From contig CM037870.1 in assembly GCA_021292105.1 (NCBI GenBank), forward strand, positions 60,848,167 to 60,912,166: DNA of 64,000 nt, given 5' to 3'. This document shows positions 1 through 64,000 of the stretch, piece after piece; positions within the stretch are counted from its first letter, which is position 1; each line of letters starts with the position of its first letter. The translations under genes and the position numbers were made by a program. The notes beneath the pieces are model-generated. The model searched no databases. It worked only from the letters and a program-made list of their open reading frames with translations, and was not told the origin of the DNA. This DNA comes from Anadara kagoshimensis (taxonomy: Eukaryota > Mollusca > Bivalvia > Arcoida > Arcidae).

Positions 1-2200
1 AAGTAATTAACATGACCGTCGTTTACCAAACCTGGGTTGGCTCGAACGACAAATTGCAACCTTTCAATTGACAACCGACGCGCTAAATTATTACACTTCC
101 GATACATGTTACCTATATTGCTTATGGGGTTCAAATCCAAAAACAGGATGGTAACTATATACAATGTATCATTTAAAACATCTTCTGTTTTGCTTCCATC
201 TATGTGTAAGTGACTGGCTATTTCCAAACCCCCATCCCCAATCATACTTGGGGCACATTGTTTTTAATTGTCAGTGATAAAAAAAAACAAATTTATTGTT
301 ACACAACTAGATTGCAAATTCATTTCTGAATCTGGTATTCATGATTATCACTAAATATTATTAAATTGTTCATTAAGGCGATAGCAATATATAAAATCAT
401 TTAAGATGTCATTCATTGGTAACTATCATCACTTACCTCCTCCCGATGTTGTTTTTCCTACTGGCGTAAATAAAGTGATTCTGATGGTCAATGAACCACG
501 GTGTTATTAAGAAGCTTGTCACAGTATGTTTATATTTGCGTGTTTAACTCAAATCACAACAAAATCTTTGTAAAAATCAGAATCCTTTATAATGAACATA
601 ATGACATCTGAAACGTTATGTAGGACTTACACAATTACCAGCACACGGGAGAGATAAACACCAGTTCATCATGTCTTTATAATCTATTATTGTCGAGCAG
701 CTTTCTCTGTTCTCTGGTATTATCAAGAACAATGACATTGACTTAAATAAGTTATCTAGTATTATTTACAAATTACTTCTCCCAGTTTTAACCAGCATTC
801 ATATATCGATTTACTTAAACACTTGGTTGTTGAATATTTCAGTATAATTTTATTTCATATCAAATAAATTTATTGACCATTTCGTTATCTGACTTTCGCC
901 CATTTACTGGCTTTATAGATAGTGGTAGATCATTATTACCTGTAGAACAATTAGGTGCAGGTTTACCTGACTCAGGTAATCTAAATAAATGTCCCCTGAT
1001 AAGGTTTTATTAGTACTTTAGTTGAACTAAGATATTAATGAAATTTCAATTTAAGGGATTGACATTTGTTTAATTTTACACAAAAATACCAATATATAAC
1101 AATTATATATAAATAAGTGCGGTTGCGCTGGGTATACAAAGAAAAACAAATCATTTCGTGTTCAAATCGCCATATTAAAAACCTTTAAAACATTAAGTTA
1201 AACACGTAAAAAATTCACCAGGGAAGAGAGGCCGGGTACCCCGGATGGGTAAGCACCTCTTATCTACATCCTCAACGTGTCAAATCAAAATTGAGAATGA
1301 AAGGAACATGAAACCATGGGGACGTCAAATATACCATATCCGATACTTAACAACAGATTGACCCTGAACACATCACAAAAAACATTTAAGAAAAAATGTT
1401 TAGTTCTTCCCGGCTCTGGAGTTTACATGTATCAGGTACCAATGACCATGTCCAAAAAAAGGTGACTCACAATTAATTCAATTGAAGATCATTATGCACC
1501 ATGCGTATTCAAAGTGACAAGACGCCCCTAACACTGCAGTTAATATAAAGCGGTTTTAAAACGGATATAAAGAAATTAAATTTACAGCATTGACTGATTT
1601 GTAATAATTAAATGCGAGCAAGTTAATAAACCCGTTTCAGAGGTTTCAGCACAGCACACAAATTATTTTACATAAAACATTTACAATTTATTAGGCAAGC
1701 ACAGGACAACTGTATCACAAACAGCTGGCCAAAATGGGTAACTCATGAAAGGTCTATTTTATTATAACCCCTCCCCAAACAAAGTTCGGGGTATATAGGA
1801 GTCACCCTGCCAGTCTGTCCGTCCGTTCCAAATATAGTGTCTGCTCAGTATCTTCCGTGTCTATGGATGGGGTATGACCAAACTTAGAACAAATGTTAAC
1901 CAATATGAGAGAATGTGTCGCATACAAAAATTAGGTGCATTGGTCAAAGGTCAAGTTCAATGACAGAATGTACAGGTCAGCTTCAATAGTACTGACAGTT
2001 CTAGTAGCAATGGTTAACAAATCGTTCATATTTTATTAATTACAGCAAAACCGATCGCGATATAAAGACTGGTTTTAGTTTTTTTAACCAATTTCCTTTC
2101 TGGAACACGTGTGGGTACATGTGCACGTCATTAAGACGGTTCGCTGTACGATATATTCATTAAACGCTATCTTTGTTGAATAAATAATTAGACTTAGAGC
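1..2200. other. Intergenic, no gene seen
   Basis: No credible coding exon was found on either strand. The stretch is AT-rich with one short GC-rich patch near 1219-1270 containing the palindrome CCGGGTACCCCGG. A second patch at about 1770-2000 (starting around AAAGTTCGGGGTATATAGGA) looks like a decayed interspersed repeat, but it has no second copy in this window that I can align. Confidence 0.5.
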
Positions 2201-2203
2201 GCG

Positions 2204-2625
2204 TCATTTTCCGTTTTATATATGTCATCCATTGATATACGATTGATTTACTTATTTTTAAAATTGCTAGTTCATTTATAATCTATAATTAAGAAGATTG
2301 GAGGACTTGAGAGAGAAAAAGAGTTTCCTCTCATCAAGGAAAACATCTCCAATTAATCAACAGAATTGCATTTAATTAGGTAAAATTCCCCGTTTGATCG
2401 ACACACTATATGGCCTTTAAAGGGTAAAATACATAACGTCCTTATAATGACTCTATATAGAGAAGACATATGTATATTATTTTCTTTACCTTTATCCTTT
2501 GAACAATGAAAACGGCGATCTGAATAAATTTCTGAATAAATTTCCTCCGTTTATATATGTCAGTCTTTGATGTGGAAAATTAAATATAAAACCAATGTGC
2601 TACCTTTGAAGACATAATGCATTCC
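2204..2625 (+). repeat. Direct duplication, copy 1 of 2
   Basis: About 400 bp recur in the same orientation at 4126-4492. Shared landmarks in the same order are TTGATATACG, CTCTCATCAAGGAAAACAT, the block GTTTGATCGACACACTATAT, and GTCAGTCTTTGATGTGGAAA. Differences are scattered substitutions and small indels, so the duplication is not recent. The truncated LINE at 3161-3805 and a SINE lie between the two copies. Confidence 0.8.
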
Positions 2626-2765
2626 AATTACACAAAAAAACATACCAATCCAAGTCCGAATCACAATCCCAAAGCACAAAGTAAAAACTTGTAAAACTGG
2701 CAAAAAAAGATTATATACGTGACCTTCCCTAGGGTAGTGATTCAAGTTTCTCCGGAAGGTTAAGA
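2590..2765 (-). repeat. Dispersed repeat family C, reverse copy
   Basis: On the minus strand this reads as a repeat seen at least six more times in the window: about 12740-12860, 18730-19300 (interrupted), 30420-30505, 31290-31460, 52290-52400 and 63160-63265. The shared core is TTTAACTTAATTTGCCAG, then a CAAAGTTTTCACTTTGC-like stretch, then GGGATTGTGATT. Small open frames of about 60 codons across several copies look alike only because the repeat itself is conserved. They are not genes. Confidence 0.7.
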
Positions 2766-2971
2766 ACCTTGTGTGTATCTTGAGTTAGATCATGTGATTA
2801 CTAAGAAATTTTCTAGTGTAAACAATATTTTATTAATTTAAACAAGTATCACATATTACAAACGTTACAATAATTAGGATTCTGGAACAAGAGTTCAACG
2901 CTTATATTAACCAGTTTCCTACAAAGTAGATGATTACACAAGTGAAGAAGTTACTATGTACATCAACAACT

Positions 2972-2998
2972 TAATAATAATAATAACAATAATAATGA

Positions 2999-3048
<50 letters not shown>
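2972..3048. repeat. (AAT)n microsatellite, LINE tail
   Basis: This is a nearly pure AAT/ATT array. Read on the minus strand it lies about 110 nt after the stop codon of the reverse-transcriptase fragment at 3161-3805. That is where a non-LTR retrotransposon carries its 3' microsatellite tail. Confidence 0.8.
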
Positions 3049-3160
3049 TGTTGGTGGATGTGTACTAATAATATATAAGAATGCAAAAAAATTATAGTGG
3101 TGTATTTCGCTTGAATCATGAACATAAAATAAAAGTAAAATTGGGGTTTAGATGAATCGT

Positions 3161-3805
3161 TTACTTTGTAAAATATAGTTTTGAACTGTTATAAATATAG
3201 TCAGGTAATGTTGGGTCACCAAATAACAATTTGTCAACACTTAAAATATATGGGAGATGTTCCAAAGTTACAGCACGAATATTGCTGTTATTGCGACAAT
3301 ATAAAAGAAAATGTTCTTTATTTTCAACATTACCGCATACACAAAATGGGTCTGGGACTAAGTTTTCAAAATATAAGTGATACTTAAGGGCACTACAATT
3401 TAAGCGTAATCGTGAATGATAAATTTGGCCTATTCTAGAACCACAGTTAAAATAAGAGGGTATTTTCCTACTGGTGTTAATGTATTTCTTGAAAACTGAA
3501 ATAGAACTATTTTTTATTTCTTCTGGTAAGTCATTCCAATCTCTTATAGTTCGGGGCATGAATGAATTGTGATAAAAGGCTGTTTTACACATAATACTTC
3601 TAATATGTTGTGAACCTCGTGTATTATGTGAGTGAATATCGTTATAAGAGGGGGGAATTAGATCACTTAAATATCGGGGTGCTAAGTTGTTGGACATTTT
3701 GTAAAATTGAATTAATCTTTGATTCATTCTCCTTTGTTCTAAAGTTTCCCATCCCGTTTCAGAATATAACAAGTATATTCTTTCAATTAAGCCTACATTG
3801 TACAT
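3161..3805 (-). mobile_element. 5'-truncated non-LTR retrotransposon (LINE), C-terminal end of RT ORF
   Basis: This open frame of 214 codons matches the region after the reverse-transcriptase domain of LINE-type retrotransposons. It has the LGWETLEQRR-like opening, a LAPRYLSDLIPP motif near residue 42, WNDLPEEI near residue 89, and a terminal Cys/His cluster (CxCG...EHFLLYC) at about residues 152-168, typical of LINE ORF2 C-termini. The catalytic YADD region and endonuclease are absent, so this is a dead 5' truncation. A short 3' untranslated stretch and an (ATT)n tail follow on the minus strand. A tRNA-derived SINE on the plus strand abuts the truncation point. The clade (Jockey, I, CR1 or RTE-like) cannot be settled by eye. 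Confidence 0.85.
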
Positions 3806-3811
3806 GAAGGT

Positions 3812-4036
3812 ATGTCCTTGGTGCCCAAGTGCACAGCTACAGTTATTAGTGCCTCTTATCGACTAGGTTAGAACCTCACTCAGGACAGATCCTAGTTTGA
3901 AAAATTGAGTCAGTTTACTTGCCGAAATTCGGTGATTTCTCCGATTTCACGGTTTCCGCCGTTTCAGACCTTACAAGTTCGATATAAATGTAAGAATGGC
4001 TTGACTTGGACAGAAACCCATTACTCCATCATCCCC
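3812..4036 (+). mobile_element. tRNA-derived SINE, family A
   Basis: The 5' part is a degraded tRNA-like head ending in GACTAGGTTAGAACCTCACT (B-box region). It is followed by the family body (GACAGATCCTAGTTTG, then GTCAGTTTACTTGCCGAAA) and the common tail (TGACTTGGACAGAAACCCAT then TACTCCAT). The same head-body-tail order recurs many times in the window on both strands. Confidence 0.7.
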
Positions 4037-4499
4037 TGCATGACAGTTGTATAAACATGTGTAAATCTGATAAAATGTTCGGCGATACATGAACAGTGTT
4101 TTACATTTAAATTAGGTAATAGAACATCATTTACCGTTCTATTGATATACGGTTGAACTACTTGTTTTACAATTTCTAGTATAATTTAAAGACTACGAGA
4201 AAAAGTTTTCCTCTCATCAAGGAAAACATTTCTAATTAAGGAACAGAATTGTGATTAATTAAGTAAAAATCTCCGTTTGATCGACACACTATATGGCCTG
4301 TAAAGGGTAAAAATTACATAACTTCCACTTATAATGAGTCTATATAGAAAGACGTATGTATACTATTTTATCTCTTTACTTTTATCTTCTGAACAATTAA
4401 AACAACGATCTTCGTTGATGCAATGTCAGTCTTTGATGTGGAAAATTGTAAATATATACAATATCCATGTTTTGATGGAATAATGCATTCGAAAATAAC

Positions 4500-5035
4500 A
4501 CATGATGGATCTGTATCATTTGATTATTAATTCTTTTCACTTTAGTCTACATTGTACATATAGCTGGGTTGTGGGTGGTCTTAATCTCTCAGTTCTACGT
4601 TGTATATGTGCATGCGCCCTAAATGGTCTAAAACGCGCACTTACGGGTCACTGCGCATGTGCCTCTCATCGCCCTATAGATGTATTGTGCGCATCCGGAA
4701 CAACACGAGATAACAAAGATAAAAATGCACCCATACAAGTCTAAGGCTTGCTTATGGTGTCGAATATAAGCAGTATCTGATAGTAATAAATATGTCGATT
4801 TCAAAAAAAACATTAATAATCGATATCATAACATCCACCAAGAACAATATAGAAAAATTGACCAACACCGATATTAAAGAGTTCGATATGGCTGATTTAG
4901 ACTAAACTAAAATAAGGTGTTTTTGTGCAAATAATATTTTAATTTCGACGTTTAATAATTTTTACGATAACAAATTAGTAAAGTGTGTTATGCTGGTTTT
5001 GGGATGGCAATTTATTAGTGATTTCTGTAATAAAG
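4500..5035. other. Intergenic, nothing recognised
   Basis: Open frames here are short and have no protein character. No repeat copy could be assigned. Confidence 0.5.
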
Positions 5036-5044
5036 TTGTTTTTC

Positions 5045-5480
5045 CGAGATGGAGTTATTAGCCGCATGCTCAACTCCCTACCAGGAGGACCAGGAGATTT
5101 TTGGTCTAGGTTCCCATCCTATAGATCGGTTGTCTTTCAAGGCTGACGAGTCTGGATGTAGAGTTTTCTCTCCTAGACAGGTTCCCTGTCAAGGTTGTGA
5201 CCCCTGTTTGACCAGCTATTTAAACCATAGGTGGCCATGGGGCAAGGTTGGTGAGAGCCAGGGCGTGTTCCACGCGCCGGTGGGTCTGCACTCTTCACCG
5301 CTAGGGTACTTGCTACTCTGAGATCCCCTCCAATTCAGCCTTGAGTAATAGACTCAAGTTACCGTGTATTACCACGAGGAGGCATTGAAGGCGTCTTGGT
5401 AGTGTAGAGGTTATGAACTGGCAGGGAAAGATTTACGCACTCGACTCTCCCTTTCACCTACAATAGACTAGCCAGCGACA
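5045..5480 (+). repeat. GC-rich block, probable retroelement fragment
   Basis: Base composition rises sharply against AT-rich flanks. A 90-codon frame at 5049-5321 starts at an ATG but has no recognisable domain and contains proline, glycine and cysteine in no known pattern. A tRNA-like stretch (GTCTTGGTAGTGTAGAGGTT onward) follows at about 5392-5450. The block looks like a younger insertion, perhaps from a retroelement, but no second copy lies in the window. Confidence 0.35.
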
Positions 5481-7000
5481 ACAGAGATCTAGAGACAACT
5501 ACGACGGTGCATACTGGTACATGTATTTAATTATTCAATGTTTCCTGACGGGTATCACTTGTAGTATTGATTGTACATGTATTTTGACAAAATGGTTAAT
5601 TATCATTTGACAAAATCTGAGCATGAATAATTAGATTTTGGCAAAATTTCGTCATGAAATAGAAACAAATGACCATATTTTATTTTCTATACCTTAACGA
5701 TTGAATTAAATTCAAATTTATTTGATAGTTAAATTTGGATGTTGTTTCCAATAAGTAGATTTATCAGTTATTAACACTGTACATAATAAACGTTGTACAT
5801 ATTCATAGCAACACGTGCGTTCAGTTTATATTGTAAAACGCCCGATATTGTCTGTCGTTAAGTGTACATAATCATAGCAACGGGTGTTTCCGAGATTTTC
5901 TGACGTCATTTCCTTTTAATGTCGCAAAGAAAAATACGTATGAATTACTTTTGATACGTTACATATTATCTTAATTATGTTTTACATTGTTTTGCTACTA
6001 TTTTGTGTCTATGTCATATTGATCTGGCAATTTATACTGGCTTCATAAATGTTTTAAAATGTCGGATGGTCACAATTATCCTTAAGAATTTTCTTGAAAT
6101 AGATGTTGTTTTGGAAACTAGCGTCTTTAACTTGATAGTTTCTTTTTTAGGCTAAAAAAATTCCAAAGGCTTTTTTAAACCTAAAGTGAGAAATGACATA
6201 TACGCACCTGTTTACGGAAAAAGACAAAAGTGAGCGTTAATCACTTTGTACGTTTTGATCAGTACGTGTTTTTATTGGTGCCCAGACGCCTTTCTTGATA
6301 AAGTAGAAAGTAGAGATATTTCTGAAATGTATTCTCATTGTTAATTGTCTTTCTGGAAAAATTCTGACAGCAACAGTTACTGTAAGGCTTTTCTTCTTAC
6401 CCGACCAACGCTCATTTTTATGTCTTTTGTCAAGTTTTTAAGACAATATTTTGACAAGCATAAGTTAGTATCTTTGCTCTATATGTTCAATGTGGACTTG
6501 ATCAAAGACGACCAGCTGGGTTCGAACCACGACTTTTATACGGAGCGAGCTCTCTACCAAATGGGCTACAGTATGATTTTTCCGCCAAATTTATTGATTT
6601 TAACAGATTCTATTTGCCACTAATGTATACACATGTGTATATTCATTATAATTATACATATGGACAAAAGGATCCAGAAACAAGTTCACAGCAATTATAT
6701 TAATCTATTTAACTAGAATGTTCGCTAGCATCATCATCATGGTTATATCTAACTACCGTGTTCAGGTGGCGATGTCAGAGGCTTAGTATGATATAGTGAC
6801 TATACTACCAGTATGTAATCTTATATTTAATCGGCTTACGGTGTAATATCTTGTAAAGCGATTAAGAAATGTGTAATCATTTCTCCGAAGTAATAAAGAT
6901 GGATATAGCGTTTATAATTTCATGAACATGAGTGATTTATGGATGTATCCTTCACGAACTTCAGGAAATGATATCTTACATACCCGTCAACAATATTTTG
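5480..7000. other. Intergenic, no gene; tRNA-like remnant inside
   Basis: No coding exon was found. At about 6512-6572 the minus strand carries a tRNA-like A box (TAGCCCATTTGGTAGAGAGC) and B box (GGTTCGAACC), but no acceptor stem closes. It is probably a SINE head. Weak inverted repeats flank it near 6205-6240 and 6405-6435. Confidence 0.5.
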
Positions 7001-7001
7001 A

Positions 7002-7450
7002 TATATTTACAATTGGAATTGACCTTCTTTCTAGATGAACCTATAGCTATTTGTTTTTACTGGCATTCAATTGCTCTTGAATACAGTGTGGGGTCATGAA
7101 CTCTGATTACGTAACGTTTAACTATTCGATTACGTCACAGAATGACATCTATTACGTCACGCATTGTTTGATTGGTCAGCATCCAAGTCTACACGCGACG
7201 TAACTTTCCTTATTTGGAGCAAGGCTGTTCCATCAATCCCGTAGGTTTGTCGGAATCTTGAATGAAATGAATTATTGTAGCGATAATTTTACATTTCGGA
7301 CATGCTATCAATGTTTTTTTTTATTATTGTAAATATAAGAAATAACATTCTATTTGAGTATATTCATTCAGTATTATGAATGAGAGTCAGGAATAGCATA
7401 TTCAATGAACCGAATGAATACTCTCAAATAGAATGTTATTTCTTAAATAA
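7002..7450 (+). mobile_element. Non-autonomous transposon, copy 1 (inverted copy at 49300-49698)
   Basis: About 400 bp match 49300-49698 in the opposite orientation, including GTGTGGGGTCATGA, ACGTAACTTTCCTTATTTGG, GGAGCAAGGCTGTTCCATCA and GACATGCTATCAATGTTTTT. At the right end, AAGAAATAACATTCTATTTG (about 7339) is repeated in inverted form at 7416-7445 and forms a stem with a loop of about 45 nt. No transposase frame is present. The element contains several TTACGTCA sites. Confidence 0.8.
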
Positions 7451-7794
7451 TTATCGGTTTCTAGTTAAACTATGTTTTTAGGTGTTAGGTTATTGCTTGT
7501 TGTTCGTCGTAGATACTTATGGTAAATTAGCCGCGCGTGAATTTGAAATTTACAGGTGCCTTTAGTTGGAAACTGAAACATATTTTTTCAGCAAACATTT
7601 ACGGATGTAGTACCTACATACCTTCCATTGGCACTTGCTGTTTGAACGATTTCAAGTGAAACATTGAGGATACATGTAGTAGTCGCTATCAAACAAATTT
7701 AAATTTAATTCAATTGTAAAAGTATAGAAAATAAAACATTTTCTATTTTATTGATGAAGTTTTGCCAAAATCTAATCATTTATGCTCAGATCAA

Positions 7795-7965
7795 GAGATC
7801 GAGGCTATCAGTATAGGGATGATGGAGGAAACTGGAGTGTCCGGAAAAATCCACCTACATTCGTCAAGCCAAACTGACAAGTTTTCTCTAAGATATGTCC
7901 TGATTGGGATTTGAACCTTGGCGATGGGAGAAGCCGACATCCGTTCTTGAGCTGCACTAACCTAT
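7795..7965 (-). mobile_element. SINE family A, reverse copy
   Basis: The reverse complement has the family body (GACATATCTTAGAGAAAACT, then GTCAGTTTGGCTTGACGAA, then CACTCCAGTTTCCTCC) and a B-box-like GGTTCAAATCCC upstream. Confidence 0.65.
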
Positions 7966-7999
7966 GAAAATAGTCAACTCTTTCGTCATGCTACGTAAC

Positions 8000-8960
8000 A
8001 TAAAGAACCCGCCATTTCGTAAAAAAAATTATCACAGTAAACACCCACCCAGGTTATATTTTGTCGCATAAAATGATATATGAAGCAAGGATGGAGCCGA
8101 AACGAGAATTTTTAGTAAAGACTCGGCTCATGTAAGTAAAAGAACCATTGATTTGTACCCGTCGTATTGAAATTTATAAAATATTTTGCGATCTTGCTTT
8201 CTCCGAAATAGGCTAAATAAACAGTCAAGTATTTATATTTCAAATTTGTCAGATTTAAGTTAAGGAAAATGTCATTGTGAAAATGGCGAACTTGATTTAT
8301 TTTATTTCATCTATTATAAAACCGCTTAAACTATAGTGCTAGGGAGCGCCAACTCTTGATTTTGCTGCTAGCAAGCCAGATGGAATTTTTGGATGAAATA
8401 TTAAAGCCAATCCTATTTTTACATTTAAAAAGATCAAACTTTGTTTATTAAGTAATTAATTGAAGGTAGGTACAATCAAAAGTACCTAGGTACAATTATA
8501 TCATAGAATAGTGCGTTTCAAAATGAAAAAAAATTGTTGCTGATAAAAATATTATCATAAAGTACATTTTAGTTTCAATACCTTTCAACCAATCAAATTT
8601 GAGTCCAACAGATGGTAATGTCACACGACGGAAAATAACTTAAAAATCATGTTTACATTTTACTCGAGCGATATCTTGTGGCGTGTTTCTATTTAAGGGC
8701 AGATTAAGATTTATTATATAGTTCGTACTGATTTTGTACTTGAAATATTAAAGGCAGTGTGAAATATCTCCATTTATTTCAATTAAATATCAATACTTTG
8801 TCCTCATATACCTTATCACCTTAATAGAGTTGGTGTATTTTGAACTGACCTTAATAGACTTATTTTTGAACTGACTGATCAATTGTTTTGGAGCCATAAA
8901 TTATACTATAATTACTATAAATATACTATAAATTACTATAAACTGTACGTATGACTTAAA
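8000..8960. other. Intergenic, nothing recognised
   Basis: AT-rich sequence without a supported exon, array or paired repeat. A short ACTATAAAT-type simple repeat lies near 8895-8945. Confidence 0.5.
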
Positions 8961-8979
8961 GTTGGCACATGGCCAGTGT

Positions 8980-9260
8980 CGTTGTTTTATATCCGAAATA
9001 GTCAGATTCGTTAAATTTTACCCGTTTAAAGTGCTTAAAGCCTAACAAAGACTCTATAAGAGCGTTTTAACCAAGACAATGGAGGCACGCCGGTCGAGTG
9101 GTCTTATTCGGCGGCTTACGGGTCACATGTATCCGAAATGGTCAGATTCATTAAAATTTACCATTAACGGTCTCCACTCCATACGTTCGTGTCTAACAGA
9201 CTAGGCAGGTACGCCGATCGAGTGGTCTTATTCGGCTCCCTACGGGTCACATCTGGCCGC
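8980..9260 (+). repeat. Tandem duplication of about 130 bp
   Basis: Two adjacent units share TATCCGAAATRGTCAGATTC, an ACGCCGRTCGAGTGGTCTTA block and TACGGGTCACATSTG. The GAGTGGTCTTATTCGGC segment resembles a Leu/Ser-type tRNA A box, so the unit may be a SINE-head fragment. Confidence 0.6.
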
Positions 9261-9574
9261 GGTAGAAAAAAATCTGCACGCACACATTAGACCATACCAA
9301 TATCATTCAATTCTGAATCACTAAGTCAAGTGCTAAGATACTAGTGTTTCTTATCAGTTTTATACAGAAATTGGATTTAATGAACTTTCACTTGTTTCAG
9401 TAAAATGAATATTATTGTTGGCAAGCTCTGTTCTCTCATAAATGTGTAGCATTTGGCTATGTAATATTTTTGATTGGTCAAGTTTCCATCTTAAATCATG
9501 TAATTTGTCTCCTCTACAGCACGCAGTTTACTTCAGTAAAATGGTATAGGGACAGAAAAAGATCAATACATAAA

Positions 9575-10060
9575 GTAAACATGCTATTAGCAACCACCTG
9601 TATATAAAGACCACATGTCGATACAGTGATACCTGCTATATCAACCACATCCATATAAAGAACATCTGTGTATAGAAAACAATCTCCTATATCGACCATT
9701 TCTATATATAGGTCATCTGTCTGTACAGTAAAACCTGCTATAATGACCACCTCTATTTAAAGACCACCTGCCTTTATAGAGTACAATATACTATTTTCAC
9801 CTCTATATATAATTTGTATCTACAATGTAACCTGTTACAGAGATCACCTCTATATAAAGATCACCTGCCTCTAAAGTGAAAAATCTGCTATTGTAACCAT
9901 TATAAAAAAGACGACTTTCTCATTAAGGGTTCTCGTTTACTGTCCCTTCACTTCACATTTCTACCAGAAAGACCATCTATATAAAAATACAATCTGTCAA
10001 TAAAATCCACATTGTGTATGTCCAATGAGTGGTCTTTACATACAAGATTTACTGTTTATT
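9575..10060. repeat. Degenerate minisatellite, dispersed repeat family D
   Basis: A loosely repeated phrase of about 65-70 bp, built from CTATATAAAGACCACCTG and ACAGTAAAACCTGCTATA, runs through the region and ends in TGAGTGGTCTTTACATACAA. Related blocks occur at 34640-34830 and, in the opposite orientation, at 41610-41790. Confidence 0.65.
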
Positions 10061-10545
10061 GATGTGTTGAGTTGTAATAAATACAATGCCGGTAACTAAA
10101 GTGTACATATTGGATTTAAGATAGGAAATATCTTGAAGGTAGTGTACGAACTTGCAATTGCCACATGTATAGTTATAGGCTATATATGTTTCAAAATGAT
10201 TTTTTTTTACATTTAATGACGTACAGTGCTTTGATTTAAAAATGTTATATTTTGATTAGTTTGTCAATTTTCTTGGCTGAATAAACTAAAAACCTAGCGC
10301 ATCGGCACACATTTATACCCACGTGCTAGGTTGTTGATTCAGTTGTTGATATTATCAAGATACCGTAAATTGAATCTACGATCGTTATCCATATCACAAA
10401 TTAGAATAAACTAAAGGGCAGTAACTCTAATTTGTTTACTTCCGTGATTGATGTATCAGCTGGTTGTGACCGTTAGACTAAGTAATGAAGTTTAGCGGGT
10501 TGAAAGGCTATCTTTTGGGTTTTAAAGTCTGACAATCTAACAAAA

Positions 10546-10772
10546 ATGGTGGTCTTAAATGTTGGAACACTGAATTTAGGAACACCAACCACATTTTTAG
10601 CGACAGCTCTTTTATTGGGAATTTTTACATATGCATTTTATTTTAGCGTATGGTTTATATTCCGTTATCGTAAACTGAGAAAAACATTTGAAAGAGAGGG
10701 TGTTCCAGGACCTGATGGTAGACATTGGCTTTATGGACATCTCCATTTGGTAAATGTACACACACACACACA

Positions 10773-10822
<50 letters not shown>

Positions 10823-13800
10823 TAATGTCAGTCGGGCTGATCTTTGGATCATACTGGGATGGAGAGGGATCATGGACACTGATGAAAGGGTCTCATCGCT
10901 ACCCGATGGTCTGAAGCGCCTGCTTACGAATCCGTGACAGGGGCTGACACAGCTTCTCTCGTCGCCTAGGTTCAAATCCCAATGGAGTTAACGATCAGAT
11001 ATCAAATGTTGTACTTAAAACTTACATACAATGTAACAAGCACCTTATAAATAATTAAGTACCTTATCCCTAGTTCTTATCACGGCTCTATAAAGGATTA
11101 TGCTCTTTTTTACTTGTTTGGGTGTGAGAGGTTGTATTTTCCAGTATTTTCTTCGTATGCCCATTAATAAGGTTAGGGAAAGGTAACTTGAAACAAATGG
11201 TTTGCGTACGTAAACAATCATTTAAAATGTACGTGGTACATAGTAAATACATGGTCATTGACGGTGAATAAAGGTCGTATTTGGTGAGGGTGAGAAAACG
11301 TGTAGAAAGCGAGGCTCTGCCGAGCTTTCTACACGTTTTCGCCCCCGAGCCAAATACGACCTTTATTCACCGTCAATGACCATGTATTTACTTTATCCTG
11401 CAACAGATACGTCCTAAAATTATAATTGTAACTGCGTGTTATCCATCTGTTTGACTTGTTTGTTTACACTCCAAGCACAAGGATACAAATGTTTACATGA
11501 CGTCACGCTACCCCATCACACCCGTACTTGTCATTTTCGCTCAGTCCGACGTTCAAGCACATGTAGTTCTCAATTATTTAAATAAATAACTACAATACGA
11601 TATTATTTTCATATTTAATATATGTAACAAAATCTTAAATTCTTACAATAATAATATTAAAATAAATATTCTTTGATGAAATTTTGTCTTTAGTTGCAGA
11701 CGTTTTTCTGTATTTTTGCCATATTCTAAAAGTCCGGCGGAATAAAGTAACAACTTATAATTTTTCATTTTTATTTTTAAATCATATTTATATAACTACG
11801 TGTATTTTTTTAAAAAATCTAACTTTTTTTAACATAAAGTATTAAAATTTATGAATTTATTGATCATGTTTATTATACTGTGTTTTGTTTACATTGAGAA
11901 TGGGGTTCATTTGGGTCAAAGGTTACGTCAAATGTTGAATGGAAAAAGTAGTGCCGTAACTGTGACGTCACAGTTAGCGCGTGGCTTTATTGGGTCAGTG
12001 ACCGAATAAAGATAAGGTTTATTCGGCAGGCTTTATGATGTCAATGTACACGTTAGTTGCAGGATAAAATGCAATATACGGTAATGAAGAACAAGAAAGT
12101 TAATTGTTGGCTGTCAAAATATTGCTTAGCCTTTAACTTTTAATTCTAAATATAAAATTGTGCTTCGAATAACTTAAGGTCGTGTCACGGAATTAATTTC
12201 CACATGAATTCTACCACCTTTGCTATTAAACTTTATTATACTGGAGTTATAATTATATCATGTATATACAATATATGTTGTTAGGGGTGTCATGTGCTAC
12301 TTTTGAATTTTTATGAAATAATACATTCAAAGTAGCACATGACATACTTTTGAATGTATTATTTTATAAAAATTCAAAAGTAGCACATGACATGGGTATC
12401 AAATGAACTCTTGAACTGTCAGTCAGGTCATGGGGGTGGAGTAGTGCTGTTTCACCAGAAGTCCTTAGGATTTATGTACTTTTAGTTTTACTTTTGTTGA
12501 GGCAGTGGACAGCTTGTGGAAGAAATTGAAATGCAGTTATTATAATTCACTGACCTTCGAAAACTGTGACTTTCTCGAACTAGAATCTATCCGATTGGAA
12601 ATCGAACCTAGACGATGAAAGATGCCGTGATCCGTAAACATGGTGCTTAAGACCACTTGGCTATCAAAACTGGTACCCCTGCTATTCAATGGCATTGTAT
12701 GTCTATAGATTTAGCTAGTCATGCCCTTTCCGGGGCACTTGATCTCACTTTCCTGGTGGAAGTTCATCCGTTTAACTTAATTTGCCAGATTTTCATTTAT
12801 ATCTTCACTTTTGGGATTGTGATTTTGACATGGACTGGTATATTTGTGTTTTAATTCACAGATAAACAAACAATGAATCTACGATGCTCTTCCTTTGGCC
12901 AAATTCTGTGTCCGTTTGACACATAGTAAAGTACATGTAATAGCGGTCAGAATTAGTCGGCAGAGCTACCGGTCGACCTATATGTAATTCGTCATCATTT
13001 TTTTCAGTTACCTAAGAGAAGTGTAGACAGGTTGAAGCTTGGACAAAAATTTACAAACACATATAAACGGTATTACAGATTCTGGGTAGGACCGATAAGG
13101 GCTAACTTAGTACTGATACAAGTTAGTTTTAAAATCATCAGGTAAATACATCACGGTTTATATAAAATAAATTCGATGTAATTACTGCCAGAGTGACTGT
13201 GTTTGTGACAGTAAAATATGCTCAGTTTCTACTGATATACTTTATATGTTTTGGTATTTTAATTTTCTCTAACTCGAGCCTATTTGTAATTTTTATGTGC
13301 ATCCGCGATTACCATAGAATAGCTCTACTCTGTATCCGAATCAGTCTCTATGTAAGAACCACATGTCCATTCTGCCCAGTATCGATCCTTAAATATTTCA
13401 TCCGAAAATCAAACTAGTACTCTATATAAGAAACAACATAACAGCAACTTTAGAAAAATCAACTCAATATAAGACTTGAGACATTATTGATATTTTAATG
13501 TTTACAAAATCTGAAAATTTTGCAATAAGTAACGTTTGTACTTGGAGCGGCTCATATAAAATACATGTATATTTCACTGATGTATATCTGTAATTAAGTT
13601 TTAGAAGTATAAAGATGAATCGGAGACTAAATCTTATTAGTAAATTGGTATTGATTTTAAATTTAAGAACCAAAACCAAAAGGATTCGGTGGAGCTTACA
13701 GACATGCGTTACCGTGGTTAGGAGAGGGGCTGTTACTCTCAGATGGTAAAAGATGGAGCAGAGCGAGACGACTACTAACTCCGGCATTTCATTTTGATGT

Positions 13801-14081
13801 GTTACGACCATATGTTAATATTTACAATGAAGCAGTGGATACTCTTCTGGTAAATTGATAATTATATATTATTTAGAGAGAGAGAGAGAGAGCTAGGAGG
13901 AGGGAGGATAAGCAAGGTTTATCCATTCCAGTCATGATTCTTTCACCAATATTCGAAACTTTGAGTTCGCGGAGCAAACATATGTCCGGCGGTGAAAACC
14001 ATCCAGCCATCGGCAAGTGAAATCACAAGCTTTCTTACAATAGGGTCCCAGAATGTGATTCCATTATAGGCAGCGATCGAC

Positions 14082-14115
<34 letters not shown>

Positions 14116-15886
14116 GAGAAAGCTTAAACAGTTAAGAATGTTGTACCAATAACTATTCTCATTGTATATTGGGTCGCAAACAGTAAAATGTTAATGCAAA
14201 TTAAAGACCAAGTTATTTTTATTTTTCTACACAAATGTTTTGGGTATCGAACACGTGGTATGCGTTTGAACTCCGTTACAATTTAAACTTACAGTTTTAA
14301 AACTGTAAATGATTTTGCATTAACCTTTCATTTTGTCATTTGTTTGATATCTTTATTTTCAGGGACAAGTAGAGAAGTATTCCGTGTCTGGAGAATCATT
14401 TGATGTTTTTGAACCAGTTAGTTTGTGTACATTTGATATAATACTGCGTTGTGCATTCTCTTATCAAACCGACTGCCAGTTGTCAGGGTATTTATATGAA
14501 TATATTTATTTATATTCGTTTAAATCAACAGTGTGTGTGTGGGGGGGGGGGGGGAGGGAGTATCACAATGCACCTGTTTTGATCCTTCACTGAAAATGAA
14601 GCGCCGCTGTCTATTGACTTTTATCTAAACACTTCTCTTGATTGTTAATTAAAATATTCAGTCAATGCTTAGTCAGAAGTTGGTCCAAATTATCGATCCC
14701 GATTATTCAGATTCCCAACACACAAAATGGTTATGCACATAGCTTTATGCTAAAAGTAACACAAAAAGGAAATCAGCTGAACCCCAAAAGGAACTCGAGT
14801 TCGGGACCTTCCCTATTCTAGCTGGACGGACTCTACTAAGCCATTTACACATAGCCACTATATACGGGGCTGTTCAATCTGTAATTTGTATTGTACCACA
14901 GTGCGATAACCTTGATGATGATACACTTGGATAGCTCTATTTAGCGTGATTTACTCCGGCTTCTCTACATTCCAAGAACTGACCCCTCTCCATATAAGTG
15001 CAAATATAGTGCATAAAACATTACTTCACTTCCATTCGTAAAATATTGTATGTCTGTCACTGATATAAATTGTATTCCTTATTTTGTTCCTGTCATTAAA
15101 TGCTTTAAATAGAATTATGATCTATATTTATTTATTCACCCCACCGTGGTAATTTTATTTACAGCCAAGGTCATCCATATGTCAGTGCTGTGAGACAGAT
15201 AACGGAGTTATGGGGTGAAAGGTCAAGGTAAAGTTTTAATATTATTTTGGGGTTTTAAACCAAGTATATTCAACACTTGTATAGTAGTAAATCCACAAAG
15301 CCACAATTTTTAGCGCAACAGGCCCCGGTTTCAAAATCGTTCCTTAACTTAAACTGGCCAATTTTAGCATTGTTTTATAGTACTTCAAAAAGTTTTAGCA
15401 AAATTAAATTATAGCTGTAAATAAGCGTAGATTGACCTTTTTATGACACATTAAACTCATGAATATCTTAAAAAACTTATCCAGCTTTCAAATCTGAAAT
15501 TATTCAGCTTTCAAATTTGCCTAGTAGTACCACGATTTGTCTTTTCAGTGAAAATCTGTAAGGATTTGTTTAACATTATAGGTTATTTACCCTTATTCAT
15601 AATCTTATATACAGTATCCAGTTTATTGCCCTTTATTTAGAGACTTGCTTTCAATTTTCAGTTTGCCATTCCTTATTGGGAGACTTTATTTAAAACAGTG
15701 AACTTGATATATTTATGTCTATATATAATGTTTGTTACAGAAATCCTTTATTGTACCCAGATTTCATTTACTACATAACTCCAAGTGGCAGGAAATTTGT
15801 CAAACAGTGTGATTATGTTCACCGTATTGCAGAAGAAGTGATTGACAAAAGAAAGGAATTTCTAGTAAGATTTAATATCTCATTAG

Positions 15887-15924
<38 letters not shown>

Positions 15925-18900
15925 GTTGTCCACATAGTAGGACAAGTTTGATAAATGCAAAACAAGTGCAACAAGATCAGGTGTAACTGCTGCTATCAGT
16001 ATTACTATACTGTATAGCAGTCTCTTGGATTTGTTTTCAAAATCAATTTGGAAACATCATTTCACTATAGCATATATATGTTTTTCAGTGAAATAGTATC
16101 TTTATCTTGAAAAATATATTTTTTAAAATTTTCACTTTATCCAAAATTTAAAAAAAATCTAAAAAAAAAAAAAATTCAAGAAAAACATTTTTTACATACA
16201 TCATTATGTAAAGATATCAATTTCAAATTCTGCCAACACTTCAATATTTCAATTTTAAGAATGACATGTGCCCTTATGAATATAATATAAATATGTATTT
16301 GTGTAGTTATTTGTGGATGACATTTTATAAATGTTTTATGACATATTTCTACATTGCTTATTTAAACAGGAAAATAATGATATATCCGAGAAGAAGTGTT
16401 TGGACTTTTTGGATATCTTACTAACAGCTAGAGACGAAAACGGAGTGGGTCTAACTAAACTTGAAATACGAAATGAAGTGGATACATTTATGTTTGAGGG
16501 TGAGAATTTGAAAAACGTCTACTTAACAACAGCCAATACAACCAAAAATCGCAACTCAATTAAATTATGAAAAGCCCAATTAATACAAGAATAGACAAAC
16601 ACATGTTGGGATAACTGAATAAAAATGCCCGTCTTTAATTTCCAATTGGATGGACACTGTAGTAAATGTCCAATGGTGCGGTTATAGATATGTTAGCTAG
16701 TCCCTTAACATACAAACTATGGAACAATTTTGTCAGACAAGATGATAGAAGCAATTTAAACAATTTTTGTTTCTGTTGTAGTTCTATAGTGTGACGAGTC
16801 GTAGTAGCTCTATCCATGTATTGTGTTATAGAAGCATGGATAGAAATAATGACGTGTATTTACAGATAATTGACTATTTCCAGATCACTGTTTTAATTAC
16901 AATTATTTGTAGGTCATGACACAACAGCCAGTGCCATATCCTGGATTTTATATTCATTGGCTGCACATCCTGAACACCAAGAAAAATGTCGGGTTGAAAT
17001 AGACAAGATCTTAGAAGGGAAGAAATCTGACAATATAGAGTGGTATGTATTAGATCAACATATTTATTCTGAAAAAGCGCGTATACTTTGCAACACCCAA
17101 TGCAATCAATAACATGAAACAAAATAATTGAAAACAAAGCTAAACAAGAAAAGAAATGATAAACACATCCTAGTATTAAGTCACTGATTATGAAGTTCAA
17201 AACTTAAAATGAACCGACGGACACCAGGGTAAATGCCCAGTGGTGCAGGTATAGTATTTAGAATGTCCAAACCATATGTGTCATATTGCCACATTCAGTC
17301 GAAGTCCTTAAATCTATTTCTGGTGTTCTTGTATTTATAAGTCTCCATTGATTATCGACAAACCCCTTTATAGTACTAACATCTGACTGGTGGTGCTGAC
17401 GAATTGATGTTTTACTGTATTGGATTTTCATTTTAATAATTTATCGCCATTTGTTTTAAGAATATGGTTTCTTTTATTTTTCAAGGGATGATATACCTAA
17501 ACTAGAATATTTGTCGATGTGCATGAAGGAAGGAATGCGTTTACACACACCAGTACCGTTCATACAGAGGGTTTCGACTAAAAGTCTGACGATTGATGGT
17601 AACACCTTTCCAGCAGGTACACCATTGTCAGTTAACCTGTATAGTCTACACCACAACCCGGAAGTCTGGGAAGATCATGACCTATTTAAACCCGAGAGAT
17701 TCACAGAAGAAAATTTCTCCAAGATGGACTCGTTTGCTTATTGCCCGTTTTCTGCTGGACCAAGGTATGTAGTTTGTCAATTTACCATTATATACTGAAT
17801 GCTTTGTGTTTTTACGGCTAAGATATACTAAATTCTGTGTATTTACCACTGTCACCAGTTCAGAATCTCAAAAGCTTTAGCAGGTGCCCCGGTGGACAAA
17901 TGGTCAAAAGATTGGCTCTGTTGAACGGCGTAATTATACAAACATGTCACTCACTCTCCGGGAACGGTAACCCTGATTTTGTTTCACCATCACAGAACCG
18001 AATGCATCGATTTTGATAAAATAATTACGAGTGGAGCGTAAAACACCATTTACTTTAATCCCTCAACTACAAAACTGCAAGAGCATGTTTAAAACTTCTA
18101 CTTGAATAGAATGATGTTTGTTTAAATTCCGAAATACAAAAAAAAATAATTTGGATGATAAAGTTTTTGGTTATAGATTTTTGATGAACAAAAGGTTAAT
18201 TAAAATGTATTTCGTGTTGCCTGATGAAATAAAGAATTATATTGTGTGCTACGTAATTCTTCTTATAGATTTTACTCACAATGATCATGATGTACCAGAT
18301 ATCATTATGACCTATATTATCTTACAATACAAAACTACTAAACTTGTAAGTCTCGTCTTAAATCTTGTGCACAGATTTGAAAATTTCTTCTACGCCATAG
18401 AACAAAAATATTGTTATCTCTGGGTAGGACAAATGGCCATTTATAATTTAGTGACGTCATTTGACTCGGTAACTAATCGTGCCTAGCTATTTTACCGGAT
18501 ATCCAAATTCAAGCAGCTGGTCACAAAACCAGATTTCCAATCAATTCATTCATTGTTGTTAATTATGCTTTATTTCTAGAAATTGTATTGGACAAAACTT
18601 TGCAAGGAATGAAGAAAAGGTCGTAATTGCTAAAATTTTACACAGGTATGTATAACGTTGAAATAGTTTTTGCTTAATTACTTATTAGTTAGATTAACAG
18701 AAGGTGTTTACTCTTCAAGATCATCCGTCCTCACTTCTCTGGTGAAAGTTTACATGTTTAACTTACTGTAGGAATCACTCTGTTTGTGACAGTAAAATAC
18801 TCCTTATATCCATAGAAAATCAAACAAAATTGAATAAAGATTGATATTTTTCACTTACTTGTACGTAGTCGTAACAGGAAATATGTACGCGCATCCGCGA

Positions 18901-20199
18901 TTGTCATAAAGTGTGTCTGTAGAAAAGAACATTGGCGTTATGGGGATTTTACATGGAGAAAATGGCGAACTTTACACCGAAAGTGATGTCCTTGGTGACG
19001 TTTTACGTCATATGCGCAATAGAATCCGCCATTTGCCTGGTTTTCAACATGTTAAATGCTCATAGCGTCAACATTTTACCCTGTGCAGATATATTCTGGG
19101 CAAATAGCTAATGCGCATGGAGATTTCCTGTAAGTAAAAATATCAATTTTTATTCAAATTAATTTGATTTTCTATGGATATGAAGAGCATTTCACTGACA
19201 CAAACAGAGTGATTCCTACAGTAATTTGCCCGTTTTACAATGTTGTTACTTACTTTACAGTTGTGCTTTTGACATGTTTTTTATGTTTGTTTTTTATTAC
19301 TGGTACTTTTTAGTCTCTTTTTTACATTATGATCATGGACTGTAATGTGTGTCAGAACACATTGGTACGTTTTCGGTATTAAAGGCAAGAAAATAGAATG
19401 TGATGTCTCTCATCTAACGAATTAAAGGTATAAGGCAACGCCGTTTGCTTAAAGTTTGCATGTTTCCATAGTTATTTGGTACCAAATAAAAAGTTATGAA
19501 TAATTGATACATGGCGTCGTATTAACTTAACTGAAATCAATGAAAATGTGTGTGTACATTGGTTCTATTTAACTAATTGAATAAAAAAGTGAAATTCTAC
19601 GGAGAAGTATTATACACAAGCCCACATTTATTTTGGTTTTATTTTTATTTATGCAAATCCTACCCATGGACTTATTATCAAAATTTGATTTATAATTCAA
19701 ACCTAGGTGCCTTAGTTGTCTAAAGCACTGGTTTGCAGATCATATATCCTCTAATAGTCAACAAGAGTCTCACAGTCCCTCGATGACAGATTTTACTATG
19801 AGAAAGATGCTTATGTATTCGTCAAATGGTTTTCTATGGGTACTTCAATTATCTCTGCCGCATCAATGTAAGTAGCTAGAAGAACCTTTACCAGGGAATA
19901 TCATGAAGTGACCGTGTCAAGAATCTTGACTGGGCGTAAAATTCCATTACTTCACTTTTTCCTTTCTTTATTTCCAATCCAATCCACTTTCTTAATTTCT
20001 GACCAAGTTAATCAAGTCATTTGTGTTGATTGTTTGTGAAGTTTATCAGATATGCATTTATTGTTAACAGTAGTAACTGCTTATTGTTGATTTCAGATAT
20101 AAGTTAGAGACGGATCCCGACCATGAGCCTGTTAAGAAGGTCGCAGCTGTTATGAGAGCAGAAAACGGTATACGGCTGTTCTTCAGACGTCGTGTATAG
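10546..20199 (+). CDS. Cytochrome P450, CYP4 family
   Basis: Membrane-bound haem-thiolate monooxygenase; CYP4 enzymes usually omega-hydroxylate fatty acids and eicosanoids at the ER. Exons: 10546-10749, 13008-13121, 13668-13849, 14363-14487, 15165-15227, 15741-15864, 16370-16499, 16913-17042, 17486-17764, 18580-18645, 20097-20199. All are bounded by AG/GT and, apart from one gap, phases agree. Exon 1 has the hydrophobic N-terminal anchor and the PGP hinge. [16 protein letters not shown] (16470-16936) is the CYP4 helix I signature; ExxR (EGMR) is at 17529-17540; FSAGPRNCIG has the haem Cys codon at 18584-18586. Placed exons give about 506 codons against a usual 500-530. The join between 13121 and 13668 lacks about 13 codons and needs 3n+1 nt, so one tiny exon is missing from my model. 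The substrate cannot be read from the sequence. Confidence 0.93.
10759..10818 (+). repeat. (CA)n(CT)n tract beside P450 exon 1 donor
   Basis: The tract begins about 10 nt after the donor at 10750. It makes exon 1 look longer in one frame than it is. Confidence 0.9.
11242..12068 (+). mobile_element. Foldback transposon, copy 1 (P450 intron 1)
   Basis: A long hairpin opens the element: left arm 11242-11310 pairs with 11323-11392 over about 68 bp with few mismatches. Then comes a body of about 660 bp bounded by inverted 13-mers (TTTATCCTGCAAC at 11392-11404, GTTGCAGGATAAA at 12056-12068). The same hairpin, body and ends occur at 22911-23534, where about 200 bp of the body are deleted. There is no coding capacity. 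Confidence 0.85.
12289..12391. repeat. Palindrome in P450 intron 1
   Basis: Left arm 12289-12331 and right arm about 12348-12391 are near-perfect inverted repeats. The spacer contains a further inverted copy of the outer 12-mer (GTAGCACATGAC). The arm sequence resembles the flank of family C at about 2600-2635 (TGTGCTACCTTTGAA), so it may be the foldback end of that family. Confidence 0.85.
12428..12675 (-). mobile_element. SINE family A, near full-length reverse copy
   Basis: The reverse complement begins with a Leu/Ser-like tRNA head (A box ATAGCCAAGTGGTCTTAAGC, B box GGTTCGATTTCC). It continues through the family body and ends in the ACAGCACTACTCCACCCC-type tail. Confidence 0.75.
12740..12860 (+). 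repeat. Dispersed repeat family C
   Basis: Contains TTTAACTTAATTTGCCAG, then CACTTTTGGGATTGTGATTT, then GACATGGACTGGTAT. A short open frame across it is not a gene. Confidence 0.65.
13180..13350 (+). mobile_element. Fragment related to the 18766-19221 MITE
   Basis: GAGTGACTGTGTTTGTGACA, then AGTAAAATATGCTC, then GCATCCGCGATTACCATA parallel the left half of the MITE at 18766-19221 in the same order. No right arm is recognisable. The fragment lies in the P450 intron where one short exon is still missing. Confidence 0.55.
13875..13892 (+). repeat. (GA)n tract beside P450 donor
   Basis: It lies 25 nt after the donor at 13850. A second, longer (GA)n tract lies at about 14082-14120 in the same intron. 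Confidence 0.9.
13915..14065 (-). mobile_element. SINE family A, reverse fragment
   Basis: The reverse complement carries the degraded body (GGGACCCTATTGTAAGAAAG, then TGATTTCACTTGCCGATGG) and the tail stretch of the family. It lies between two GA tracts. Confidence 0.5.
14541..14556 (+). repeat. Poly-G run after (GT)n
   Basis: A GTGTGTGTG run passes into about 14 G residues shortly after the donor at 14488. G runs of this length are rare in this AT-rich window. Confidence 0.85.
15888..15920 (+). repeat. (CT)n tract beside P450 donor
   Basis: A pure CT repeat beginning 23 nt after the donor at 15865. Confidence 0.9.
17883..18062 (+). mobile_element. SINE family A copy in P450 intron
   Basis: The tRNA-like head starts GGTGGACAAATGGTCAAAAG. 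The 3' tail reads AGTGGAGCGTAAAACACCAT, then a CTCAAC ending, as in other family members. Confidence 0.6.
18730..19300 (+). repeat. Dispersed repeat family C, split by a MITE
   Basis: The family core TTTAACTTAATTTGCC is split after TTTAACTTA; the remainder, TAATTTGCC, resumes at 19222. Removing the insert and one TA rebuilds the family sequence exactly. Confidence 0.8.
18766..19221. mobile_element. MITE, Tc1/mariner-like, 456 bp
   Basis: The termini are CTGTAGGAATCACTCTGTTT and its inverted partner ending GAGTGATTCCTACAG. The inverted arms run about 90 bp (18766-18860 against 19128-19221). TA dinucleotides at 18764-18765 and 19222-19223 form the target duplication. The MITE sits inside an older family C repeat, which fixes its borders to the base. 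It has no coding capacity. TA targeting points to Tc1/mariner mobilisation, which is inferred. Confidence 0.88.
19703..19965 (+). mobile_element. SINE family A copy in P450 last intron
   Basis: The head is AGGTGCCTTAGTTGTCTAAA. The tail is AAGAATCTTGACTGGGCGTA, then AAATTCCATTACTTCAC. The order and tail match other copies. Confidence 0.7.
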
Positions 20200-21032
20200 T
20201 GTGAATACATAAAGATAGATGAAATTGTGCTGTCTATTTTTTATTTTTTTATACAAACAGAATTGATGTAATTTGTAATTCAAATAAGATTTCGATATTC
20301 TGTACAAAAATATTTGCTTTATCAGAAACAGTTTGTTGGTGCAAAAGCATAAAATCTCATCGCTATGCTCAAGCGCGCGTGTGGTTTTTTTATACTGTAT
20401 GGGTGTCAATAATCTTCATTTAGATTTGCAACGATTTGTTCGGAAAGGTCGCTGGAAAACATTAAACCCTTGTAGATTTTGGGCGGAGAGTATTGGCTCT
20501 CAGAGACAGTTCTAGTTTAATATTGTCCTAAAGGCTTAAAAGAAAGAATGGCCAAATGGAAATATAACCATTGGACAGTCTAGATATGGCTTTTGAAGTG
20601 TCATAACTTCTTTTTGTATGAAAAGCAAACTAATCATAATCCACTAACACTAGCATTCATTATTTGGTGTGTTCCGCATGGCATTAAGGTTGTTATCACT
20701 ATAAATGCCAACCTTTTTAATTCCTCTATAGGTAATGCGCCGCCAAAGTACATTGCACTTTTTATGGTAATAGCACAATTTTTTTTCCAAATAATAGTAT
20801 TAAATCTCTATAGCAAGATAGTTTAAGATAATCGTGAATGTTCAGTGTCGCAAATTAGTAACAAAAATCATAAATTCACTGTCTCAAACACATCCACTGC
20901 GCGAAAAATCATAGAGGGTAATCTTGTTCTAAAACATCTACATGTATATGTTTGTTTTTGATTTCTATTCAGACGTTTGTGTTTTATTGTCCGTTTTTAG
21001 ATATGAGTTTAATAGTATGAAACTTTAATATA
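20200..21032. other. Downstream of P450, no further gene
   Basis: No canonical AATAAA was found close after the P450 stop. The open frames are short and without domain character. Confidence 0.5.
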
Positions 21033-21587
21033 CTGTCCGTCCAGAAAGTTTTACACCCCCTTATATAACCTTTGTAAAAACAAGTTTTGCCGGTTTTTAG
21101 AACTTGATGTTTTGTTAACTTATATTTCCAATGACTACTTTTTTATATTCTACCTAGAATGTTTTTAAATGGCATAACTGATAAACGGATCACTTTTAGT
21201 GTTGTGAAACTGCGAGTGATAAAACAAATGTAAAGATTTGAGAAAAAATCTAATTTCTTCCACTATGGATAAATTGATTGATTGATCATGTTTACCCTTG
21301 AAAGTGCTTGATAATCGCTGAAGTAAGTATTATAGCAATTTTCAGTATTTCTATCGTTTAGTCCCTATTTGGAAAAATTGGATTTTCCCCCAAACCCTCG
21401 CTCGCAAATCCACTAAAACAAAATTGATCCTTTTATCAGTTTATGCCATTTGAAAAACATTCTAGGTAATAAATGAAAATAGTCCTTCGACATACAAGTG
21501 TAACAAAACATCAAGTACTAAAAACCGTCAAAACTGCTGTTTTACAAAGGTTTTATATAGGGGGGTGCAAAACTTTCTGGACGGACC
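21033..21587. mobile_element. MITE with long inverted arms, about 555 bp
   Basis: The left end has GTCCGTCCAGAAAGTTTT, then ACACCCCC. The right end is its inverted counterpart ending AAACTTTCTGGACGGAC. Inverted similarity continues inward for about 180 bp, including TTTATATCCTAGAATGTTTT-like blocks (CTAGAATGTTTTTAAATGGC on the left). TA lies at each border. No coding frame is present. It is probably mariner-mobilised. Confidence 0.85.
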
Positions 21588-22199
21588 TAAGTTATGTAAA
21601 TTGTAATGTGTTTTGCTATGATATAACACACCTTTAGGATTTCGTAAATTTGAAGTAGAAAGCTAACCAATTATCTAGGCATTTATTACAGAAAAATAAG
21701 CAAACCAATATTAGGATTTTGAATCAAATAATTTTACAAAATTAACATTAGAACATGTCCGTGTGTTGATTACAATTTAAAAATAGCTGCTCATAAAAAA
21801 GCGTGATGGTATCCATTGTGCTTGGCCAATTATGTAAGCGAACACAAATTTCTTTTTGATTTGTATTAGATAGACTCACGCGACATTTTCATTGCAACAA
21901 AATATACATAAGTATCATGGTATGTAAAATAAGTATGTGACGACATTTGTTTCATTATATTAGTTTTATGATTTGCAATGTTTAAGTTTTATAAAACCCA
22001 AGTAATAAATTTAATTAATGAGCCATTACCATTAAGTACATGCGTCACTCGTTTTTGGTTTATGCATATACATGTACGTGTAACGTCATGTATTGGCTGT
22101 TCCATCGACTGGAAATCCGTGTCGTAAGCAACATTGTTCTTAATTTCTTTTAGGGTTTAAAAAACAAAATCAGTTGAATTTTTTAAGGGTCATGTTGTA

Positions 22200-22905
22200 A
22201 ATTTAACCGTTGAACTGTCTAGAAATTGCGCGTTACTCAGTGGTATAAGTTGTACCACCCAAGACGCTATTAGCAGACAATTCAATGGTAACGTTAATAT
22301 GATGTGCTTTGATAATTATTTTATGTTTAGTTTTAACTTTAATTCATTATTAATTTGATATTACAGTTATTATTTACTGGCATTACTAAGAGAATGTAAT
22401 ACTCTGATAATGATTTTATGTATATAAGTAATTTAGATGGTATCGATATTTCGCATTGTGTTACAAAATGATAATTATGCTTTTTTTACGGTACAAATTC
22501 AATAATATAATTTTACATGAGGCGGTTTTCTGTGAAAATAATTTTCATTGATAACAAGTTGGTGAGCTAAAACATTGGAGTTAGAGCACATGTAGGTTTA
22601 TTATTTTAGTGTGTCTCTGAAAATGGGGTAGTTTAATACAAAAGATTTACCTCTGAACATGCTTACATAATAGAGTAGAACTTTATATCCCATGGTGCTC
22701 TTTGGTCAAAACCAAAACTTGCGATTGTTTATAATATCAATGAAAATTATCAGCTGATTCAGAGTTTTTGACTTTCAAATGATTATCAACACGGTATGTA
22801 GACTTGCCTCACGTGGAGAGTTAAATTAAGTTTTTGATTGCCAATATTATGGCATTACTCCATCCTAAAGGGTATCATATAGTTTTAAGTATATTTTTGT
22901 CATTA
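22200..22905 (+). repeat. Decayed local duplication, unit 1
   Basis: Aligns loosely with 23536-24240 through CTGGCATTACTAAGAGAATG, AATACTCTGATAATGATTTT and the phrases GTGTTACAAAATGATAATTA and TTTTTGATTGCCAATATTAT. The foldback element at 22911-23534 sits exactly between the two units. Confidence 0.55.
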
Positions 22906-22910
22906 TATAT

Positions 22911-23534
22911 AGTAAATACATGGTCATTGACGGTGAATAAAGGTCGTGTTTGGTGAGGGTGAGAAAACGTGTAGAAAGCGAGGCTCTGCCGATCTTTCTA
23001 CACGTTTTCGCCCCCGAGCCAAATACGACCTTTATTCACCGTCAATGACTATGTATTTACTTTATCCTGCAACATTATAATTGTAACTGCGTGTTATCCA
23101 TCTGTTTGACTTGTTTGTTTACACTCCAAGCGCAAGGGTACAAATGGTTTTACGTGACCTCACGCTACCCCATCACACCCGTACTTGTCATTTTCGCTCA
23201 GTCCGACGTTCAAGCACATGTAGTTCTCAATTATTTATTTTTAAATCATATTTATATAACTACGTGTATTTTTTTTAAAAAATCAATCTTTTTTTTTTAA
23301 ATAAAATATTAAAATTTATGAATTTATTGATCATGTTTATTATACTGTGTTTTGTTTACATTGAGAATGGGGTTCATTTGGGTCAAAGGTTACGTCAAAT
23401 GTTGAATGGAAAAAGTAGTGCCGTAACTGTGTATCACAGTTAGCGCGTGGCTTTATTGGGTCAGTGACCGAATAAAGATAAGGTTTATTCGGCAGGATTT
23501 ATGATGTCAATGTACACGTTAGTTGCAGGATAAA
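22911..23534 (+). mobile_element. Foldback transposon, copy 2
   Basis: Has the same hairpin (22911-23062), the same inverted 13-mers and the same outer ends as 11242-12068. About 200 bp of the body, from after CTCAATTATTT to TTTTTAAATCATATTTATAT, are missing. Remaining identity is high, so the two copies are relatively young. Confidence 0.85.
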
Positions 23535-23535
23535 C

Positions 23536-24240
23536 ATTATTTCTAGACAGTTTAATGGTTGAACGATGCTGTGTTTTGTTAATGATTTCATGTTAGGTTT
23601 GACTTTAATTAATTTACAATATTTATCATGATTTATATATTGGCATTACCAAGAATTACATATAATACTCTAATAATGATTGTATGATATATTATTTATT
23701 GACAACGTTAATATTATGTATTGTGTTCCAAAATAGGTTATGTTTTTACGTTACATATGTATAATTGTATTAAATATGCTTGTATCACAGTTTACCCCAT
23801 TGCAATGAATGGAAGTCAACTCTAAACAAGAGGTGGCTTTCTGTGTAACTAACTTCGATTCATTGATAAAAAGGTGACCAATAGAAACATTGGAATGGAG
23901 CTGATAATTCCAATTGTTGGTTCGAAAAGGAGATAGCATAATATAAAATTGTGGATGGTTTTGCCCTTAAAGTACATTAGCTCCAGGCATCCTAATATAA
24001 TGGAGAAGAATTGGCAAATAAAACTCTCGAACAAAAAACTAAAACTTACAGGTGTCTGTAATTCAAATGAAAATTACCTTTTCATTTACAAAACCAGCTT
24101 TGGAGAGATCATCACTTTGTTGTGCCGACTTTACTCATAGAGCGAGTGGATAAATGTTTTGATTGGCAATGCCTGGATGTAATTGCATATTACAGGGTAT
24201 TGTTGTCTTTGGATTAGATAATGTTTATTCGATTAATTTA
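23536..24240 (+). repeat. Decayed local duplication, unit 2
   Basis: The partner of 22200-22905, with landmarks TTGGCATTACCAAGAATTAC, ATACTCTAATAATGATTGTA and TTTTGATTGGCAATGCCTGG. Divergence is considerable. Confidence 0.55.
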
Positions 24241-24394
24241 AATTTTATTAAACAGATTATTTAATCAGTTAAAAAGGTGCTTTGGTTAGACGGGTTTTCA
24301 CTTTTTAAGTACCGATTGATTTATTTTATTGTATGCATTTAGGCTATGTTAATACTCGGTATATATCTAGTTGTTCATTGTTTATTGCTTTTGT

Positions 24395-24690
24395 TTATGT
24401 TATGTTTATATACAAAACCATCATGTGCCTTTTGCTAATTGCTACAAACAAAAAACAACTCAACATTGTAATTCATTGGCATAAATTTAAATAAAATCAA
24501 TTAAGTTTTCTTTTCTGTAAGAAAAAAAATTGATCTTTTTTCCGTTGAAGCTATTTTAGGTGTTTAAGCCACCAGTTGGATATATCATGTTGATATACAA
24601 TACCATGGTGTGTTTTTTGCTTGCTGCAAATTAAAGAAAATCAACTCACCATTGTAATTCATTGAAATAAATTTTAATAAAACCAATTCC
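24395..24690 (+). repeat. Tandem duplication of about 185 bp
   Basis: Two units share ATACAAAACCATCATGTGCC / ATACAATACCATGGTGTGTT, then AACTCAACATTGTAATTCAT / AACTCACCATTGTAATTCAT, then the AATAAAATCAATT end. Confidence 0.7.
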
Positions 24691-25689
24691 TTTGTTTGTG
24701 AAGTTTGTTTTATTTTGTTTCCTTTTTGACAAATACATTTAAAACATTTTCCATTATCACAAGATCACGATGACCATTTCAGACCTCATTATCCAAGTTA
24801 TCTGAACTGCGCTTGCGGATTACTTCATCGGACACCAGATATATGGCACAATATTATTATAACGGTGTCCAGTTATGTGGTTCGTGTACTTCTGTTGGTT
24901 TCTAACCAATCCGCAAGTGTACAATTAAACCAGTATGGTACACGACATTGTGGTTAGTTAAGGACTGCACAAAATAGTTTGCTTGCTGAAAAACCGAACT
25001 TGAAAACTGTCCGACGCTATAATCTGACCGAGTAAGTTGTGAAATTCGCAATAAATTATAGTGCATCGGTATCTTTTTCTTGCGAATGTTCTCAGGAAAT
25101 AACGGGCTTGTGCAATAATTTTAAAAAGTTGTTATATCAACCAATAAATAATAATATAATGATCACGTTAAATTAGTGCTGATTTTATTTTTAAAATTTA
25201 TTTATTGCTTTTTCATTTCAAAAAATAATATCGAGGGTAATATTAAAAGTTATATAGCCAGTAACCTCTTTTAATTTAATCCAAGGCAGTCTAAGGTAAA
25301 ACCTGTATGCTAAATAATCAGTTTTAATGTCATTAGTACGTACCGAGTGGCCTTTATACTGCTTATATAATAACTTGCATGGTTAAGGAATGTCTACATG
25401 CTAACTATCAGATTCATTAATATATAATGGCTATTTGATAGTGACCGACCTTGAAAAACATTCCCGATAAAACCGGATATTTCAAACTTTTAAGATTGTA
25501 TTCATGTAGAGTGAACATCGTTATAATGTCATCTCACGTGCCGCCATGCTATTTTGAAGTCCCAATATATATATGTATATAATTTCTTCTTTGGAAGTAC
25601 CCCTGGCTTTATAGCCAAACCCTTTTATAACTCTGAAATATGATTGAATAAATGTCAGCATTGTATCGAAGTTTAACAGCAGTTATTTT

Positions 25690-25890
25690 TAGTAAACTTT
25701 ACCGGATACCCTCTCATCGCCTAGGTTTCATCTATCTCGGAACAAATCCTAGCAAGTTGCCTTGCCGAAAAGTTGATGGTATTCTCCAGTTTCCCCACTT
25801 CACCATAAAAAACTGACCTCTGGTTGGTCAATGTTGTTGAAATAATTCTTGATTGAGGAGTAAACCATGGTTACCCCACACCATTCTTTA
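25690..25890 (+). mobile_element. SINE family A
   Basis: Degraded B box (CATCGCCTAGGTTTCATC), body AACAAATCCTAGCAAGTTGC, and tail AATTCTTGATTGAGGAGTAA, then ACCATGGTTACCCCAC. Confidence 0.65.
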
Positions 25891-26009
25891 AATATTTGTG
25901 TGCATGTATTGTCTTATCAGGTTTCTTATCAGTATTGTGTTAAGACGGACATTCGCCATTTTGTTCTGTACATTCATATTGGATTTATATCTGAATATGG
26001 TAAGACATG

Positions 26010-26320
26010 TACAAAGAGTGGAATGGATTAAGGATTATTCACGTACCAGTCAAGATTCATTAATTTATATCGAGACGGTCAGTTCTAAAATGGTAGAGTT
26101 TAATAATGGAATTTAACATCCTAGCCAAGCTTCCTTCACCTAAATACCGAGACGTTAATTAAAAAAATCAAGTCAGCCAGACTTGAAATGATGGTGTGAA
26201 ATAATGGAGTTTTAACCCACCTCGTCAACATTCTTTCACTTATATCGATGTGGTCATTTCTGGGTTGGTGGACTATATATATATTTGTACATACAGAAAA
26301 CCACATACTGACAAACTTCT
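26010..26320 (-). mobile_element. SINE family A, reverse tail fragments
   Basis: On the reverse strand, two or three 3'-half fragments carry the ATCGAGACGGTCAGTTCT-type segment (plus-strand view) and tail sequence such as GGAGTTTTAACCCACCTCG. Confidence 0.5.
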
Positions 26321-26622
26321 GATGATACATTTGTATGTTATTGATAATAATTCATTACTCCTTTGCTTTATGTATTTTGGTTGATCAGAACTTTTCTGTT
26401 ATTTTTGCATGAAAAACTTGATTCACAGTGCCGTCATGTTGTGATCTATGAAGCACAGAGACATATGAATTTCTACCTGCTATTTTAACTTGTTACGGCT
26501 TATTTAAATTGTTGATTTGCTGTTTAATGTAAATTGAATTATAAGAAATTGAAATATATTTGTTATGGGGAAATGAAAGAATTGGACATGATATTTTTAT
26601 TTTAAAATTTTGCTTTTTCTAG

Positions 26623-29600
26623 ATCATATTTATACTCTTCCTAGTGCTACAAAAGTACTCGGTATCTCAAGTGAAGTTTGTGAGGCAACAAGACATCCAG
26701 ATGTCCGCCATTTTGATGTAAGAATACCTGTTACAGAGGTACCAGATAAAGTAACTCACTATATATGTCAGATATTTAAGGTTGGTATGTTTACATATTT
26801 AATTCTTGATTTTTTCATTATTAATATGCATTGCAAATTTCATAGCAAACTATAAGGTCAGTTTTTCAAATCTTTTTTTTGTTAACTTAACCAAATTGTT
26901 AATGAAAATTCAAATGCTATTCAAATTAACTTGAAAAAATTTACATAAAAATGCTATTTAAGTCACTTCTCTTTAATAATAACAATTGTGTACATTACTT
27001 TTGAACAGTTTTCAGAAATATTACCCGAAACACAAAATACGAACTTTGGAAAACCAAATGATAAAGCAAACGGTGCTTTTGTCGTATACCATTTTTTAAA
27101 AAATAATCATAAAATACATTCAAAAACTGGAATACAATTTTTTGATTGTATTTTATGATTAAATTCAAAAATTTGTATCAGGTACTTTGAACAAATCAAC
27201 ACCGATGGTGATATCCAATAAACGGAGATGATCAGATTTTCTATATAAAGATCAGGGGTAAATCTGCCTTTAAGACTTTTAAATCTGTCATTTTGACGAA
27301 ATATATATATATTTCGCATCAAAATATTTCATTTTATTGTATTGTGTTCGTTCCTTATTTCTCTTGCCGAATACCGGATATTTACCTATGCTATTTGATC
27401 TTTATCTCACATTTCACGTTCATCCAAATCTTTATAAAATCCACAATTTCAGGTTCCAGATGACGAGACGTATCATGCTGTAGCGTTTGAACCGTTAATT
27501 GGAGAAAACAACATGGTTCACCATATGATACTTTTTGCCTGTGATTTTGAACCCAATAGTCTGGTAACTATACGTGTTTATATATCAAGCAAGGCTCATT
27601 TCTTCAAAGTCAAATCATGATGAAATGTGTCATATAAGCTTTCTTCCATGAACATCTGAGGTAGGTTGTATAACAAAGCAAGTATGGTTCTAATGCTCAT
27701 ATTTGTTTAATACATTAATTCGCCAAAATCTGTTATTTGCATATTTTTAAATGCTTAAGAATTGTTTGTTGAACAGGTCAGAAGTGATAAGATGTCATCA
27801 AACTGGAAACTTTGTTTTGTCATGGTTGTCATGTGTAATAATCACTAATCACAGAACCCAGATGGTTACCTCAAATTTCAGAAACAAATTGAAATGTAAA
27901 TATTCCACTGTACATAGCGAAACAAATGCAAATGTGCTGATATTCTTAAAACGGGTTTAGTTGTTTCCAATTGGGATTCTCGTGTTTACTCCAAATCAAA
28001 TATATACAAGTCTTTCTCTTATAAATCACATTATTCCCTTATGTTACAGGATCCTCATGAATGTACTAGTGCCGACAATATGTGTCGGTCATGGCTTACA
28101 CAGGTGTCAATAGGGGTCAAAAGTCAGATATGTACGGCTAAAGACGCGGGTGTGCGATTTGGCAAGAATTCACACAGATATATGGCTTTACAAATACACT
28201 GGAACAACGAAAAAAGATTCAGCAACATAACAGGTATATAGCTTCCAACAACATATTAAGCCGATAAAAATATAGAGAACATTACAAAGAGTGTCAAATT
28301 TAAAAAAATACACATGCTATGCACATTAAGTATATACATATTTTGCTGTATTGCTGTGATTATCGATGGATGGATAATTGTTGTTATTTTTCCTTATATC
28401 GATGCGGTCAGTTCAGGTGTAGTTCGAGTAAAACTGTAATTATAGACCTACTGTAAGTTCGAGTAAAACTGTAATTATAGACCTACTGTAAGTAAACTGA
28501 CAAACTTACACCAAGTTCAGCTCAAGTGGGATTCGAACAGAGGAAATACATTGTGTATTGATGTTATACTAAATAAGACTCATCTTTATTTCCCAATATG
28601 GTTACAATTAAATGCGCTCGTAGTGTCCATCAAGTACAACGCACACATTATTGGATACAATCATCTGAGCGGGTAGTATCCATCAAGTACAACGGACAAA
28701 TTATTGGATACAATCATCCGATTGGAACTTTGAAACTTTTATTTTACAGATGATTCGGGAATAAGAATATTTTACACAAAACATCTGAGACATTACGACG
28801 TGGGGAATGTTCAGATTGGCCAGAATGACCTAGAAATTCCACCAATAAGCGTTAATGTTACACAACAAGGCGGTTGTAGTGAAACCTGTACCGGCCTTAT
28901 GTTGCCACACCCTATATACCTTACCAGAACACATATACACATGCATAACCTCGGTAAGTCTACACTTTCTAGATTTCAAGTAAACTAAAATTAAGTTTAT
29001 TTATCAATGGTATATAAAGTCACATATGGATAAAGTTTCTCATCGACTTAACACCCATTCTCAGTAATAAGGCCCAATTCACTATTTCAAGATGATGAAA
29101 AATAAAAGTCTTACAAGCAATGAACTTCTGGTATTTTCAGAGACTAGACATATCAGAAGATTCAGAAACAACAAAATTATTAACACCAATTGATTATTTT
29201 GGTTGTAATTTCACTTTATTGTTGCATACATACCATTTGTATTTAAATGAGTTGATATTTACGTGACTGTAGTTAAAGTTTATCACATTCTTACCAGGTA
29301 GTAGTATTTATATGTTTATTATGCTTGAACATTAGGTTACATTGTTATTAATTTAAAAATGTGCCTTGAGACCACTTCGGCATATCGAAATGATAATGAC
29401 GATGTCTGTAGTCTACAGAAATTAAAGTATTTTTACGCAAAAATACAATAAATTTATTTCTGTATTCTCAAGTTGGTAACAGAAACAAAATTTCAAACAG
29501 GTAGTCATTAATTAACACTCAAATCAAAAATGCAAATATGCCTTGATGAAATTGATAACCAAAAGAACTGTACAAAACTTAATATCTTCAAGATAATTTT

Positions 29601-32600
29601 CACTTAAGTAAACAGTGTATTTGGTAACGTATGTAGCTGACTTTGAGTAAATATAAATACAGCTAAATTATATTATATTACAAATTATTAACTCTTGTTT
29701 AACATAATAAAATTGTAAAACTTATCAATAGAACACATGATATTGGTATATATGTTCACTTTTCTAGCGAAATGGCAAAAACTATTTATCGGTAACGTAT
29801 GTAACAGTTTAGCCGATAATAAGATTATGTACATGGTATCGTTTACAATGAAGTCTTCAATTTCTTTATTAAAACAACAAGAGATATAAAGCCTTTAAAA
29901 TTATCAATTATCACGATGTAAATGTTCACTTTTCTAGCCACAAAAAAGTAACGTATGTAACTGTTTAGTCACGTATGTAACAATTACATACTGGGGTTTA
30001 AAACTTCTTCACTCAGTGACATGTCCTCCTTTAAAGAAATTCAATAAAATATACCCGAGTTACATTATAAAAAACAAGGCTAATGAAATGAGAAAGTCTT
30101 AATTGCTGATTAAAATGCAATATCTTTAAAGGAACCACTGTCTGTATTTTTCTCTCCAGCAGTACTTTTCATATTTAGTTTTTAAACCTGAAATCTGGAC
30201 TTATCCTTTATTTCTAACAACTTTTTTACTCCACCCGATTGGTTATACTGTTTCTAAATTCAGGATAGACTGAAAAATCTTAAATGCTATGTGCCTTTTA
30301 CAAACATTTACTGTCTATACCAGTCAATTAATTTAAAGTCGATCTCTTTTTCTTCTAATTATTTTTTAATCAATCATGTGACTTAAAATGTCTCTCATAC
30401 CGATCCATGCCAATTTTATAATCCCAAAGCAGAGAACAAACGTTGAAAATTTGCAAAAAAAAGTTAAACACACGAACTTTCACCAGGAAAGTGAGAACAA
30501 ATCAACAATGTCCATTGTATTTTGGTATTAGTAATCAAGCAGTTTGCTTCGTTTTATAAAGTCCACGTGGGTGCCATAGTTGAGGTACAAGTCCCAATAT
30601 GAAGCAGAACATGAAGGATCAGTTGTATCTTTTATTTCAATATCCTTAAGATAGATGACATTCACCAAAGCCTTCGAATTTAGAATTTTAAAATCCTATA
30701 CCAGACATCATGTATCTGTATATATGTGGAATTAAATGGTTTTGTTACAGTCATCCTTCAAATTAAAAACGGTTTTACATAAATTCTGCTGCAATATGAA
30801 TTAAATCAGCCAGCAATGATGCACAGTTTAGGCCCATTACTGATTATTGTTGGAAAATTATATTGCTAAACATAACATGTATATGGTGTATTTCAAAATC
30901 ACTCATATTTTGTTGTTGATTTTATCACTATACATGTATTTAATATTTGTCAATAAGGTGTTACAAAGAAGAACTTTTTCTTGCTGAGCTTCGCTTGTTG
31001 GGTGTCAAGTCAATAATGGATACAATACTTTCTGTTTGCTTTTATAATGTTAACTTCTCATTTGAAAATGTAACTCTTTTATCCTTTCTAATATGAAAGT
31101 TTTCTATCTGAAATTTCTTTTTCATGATTTATCTTTAAAAATTTTAACGTCTTTAGATACATTACATTAAGCTTCCCTCTTAACTTCTTGTCAGAACTTG
31201 TATAGTTTTTACCCCTAGTTTAAATAGAAGGTAACCTAAAACTAAGAAAAGTATGACCACTGTTGTTAATGACGCAACAGGGACTGGTTCCAAAGAGACA
31301 TAACTACTATCTGAAACATCCTTGGCGGCTATCTGTTCTGGAAGTTCATGTGTTTAACTTAACTTGTCAGTTTCAAAGTTTTCACTTTGCTTCTGGATTT
31401 GTGATTCGGACACATGGAATAGTAGGTTTGTTTTTTCAGTTTAATTCTTAGTTTCTCTTCAATTTAGAACTCCGATCATATCGCATTTTCTTTATCTCTG
31501 TAATTTGACTGAATTTCAAAACATGATTCATCCATCATGGAACATTAGACAGCAACCGTGTTTGCAATTCAGACCCAATACTTACGTTACCTGGGGGTCT
31601 GCAGATATATGGATGTATGTTGACCACCCATTTGACCATTGAAGTTTTGTTTTACGCTGCATTTACACTTTCATGATCAGAATTTATGAAATTGCAGGTA
31701 TTTGATTTGTATGTATAACAAATATTAAAATGAACAATGTTGTATTCAAATATATGAGAAAATTATCCAAATAAATTAGACCAGTGACATCTATCGTTTC
31801 AAAATCCAATTTTAAGTTGAAAATTGTTTAATTTTTCTACACATAACTAAACTAGAAACTTTAAGTTTTTGTTTATTGTTGTATCTAATGACAGTTTGCT
31901 TAACTATTTCATTGTAATTGAAATGAAAGTACTGATACATACGTTACTTGTGTTAATTACATACGTTACCTATAGTAACGTATATATCATTTTTTGGAAA
32001 ATGAATTCCAGACTATGGATCAAGGGTAGACATACCATCATGGGTTTGATGGAAATGACAAGGTTTATTATCTATATAGTCAGATGTATTATTTCAAATT
32101 GAAATTTTTGAATGGATTCTTGCCATCCAAAGAGGTCACCTTCGACTGTTTCACTTTTGCTTAAGAATTTTTATTTTAACAACAATCGATGTGGTTAAAA
32201 CTTCACATGCACACTTCTATAATTTAAATCTAGAACTATACAAATTATAGTGGTCACTTGACGTGATTTAGGTGTATTTTCAAATGATGTTATCACGTAT
32301 GTATCGGTAACGTATGTATTTTTTTCAACTGTTACAATATGTGGTTTAAATAATAGGAACTTGTGCGGAATAAAGATGATATATTTTAAATATTATATCA
32401 AAGTACTTCGTTTGACAATATTAATTTTGACTTGGATAAAATATTTAACCATATGAATGACGTAACGTAAGTATTGATGAAAATAAAACCTTCCATTCAA
32501 TTTTGTGCCATGCTTGTTCAGGCCCAATAGCGACTGTTAAGTTGAAAATTTTATTGTTCCGTTAAGTATGCGTAAGATAAGCTTCAATTTGCCCACGTCA

Positions 32601-35600
32601 GTGGTAAGTATGACATTAATATATGATAACCATAGAGACAGTTTTATATGTAGTAACGTTTGTATCCGACAGCTGGTAACACATCTTTATTTGGCACCAG
32701 ATTTTACCAATAGCTTGCATTGTCATCAGAAACCAGTTTTAGATATGACAACAATGCAGCATTAACAAAAGCAATTCTTTAAATTTTTGTTACTTTCCAA
32801 ATATTGAAGATCTGGCGATTTAAAACATGAAAACCTTACCCGGTAACAGTAACGTTTGTATCATTTTGAAGGTTTATGAGATTGGAAAATAATCAAATAC
32901 ATGGATTAACTAGAAAACTGTGATTGATAATTGTAGATATAATGTGTAGTTTCTGTTGGTACATTTATTCTTTGGTCTTTTCCAAAGCAAATTCATTATA
33001 CTGTAATATAACACTATTTGGGCCTTATTACTGAGAATGGGTGTTAAGCCGTTTCGTTATGCTAATCAACTATGCTTCATTAGGAGGTGCACAGTGTCTG
33101 AGTGGTCAAGGCGTACTCAAACCCAAGTCGTCTCGTCACTGACGGTTCAACACGGCTCCATGTATATCTGCGGCATGGTCGAGCGCGAGTGTACGTACTA
33201 GTTAGCACTTGACGCCAAAAGGCCACAATACGTGCGCACTAGTACAAAGCATATTAGAAATACTTCACAAAACTGCATACACTTGTTTAAATTTATCCTT
33301 GATATTAAAAAAAAATGTTCCTTCTCGAATAGTTGAAATGGTTTCATATAAGGCGTAAAACAATATTCATCCAACCATATAATGTTCTATGCAAACCATA
33401 TCCAATACTTTCAGGTGCTCGTGGTGCTTTAGAAATATACAGAAATGGCAAACTGATTAAAGTGGTAGCACAAGATGATGTCTATGCTTATGATCCATCA
33501 CCAGTCCATATCCATGATGTCCCAGTAGAGGTACAGCCAGGTAACTGTATCATTTGGGAACTGATAACTATCTTATTTTTTATACGAGACCTGTTTGAAG
33601 ATACAAAGAGATTTAGAGTCCACCTGTTTGTTGAAGGAACGGATGTTGTAACTTCAATATAATTTTAATAGCAAACCGCTTACAAATAATTGTTAACGCA
33701 GGAATATTGCAACCCTTGGTTTACCAAGGCCCTTAAAATTGAATGATCATTATCACGCACCATATCGTGGATAAGTTTGATGCATCTGTATCCAAAATGA
33801 TTCCTTTGCTTTTCGTATTGTGATTTAAACATGGACAGGTATGCTTGTATTTGATTTATTGTTGTAATTATAAATATGGAAACGTTTCGATTATAGTTTT
33901 CGCAATTCTAAACTGAAATATATCAAAATTACTGTTAAATGACAGGTACTTAACAAAATGAATGCACAACAGCAAATCCCTTAGACAACAGTAAAGATAT
34001 ATTGCTCCATTTAATAGTGGATAATAACTTTCTTGGCTTAAGAAGAGTACATAACAAATTTATTAAATGATGCGTGTATTAATAAAGTTATAAAGTTTAC
34101 ACCAGAAATTCTCGTCGAAAACTATTCGAATACCTTGTTCAGTGCAAACGCAATGGGGTATAACGTGGCTCGCTGGCGATGCCCATTGTATTGCCATAAA
34201 TGTACTCTTCGGTGATTTAATTTTCCTGACTGCTAGACTAGTGCATGTGACATGAAATATACTAGTAGGTTACGGCTGAATAACATGTTTACAATCAGGA
34301 AACAGCCACAAAATAAACACATGTTGAGCTCACTAATAAAACTCCAAGTATTTGACAGGTATCAAAAAAGAAGACAATAAGATCTAGGTTGTGTATGTTT
34401 GCTTTGTGGGTTCAAATGTTATTTTATTTAAGTGTCACATATAAAAATTCAATTTAAGTCCACACTAAATAACTCATTTTGTGTTATTTATAGGTGATGA
34501 GGTTCGACTAACATGTGGGTTTGATACTCAAACAGGGATAAAGATGAGAAATAAAACTATTTATTGGGGAAAAGGTTCTGATGTATGTATGTTGTTAAAA
34601 TTTACTGAAATATTTATCAAATTCGTATAACTACTTCTACTACTACAGTCAAGCCTGTCTATAAAGGCAACCAAAAGGAACCAGTAAAAGTGGTCTTTAT
34701 GGGTATGTGGTCCTTATATAGAGGTTCAAATATTATGAATAAAGAGCAATTTGGGTGAAATTTTGTTGGCCTTGAAAAGCAGGTGGTCTTTATACAGAGG
34801 TGTTCTTTAAAGCAGGAATGACTGCACTGCTGCTATTATTACTGTAGTTGTTTGATACAAAATGTACTAATATTTAAACTATAATCAATATTAATTTACA
34901 CTTAATGTTTACCTGAGAACTTAACTATGGTAACATCTAACATTAAAGCTGGGCATGTTTATAAAGCTAACTATGGCATAAGCTGTTTATGTTTTTCTTT
35001 TAAGTTTGTTTTTCTCAAGTAACTATGTATTTCCTCTCCAAGCACGAGTAGTTCTTTCGAGTGTACAGATGATATGTTTATCAAAAAATTATATTTTCTA
35101 CTGCGATTTATTTATATTTATTTATTTATTTATTTATGTATTTATTTATATAATCTAGGCTGAAATGTGTTACGCCTTTATAACTTATTATCCAAAGGTA
35201 GAAGGATTTGATCAATGTATACAGTTCTCTAAGTATGATATGAACTGTCCAACAGAAGAAAGTAAGAATTTGGGGTTTTACTACATGTGGGATAATATAC
35301 AATCAATATGAGTGGAGTGGAATGATAAGGTTTTACTCCTTTCACTTATATCGAGACGATCAGTTCTCAAATATCGGAGAAAACTGGAGTGTCGAAAAAA
35401 CCACTGACTTTTGTCAATTCGGCAAGTAAACTGACAAAATATCTTTCAAACCTGGGTGTTGAGATCAGATATAGGATGAAATGGTGTATGTTTGACGTAA
35501 TCAAGATTATGTAAGAGCGTACATAAAAATGAACAAACTGACGTGTGAAACAGATGAGATGACGTACATAACAATGCACTAATTTGATTGTAATGGAATG

Positions 35601-37346
35601 CTCACAAAGTAGCTGTAATATTTTCACGTGGTCGGGGTGTTTTACATGACAACAGCACGTCTATTCATGTCGGTTAACATTTTTTAATACTGAACAACGT
35701 CAACGTGACAATACATACGTCATAGACGTAATTGGGGTTTACTTAAAGATATTCATGGAGCTTTACGTTATACATATTCATAAGTTACAAAGAGAGATAC
35801 ATCTTGGTCTTGTAAGTCCAATTGTAATACAACAATAGCTATACAGCATACAAAGTACGACCAAGGCATAATCGCAACTAATGTTTTCGGTTCAAAATGT
35901 TATCGGCAATAACCAACGCAATGAAGAACAGAGCACGTCACAACAAACGCAAAAAGAAACACTACTGGATATAAACTGTGTACATATACATTTCAAGACA
36001 TAGAAACCAATTCATTTTCGAATGTTATCATTATATACCGAGTAGGTTCCCGAGATCAATAATCTAAAAGTGCGTTGTACCCGTTCAACGGATATTAATT
36101 AAAGCACTTTTGTTAATAGACATGTGGTCTTTATATACATCGTGTTGCTATAGATATGAGTAATCAAGTTTTGCTTCACACCCCGTCACGATTCTTTCGC
36201 TAATATCTAGACGGTCAGTTCATTGAAGGTGGAAACTAGAGTGCCTAGATAAAACGAGCTAACTTTGGCAAGCGTAAGGACAAACTTTTTCACACTAGGA
36301 TCTGTCCCGAGTGAGATTTGAACCTGTATTATTGTATTACCTAAAATCGATAAAGCATTGTTCTTTTGTTTTGTTTGTTTGTTTTAGGGCCATCCTTTGG
36401 TGGTTGTGATCTTAGATCGTTCGAACAACTTGTTATATCATTTTTGCTACCCAAGATACAACATAGCTGTATTGGGGAGGAGGATACAAATGTGTTTGAC
36501 TGTGATTCAGAGTGTTCTAAAACGTTAGGAATTCTAAGTTCACAACCGTGTATGAAGGTAGGGACTGTCTCAAGTAGTTGTAAAACATATTAGAACTAAG
36601 CTACTCTTTAACATTGGTAATTGACATGTACTAGTTTATTGGTAGACCTTTTGGTTTTTTACAATTAGCCAGTAATACCAACAGTTAGTCGGAACTAGAA
36701 TTGTAATATAATCGTTGGTTATCGGCATCAAAATTAGTTGGGTGAATTCGAAGAAGCCCGGTTTCTTTTATGGTAAAGGAACCCAATGTATCTTGAAAGG
36801 ACCACAGACTATTTGCAAACTAACTGACAATCTCTCTCGTAATAGGATCTGCCCGTGTTTAAATTGAACCTAGCTGGTGAGAAACAACTGTGATCGATCC
36901 CTTTTTGTGCGCTTTTGACCACTGTGGGCCATTGAGGCTACTAATATGACTAAATGCTTTAGGACTACTGAGTGAAGACAAGTTAAAACAATTTCACTTA
37001 TATCAATACTAACCGCCTATAACTACAATATATGTGTCTGTCGCACTTTTTCTTGGCAAAACCAAAACTTTACTTTAGATACATGTACAAGAATGACAAA
37101 TCGATCATTTTAGGAATCTGCAAAAGTGAATTAGCTTTTTAACCGACCCAATCATGACATTGTAGGTCGTGTTTAACACGATACATATTTGTTGCATTTG
37201 GTTGTTCAAATAAGTAAACATTTGATTGATGATCATCTTCATTTTAGGATCGGATTGGAGCTTACACGCAAAGGGACATTTTACCAGCTGTGCCAGGATG
37301 GGTTCAAGTTCAATCTTACTTCACAACATACAAAGAAAAATGCTAA
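26623..37346 (+). CDS. Copper type II ascorbate-dependent monooxygenase (DBH/MOXD/PHM-like)
   Basis: The family hydroxylates catechol/phenyl-ethylamines or peptidyl-glycine in the secretory pathway with two coppers and ascorbate. Exons: 26623-26780, 27453-27563, 28050-28233, 28750-28953, 33415-33540, 34494-34582, 35159-35261, 36388-36557, 37248-37346. All junctions are AG/GT and in phase, giving 415 codons including the stop. The N domain carries His-His at 27519-27524 (NNMVHHM) and a third His at 28197-28199 (LQIHW). The C domain carries the HxH pair at 28938-28946 (IHMHNLG) and Met at 35165-35167 (AEMC). All six ligand positions of the family are therefore present. Many paired cysteines fit a secreted protein. 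No DOMON domain is visible, and the 5' end with signal peptide is missing from this model. The substrate is unknown; DBH or MOXD1-like is closer than PHM by the FYTKHLRHYDVG block. Confidence 0.9.
28370..28550 (-). mobile_element. SINE family A, reverse copy with internal 31-bp duplication
   Basis: The plus strand shows ATCGATGCGGTCAGTTCAGG, then a duplicated GTTCGAGTAAAACTGTAATT phrase, then GTAAACTGACAAACTTACAC and GATTCGAAC, the reverse of the family body and B box. Confidence 0.6.
29620..29985 (+). repeat. Degenerate tandem repeats with TAACGTATGTA, left cluster
   Basis: GGTAACGTATGTA occurs at 29623 and 29791, GTAACGTATGTAAC at 29947, and TCACGTATGTAAC at 29969. The sequence upstream of two of them is also shared (ATGTTCACTTTTCTAGC), so the unit is about 155-170 bp. 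Confidence 0.75.
30420..30505 (-). repeat. Dispersed repeat family C, reverse copy
   Basis: Plus-strand reading TATAATCCCAAAGCAGAGAA and GTGAGAACA near CACCAGGAAA match the reverse of the family core. Nested in the 4-kb transposon. Confidence 0.6.
31290..31460 (+). repeat. Dispersed repeat family C
   Basis: GTGTTTAACTTAACTTGTCA, CAAAGTTTTCACTTTGCTTC, and TTGTGATTCGGACACATGGA. Nested in the 4-kb transposon. Confidence 0.7.
31575..32865. repeat. TAACGTATGTA motifs, right cluster
   Basis: Copies or one-base variants occur near 31578 (reverse), 31937 and 31959 (reverse), 31975, 32293, 32306, 32461, 32652 and 32848. From 32306 on, spacing is about 155-195 bp, similar to the left cluster. Confidence 0.65.
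33086..33165 (+). mobile_element. SINE head fragment
   Basis: GGAGGTGCACAGTGTCTGAG carries a Leu/Ser-like A box (GTGTCTGAGTGGTCAAGGC), and a B-box-like GACGGTTCAACACGGC follows. It lies just outside the 4-kb transposon. Confidence 0.5.
34640..34830 (+). repeat. Dispersed repeat family D
   Basis: AACCAGTAAAAGTGGTCTTT, TGTGGTCCTTATATAGAGG and GCAGGTGGTCTTTATACAGA. The reverse complement aligns along its length with 41610-41790. Confidence 0.75.
35105..35152 (+). repeat. (TTTA)n microsatellite at a splice acceptor
   Basis: TTTA repeats end a few bases before the acceptor at 35157-35158 of the monooxygenase gene and supply part of its pyrimidine-poor, T-rich tract. Confidence 0.85.
35300..35475 (-). 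mobile_element. SINE family A, reverse copy
   Basis: The plus strand shows the tail (GAGTGGAGTGGAATGATAAG), then ATATCGAGACGATCAGTTCT, GAGAAAACTGGAGTGTCGAA and GCAAGTAAACTGACAAAATA. Confidence 0.7.
36160..36335 (-). mobile_element. SINE family A, reverse copy
   Basis: CACACCCCGTCACGATTCTT, TAGACGGTCAGTTCATTGAA, then CACACTAGGATCTGTCCCGA and the reverse B box (GAGATTTGAACCTG). Confidence 0.7.
36745..36945 (-). mobile_element. SINE family A, reverse copy with head
   Basis: GTAATAGGATCTGCCCGTGT and AAATTGAACCTAGCTGGTGA (reverse B box) are followed by a reverse A box near 36915-36940. Confidence 0.6.
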
Positions 37347-37394
37347 ATAAAATGCGTCAGAAACCATGTTCAGGTGTTATTGAATTTGTTTAGT

Positions 37395-37560
37395 GGGATA
37401 GGGAATTAAACACCCCTGTCATTAAATTATACAGAAGCAACAAGCTTTGGAATGGCGAAGGAAACCGGAAGTCCCGGAGAACACCACCTTCGACAAGCGA
37501 ACTAACCCACTTTCTCGCGTGGGTGCAATTCTAACCGTGGCGGAAGAACAGTTACTAAAT
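37395..37560 (-). mobile_element. SINE family A, reverse copy after the stop codon
   Basis: AATTAAACACCCCTGTCATT, then GGAAACCGGAAGTCCCGGAG, GACAAGCGAACTAACCCACT and TTCTCGCGTGGGTGCAATTC. It starts about 50 nt after the monooxygenase stop. Confidence 0.65.
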
Positions 37561-37564
37561 TTGC

Positions 37565-40500
37565 AATAATTGCATTTTCTTCCTTATCATGTTTTATACA
37601 TCATTATGAACTTGTATAAATGTTGGATTTCTAATGTATTCGACGTAGACAACTTTCTCTTATATTATCAGTATAAATTGAGTTCTTCAACCGTAAACAT
37701 TGTAAATGTATCATCTAATAAGGCATCTTGTCGTTTCCTGTATTGTTCTGTTTCACCATTTTGATGTGTTCTTGATTGCTTTTGGCTGTCAAAAACAAAT
37801 TTTTCAGTTCGTCTACTTCAAATGCGCATGTTGTACCACTCGGTCACCGATGACCCCCGCTAAATTAAGACGCATTTTTCGATTTACAGTATCGTGCAAA
37901 TAAAAGAGCCAATGACAACTTTTTTTCAAATGTGTGATGGCATATAAAGTGAATAATCTAAAGCTTTTTTCGTTAAAACAAACTTAGACTATAGTTAAAT
38001 ATATATTATTTAATCATGATTGAGAAAAATAAATATACATGATAGTACGAAATTATAATATAGGTATTTCTATCACAATAAATCAACTTAATTTCTCTAC
38101 ATTAATTATCACATTCTTAATATCTTACTGTTAGGAAATTACTTACTGTTAAAGAATACCTTACTAGTGTCTAAAATAGTAGTGATACTCTGTTTCTCTC
38201 TTGAGTTATGGTGGATACATTTTGGCAAAGACGAGATATTCAAAGACATAGCTCCATTATAAAATGCATGGAGGAACACCGAGATTCTTAACAGGCAAGG
38301 TTGTAGGAAATAAGTGTTCAAATGAACGTCTCTTTCTTCTTGGAATACTTGGCTTGGCAAAATTATGTTCAAAGCATCAGAATAAACGGTAAATCCTACC
38401 TTCCGAAAGTATGGTTAAAGCACAAGTTTGCAGTAAGTACTTTATTCATTAGAAGTACTGACGCCAACAGTGAGTCATGATAGGTCTGATACTTACCTAT
38501 AGTCGTATATGTAGGTTTCTAGAGAACATTGGTCAAAAATCAAACATTCGAAATAGGGTCTGCAAGTCTTGTATAAAATATTTAATTTTATACATGGATA
38601 TAGCTATATTTTCAAGATTTTGACGTCAGAGGATAACCGTTACTTCCGGTGCGTCAAAAGACGAAATGTGGCGTGACTTCGTTTGTAATCACGATGGTTT
38701 TTTTTGCATCCAGAAATCAAAAACTCAGGCTATCACATGTGTAAATGTCAGAAAAACAACAGTAAGAGGTAGACAGAAGTCTTGGCACTGTCTTTAAGTC
38801 TTTAAAGCTGTTTTTATTTTTTATTAAAGCCATATTTGAACAAAGGGTGCATTCAGGGACTCGAATTCCACCCGGGCACATCAAACTGACGTACACATTT
38901 TGGGGTATTTTAAAACACTGAGCACGAATCTCACTTAAACATTTCAAAATAATAACGCTCCAATATGAATAACAATTTTAAAAATTAGTCCATGAACAAT
39001 TCTATTTATTTTTCTGCCTCTAGGTACATCTTTCTTCTTTGAAGCCTAGAAAAATTAAAGAAATACATGTTAATTGACATTCCAGGCAGACAGTTTAAAA
39101 TCTTATAATATATACTGACCTTTATTACAACGAACAATTAAAAAATGGTTGGTAAAATTTTTATCTTGAGAAATTATTTTATTTTGCGGCCACCTTCTAG
39201 TCACAGCTTACTGATACAGTACTGGCCTGTCGAACGTTAAACACTGGCAGCTCGTCTTGGCCACTCGTTAGTTATATCTCGACAGTTTTTCGGCAGCTGT
39301 TATCTACTTATGATGATTTAAGCATCTTTTCGGTCACTAGCAATCCGTATTTCGACCACTCGACTGCCGAGCTTCTACTCTTGTATTGTTAGCTCAGTGT
39401 TAAACTTTCGACTGGTCTGTATTGATTTATTATATATGTTATAACTGCAAGATAATAAATAATACTGCTGGGGATGCAACATAAAATATTTTCTCTCAGA
39501 AAGTAACTATAATCACATTCTCATACCAACTAATGTCATTTTCAACTTAAGTCTATTTTTCTCATAGCAACCGTGTATTTTGAAGTCCACAATATAACAT
39601 TGTATTGGTACCTCAAAATGCTTAGTTTTATTTTGCAAATCCAAATAAAATGGTTCCCTAGATAACTAGCGCTACCAAAGTTAAACCGTATCAATCATAC
39701 TACATGTACAAATCCTATTAATTTAACCACAACTAGCTAATTGAATGTCCATAGTCATGAAAATATTTAACTAGCTTGAACTAATGTTCTGAAAGTTCTC
39801 AAAACAAATTTGTCTAGCAATGCTTTGCTTGTGAACATAGCTTACCTTATCATAAATTTCTGAAATGATTATTGATAAATTATATGTTTTATACAAAGAG
39901 TGACATGTGGCGAGAAAGCTCGGCTTTATCAAATAAAGCTGAATTGCACGTAATATAAATTGAATCGGTAAGCTATTGAAAACAGAACATCTAAAATGAA
40001 TCTTAAAAATATGCCAAAAGGTGTAATATAATTGTTTCATGCAGTGCTATAGGTATACTCAAATTTACACCCCAATCCATAACAAAATATAAAAGTGCAT
40101 ATCTGCATTTGTTGTCCGTTATGTTAAAGATTGTGCCATGTGTAAAATTATATTTACCATCAATAACCACCATTTATTTATTTATTTATTTATTTATTTT
40201 AATTTATTTATGATATGATTTTTTTATCTAATATTTCAAACATAATTACCACCTAATCAAAAATCTAAAACATAATCATGCGAAAATAACTTAAAATAAA
40301 ACGGAAATAATTTGTTCTGGAAACAAACAAGCTTAGCGAAACCCGCCTCAAAAACATCAATCATCTCCGGTTTGATTGGAGATAGTCATCTAGTTAGTAA
40401 TGATGTTCAAATATTCAGTATGCACAAAGTGTCCTTCATCACAAGTTACTAGACACCCCTAGCAATGTAGTTTAACAGTTTATTAAAGAATAAAATAAAA

Positions 40501-41600
40501 CTAGAACTGTAAGTATTTCTGACTTGTATTCCCGTATAGATTTTAAGACCCTTGGCCTATGAACTTCAATCTGTTATGCGACACTACATCTCATGTTGAT
40601 TTACATCTGTGTCAAGTTTGGTCAAAATTCATACATAGACATGGATGGGACACGATTTAATGGATAGGTGACAGTCGGATGGACAGATAGATATAATGAA
40701 TTCTATTAACCTCCTAAAGTTCGTTTGCAGGGAATATTAAAGTTTACCGGTCTTAAATGCTTTCTGAAAATCGCCAATAAGGTAGTTAATGATAGTAAAC
40801 ATACAGTTTCCGCGAATTCTTTAAGCTTGATTTAGTCGCGTGTACAGCATATCTAAATACATGTAGTGAAATATACAACAGTTTTGTATAATGCCAATCA
40901 ATATATATGTATATATAACAAAAGCATGCATCAATGAGATCAAATAAATAAACAACAACACATCATAATAGAACAAAACAATATCTCCAGAACCTTGTGC
41001 TATAGTTACCTCAGCAGCAATTCCGGCGTGTAACAATCTGGTCTAATGTCAATGTATACATAGTTATGCCACTTTGAAACAATAATAACTGTTTCTATTG
41101 GTTACAGTAAAACAGGCTATAAGGACTGACTGTATAGAAAGACAATCTGTCCAATAAGATCAGTATTTGTGTTCAGTTTAGGGTTTTTCAGAAGTTAGAA
41201 TTGTCAAAAGACCAAAAGTTTTCTCCTAAAACAACATAACATCAATATTTTTGTATTTGTGGAATGTTAAAAAAGGCCCTATTATATACCTTCTGTAAAT
41301 TTAATCACAAAATACATTTAAAAATGACATATTGTCATATATCATTTTATACAAGCCAAGACATGGAAATTAGTACAATGTAGTTCTTTTGCCAAGCATT
41401 CTACATTTAGATATGAAATTTATGTTCCTTTATATGAGACCTTAAACGTTAACGCTGTTGGTCCGCGTCATGGTATTTGTTGCACCCTCGCTGCACATAG
41501 TCCTAAGTGCATTGCAAAGGTTTACATTTCTCACACTTCGCCTATAGATAATGACGTCTCCCAGTTGTTACTTAAAAGTCTGGATCCACAAAATGTTGAT
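37565..41600. other. Intergenic, no gene recognised
   Basis: Short frames on both strands have no domain character. An (ATTT)n run lies at 40172-40208. A GC-richer patch lies near 39190-39420 without an identifiable function. Confidence 0.5.
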
Positions 41601-41609
41601 TTTATTATA

Positions 41610-41790
41610 CAGTCGCACCTGCCTTGAAGACCACTTCTATTATAAGGGTCACCTGCTTTAAAGGCCAGTAAAATTTATTTCTGATTGCACTTTACTCATG
41701 TTATTCGAACTTTTATATAAAAACCACCTGCCAATAAAGACCGCCTTTACTACTGGTTCCTTTGAGTGGTCTTCATAGACATTTTTTCAC
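41610..41790 (-). repeat. Dispersed repeat family D, reverse copy
   Basis: CACCTGCCTTGAAGACCACT, GGTCACCTGCTTTAAAGGCC, CTGGTTCCTTTGAGTGGTCT. It aligns with the reverse of 34640-34830 and reaches to the 3' end of the minus-strand gene. Confidence 0.7.
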
Positions 41791-41804
41791 ATTTTGTTTT
41801 ATAC

Positions 41805-44626
41805 TTACGCCGACATTATTGGTTGTTCTTTTGTTGTCATGCCAAACCTATCTGTGTATTCAGAATATTCCGGAAATTTCCCTTTTCTTTGTTTGATGTC
41901 CGTTTGTTCTAACTTTCTGATTGCTTCATATTCAGCTGTTGTTTTGGGGTATATTGTCTGAAGAATACCTGTTCTATTTAAGGGTACAGTTGAACCAAAC
42001 CACGTCTCAGAATCTGTTGAAATAAATGCAAATAACGTGGTTAATGTGTCGATGTTATTACAGAAACACATATTGCACCCATTATTCAAAACCAATGACT
42101 AACACAATTAGACTAAATCCCAAAAACATCAACAAAATACATAGATAAAGGACGAACGAGGAAAACATGTTGCAATTGCAAAAACGAAGATTACTTTAGT
42201 AGATACAAGAAAGCAAGAAATAAAGCACTCGGTGCAATAAAATGTTGCTGAAAAAATCGCATAGAATAAATCAAAAGTGATCCGCTCGAGATCAAAATTT
42301 AAGTCCAAAGATACAGACCTATCCAAATATAAAAAAGAGAATGTCGAGGTAACTAAAACCTATAAAGAAAAAAACAAAAACACCCAAAACATACTAATCT
42401 GGTCAGTTTACAGAAGAAAATAACAGCATATCCCCTCCCTTCCATACCAGATGCGATGCTCGAGTAATAACTACAGCAATTAGTAATTAACAAATACAAT
42501 TTCACAAAATCGTCAAGTCCGAAACTATTGAAAGAAACCGTGAAACAAATAAAACAAACTCTTGCTAAAACATTCTCCAAATCACTAGCGGTAGGGAAGT
42601 CGTCGCCATCTTGGTAATTTGCACTAGTAACTGTAGACGACTTACTTGGATTACGTTTTAGATAGTAGCCTTCAGCTGGTCGACCGTAGGATACATTTAT
42701 CTGTCCTGGTCTGTTTGTAGGATGTCGTCGATAGACCTCTGTTGTCAAGAATCTGTTAGTGTCTTCTGGTTGATTGAAATGCTGAACGGTACGGGATCCT
42801 ACGGAATAAACAATTGACAGTTTTAACTACAGTTTATGTCAAATACAAATTTTAAGCATACCAGTCCATGTTCAAACCACAAACCAAAAAGGCTAGTAGA
42901 AGCTTTGAAAATTGACAAATTAAGTTAGACGCTTGAACTTTTACCAGAAACGTTAGGTTGTTATAGAAGGGCAAACATCTCCCAGATACGCGATGCAGGT
43001 TGCTATGGAAGGATAAAGCAATAAGGGGTTGAATATATCAAGGGTTGATATTGGCGGACAGAAAATTCATATCTATTTTCATATCTAGCTTTTAGTGAAA
43101 ATATTTATCTGATGAGGCCAACACTGAAATTTTGGAATTCGTGTTTAATAAATAGTGTTTCGGAAAACATGACATCACCTTAAATTCCAACAGTTTTTAA
43201 CCAAATAGTCACGATTTTATGAATTCAAAAACCGTGGAAAGGAAATTAGGCTGAAGTGTTATTTCCAATACAGATAGTTGACTTTTAATAATTTTTGAAT
43301 GGTTTTGGAGTTTTGAACAATTTTTTCGTTAATGATATCCGCCATAACATTTGTTCAGAACATTTTTTCGTCGGATAAAGAATCGCATGAGTAGTATTAG
43401 TGTGTTAGGTTATTCCTGTAATTTGCTATGTAAACTTTTTTTTAAAAACGTTCAGTAAAACAAATGGTATTATGGTTTTCATGCGATACTGATATAGCAT
43501 ATTCATAGACTTACCGTTTTTCTCAGGTCCCCATCTTTCTGAAGCACCAAGTCTACAAGTGTTGTGTAACTCGGGCGGGAAACGGTTCCACTGGTAATCA
43601 ACCCAACAGTAAGGCATAGATTTACTCGGTCCACGAATCAAATGTTCATTTGTACAGGTAGCATAGCGATCCAAGTACCACCCTTTTTCTGGGTAGGGTT
43701 TTTCGGGCTTACTGAATGAGTAAAACGCTTGTGGATCCTAAAACAAGAAAACAGTCCAGTCAACAATGGAATAATCATTTTTTTCCCCTAATAAATTATC
43801 ATCTTTTACTTAATTGAAATATTATACTTATTTTAAACATATGTTAGTCAGATTTGTCCAAATTTAGAATCTCGTCACATATATAATTTACAAATAGAAA
43901 CTGGTAGTCATATAGTATTCGGCATGCATTTAAGAATATGTAAATGTTTTAACTGTAATAATATTGAAAATGAATATCTCTTTATTCGTTTGTCTATTAC
44001 ATACTTATATTGATTTAAGAAAAATATTTTTAAAAAAAATGTTTTTGTCATTTACTAATTATGTTTAAATTTGCTAATTTGTTATCTAATCAAATAAGAA
44101 TGTACATGTATTATAACTTTAGCAAAATATTTGTATTATGCATTGAAAGAAGAGATTATGTACTTAGTATTAATTGAATATTTTGTATATGGTATTTACC
44201 CCCTTAAATTGTATAGATTTGTGGTTATATGCAACATAATGTTTAGATCCAATAAAGACTGACTGAATGTTGAATTGAATATTATTATTATTAGAAATAA
44301 AATATGCCGTGCTAGAAAACTTCTATTGTTACATTTCAATACTAATGCTACATGTGTATCACGTAATACGTAACGGTTGAGCAAATATGAAATATAATAT
44401 AAGGCAACATAATGGATGACAGTGTTTGCACTTAAATGTTTTTTATATTGACGACAATACGAAAAAAGAATCTCTCTCTCTCTCTCTCTTCTCTCTATCT
44501 ATCTCTCTCTCTCTCTGTGTATCTTACCTTTTTGATATTCTTGATCTGTTCGTCTGTCAAGTTTGTATATTGCTGTCTGCCAGTTCGTGGTCTCTTCGTC
44601 CACATATCAACCTCGGCAGTCGCCAT
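41805..44626 (-). CDS. Unrecognised protein, about 227 residues, possibly ciliary/axonemal
   Basis: Four exons on the minus strand: 44626-44528 (ATG GCG ACT..., 33 codons), 43737-43515, 42798-42646, 42013-41805. Every boundary is AG/GT and phases agree (0, 1, 1), so the gene is well supported although I do not recognise it. The protein is hydrophilic, with no signal peptide or membrane segment, and rich in Tyr, Trp, Pro, Arg and Asn. Typical pieces are WVDYQWNRFPPEL, RFLTTEVYRRHP and GYYLKRNP. This composition resembles small microtubule inner proteins of cilia and sperm tails, but that is only a guess. The final exon ends GCGTAAGT, where a strong donor overlaps the stop, so a longer form with more exons cannot be excluded. 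TTTACAG just before the ATG suggests an intron in the 5' UTR. Confidence 0.78.
44469..44517 (+). repeat. (CT)n tract beside minus-gene exon 1 donor
   Basis: CT repeats with short interruptions end 10 nt from the minus-strand donor (GTAAG at 44527-44523). On the transcript strand this is a GA-rich tract. Confidence 0.9.
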
Positions 44627-44877
44627 TTTAATCTCTGTAAATAAATCCCGATTTCAAGAAGCCAGTCTTAATATTGATAAAATACTATATCTTAGATCTG
44701 AAAATAATATAAAGGTAGCAAGTGCTACACAACGTTATGCTATTAACTTTCGCAAGAAAAACTTACAACAGTTGTTGTTCATGGCTTGTGAACAACACAC
44801 GTTTATTTTTAATATCTTGTTTTTTTAATTTACCATTTTATTTATAATTCCAGAGGAGGGTTTGAATAATATGTAGG

Positions 44878-44950
44878 GACCTGGGTGGCTCAGTTGATAG
44901 AGCACTCGTTTTTATTGTGAAGATCCAGGTTCAATCCCAGTCTCAACCTG
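44878..44950 (+). mobile_element. tRNA-derived SINE head, family B
   Basis: A box GTGGCTCAGTTGATAGAGCA and B box GGTTCAATCCC at tRNA spacing. The acceptor stem does not pair, so this is not a working tRNA gene. Confidence 0.7.
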
Positions 44951-45109
44951 CAATTTTTCCCTTCCTGACACAGCTGAGTGACCAGTATAAAGCCGTCGGA
45001 AGTGACGGGTTGCCAATGTTGTGATCATTTAGTGGAAAGTGGGAAACTAAAAAAACTAGATCTGTCTCTTGAGAGCCAAATATCCCCCGTCCCCAACATT
45101 TAATGTTTT

Positions 45110-45480
45110 CTGCGACCTTGACCTTTCTGATATGACCCTGATTTAAGGTCATAACACACCTTTGGACCATGAAGATTATGCATGTGAAGTTTTATGACAG
45201 TCGTCCAAAGCATTGATGAGATATGACCCGGGCCCGATTTTACACGGACAGACAAACATGATGATGATTTGCACCCACCCCTCAAACTAGTTTGCGGAGG
45301 GGTTGTAATGGCACACATTTGGACCATGAAAATTATTCATGTGAAGTTTTATGACAGTCGTCCAAAGCATTGATAAGATATGTTACGCGGACAGACAGGC
45401 AGACATAGTGGTTCCTACATACCACTTCAAACTAGTTTGCGGGGGTGGGTGCAGGAGGTCCCGGGTTCGATAACCGGTCT
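45110..45480 (+). repeat. Tandem duplication of about 175 bp with SINE material
   Basis: Two units share TTTGGACCATGAARATTATK, CATGTGAAGTTTTATGACAG, TCGTCCAAAGCATTGATRAG and CTCAAACTAGTTTGCG. A B-box-like GGTCCCGGGTTCGATAACC follows at 45457. A short (CT)n run lies at 45491-45511. Confidence 0.8.
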
Positions 45481-45779
45481 GATCCTGCATATCTCTCTCT
45501 CTCTCTCTCTCGTTAAAATCCCGGGCTATTCCATCAGCCCCGTGATTGCATTTTATCTTGTTATGCACAGTAAATTAAATCGTTACTGTCATGTTGAATT
45601 ATAAAGAAACCGCATTCGTATAGGAGCGTCTAAATAAATCAATTAACAGTAGTGGGACAGGTGCTCGAATATAAATTGTTATAGGGAAGGGAAATAGTAA
45701 ACTGTGAGAAAGCATATAGTTCGTGTACATTAAAATTACTATAGCTTGGAATAAATTAATGTCTAAATACACTCACCGA

Positions 45780-46318
45780 TTTCCTATTTTGAGTTAAAAA
45801 TCCTTTTTATTCAATTATGCATCGTTCCTTTAATACCTAAAATAAACCGGAAGTAATCTTGTTGCTACAACCATTTTCCTCCTACCTGACAACACGGATA
45901 TAAAATATTTCAAAGAAACAATAATTATTTATTCCATTAAAAAAATAATAATAATTCGTCACTAAATATAGAAATGTGAACAGATTAGGTGAGATTTCGA
46001 AATTGTAATTAAAATTTTCTTATTAATATTAAGTGCAGAACAGATGCGCAAACGTTCAGAGACTTCCTTCCTGTAGGTCGATTCCGCGAAAATAAAAAGA
46101 GAAGTGAGTTTACCTGTCGTGTAAATAGGTAATGTGGCTGTAAACAGACATAATCAAACGGTATGCTTTACATGATTCGCTTGAATGTTAAAATTTTTTG
46201 TGATAGAGCGGTTTGTTTCCTGTTAATCATCACTCAGTTTTTTTGCAGCTGAAATTTTGGTGTTTTGAATGAAATTTTAATGATATAACATTTTTGCCGA
46301 AGCCATTCAAACGCCATC
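45780..46318 (+). promoter_or_regulatory. Shared upstream region of GMPS and the minus-strand gene
   Basis: The region lies between divergent genes. ACCGGAAGT at 45846-45854 matches the ETS/GABP consensus often found in housekeeping promoters, and a reverse CTTCCTG lies near 46067. GTTGCTACAACC at 45861 loosely resembles an RFX X-box half. No TATA box at a useful distance is evident. Function is inferred only from position and motif. Confidence 0.35.
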
Positions 46319-49300
46319 ATGGGTCATACAGGTACAGCAGCAACTTTGTATGTATTTGGCGTTCTTATAATTATCATAATAATAAGAATATCGTTTTGTG
46401 ATACAGAAAACAACATTGTCCTTGGGAATATATAACGAATAATTATATTGACTAAGCAGGAAATAGAAACTTGTGTGTATAAAGGAAAGGAACCTTATGA
46501 GTGGGAAGTATTGTGAAAGATAAAGCAGACATTTTTACCTGCTGTAAACCCTTTAATTCCTGTGTGTGGTATTGTTATTTCTGTATCGGTGTCTGTGTGA
46601 AGAGAATCAATATATCAATAAAAAAAATCCAAGCATTCATAGTGTAACGGGAAAGAGAGAAAATATAGGGTCGGACTGTGGATCGAACCCAGAACCTCCC
46701 TCACTATAGGAGAGTGCTCTACCACTGAGCTATCCATACTGCTACATTCCTCCCTTTCTTTTTTTCGATTTAACTCCCTTGAATGGAAACCACCAGGTTC
46801 CACCCTGGGACCAACCTATAGGTCGGATGAGCCCCAAAATGTAACAGGAAAGAAAAAAAAATGCAGGGTCGGACTGGGGATCAAACCCGGGACCTCCCAC
46901 ACTTAAGGCGAGTGCCCTACCACTGAGCTACTCAGATCACTACAAAAGTAAAACATTGCTATCACTATAGGGTTTTGGGTTCTCTGTTTCAGAAAGTGAC
47001 TAACCAACAGGTCGATTCCAAGGTGGTTTTGAATCAAAACAAGGAAGATAGAATAAGAAAAAAGGAGAAAAATCAGCGACCAATCTGGGACTTGAACCCA
47101 GAACCTTCCCAATACTAGCAGACCACCCTATGGATTGAGCTACTTTCCAACTATTTAGCCTTGTGTGCCACATTACTCCTTTCCATTATTGCAATTCAAC
47201 TTCCTTGAATTGAAACCACCAAGTTCCACTCTGGGACCAACCTGTTGGTTTGCCACTTTCAGGGTTCAGAAAAATCTCAAATGCAACAGGAAATGGAAAA
47301 ATTCCATCAGTCAAACTATGACTAAAACCTAGAACCTTCCCAATACTAGTAGGATGCTCTACCAGCTGAGCTAACCAGCCATCAATCTAGCCCAGTTTAC
47401 CACAATAGTTGTCAGACTGGAGATAATTGGTTTCTTTGTAGCTAATTTGGTATAGTACCCCAGGTCTGGGACTAAATATTAGAGGCTGATGTCTGTTTTC
47501 TGTTTAATAAGATAGAAATCTTCAAAATGGCCATTGACTGTTCTTTTGAGCATAACACATTTATAATTAGTCGAAGAGACCTTGGAAAATGTTATTTTGT
47601 GTCACAGTAGAGGTGGCATTGGAAGGAACAATCAGTTAATCTTGTTAATGTTTTTGAAAACCCTACAAAGATAAAATTTATTGCCACTTCACATATAGCT
47701 TGCAATGTCTCAATATAAATGCAATATTCATGAACATAAAACCCCACTCAATCAATCAATGTTGAGAAACTCTTCTATATAGATCCTGCCAGATGTTTGT
47801 GTTTACATTAAACATTAAAATGTTAATTTGTTTGAATGGTTTATACTACATGTATGTTAATCGGGGTGCTAGGTCTTGATTTGTTGTCACCTTTTTGGAA
47901 TGGCAATATTAATTTTGTTTTGTAGGTTTTGCAATGAATGGATCTGGCCATAAAATCCAGGCAAATGGTGATTCTAATACCAATGTAATAGTCATCCTTG
48001 ATGCAGGTGCCCAGTATGGAAAGGTAATCACCTACTTTTAACAACAACAATTTTTTTTATCTCCTCCTGACCATGTTGCTGTTGTTTGCTATTAGTCTGT
48101 AAAGTCTGATATGATGAACCACATATGCTTATTATACTGCTGATTCAGGGAAGTGGAGTAATGCTGTTTTATGCCACAGCCTAGATTTATATTGAGGTGA
48201 TCAGTTCTGAGTGGAATACCCAGAGAAAATCACCTACCTTCAGCAAGTGGATAGACAAACTTTCCCACACTATTTTTTTCACTCAACAGTCTTAGTCCAG
48301 CAGTAATTCACTGGCTTTCTATGTCCAAGTATTTGACATACTAACTTTCAAATTCAAGGACTGGGAGTTAAAACCAAAATACATCATAACCACAACCGTA
48401 TCTTCTACCCAAACTAAACTGAGGTCCTGCAAATACAAAATTGTAACAAAAGATGCTTTCCAATGCAAGCAACATAAAGAAGTTTAGTGCTCAGAATAAT
48501 TTAATTAATATGATATCTATATCTTTCAAGCAGTGTAATAAATACAGTGTATGTGTACTGTAACTTATGTAGATTTATGATGGAAATTATAGAGACTGGT
48601 ACACAAAAGTTATCATTTTTCAGGTAATTGACAGAAGAGTGAGAGAGCTGAATATTGAGTCTGAAATTTTACCACTTGATACTCCGGCATTTGCTCTGAA
48701 AGAAAGAGGATACAGGTAAACTTTAAATCTAAATTATATGATTCTTATAAATAAATAGCAATATTAGCCCATGACCAACATCCCCAATAGTAGTATCACT
48801 TACATGAACTGACCAATAGGTTGCCTCTTCATTAATTTTAGCTCATCTGATCCAAAAACCCAGATAAGCAATTAACTACTAGAAAAAATTTAATGATAGT
48901 TGGTAAAAATCATTTCTAGTTTTTAGATTTGCTAAAATGTAGGGGTTATGTCCCCTTTATGTCCCAAAGTCATCAAAACCTATCTCGTGTACATACATGT
49001 ATTACAAAGTAAATTTGCTAAACCTTAAATATTTCACATCTAACATTCCTTTTGCATTTGGTTCTCAACTTGCATAAATCTTGTTTCTGTGTCTAGATTT
49101 GAAATCCCACTGAGGAAAGATCCTTATGTGAGGAACTTTGTCAGTAGGCTTGTCGAAGGTTAGTGGTTTTATCTGGACTCTCTATGCCTTTCCTCTGTCC
49201 ACAACAAATTGTCTAGATATAAATGATGTAAAGAATTTTGACTGGGGCATAAAAAGCCATTAAATCCAAACCATTCAATTAAGAAATAACATTGAAGCAG

Positions 49301-52300
49301 TTCATGTTAAATATGCTATTCCTGACTCTCATTCATAATACAGAATGAATACACTCAAATAGAATGTTATTTCTTATATTTACAATCATAAAAAATATTG
49401 ATAGCATGTCCGAAATGTAAAATTATCGCTACAATAATTTATTTCATTCAAGATTCTGACAAACATACGGGATTAATGGAACAGCCTTGCTCCAAATAAG
49501 GAAAGTTACGTCGGGGGTAGACTTGGATGCTGACCAATCAAAAAATGCATGACGTAATAGACGTCATTCTGTGACGTAATCGAATAGTTACACGTTACGT
49601 AATCAGAGGTCATGACCCCACACTGTATTCAAGAGCAATTGAATGCCAGTAAAACAAATAGGTTCATCTAAAGAAGGTCAAATCCAATTGTAAATATTCC
49701 ATATTGTGGTATATACATGAGGTAGAAAATTTTCTTACATTGATATGTAATAACAGCGTATTTAAATTTTATTTTAGGGGTATAATTATATCTGGTGGAC
49801 CAAATTCAGTGTATGCAGAGAATGCTCCAAAATATGATCCAGATATATTCAGATGTGGTGTTCCAGTGTTAGGAATATGCTATGGCATGCAGGTTTGTTA
49901 AAATGAATAAAAAAAAAACCACCATCAATAAATGGGGACAATTTTGAAATAAAAGCTGGGAAAGAATGGAGAGGATGAATAGAGTTCTGTGCTCCAATCA
50001 AGAGTATTTTGTATATATTGAGGTGATTAGTTCAAAGATTATGTAAGAAACCAGAGTACACACAGAAAACCATAGATCTGATGATCTCTAATATAAAGTT
50101 GTCAATAGACATTTTGAATTAGTTGATTTTAAAATAACTGCTGTTACAATTAAATATTATATAGAGATACTCTTCCAAGTTTTATCAGCTTTAACTTCTG
50201 GTGTTGAGCATTGTAAAAACTACATGTTTTATACAGGATACAGCCTATACAATCTGTTTTATACTCGTCCTAGATGGCAGTGTGGTCTAAAGCGCCCTCT
50301 CACCACCTCGGTTATATTTCCACTTGGAACAGATCCTATGTGAGAAAGTTTGTAAGTTTATTTGCTGAAAGTCTGTGGTTTAATCTGGGTACTCTGGTTT
50401 CTTCCGTAATCCTTGATCTGACTGCTGAAAGAATCTTGACTAAAGGGGTAAACAACATATCTCCACTCTAATCTATTTTATACCTCATTAAAATAATAAA
50501 TTTTACACATTTTTCATATCATATTCATATCTTAATTCTATGACAGTAGAATGTGTTAACAGTGTCTATTTTCTTACAGTGTAACTTTATCCATATCCTA
50601 TGTGTATAGTAAAATGAGGATTTATTGTCAACATTTGCTCATTAGTTTGTGGCATATTGAAGGGGTCTAGCAATAAATCGAGCACAGGGAGGCGTATAAA
50701 GAAAACATAAAAGGACTACAGAATGCTGTGGTGATAAGAGAAGTGGCAAAGTTACTTAAGGGCATTCAGAGGTTCAAAATCCTCCGGTCCGAGGTCCAAG
50801 ACCCATTGATTTTAAATTTTGACCCTTGATATTTAGTCATTAAGTCTGATGAACCTGCAGTTTTATTTACCAGGATGATACTGCTCTTTCTCTTTGATAA
50901 CATAATTGTGTGTACATGAACCTTTCAATGTTGAAATTAGATTTTCAAAACTTTATGTGGGATCTGCCAAAAAATAAAGGCAAAGGGTTCTGGACCTTCA
51001 TTATGTTCATTTTCAATTCTGGTATTATGACAAATTAAGATGGTTGATCTATGACCAGTCTGTCAGATAACATTTTGTTCTATAATTACAGATGCTGAAT
51101 AAGGAGTTTAAGGGTACAGTAGAATGTAAAGAGTCAAGAGAAGATGGTCAGTTTAATGTTACAGTGGACAATAAATGTCCTCTATTTAAGTAAGTTCATT
51201 ATACATGTAGACAAATTTTTGTGACTGCTCTCGGGGTCCAGCAAAAGGATTCATTCCTATTGCCAAATAGCAAACATTTTTTTTCCAAATTTTGTAAGTA
51301 AAAATTCCCAAAGTAACTTTATAAAAACTGTGGATAAAATTCAAGAAAAGTGACAAAAACACTATACTGCTGCAAAGCTTGTATACATGTAATCTACACT
51401 TACACATACAGTGATGTGTATTCCATGTACATCTGGCACAAGGAACGCAACTTCTGCTATAATATTATTATTAAAAGATATATGTAAAAATGAGTAAATC
51501 AGATTATTTTATTTTTTATTTTTTCCCAAAATGTGAATTTCGTTCATTGATTTTTTTCCAAATTTCAGTCCAAGACTCCTTTCCTAGTATGGCCAACCCT
51601 GGTAGATGTTAGGGGTAATCTTACCTAGGTGATCAGTAAATTTAAAAACAAATTGTTTAAATGCAGACTAATAATAATGACTCAGTATTTTGTGAAGAGG
51701 AAATGTTCCTGATTCTATGTGTATATATTTAATACTTTCTCACTATTAAAACATCAAATTGTCATTGGATGAATTTGATTGCTATTGACAGTGCTGTACA
51801 ATGCAAGTAAAACTCTCACATTTTGCGAGTATGTGGGTACTTATTTGTAATTGTGAGTGGTTTTATCATATTCACTCGAGTCAAATCAGGATTGTCCTTT
51901 CTGTTTCTGACAATGAAACTACTCTCTTCAAGCAACATCTTTAAATCTTAACACTGCAATTTGTGAAGCGCTTATGTGGTCTCTTTTTCACATGTCATTT
52001 TCATCGCAGCGAAGGGTAAACAAAATGGACAAATATCTTTGTTTTTAAAGTCTGTGACTGAATTTAAAATTAGATTACTTCGGGAAGTCTACCGTTATCA
52101 ATAAACCTAAACAAACAGTTGCATCTAAGAGTGTCGGCGACGACCATATGAAAAACATAATGATCATAAACAATCGTTCCCAGTATCTTGGAAAGGCAGT
52201 TGCCTGAAAATCAGAGTTTGTAACCAGTAGAAGACATAAAAAAATCAAAGTCTCTTAAATTTTACATATGGCACTTGTAGCTACCTAGAAATGAGGACTC

Positions 52301-55300
52301 TGTCCTTCTGGAGCAACTGGTCTGACTCTCCTGTTTGAAGTAAATGTTTTTAACACAATTTGCCGGTTTTCAAAGTTTTTGCTTTGCTTTTGGGACTGTG
52401 GTTAAATATTGCTTCGTACCTATGTGTTTGATACCACAATAAATGTAAATCCCTTGAAAAAGTCTTAAAAATATTGACACAATGAAGCAGTGTTAAGAAA
52501 TGCTTCTAGTCTAGTTGATTTCAACTGAATACTGATATTTAGGAATTATAGTACTGTCAAAAATATGTAATGAATCAATAACATATTCTACTGACATTTT
52601 CTTAATGAAACTTTACAGAAGTTTGGGTAGGGCACTGGTAAATATGCCATTGGTTGTTCATGCACACAGTTGGGAAAAATGGACTTCCCAGTTGGGGTTT
52701 GTTTTAGGGGCACTTTTGAAATGACATCTCATTTACAGTTACAACTTGTTATTTTTGTTTTTATAGGGGGTTGAAGAAAGAACAAAGTGTTCTGTTAACA
52801 CATGGAGACAGTGTAGATAAAGTAGCTGAAGGATTTAAAGTTATAGCAAAATCTGGTAACTTAATTTCAGGTAAGACCACATAAAACTATGACTCAAATA
52901 AATGTTATCAGTTATAGTTTAGCGTTTTGTTATATTTCACAATAACTAAAACATTAAATATTCTGTACATATAATTTCTAGACAGTTCAGTATTACTCTA
53001 TAAACATGCATATTATGATCACGGATAAATGTTATATATTTGTACAATATATTTGCACACACCTATTAACAGGTATAGCAGATGACAAACAGAAGTTATA
53101 TGGTGTACAGTTCCATCCAGAAGTGGATTTAACAGAACATGGGATGCACATTATGAAGAATTTCCTATACACAATAGCACACTGTGAGGGTACCTACACA
53201 ATGGCTAGTAGAGAGAAGTCGTGTGTACAGTATATAAAAGACACAGTGGGAGATCACAAAGTTCTGGTAAGACTTGACTGCTAGCTCCTAAGAGTTTTCA
53301 GAACCAACAAACTGCATAAAAATGTTAATTGAGTGCAGTCAATTGTTCAGTCAAATTTCTGTGTTATGGAAGGAGTGGAGTGATAATGGTCAGGGCTGTC
53401 AATCTGTTGAAGTTGAGTCCAAAAGTGTGCCCCCCCATTCCCAAATCTAAAACCAATATTTATCCCATAGAGTTTGGTGATTTTCCTAATTTGAATAAAT
53501 TATCTACAAAACTTTTACTTTTACATTACTACTATGTTTTAAGATCACTGCGGTAGCTCAGTTTGTAGATTGCTCACTCCGTAAGTGGGAGGTCATGAGT
53601 TTGATCCCCAGCCAGGTATGACCCAAGACTTGAAAGTGGGTAGTGACTGTTCTTTCACCAAGCACTCGACAGTCACGGTTCTTTCGGATGGGAACTTAAA
53701 TTAAACGAGGTCCTGTGTCACGGTGGGGTTGGCACGCTAAAGAACTCTGCTGTATAATGCCATCAGTGCAACACACAGGCAAAACTTCTGCACCTTTGCT
53801 TATAGCTGGTGACATCTCAATATAAGTGAAATATTCTTGACTGGTAGGTTAAACACCATTACTCAACTCAACTACTATGTTTTAAAGGTATCAATACAAG
53901 GTTTTATTGTATTGTAAAATCACACGTTCTCAGGGGTGATTTTAATTTCGCCATTTATGAGGATTTGTAAATTCCTTAAGATTTAATGTTGTTCGAAGTT
54001 GTTTACCTACCAAAGCTTCAGTTAGGATTATTTCACAGAATAGTTCGACAAAATGTTTCTTTTATGTATACTCAAATTGTAAAGCATTTGTCATGTATTA
54101 CAGATGTTGCTAAGTGGAGGTGTAGATTCTACAGTTTGTGCAGCATTATTACACAGAGCGTTAAAACCAGATCAGGTGATAGCAGTTCATATAGATAATG
54201 GTTTTATGAGAAGAAATGAAAGTGCATCTGTACAACAATCATTACAACAAATTGGCCTAGATGTCAGAAGTAAGTTGGAAAATGTGAAAAACACATGTAG
54301 TCAGTGTTCCAAATAACTGTTAGTCCCACAGTCTGAGACTGGTTACTTTTGGGAATGACTGGTTACTTGTTCAGTAATCTCCTATACACCACAATTGAAA
54401 ATGTTAAAATTATCAAAATGTCACAATAGACTTGGCATACTAAAGAGGCCTCCCTGCTGCCCTGAACACACTGCAATCATGAATATTTTTGTCACTTCAC
54501 CTATAGCTGGTGACATCCTGATACTAGTGAAATATTCTTAACGGAAATGTAGAACCTCAATTCAAATTAATTCTCACTGAAAACATGAATTGTAAGATCA
54601 TTTCTCACTGGCTATGAATTGTACAAAGGGAAGCAACTGCCACTGTTTTAGCATTAGAATTTCACATAGACACATATTTCAAATAGTCCTCAATTCAGGG
54701 ATTAATCAAGGGCCTATTTAGGGCCGAAATTCGGCCCCATTCCCAATGGAAAAAACATAGATTTTTTCCCAAAATCATCTGAGAAAATTCCCAATTAGAA
54801 AATTGTGTTGTTTTTAAACAAAAACGAGAGCAAATTTTGAAAAAAACCCAATCACATAACAGCAAGTATTACACAAAGCGCCTCAAGACGGAGGATGCAA
54901 AATCAAGTAAAAAGATTCTAGAAATGACACCTGCAAAGCAAGATAAAAATACAGTTTCTACATCAAAGGCTTCCAAGACCGTAAGTAAACTGACTTCTGA
55001 CATAGAGATTGAAAGTAAACCGGCAAAATGCGATGATGTCGAAGTTTTCCCAAAATGAGCAAAAAGTTGATAGTTTTTCCCAATTTTTAGTTTAGGGCCT
55101 TTTCCCAAAAGACCCTGATAAATCCCTGCAATTGTCATTCAGTTTTATCCAGTTGTTCTAGAAGAGAAGTTTAATACACTTAGGTACAAATTACCTTACT
55201 AACATACTCTGCTGAAACTAGGTCAGTTGTAATAATTACATATTATAGCCGTTTTAATTTTACAGCACTAGACGGCCATTTTGGAATACAATATCTCGTC

Positions 55301-58300
55301 AGTAGTGCTTGGACCAAAATTGTTTTTCAAGCTGTTGAAAAGATACCCAAAGGACCAAAATATATTTGATCAAAGGAGGTTGTGCGCTATGGGCCCCTCC
55401 CGGCACCACAATTTTAATAATTTTTTGAAGGGGGAAATATCTTTGATATGTTACCGAACACATTGCCAATTATACAAATGAAATAAATCCATAAAATTTT
55501 TACACAAAAAATATTTTAAACTGTCGTCATGTATCACTAAAGTACTGGGTGTTTGTCCTATTTTTCGAAATATTGACGTTTTTCGGGTACATTTCTTCAA
55601 ATTAAACTATGAGCGCAGTCGTGCTCCAAAAAGATATTTAAACTATAAACTAATGTTAAATAAAAGAACCTTGTGTTAAAATATTTTTGTGGAGCACGAC
55701 TGCGCTCATAGTTTAATTTGAAAAAAATCGTCAATAAAATTGTCCACTAAAGTCGGGAAGTATGGGGTAAAGTAAATTGTGTAGCACAATGTGGCTAAAG
55801 TGAACATTTACTTATATTTTCTTTCTGTTATAATAAGCAAAAATATATATATATATATCTGTGATTTTTGTGGATTACATATATTTTAACAAAACGGAAT
55901 CGATAAAATTTTATGCATTTATAAATAACTGTTTAAAAACAACGCCGGTAACCGTTTATGCTATAGAGCGTAATGCTACACATTTTAGAAATGGACGACG
56001 TCGTCAAGAACAACAACAACAACTGGTCACACCGGCTACGTAGATCGTTTAACAACATTGATATACAACTCAAGCTACACATTCGCGATTTCAGTGATGT
56101 GCATATAATTATGTAAATTTTCTTTTTCATTTTATTTCATGGATACTGTTATTTTGTGTCTGATAATATGGTGATACGAAAATTGGCACACATATCCTGA
56201 CTCCCGACAGTCGGGACAGAGTTCAGTGACACCGAGGTGAAAGTCACTTGTACCGGTTTATGTGTATGGTTTACAATGTAGCGATCATAATTCCATTAAT
56301 TTTGAGAAGCGGTTTTTGAAAAACACGGCAAATCAAGCAATGAAAAAAATAAAATTCAGGAATGTCAGTTGGGAGCGTAGATCGGATTACACACGGTCTT
56401 GTACTATGAAAACTTTTGTTTACATCTAATAGCGCGGTGGGGCAATAGGTAGCGGTGTGGACTTACAAACTGACGACCCGGGTTCAAATCCCGATGAAGA
56501 CTGTATTTCTTTTCTTTTTCTTTTCTTTTTTTTTTTTTTTTTAATATATCATTTTTGAAAAAATATAAATTATATTTTTATAAATTATTAACATTACATT
56601 CGATGAGGATAAATTAAATCTCTCTCACACCTCTCCACACAACTCATATTTGTTAAATATTAAACATGTATATTAGGTCCAGTTGCTTTTATTATTTTCA
56701 TTTTTTTTCTCTCTCGCACCTATTAATTTTTTTTTTTCAAAAATTTAAATTTTTATCATAAATCTCGTTTTTAATTATATATTTTTAATTTTACTATTTC
56801 CTTTTTTCTGCAGCATTTAAAAAAAATATTATCACAAATCAGGAGGTTTTATTTATTAACTTTAATTTCTTTTCTCTCTCTCATCTTTTCAGGGAATTTT
56901 GGAATTATTGAAATACATGGTTTTTTAATAATTCACCCAGTTTATTTACGTACAGAAGTTTTCATCATAAGGTGTTGTTAGATCTTGTTCTAAATACAAA
57001 TACATGTATACACATAAGTTATAAATTGCTAATATTGGAATGGTGAACTTTTAAGATAATTTGACCCTCCAAAAACTGAACCTCGTCACTAATTACTAGT
57101 ATTAGTACCCTCTCAATTAAACTTATGTAGTCTGTCTTTTTGTTTGCCAAAAGTTTTATCCTCATCGCCTCCTTAAGCGCTTATAAATATTTATGTCTGT
57201 CCATCCTTTCACTGTGTTCCCAAAATGATGTTGTCTTATGAAAGAAGATCCATCCTGCATAATTTACATTTGGTGGTTCAATACAATGATCAAGGGACTA
57301 GCACCACTAACATTTACACACATGGTATTCTAACTTGTAGAAGGAGATCTTGATGGTGCTACTTTTCAGTAAAAGTGGAAGTGAGACCCACCTTTCCTAA
57401 ATTAGTAAGACTACTCTGTATACATAACCTGGTAATTATTTTTATTTACATGTACATGCATATGGGATGTTTAACACTGATGAACTATTAAACTCGCGTT
57501 GATTGGTTGGTGATTAAGACGTCTGTTAAGATTATTTCTATTATACAGAGGCACCCAGCTTGCCTGGTTTTCTGTACCATCAAGTAACTGATCAGAGAAA
57601 AACAGTGAATTTCCGGAAAGAAGCCTATAAACATTTTTGCATTAAATACCATCCCAAGTTCGATTTGCATGAGCTGCAATGATCCCTATTCGGATGATAT
57701 TTAGGCATTTGCAACCGATCTCCGACGAGGCATTGCAGTTGTGTCTTTTGGTGGTCACATCTCATTGGTTGAAATAGAAAGGGAGATAATAACGACATTC
57801 CATTGTACTGATTTTGCACTCTAGAAAAGAAACTAATTGACCAATTTTGATGAAAATTAGTTTCTAGGTACAATCTTAGATGCTGTACATGTTGCGCTAA
57901 AAGTCGGTCATTGTGACCTTGTTTTTATGGTCTGGTGATTTTCTTCAATTTTGATCAAACTTGGTTCATATCTACGACTTTATATGCTCTACATATTGCA
58001 ACACAGAAAAGATCATTGTGACCTAGTTTTTAGTCAGTGATTTTCTTTGATACTAGTAATATAAAGTTTAATATGACAATTTTGATGAAACGTGGTCGTA
58101 AGTACAATTTCAATGATGTATGTGTTTCAACACAAAGAAGGTCATTGTGACCTACTTTTTCATGGCCTAGTGAAATTTTCTTGAAAGTTGCAGTACCTTA
58201 GATAGTAAAACATTAACGATTCTTGTTATGAACATCATAATTATAGAAAAATAACAATTTCCAGAAGTTATTACACCTTTATCTTCATTCAAATACACCT

Positions 58301-61300
58301 ATCATTGCTACTGCTAACACTATCAGTTCTTTTCCAATGTTTATTGGGGTGACTTATACCGCGATTGACCCCTGCTGAAACGCAATTTCTAGTTTCAATC
58401 ATCCGTTCCCATGCGAACGATGGGGTTCACCGCTGTACCACGTGATACTTCTAACGTGTCTGTAAAACGCTTGTTTCCAATGGACATGGAATCGCACAAA
58501 ATGACGCTTTCCCGTAAAAACGACGTTATTCCGGGAATTTGTAGTTGTGACGTTTTCCAAAATGTTCCGCACAAACGTAAAGAGGTATTGGTCATGTGGT
58601 TCTGCGGCGAACCCCATTACGTCCACTCCATATGTACATGTGTATATTTAACAATCCGTTGCTATGGGCAATTAGTTGCCATGGTAACAAATAATGTTTT
58701 ATTTTATGACTTTATACATTATGTTAACCATCCATTGCTAAGGGCATACATGTACCCATTTTTATATCCATATACTAGTAAGTATATTTAACCATCCGTT
58801 GCTATGGACATTTCGTTGCCATGGTGACAAATAATGTTATATTTATGTTCTCGAACTTAATATTTACTTTTATTGATAAATGTAGTAATGTAGAAAGATT
58901 ATTCACACAAAAACATTAGAATGGAATGAAATCTGCCACAATATGTTAAAATCATAATGCGAAATGTCCATATTTAAGATTTGCTAAGAGTCAGTTGCCA
59001 TGCACCGTTGCTAAGCAACAGTACATCAGAACACTTAAATTTTTATGTTTTTACAAAGACCAAATCTTGGACTAAATTCTACAGAAAAATCATTATATTC
59101 TGGTATGGGGCCAAAAATGGTCTATAGTGCACAACCTCCTTTAGCTAAGGGAATATAAGTTATGAATTAATTGTACATTTCAGTCATTCATTCTGCTCAT
59201 GCATTTTATATAAGTTATGAATTAATTGTACATTTCAGTCATTCATTCTGCTCATGCATTTTACAATGGAACTACAACAGTACACACAGAGAAAGGAGAA
59301 TCCAAAGCACGCAAAAGAAAAACAAACACCTTAAATACAACATCTGACCCAGAGGAAAAGAGAAAAATTATTGGTGATACATTTATGAAGGTACATATTA
59401 TATCTGATAGTTGTAAAGACTTTCATTTGACCCTAGATCTAGACTTTCTAGGTCAAATTAACTTCCTTCAAAATCTCAATACAACACCTGGCCCAGAAGA
59501 AAAGAGAAAAATTATTGGTGATACATTTATGAAGGTACCCATTATATCTGATAGTAGTCAAGACTTCCATTTGGCCCGAGATCTAGACTTTCAAGGTCAA
59601 ATTGACTGTCTTCAAAACCTCAATAGTGGAGTAAAATAAAGGTGTTTTACACCCTAGTCAAGATTGTTTTTGCTTATATCAAGGCAGTCAGTTTTTGGGT
59701 GGCTTCTGAAAATGGAGTATCCCAAAAAAACACTTAAAGGTTGGTGTTTTATCTGGGGTACTCCATTAGGACCTTTGATAACAAAATGACTAACTTCTCA
59801 CATTAGTATGTGTCTGAATGTGGATTTTCAAGTCGACCCATATAAAACACAGTTGGTTCAAATTTAGTTCCCTAGAGTCAAAAAGAAAATATTGAGGGTC
59901 TAGTTGAAGCCCTGGCTATAATAAAGACTCATTTAGTTTCATGAATTATGAAACTGTTAAGCTTATAAAGATGAGATTTGAATCATCATAGGGATGGCCA
60001 GACATTTGAATGGATTGGAAGTTGTGTAACTTTGTGTAAAACTGAATACCTTGGATGGTACTGTTCCACATGTTCATACATAGTTGAATGAAATTTGCCA
60101 GCCTACCACATTATAACACTAACAATTTAACAAAAAAAAATTATATGAATTTCCATTGTGGAATTACATCAGTTGAAATTTTCCCTTAAAATGGCATTAA
60201 TACTGTCATTAAAAATTTCAAAAGCATTTTGCACAAATGTTTAAGGGTATTAATCATGTGATACACTTTTTAATCCCATTTGATTGGTTTCAGGTAGCCA
60301 ATGAAGTTATAGAACAACTTGAACTCAAACCTGAAGATGTATTTCTGGGTCAAGGTAAGAGATCATAGTTTTGATAAAGTTGATACAGATAACGCACTTT
60401 TCATTCATTTTCAAATTTACAACTGGTTTCTTTTCAAATGAGCTATTTGATCTTTTTGTATTGTCTACCATCCATAAAATTAAGCAGCCAGAACCACTAA
60501 AACCATGGTAAACCCATAAACCCTTTGTAATGAACATTGTCATATTTAATCTTTTCCAATTTGTGAAGCTATCTGATTCTGACCCTCATTCACGGTCACA
60601 TCTTTTAAAACAGATTTTTTGAGCATCAAACATCCACTTATCTTGAACTAAAAGGCCTTAAGCTTAATATGTTGCACCAAGGTTGAAACTCTTAACAAGT
60701 TTGGGAAGCTAATTGACCTTGATCCACAATAAAAGTCACAGAGACCTGAAATTGTTATTTATCAAAAACTTTAAAAATTCATATAGTGTGTCAGGGAATA
60801 AACTCACAACATGTCCACAAAGCTGATTGACCTTAGACCATATTCAAGATTTTAAGAAAAAATTTTTTTAAAGATATTCTTGCCATGTTAAGCTTGTAAC
60901 TTCATATCGGGACTGAATGCTCTTCCAAGTTTGAAAGATGGTTGATTTGTTAGTGAACAGTTTAACCCCACAAGTCTCTTATTTTTTAAATGTACACTAA
61001 GTTTTATATTTTTTTTAGGAACTCTACGTCCAGATTTAATAGAAAGTGCATCAGAATTAGCCAGTGGTAAAGCTGATGCCATTAAAACTCATCACAATGA
61101 TACAGAACTTGTCAGAGAACTAAGGAAGCAGGGCAGAGTAGTAGAACCACTCAGAGATTTTCATAAAGATGAAGTGCGTTCCATAGGAAAAGATCTGGGT
61201 TTACCTGCAGAACTAGTACAGAGACATCCATTTCCAGGTAGTTATTTCCATATCAAGTAATGTTACCATGTGGCCAAGACAACAAGCTTTTGTTTTAAAC

Positions 61301-64000
61301 TTTCAAGGGTCGTTGGGTGAAGCTAAGACACTGGTTCTTTGATGTTCATCCTTGAGCAGGACATTAATTTCTACATTGCTGGTGTGAACAATAGTTAGAT
61401 AGTCGATTACGAGATGTTTAAAGAAACTGTTGTGCCCAGAGAAAACCCCCAATCTTTGACAAGTAATCTGACAAACTTTCTTGAACTAGGATCAGCCAGA
61501 GTAGGATTCGGACCAACATGATGCAAAAGACATTTCATTCTGCAGTTACACACTTATGTCACTGTAAAGATGAATAGTGATCAGATTAGTATGTGTACCA
61601 GTTTACTGATGCATGAACTTTGACATTTTATGAAAACAGTTATTGTAGTACATTTACAGTTATTACATTTTTTCATACAAAATTATACTATACAAATTGT
61701 TTAAGCACTGGTACATGTACAATTTCAGATTTGTCAACACTTTATTTCCCAGTATATGTACTAGAAAATTTATTTGGGAGGGCATATTTTACCATCTTTT
61801 CTTTCAAACAGATGTTGTATACAATACAATACTTGCAAACATAAATGTACATATGTAAATTTATATATGTTGGGTTTAGGTCTAGTCTAGGTATCTATCA
61901 GTTATTTGTGCAGATGAACCATTCATGTGCAGACATTTTGAAAATACAAAGCCATTCATGTGCAGACATTTTGAAGATACAAGTGCATTAGCAAATATAA
62001 ATAAATATTTTAGGTCCAGGTCTAGCTATCAGATAAACCATATATGTGTAGAGATTTTTCAGAAACAAGTGTATTACTCCACAAGTGTATTACTCCACAA
62101 GTGTATTACTCCAATATATGTTTATGTATATTTTAGGTCCAGGTTTAGCTATCAGAGTCATATGTGCAGATGAACCATATATGTGTAGAGATTTTGCAGA
62201 AACAAGTGTATTACTCAAATTTATTGCTGATTATTCTAACGCACTCAAAACTGTAAGTTAAGTTGGCTGAAAAATGTCAATGCTTAATGGTGTTCAACAG
62301 TTTACCATGCGATACCCGCATCATTTTGTGTGAAGCAGCTATTTTTATTGGATATGGATATCCAATCCATTAACATTTAAGCATTTTTCCAATACATTCC
62401 ACACAAATTTTTCAATTGGACCTTTTATATTTGTAAAATACCAAATGTAGAAAACAGTGAATGAAACTTTGAGATAAAAAAAATTACAGTCATAATTTCA
62501 GATGATTTTCTTCAACTGCTGCTTTCTACATTTTATTTGAGTCCAGTGTAAGGTTCTTTATGGAAAAATGTAACTGTTTTTCAGCAAGATAACTGCTGGT
62601 AATTCAGAACTGATGACAATAAGTTTTTGAAGTTGTGACAGTGATTCAAACAGATTTAGTAGAAGGAGAATTTTATCTAATGAATAATTTGTGCACTCCC
62701 ATAAGAAATAGCATTAGAAAAGTTTGCCTAGACAATAGCATGTAAATCTATAACCCAAAGTCTTGTCTGAGAATTACCTAGACACTTTATTACTCAACAT
62801 TGAAAATCATGAAATTATAGACAACAACTGACTGATTTGTAATGACTGCTTTTCCTGTAAGAAATATGTAGTATTTGTTACCATGGTTTCAATCGGCTAT
62901 GTTTTAAGTCGTAACATTTTTTACTGTTTTTCATTTTGTTATTTTGACATTTCAGCCACATGCTCTGGTAAACAGAGTAAAAAATGGCCTATCACCAGAA
63001 GAACAAGAAAACTTACTGAGAATTAGTAAAACACAAAATTACAGCACAACATTGTTACCTATAAAATCTGTTGGTGTCCAGGTATGTATATTTTGTGTTC
63101 GTTCATAAAATGAGTTCTCTCATAAATCAATTATCCCATTTACTCCCATTTATTTCCCAAAATATACCAATCCATGTCCAAATCACAATCCTAAAGCAAG
63201 TAAAAACTTTGAAAACTGAGAATTTAAGTTTAACATGTTAACCTCCACCTGGGAAGTGAGACCAGATGTTCCCGAAGCGTAAGTTCCCATTATTTAACTA
63301 GCTTCATCTGCTACATGCTTAAAGGAACATGGAACCTCAAACATATCCAGATAATTTTGGATACAGATTCATCAAACTTACCACTGATATTGTGATGATG
63401 GCCATAAAACCTTTGAAGACCCATGATAAGCCTAGGTTTGCATTATCCTCTATGAATAGTTTATTTGTAAGCAGCTTGCTTTGTTGTATAAAATTTCCAA
63501 TGCAGGAACCAGCTGTACCATAGTGTATTAATTGTAAAACAAATACATCATACACACCTCAGACTTATGGATCTCGCCCCCTGTCATCTAAAACATTCAA
63601 ATACATCTCGGCCAAGAGAAAGTGAGAAAGTTTGTAGGTTTTTTATCCAAAGGTTGTTTGGTTTCTGTTGGACAGATTTCTCCTTAATACATGTACATGT
63701 ATATTTGAAAGAATCCCCACTAGGGACAGATTCTAGTCTGAGAAAGGTGTCAGTACACTTGTTAAAGGTCAGTGATTTCCCAGGCAATTCCGGCTTCATT
63801 CACCTCCATAATCTGAATGCCTCTATACTCATGTAAGTTAAAGAATCATGAATGGGTATAAAACTCCATTACTCCACTCTTCAATCCCTTGTTGTAAAAG
63901 ACAGTTATTGACTCTATTTATTTATATTTTAGGGTGATTGCAGAACATACAGTTATGTTGCTGGCCTTTCATCAGATCACAAGCCAGACTGGAATAATTT
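46319..64000 (+). CDS. GMPS: GMP synthase (glutamine-hydrolysing), 3' end outside window
   Basis: Converts XMP to GMP with glutamine and ATP, the last step of de novo guanine nucleotide synthesis in the cytosol. Exons: 46319-46331, 47926-48023, 48624-48715, 49778-49892, 51092-51189, 52767-52870, 53073-53266, 54104-54269, 59239-59390, 60294-60354, 61019-61237, 62137-62252, 62956-63081, 63933-64000+. All junctions are AG/GT and all phases agree, giving about 540 codons so far of roughly 690 expected. The GATase domain has its nucleophile Cys at 49878-49880 (GICYGMQ) and the His/Glu pair at 53114-53122 (FHPE). The ATP pyrophosphatase loop SGGVDST is at 54113-54133. TLRPDLIES and GPGLAIRV follow. 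The 13-nt first exon is unusually small. Exons 9 and 12 show partial tandem duplications, described separately. Intron 8 (about 5 kb) has collected transposons. Confidence 0.96.
46640..47395 (-). mobile_element. Cluster of four tRNA-derived SINE heads, family B
   Basis: Four minus-strand tRNA-like units lie at about 46678-46745, 46868-46937, 47085-47152 and 47323-47392. They share an A box (TAGCTCAGTGGTAGAGC type) and B box (GGTTCGATCC type). Linkers between units 1-2 and 3-4 are alike (CCTTGAATGGAAACCACCAG / CCTTGAATTGAAACCACCAA), so a two-headed unit has itself been duplicated. Unit 1 folds a 5-bp anticodon stem but no acceptor stem, so these are not functional tRNAs. Confidence 0.8.
47680..47765 (+). 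mobile_element. SINE 3' tail fragment
   Basis: CACTTCACATATAGCTTGCA, ATGTCTCAATATAAATGCAA, then TTCATGAACATAAAACCCCA and CTCAATCAATCAAT, paralleling the end of the full SINE at 53541-53880. Confidence 0.65.
48146..48265 (-). mobile_element. SINE family A, reverse fragment
   Basis: GAGTAATGCTGTTTTATGCC, TATTGAGGTGATCAGTTCTG, AGAAAATCACCTACCTTCAG, ACAAACTTTCCCACAC. A related fragment lies at 49990-50085. Confidence 0.65.
49300..49698 (-). mobile_element. Non-autonomous transposon, copy 2 (GMPS intron 3)
   Basis: The reverse complement matches 7002-7410 over its whole length, including CACTGTATTCAAGAGCAATT (plus-strand view) and GACGTCATTCTGTGACGTAA. The terminal foldback arm seen in copy 1 survives here only as AAGAAATAACATT at about 49280. 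Confidence 0.85.
50268..50478 (+). mobile_element. SINE family A, near full-length copy in GMPS intron 4
   Basis: Head with A box AGTGTGGTCTAAAGCGCC, then body GAACAGATCCTATGTGAGAA and GGTACTCTGGTTTCTTCCGT, and tail AGAATCTTGACTAAAGGGGT, then CTCCACTC. Confidence 0.75.
52290..52405 (+). repeat. Dispersed repeat family C in GMPS intron 5
   Basis: TTTTTAACACAATTTGCCGG, CAAAGTTTTTGCTTTGCTTT, TGGGACTGTGG. Confidence 0.65.
53541..53880 (+). mobile_element. Full-length tRNA-derived SINE, family B
   Basis: Head with A box GCGGTAGCTCAGTTTGTAGA and B box GAGTTTGATCCCC. Next comes a central domain (GGTTCTTTCGGATGGGAACT, then CGAGGTCCTGTGTCACGGTG and CACGCTAAAGAACTCTGC). It ends in a tail (CTGGTGACATCTCAATATAA, TTCTTGACTGGTAGGTTAAA, CACCATTACTCAACTCAACT). 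Central and tail domains look conserved. Another tail copy lies at 54480-54580. Confidence 0.82.
54696..55128 (+). mobile_element. hAT-like non-autonomous element, 433 bp (GMPS intron 8)
   Basis: The ends are CAGGGATTAATCAAGGGCC and, inverted, CAGGGATTTATCAGGGTC; CAGGG is the usual hAT terminus. CAATT directly flanks both ends (54691-54695, 55129-55133), shorter than the 8-bp duplication expected of hAT. TTCCCAA recurs near both ends. A 73-codon frame at 54837-55058 ([15 protein letters not shown] near its start) resembles the Lys-rich N-terminus of ZBED/hAT transposases and is probably a remnant. Confidence 0.7.
55560..55745. repeat. Palindrome (GMPS intron 8)
   Basis: TTAAACTATGAGCGCAGTCG (from about 55603) pairs with its inverted copy around 55690-55715. 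The arms reach about 50 bp and, with mismatches, continue outward (GACGTTTTTCG against AAAAATCGTCAATA). The core GAGCGCAGTCGTGCTCC is perfect. Probably the end-to-end arms of a MITE. Confidence 0.8.
56425..56545 (+). mobile_element. SINE-like tRNA head with T-rich tail
   Basis: GCAATAGGTAGCGGTGTGGA (A-box region) and GGGTTCAAATCCCGATGAAG (B box) are followed by a pyrimidine and then poly-T run at 56505-56545. Confidence 0.6.
57840..58195 (+). repeat. Tandem repeat, three units of about 120 bp (GMPS intron 8)
   Basis: Each unit holds CAATTTTGATSAAAMKTGGT-like sequence and ends in GGTCATTGTGACCT or a close variant. Units diverge by many substitutions. Confidence 0.7.
58415..58622. repeat. Imperfect foldback, about 200 bp (GMPS intron 8)
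   Basis: The left arm starting GATGGGGTTCACCGCTGTAC pairs with the right arm ending GTTCTGCGGCGAACCCCATT, and pairing continues inward with mismatches. A 126-codon open frame across it is a by-product of the inverted arms. Confidence 0.65.
58641..58847 (+). repeat. Three repeated units with RFX X-box-like sites
   Basis: Units start near 58641, 58711 (decayed) and 58781 and share TATATTTAACMATCCGTTGC and TTGCCATGGTRACAAATAAT. GTTGCCATGGTAAC at 58675-58688 fits the X-box consensus GTNRCC(N)RGYAAC exactly. 58815-58828 differs by one base. GTTGCTAAGCAAC follows at 59007-59019. Confidence 0.6.
59154..59263 (+). repeat. GMPS: 55-bp perfect tandem duplication across the GMPS exon 9 acceptor
   Basis: 59154-59208 and 59209-59263 are identical. 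Each copy holds the end of the intron, CAG, and the first 25 nt of exon 9. Two identical acceptors therefore lie at 59181-59183 and 59236-59238. Only the second gives the conserved frame. Confidence 0.93.
59334..59621 (+). repeat. GMPS: 144-bp tandem duplication across the GMPS exon 9 donor
   Basis: Units 59334-59477 and 59478-59621 are about 90% identical. Each contains the last 57 nt of exon 9 ([13 protein letters not shown]), an AAG|GTAC donor (59390|59391 and 59534|59535) and 87 nt of intron. Because 144 is a multiple of three and the intron part is open, the frame stays open through both units to 59639. Confidence 0.92.
59640..59765 (-). mobile_element. SINE family A, reverse fragment
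   Basis: GGTGTTTTACACCCTAGTCA, AGATTGTTTTTGCTTATATC, AAGGCAGTCAGTTTTTGGG. It starts directly after the duplicated exon frame. Confidence 0.55.
61385..61515 (-). mobile_element. SINE family A, reverse fragment
   Basis: GTTGTGCCCAGAGAAAACCC, ACAAGTAATCTGACAAACTT, TCTTGAACTAGGATCAGCCA, then GTAGGATTCGGACC (reverse B box). Confidence 0.65.
61874..62110 (+). pseudogene. GMPS: Two decayed copies of GMPS exon 12
   Basis: Copy A (61874-61990) and copy B (about 62009-62085) align with the intact exon at 62131-62215, including the TTTTAGGTCCAGG acceptor, CAGATGAACCAT and TGTGTAGAGATTTT. Copy B has lost about 15 nt after GCTATCAGA, creating an in-frame TAA. Copy A has indels and an extra internal duplication (CCATTCATGTGCAGACATTT twice). 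A 16-bp phrase ending GTGTATTACTC is repeated three times at 62067-62112. Confidence 0.88.
63155..63265 (-). repeat. Dispersed repeat family C, reverse copy (GMPS intron 13)
   Basis: TACCAATCCATGTCCAAATC, ACAATCCTAAAGCAAGTAAA, then AACATGTTAACCTCCACCTG, matching the reverse of the family core. Confidence 0.7.
63567..63890 (+). mobile_element. SINE family A in GMPS intron 13
   Basis: Head-like CTCGCCCCCTGTCATCTAAA, body GGGACAGATTCTAGTCTGAG, GTCAGTACACTTGTTAAAGG, CCCAGGCAATTCCGGCTTCA, and tail AAGAATCATGAATGGGTATA, then AAACTCCATTACTCCACTC. The first part also contains an inserted older fragment (GTGAGAAAGTTTGTAGG). Confidence 0.65.

Follow-up and report, generated by a model that had tools for sequence, protein, structure and literature searches.

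A 144-bp tandem duplication across the donor end of a GMP synthetase exon in Anadara kagoshimensis

Tandem duplication across an intron-exon boundary has been described in the RNA-dependent RNA polymerase gene of potato, where a new intron was demonstrated by RNA reads (PMC4974935, as described in the part consulted). Here we analysed a window of 64,000 nucleotides from the bivalve Anadara kagoshimensis (assembly GCA_021292105.1, contig CM037870.1, positions 60,848,167 to 60,912,166, forward strand), in which the gene for GMP synthetase (GMPS) carries a 144-bp repeat over the donor end of one exon. Like the potato case as excerpted, it is a short direct duplication over a single splice boundary, and the parent copy has supplied its splice signals. 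By contrast, the potato duplication lies on the acceptor side and its intron was shown with RNA (PMC4974935, same part), whereas the GMPS duplication lies on the donor side and is unlikely to create an in-frame intron.

Two other described systems are close to this locus. Tandem exon duplications and mutually exclusive exons, as summarized in the consulted part of PMC9013439, likewise repeat exon sequence within one gene, but the GMPS duplication copies only the last 57 nucleotides of the exon, and its second unit, being an exon tail plus a donor without the exon's inherited acceptor, does not qualify as such an exon. Competing alternative 5' splice sites, of which DOK7 is an example (PMC5585400, in part), share with GMPS the arrangement of two donors and one downstream acceptor; unlike those pairs, the GMPS pair was born by duplication, lies 144 nucleotides apart and has a second donor that is only putative. 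The kind of event is thus already known in print, as far as the consulted parts of these papers go (PMC4974935, PMC9013439). A literature search on GMPS alternative splicing and exon duplication listed five papers, none of which, judged by titles and the opening of abstracts, concerns such a duplication.

The duplicated exon end of GMPS

Joining five exons of the window in frame gave a 238-aa product that matches human GMP synthase (2vxo) with E = 1.3e-109 and aligns without a gap to its residues 246-481, over 236 residues. These exons lie on the forward strand at 54104-54269, 59239-59390, 60294-60354, 61019-61237 and 62137-62252, and a sixth at 62956-63081 also joins in frame. The ordered exons match the ATP pyrophosphatase part of a eukaryotic-type GMP synthase, and the score of 188.2 bits against TIGR00884 stays below its cut-off of 338.75 with a query that is only a partial protein. 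Judged by this match, the gene holding the duplicated border is GMPS, as had originally been predicted. Elsewhere in the window, Pfam matches at 13667-17795 and 27438-28985 indicated cytochrome P450 (two ORFs) and copper type II monooxygenase domains, the match to the C-terminal domain of the latter falling below its Pfam cut-off.

The exon at 59239-59390, for which we take over 'exon 9' as a mere label from the original prediction, ends in its short form at a donor after 59390 (donor 1), splices in frame with 54104-54269 and 60294-60354, and is gap-free on 2vxo. Its last 57 nucleotides and the first 87 nucleotides of the following intron constitute unit 1 of the repeat (59334-59477, forward strand), directly followed by unit 2 (59478-59621), which consists of an exon-like 57 nucleotides (59478-59534), a second donor after 59534 (donor 2) and again 87 nucleotides of intron. 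Tandem Repeats Finder reported this array as 59334-59625 with a period of 144, 2.0 copies, 89% matches and no indels, a repeat search of the window recovered the pair 59334-59477 and 59478-59621 at 90%, and comparison of the window with itself gave the pair an E-value of 1.75e-47; under the same settings, three Markov-simulated windows contained 0, 0 and 0 local repeats. Counted base by base, the ungapped units differ at 15 of 144 sites, distributed as 3/57 in the exonic part and 12/87 in the intronic part, exactly the numbers given in the original prediction. The two units adjoin, the repeat includes the splice boundary, and a 4-bp microhomology (AATA) is found at their junction. Most likely, the repeat arose by a microhomology-scale tandem duplication, after which a spare donor remained within the intron.

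The original prediction took the lower divergence of the exonic part as a hint of selection or gene conversion on coding sequence. The contrast does not support this (Fisher p = 0.16). If only copy 1 is coding, both copies should accumulate changes in their intronic part but essentially only one in its exonic part, exonic divergence should be about half of the intronic value, and halving 12/87 over 57 sites predicts about 4 exonic changes, against 3 seen. Selection or gene conversion was therefore rejected as unnecessary, constraint on copy 1 alone being sufficient to explain the contrast. Within the 87-nucleotide insert, the 12 changes taken singly comprise 4 synonymous and 8 non-synonymous ones, with neutral expectations of 27% and 71%. 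NG86 returned a dN of 0.126 and a dS of 0.267, a ratio below one that rests on only 12 changes. The insert thus appears to have changed as expected without constraint, and weak constraint would still be compatible with so few changes. Two of the differences in the exonic part alter an amino acid. The residue preceding PE (the 'DPE' site) is D in copy 1, G in copy 2, S in human and D in the four bacterial GMPS among five of the alignments, 13 sequences having matched the product in all. On this comparison, the D to G change is assigned to copy 2. The other is S in copy 1 and P in copy 2, and its direction cannot be firmly assigned.

Other duplications at the exon borders of GMPS

The same gene carries further repeats across its exon borders. 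A 55-bp duplication in two identical copies (59153-59262, forward strand) spans the acceptor of exon 59239-59390, with AGs ending at 59183 and 59238, and use of the upstream copy would add 55 nucleotides and shift the frame to a stop. Downstream, the acceptor half of exon 62137-62252 is preceded by two decayed copies (61859-62252 as a whole, forward strand; copies at about 61859-61990 and 61991-62116, with approximate limits). From the acceptors inherited by these copies, which would start exons at 61880 and 62014, translation would reach a stop after only a few codons. A stop follows from 20 of the 21 AGs between 61860 and 62136, both inherited acceptors included, and the sole open one, ending at 62085, lies inside 16-bp repeats and is not acceptor-derived. 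Tandem repeats of 33 bp and 16 bp are also nested in the interval 61859-62252, and a second genomic locus has one copy fewer of the 16-bp unit. Among four extra splice sites inherited by duplication, donor 2 alone keeps the frame open; the other three are acceptors leading to stops.

Divergence differs between events, from 0% at the acceptor of exon 59239-59390 and 10% at its donor to the decayed copies at the downstream exon. The best reading of these data is that GMPS has taken several, at least three, small tandem duplications across exon borders. When eleven local duplications were placed at random, 0.24 were expected to fall on one of 17 GMPS exon ends and three were seen (P about 0.0015), a value obtained with events and gene chosen after the data had been seen, with exon ends before 54104 placed by eye and with GMPS exons possibly missing. 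The test omitted a SINE-like trio at 46.6-47.4 kb, a 62% pair at 16.5/17.1 kb and all other arrays except that at 28421. We consider the excess at GMPS exon ends as a lead and not as a result.

Further local repeats occur away from exon borders. Upstream of exon 59239-59390, intronic duplications lie at 57842-58190 and 58627-58844, with spacings of 104/131 bp and 140 bp, respectively. On the minus strand, tRNA-like matches at 46668-46739 and 47308-47380 (36.6 and 31.5 bits) lie near or inside local repeat blocks and are perhaps tRNA-derived SINEs.

A second, inverted copy of the locus

A search of the genome (1.115 Gb in 36 contigs) revealed a second locus about 777 kb away on the same contig, in inverted orientation, with both 144-bp units at 99% and 90%. 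Ten GMPS matches were found genome-wide, representing two loci with five exons apiece. The paired regions are 60.828-60.944 Mb, which includes the whole window, and 60.086-60.225 Mb. Their collinearity, broken by large interruptions, extends across about 115 kb of the former and 139 kb of the latter, to the ends of the compared sequence, as traced with inverted-sense matches of at least 500 bp. They differ by 1,019 substitutions in 85,704 columns (1.19%), counted over blocks that do not overlap, span at least 900 bp and reach at least 95% identity, after weaker and shorter blocks were dropped. Several apparent substitutions near 63112-63124 are probably misplaced gaps. The stretch 55375-59139, with the two intronic duplications it includes, is absent at the matching place in the second copy. 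Inverted pairs were also seen near 60.37 and 60.67 Mb, and a partner for the piece at 60.750 Mb was not found within 60.296-60.316 Mb.

The second copy keeps the 144-bp duplication and the perfect 55-bp one, unchanged except for one missing A. This deletion at 59470 (A4 to A3) sits in the insert and breaks the frame of the long isoform. Single bases are missing from two true coding exons of the second copy as well (at 54246 and 63033), and in the eight exons examined it has four coding substitutions, three synonymous and one K to R. This pattern resembles that of an alternate haplotype in which some sequencing errors remain, and a recent, decaying large inverted duplicate is possible. With similar deletions in two coding exons, the one in the insert may itself be a sequencing error and weighs only weakly against a long isoform.

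Donor choice and the potential long form

As originally claimed, an AAG/GTAC donor is present in both units, AAG/GTACAT after 59390 and AAG/GTACCC after 59534, and inspection of the splice sites found positions 59390, 59534 and 60294 to be correct. The donor consensus is GTAAGT, usually with G at +5 and T at +6. With AT at these positions in donor 1 and CC in donor 2, neither donor has the G at +5 and donor 2 also lacks the T at +6, leaving donor 2 further from the consensus. The pairing energy predicted with the U1 5' end was -5.6 kcal/mol for each donor, two of the nine donors scored being weaker, and such equal values led us to reject pairing energy as a discriminator. Either donor can be joined to the acceptor of exon 60294-60354 in phase 0, and in sequence terms the pair is thus a candidate alternative 5' splice site, with both donors compatible with one acceptor and with the frame.

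No stop interrupts the reading frame from the exon across the two units until one ending at 59639, in agreement with the claim that the 87 intronic nucleotides between the donors are open. Use of donor 2 would add 144 nucleotides (59391-59534, forward strand; 48 codons, open in the window copy) to the mRNA, repeating an 11-residue segment as originally predicted, and would place 48 residues between FMK and VANEV, which directly adjoin each other when the product is aligned with human GMPS. How often an open frame of 87 nucleotides arises by chance was estimated in Markov sequence and in the introns of this gene. It was found with a probability of 0.13 in the former, in 1,228 of 7,789 overlapping real windows in the latter, and in 94 of the 441 such windows beginning with GT. 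An open frame of this length is not rare in the introns of this GMPS gene. Multiplying these rates by one third for frame gives about 4-7% per site, at which one open product among the four inherited sites is not remarkable. In the window, the insert has stayed open despite about 10% divergence, and 12 random changes leave it open in 76% of trials.

We favour, with a probability of roughly 0.7, the reading that copy 2 is an intronic relic with a weak, little-used donor while donor 1 gives the normal enzyme. A tandem duplication of 144 bp, bounded by 4 bp of microhomology, would have copied the last 57 nucleotides of the exon and the first 87 of the intron. The original exon end would have remained on the exon, so that splicing from 59390 would still yield normal GMP synthetase, and copy 2 inside the intron would be largely free to drift, its weak donor used rarely or at a low level. 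We infer that 59390 is most likely the productive donor, as the short product is gap-free on human GMPS over its aligned length. The neutrality of copy 2 is suggested by the near-neutral proportions of synonymous and non-synonymous changes in the insert and by the G of copy 2 where copy 1 and the four bacterial GMPS have D before PE. The greater distance of donor 2 from GTAAGT, the 1-bp deletion breaking the long frame in the second genomic copy, the stops behind the other three inherited sites and the frequency of open 87-nucleotide intron frames also support the relic. Equal U1 pairing, the purine-rich tail between the donors, the open insert and the NG86 ratio below one argue against it.

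A rival reading is that donor 2 is a real alternative donor, both donors being used and the long mRNA encoding a second GMPS isoform with 48 extra residues, 29 of them derived from the intron, together with the repeated 11-residue segment. The in-frame, open insert behind two AAG/GTAC donors of equal U1 pairing fits such an isoform, and so does the purine-rich, enhancer-like exon tail repeated between donors 1 and 2. Enhancers between two competing donors, as well as SRSF1, are said to favour the intron-proximal donor (PMC5585400, in the part consulted), which is donor 2 here. The position of this tail makes some usage of donor 2 quite possible. However, the insert is without clear constraint, the D of the DPE site is lost in copy 2, the insertion would split FMK and VANEV, and, as a weak point, the second genomic copy has lost the long frame. 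From this evidence, a pair of working donors appears possible but unlikely. That some tissue uses donor 2 and makes a second GMP synthetase, in which KRKIIGDTF is repeated and 29 residues come from the intron, in a gene whose exon borders have been duplicated repeatedly, is likewise unlikely. A spliced GMPS retrocopy was sought among the 10 genomic matches (19 candidates scored), all at the two genomic loci, and none was found; one of the second-locus matches extends beyond donor 1 into the insert, with 76% identity, and represents genomic sequence.

The same observations on donor 2 could be read as constitutive use, with the long form as the normal product and donor 1 unused. Such a product would carry 48 additional residues within the ATP pyrophosphatase part, in an enzyme of which 236 residues otherwise align to the human one without a gap, which makes this reading very improbable. 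An intron gain in progress, in which donor 1 would splice to a newly formed acceptor within or close to unit 2 and a mini-exon would end at donor 2, recalls the potato gene in that the duplication crosses a boundary (PMC4974935, in part). Nine AGs lie between the donors in GMPS, and only the one ending at 59504 is in frame as a mini-exon. It sits in a purine-rich stretch, with 5 pyrimidines among the 15 nucleotides upstream, and would yield a 30-nucleotide exon. No in-frame new intron with plausible splice sites, plausibility being judged by eye, was obtained, and intron gain inside the repeat was rejected on frame as highly improbable. Finally, an assembly artefact, which the original prediction named as a possible refutation and for which the double presence of the region in the assembly, possibly as an unpurged haplotype, might speak, is the least probable of all, since 15 of 144 sites distinguish the units and the 144-bp and 55-bp duplications are each present at both genomic loci.

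With copy 2 read as an intronic relic, GMPS would provide a clean example of a tolerated short tandem duplication across an exon border, in which the exon-adjacent copy remains functional while the other comes to lie in the intron and provides an extra splice site ready for use. With several such events of differing age present in a single gene, the use, and then the loss, of duplicated splice sites could be traced. If the long isoform is real, intron sequence would have been recruited into a conserved enzyme, which would have gained a new segment via a duplicated splice donor.
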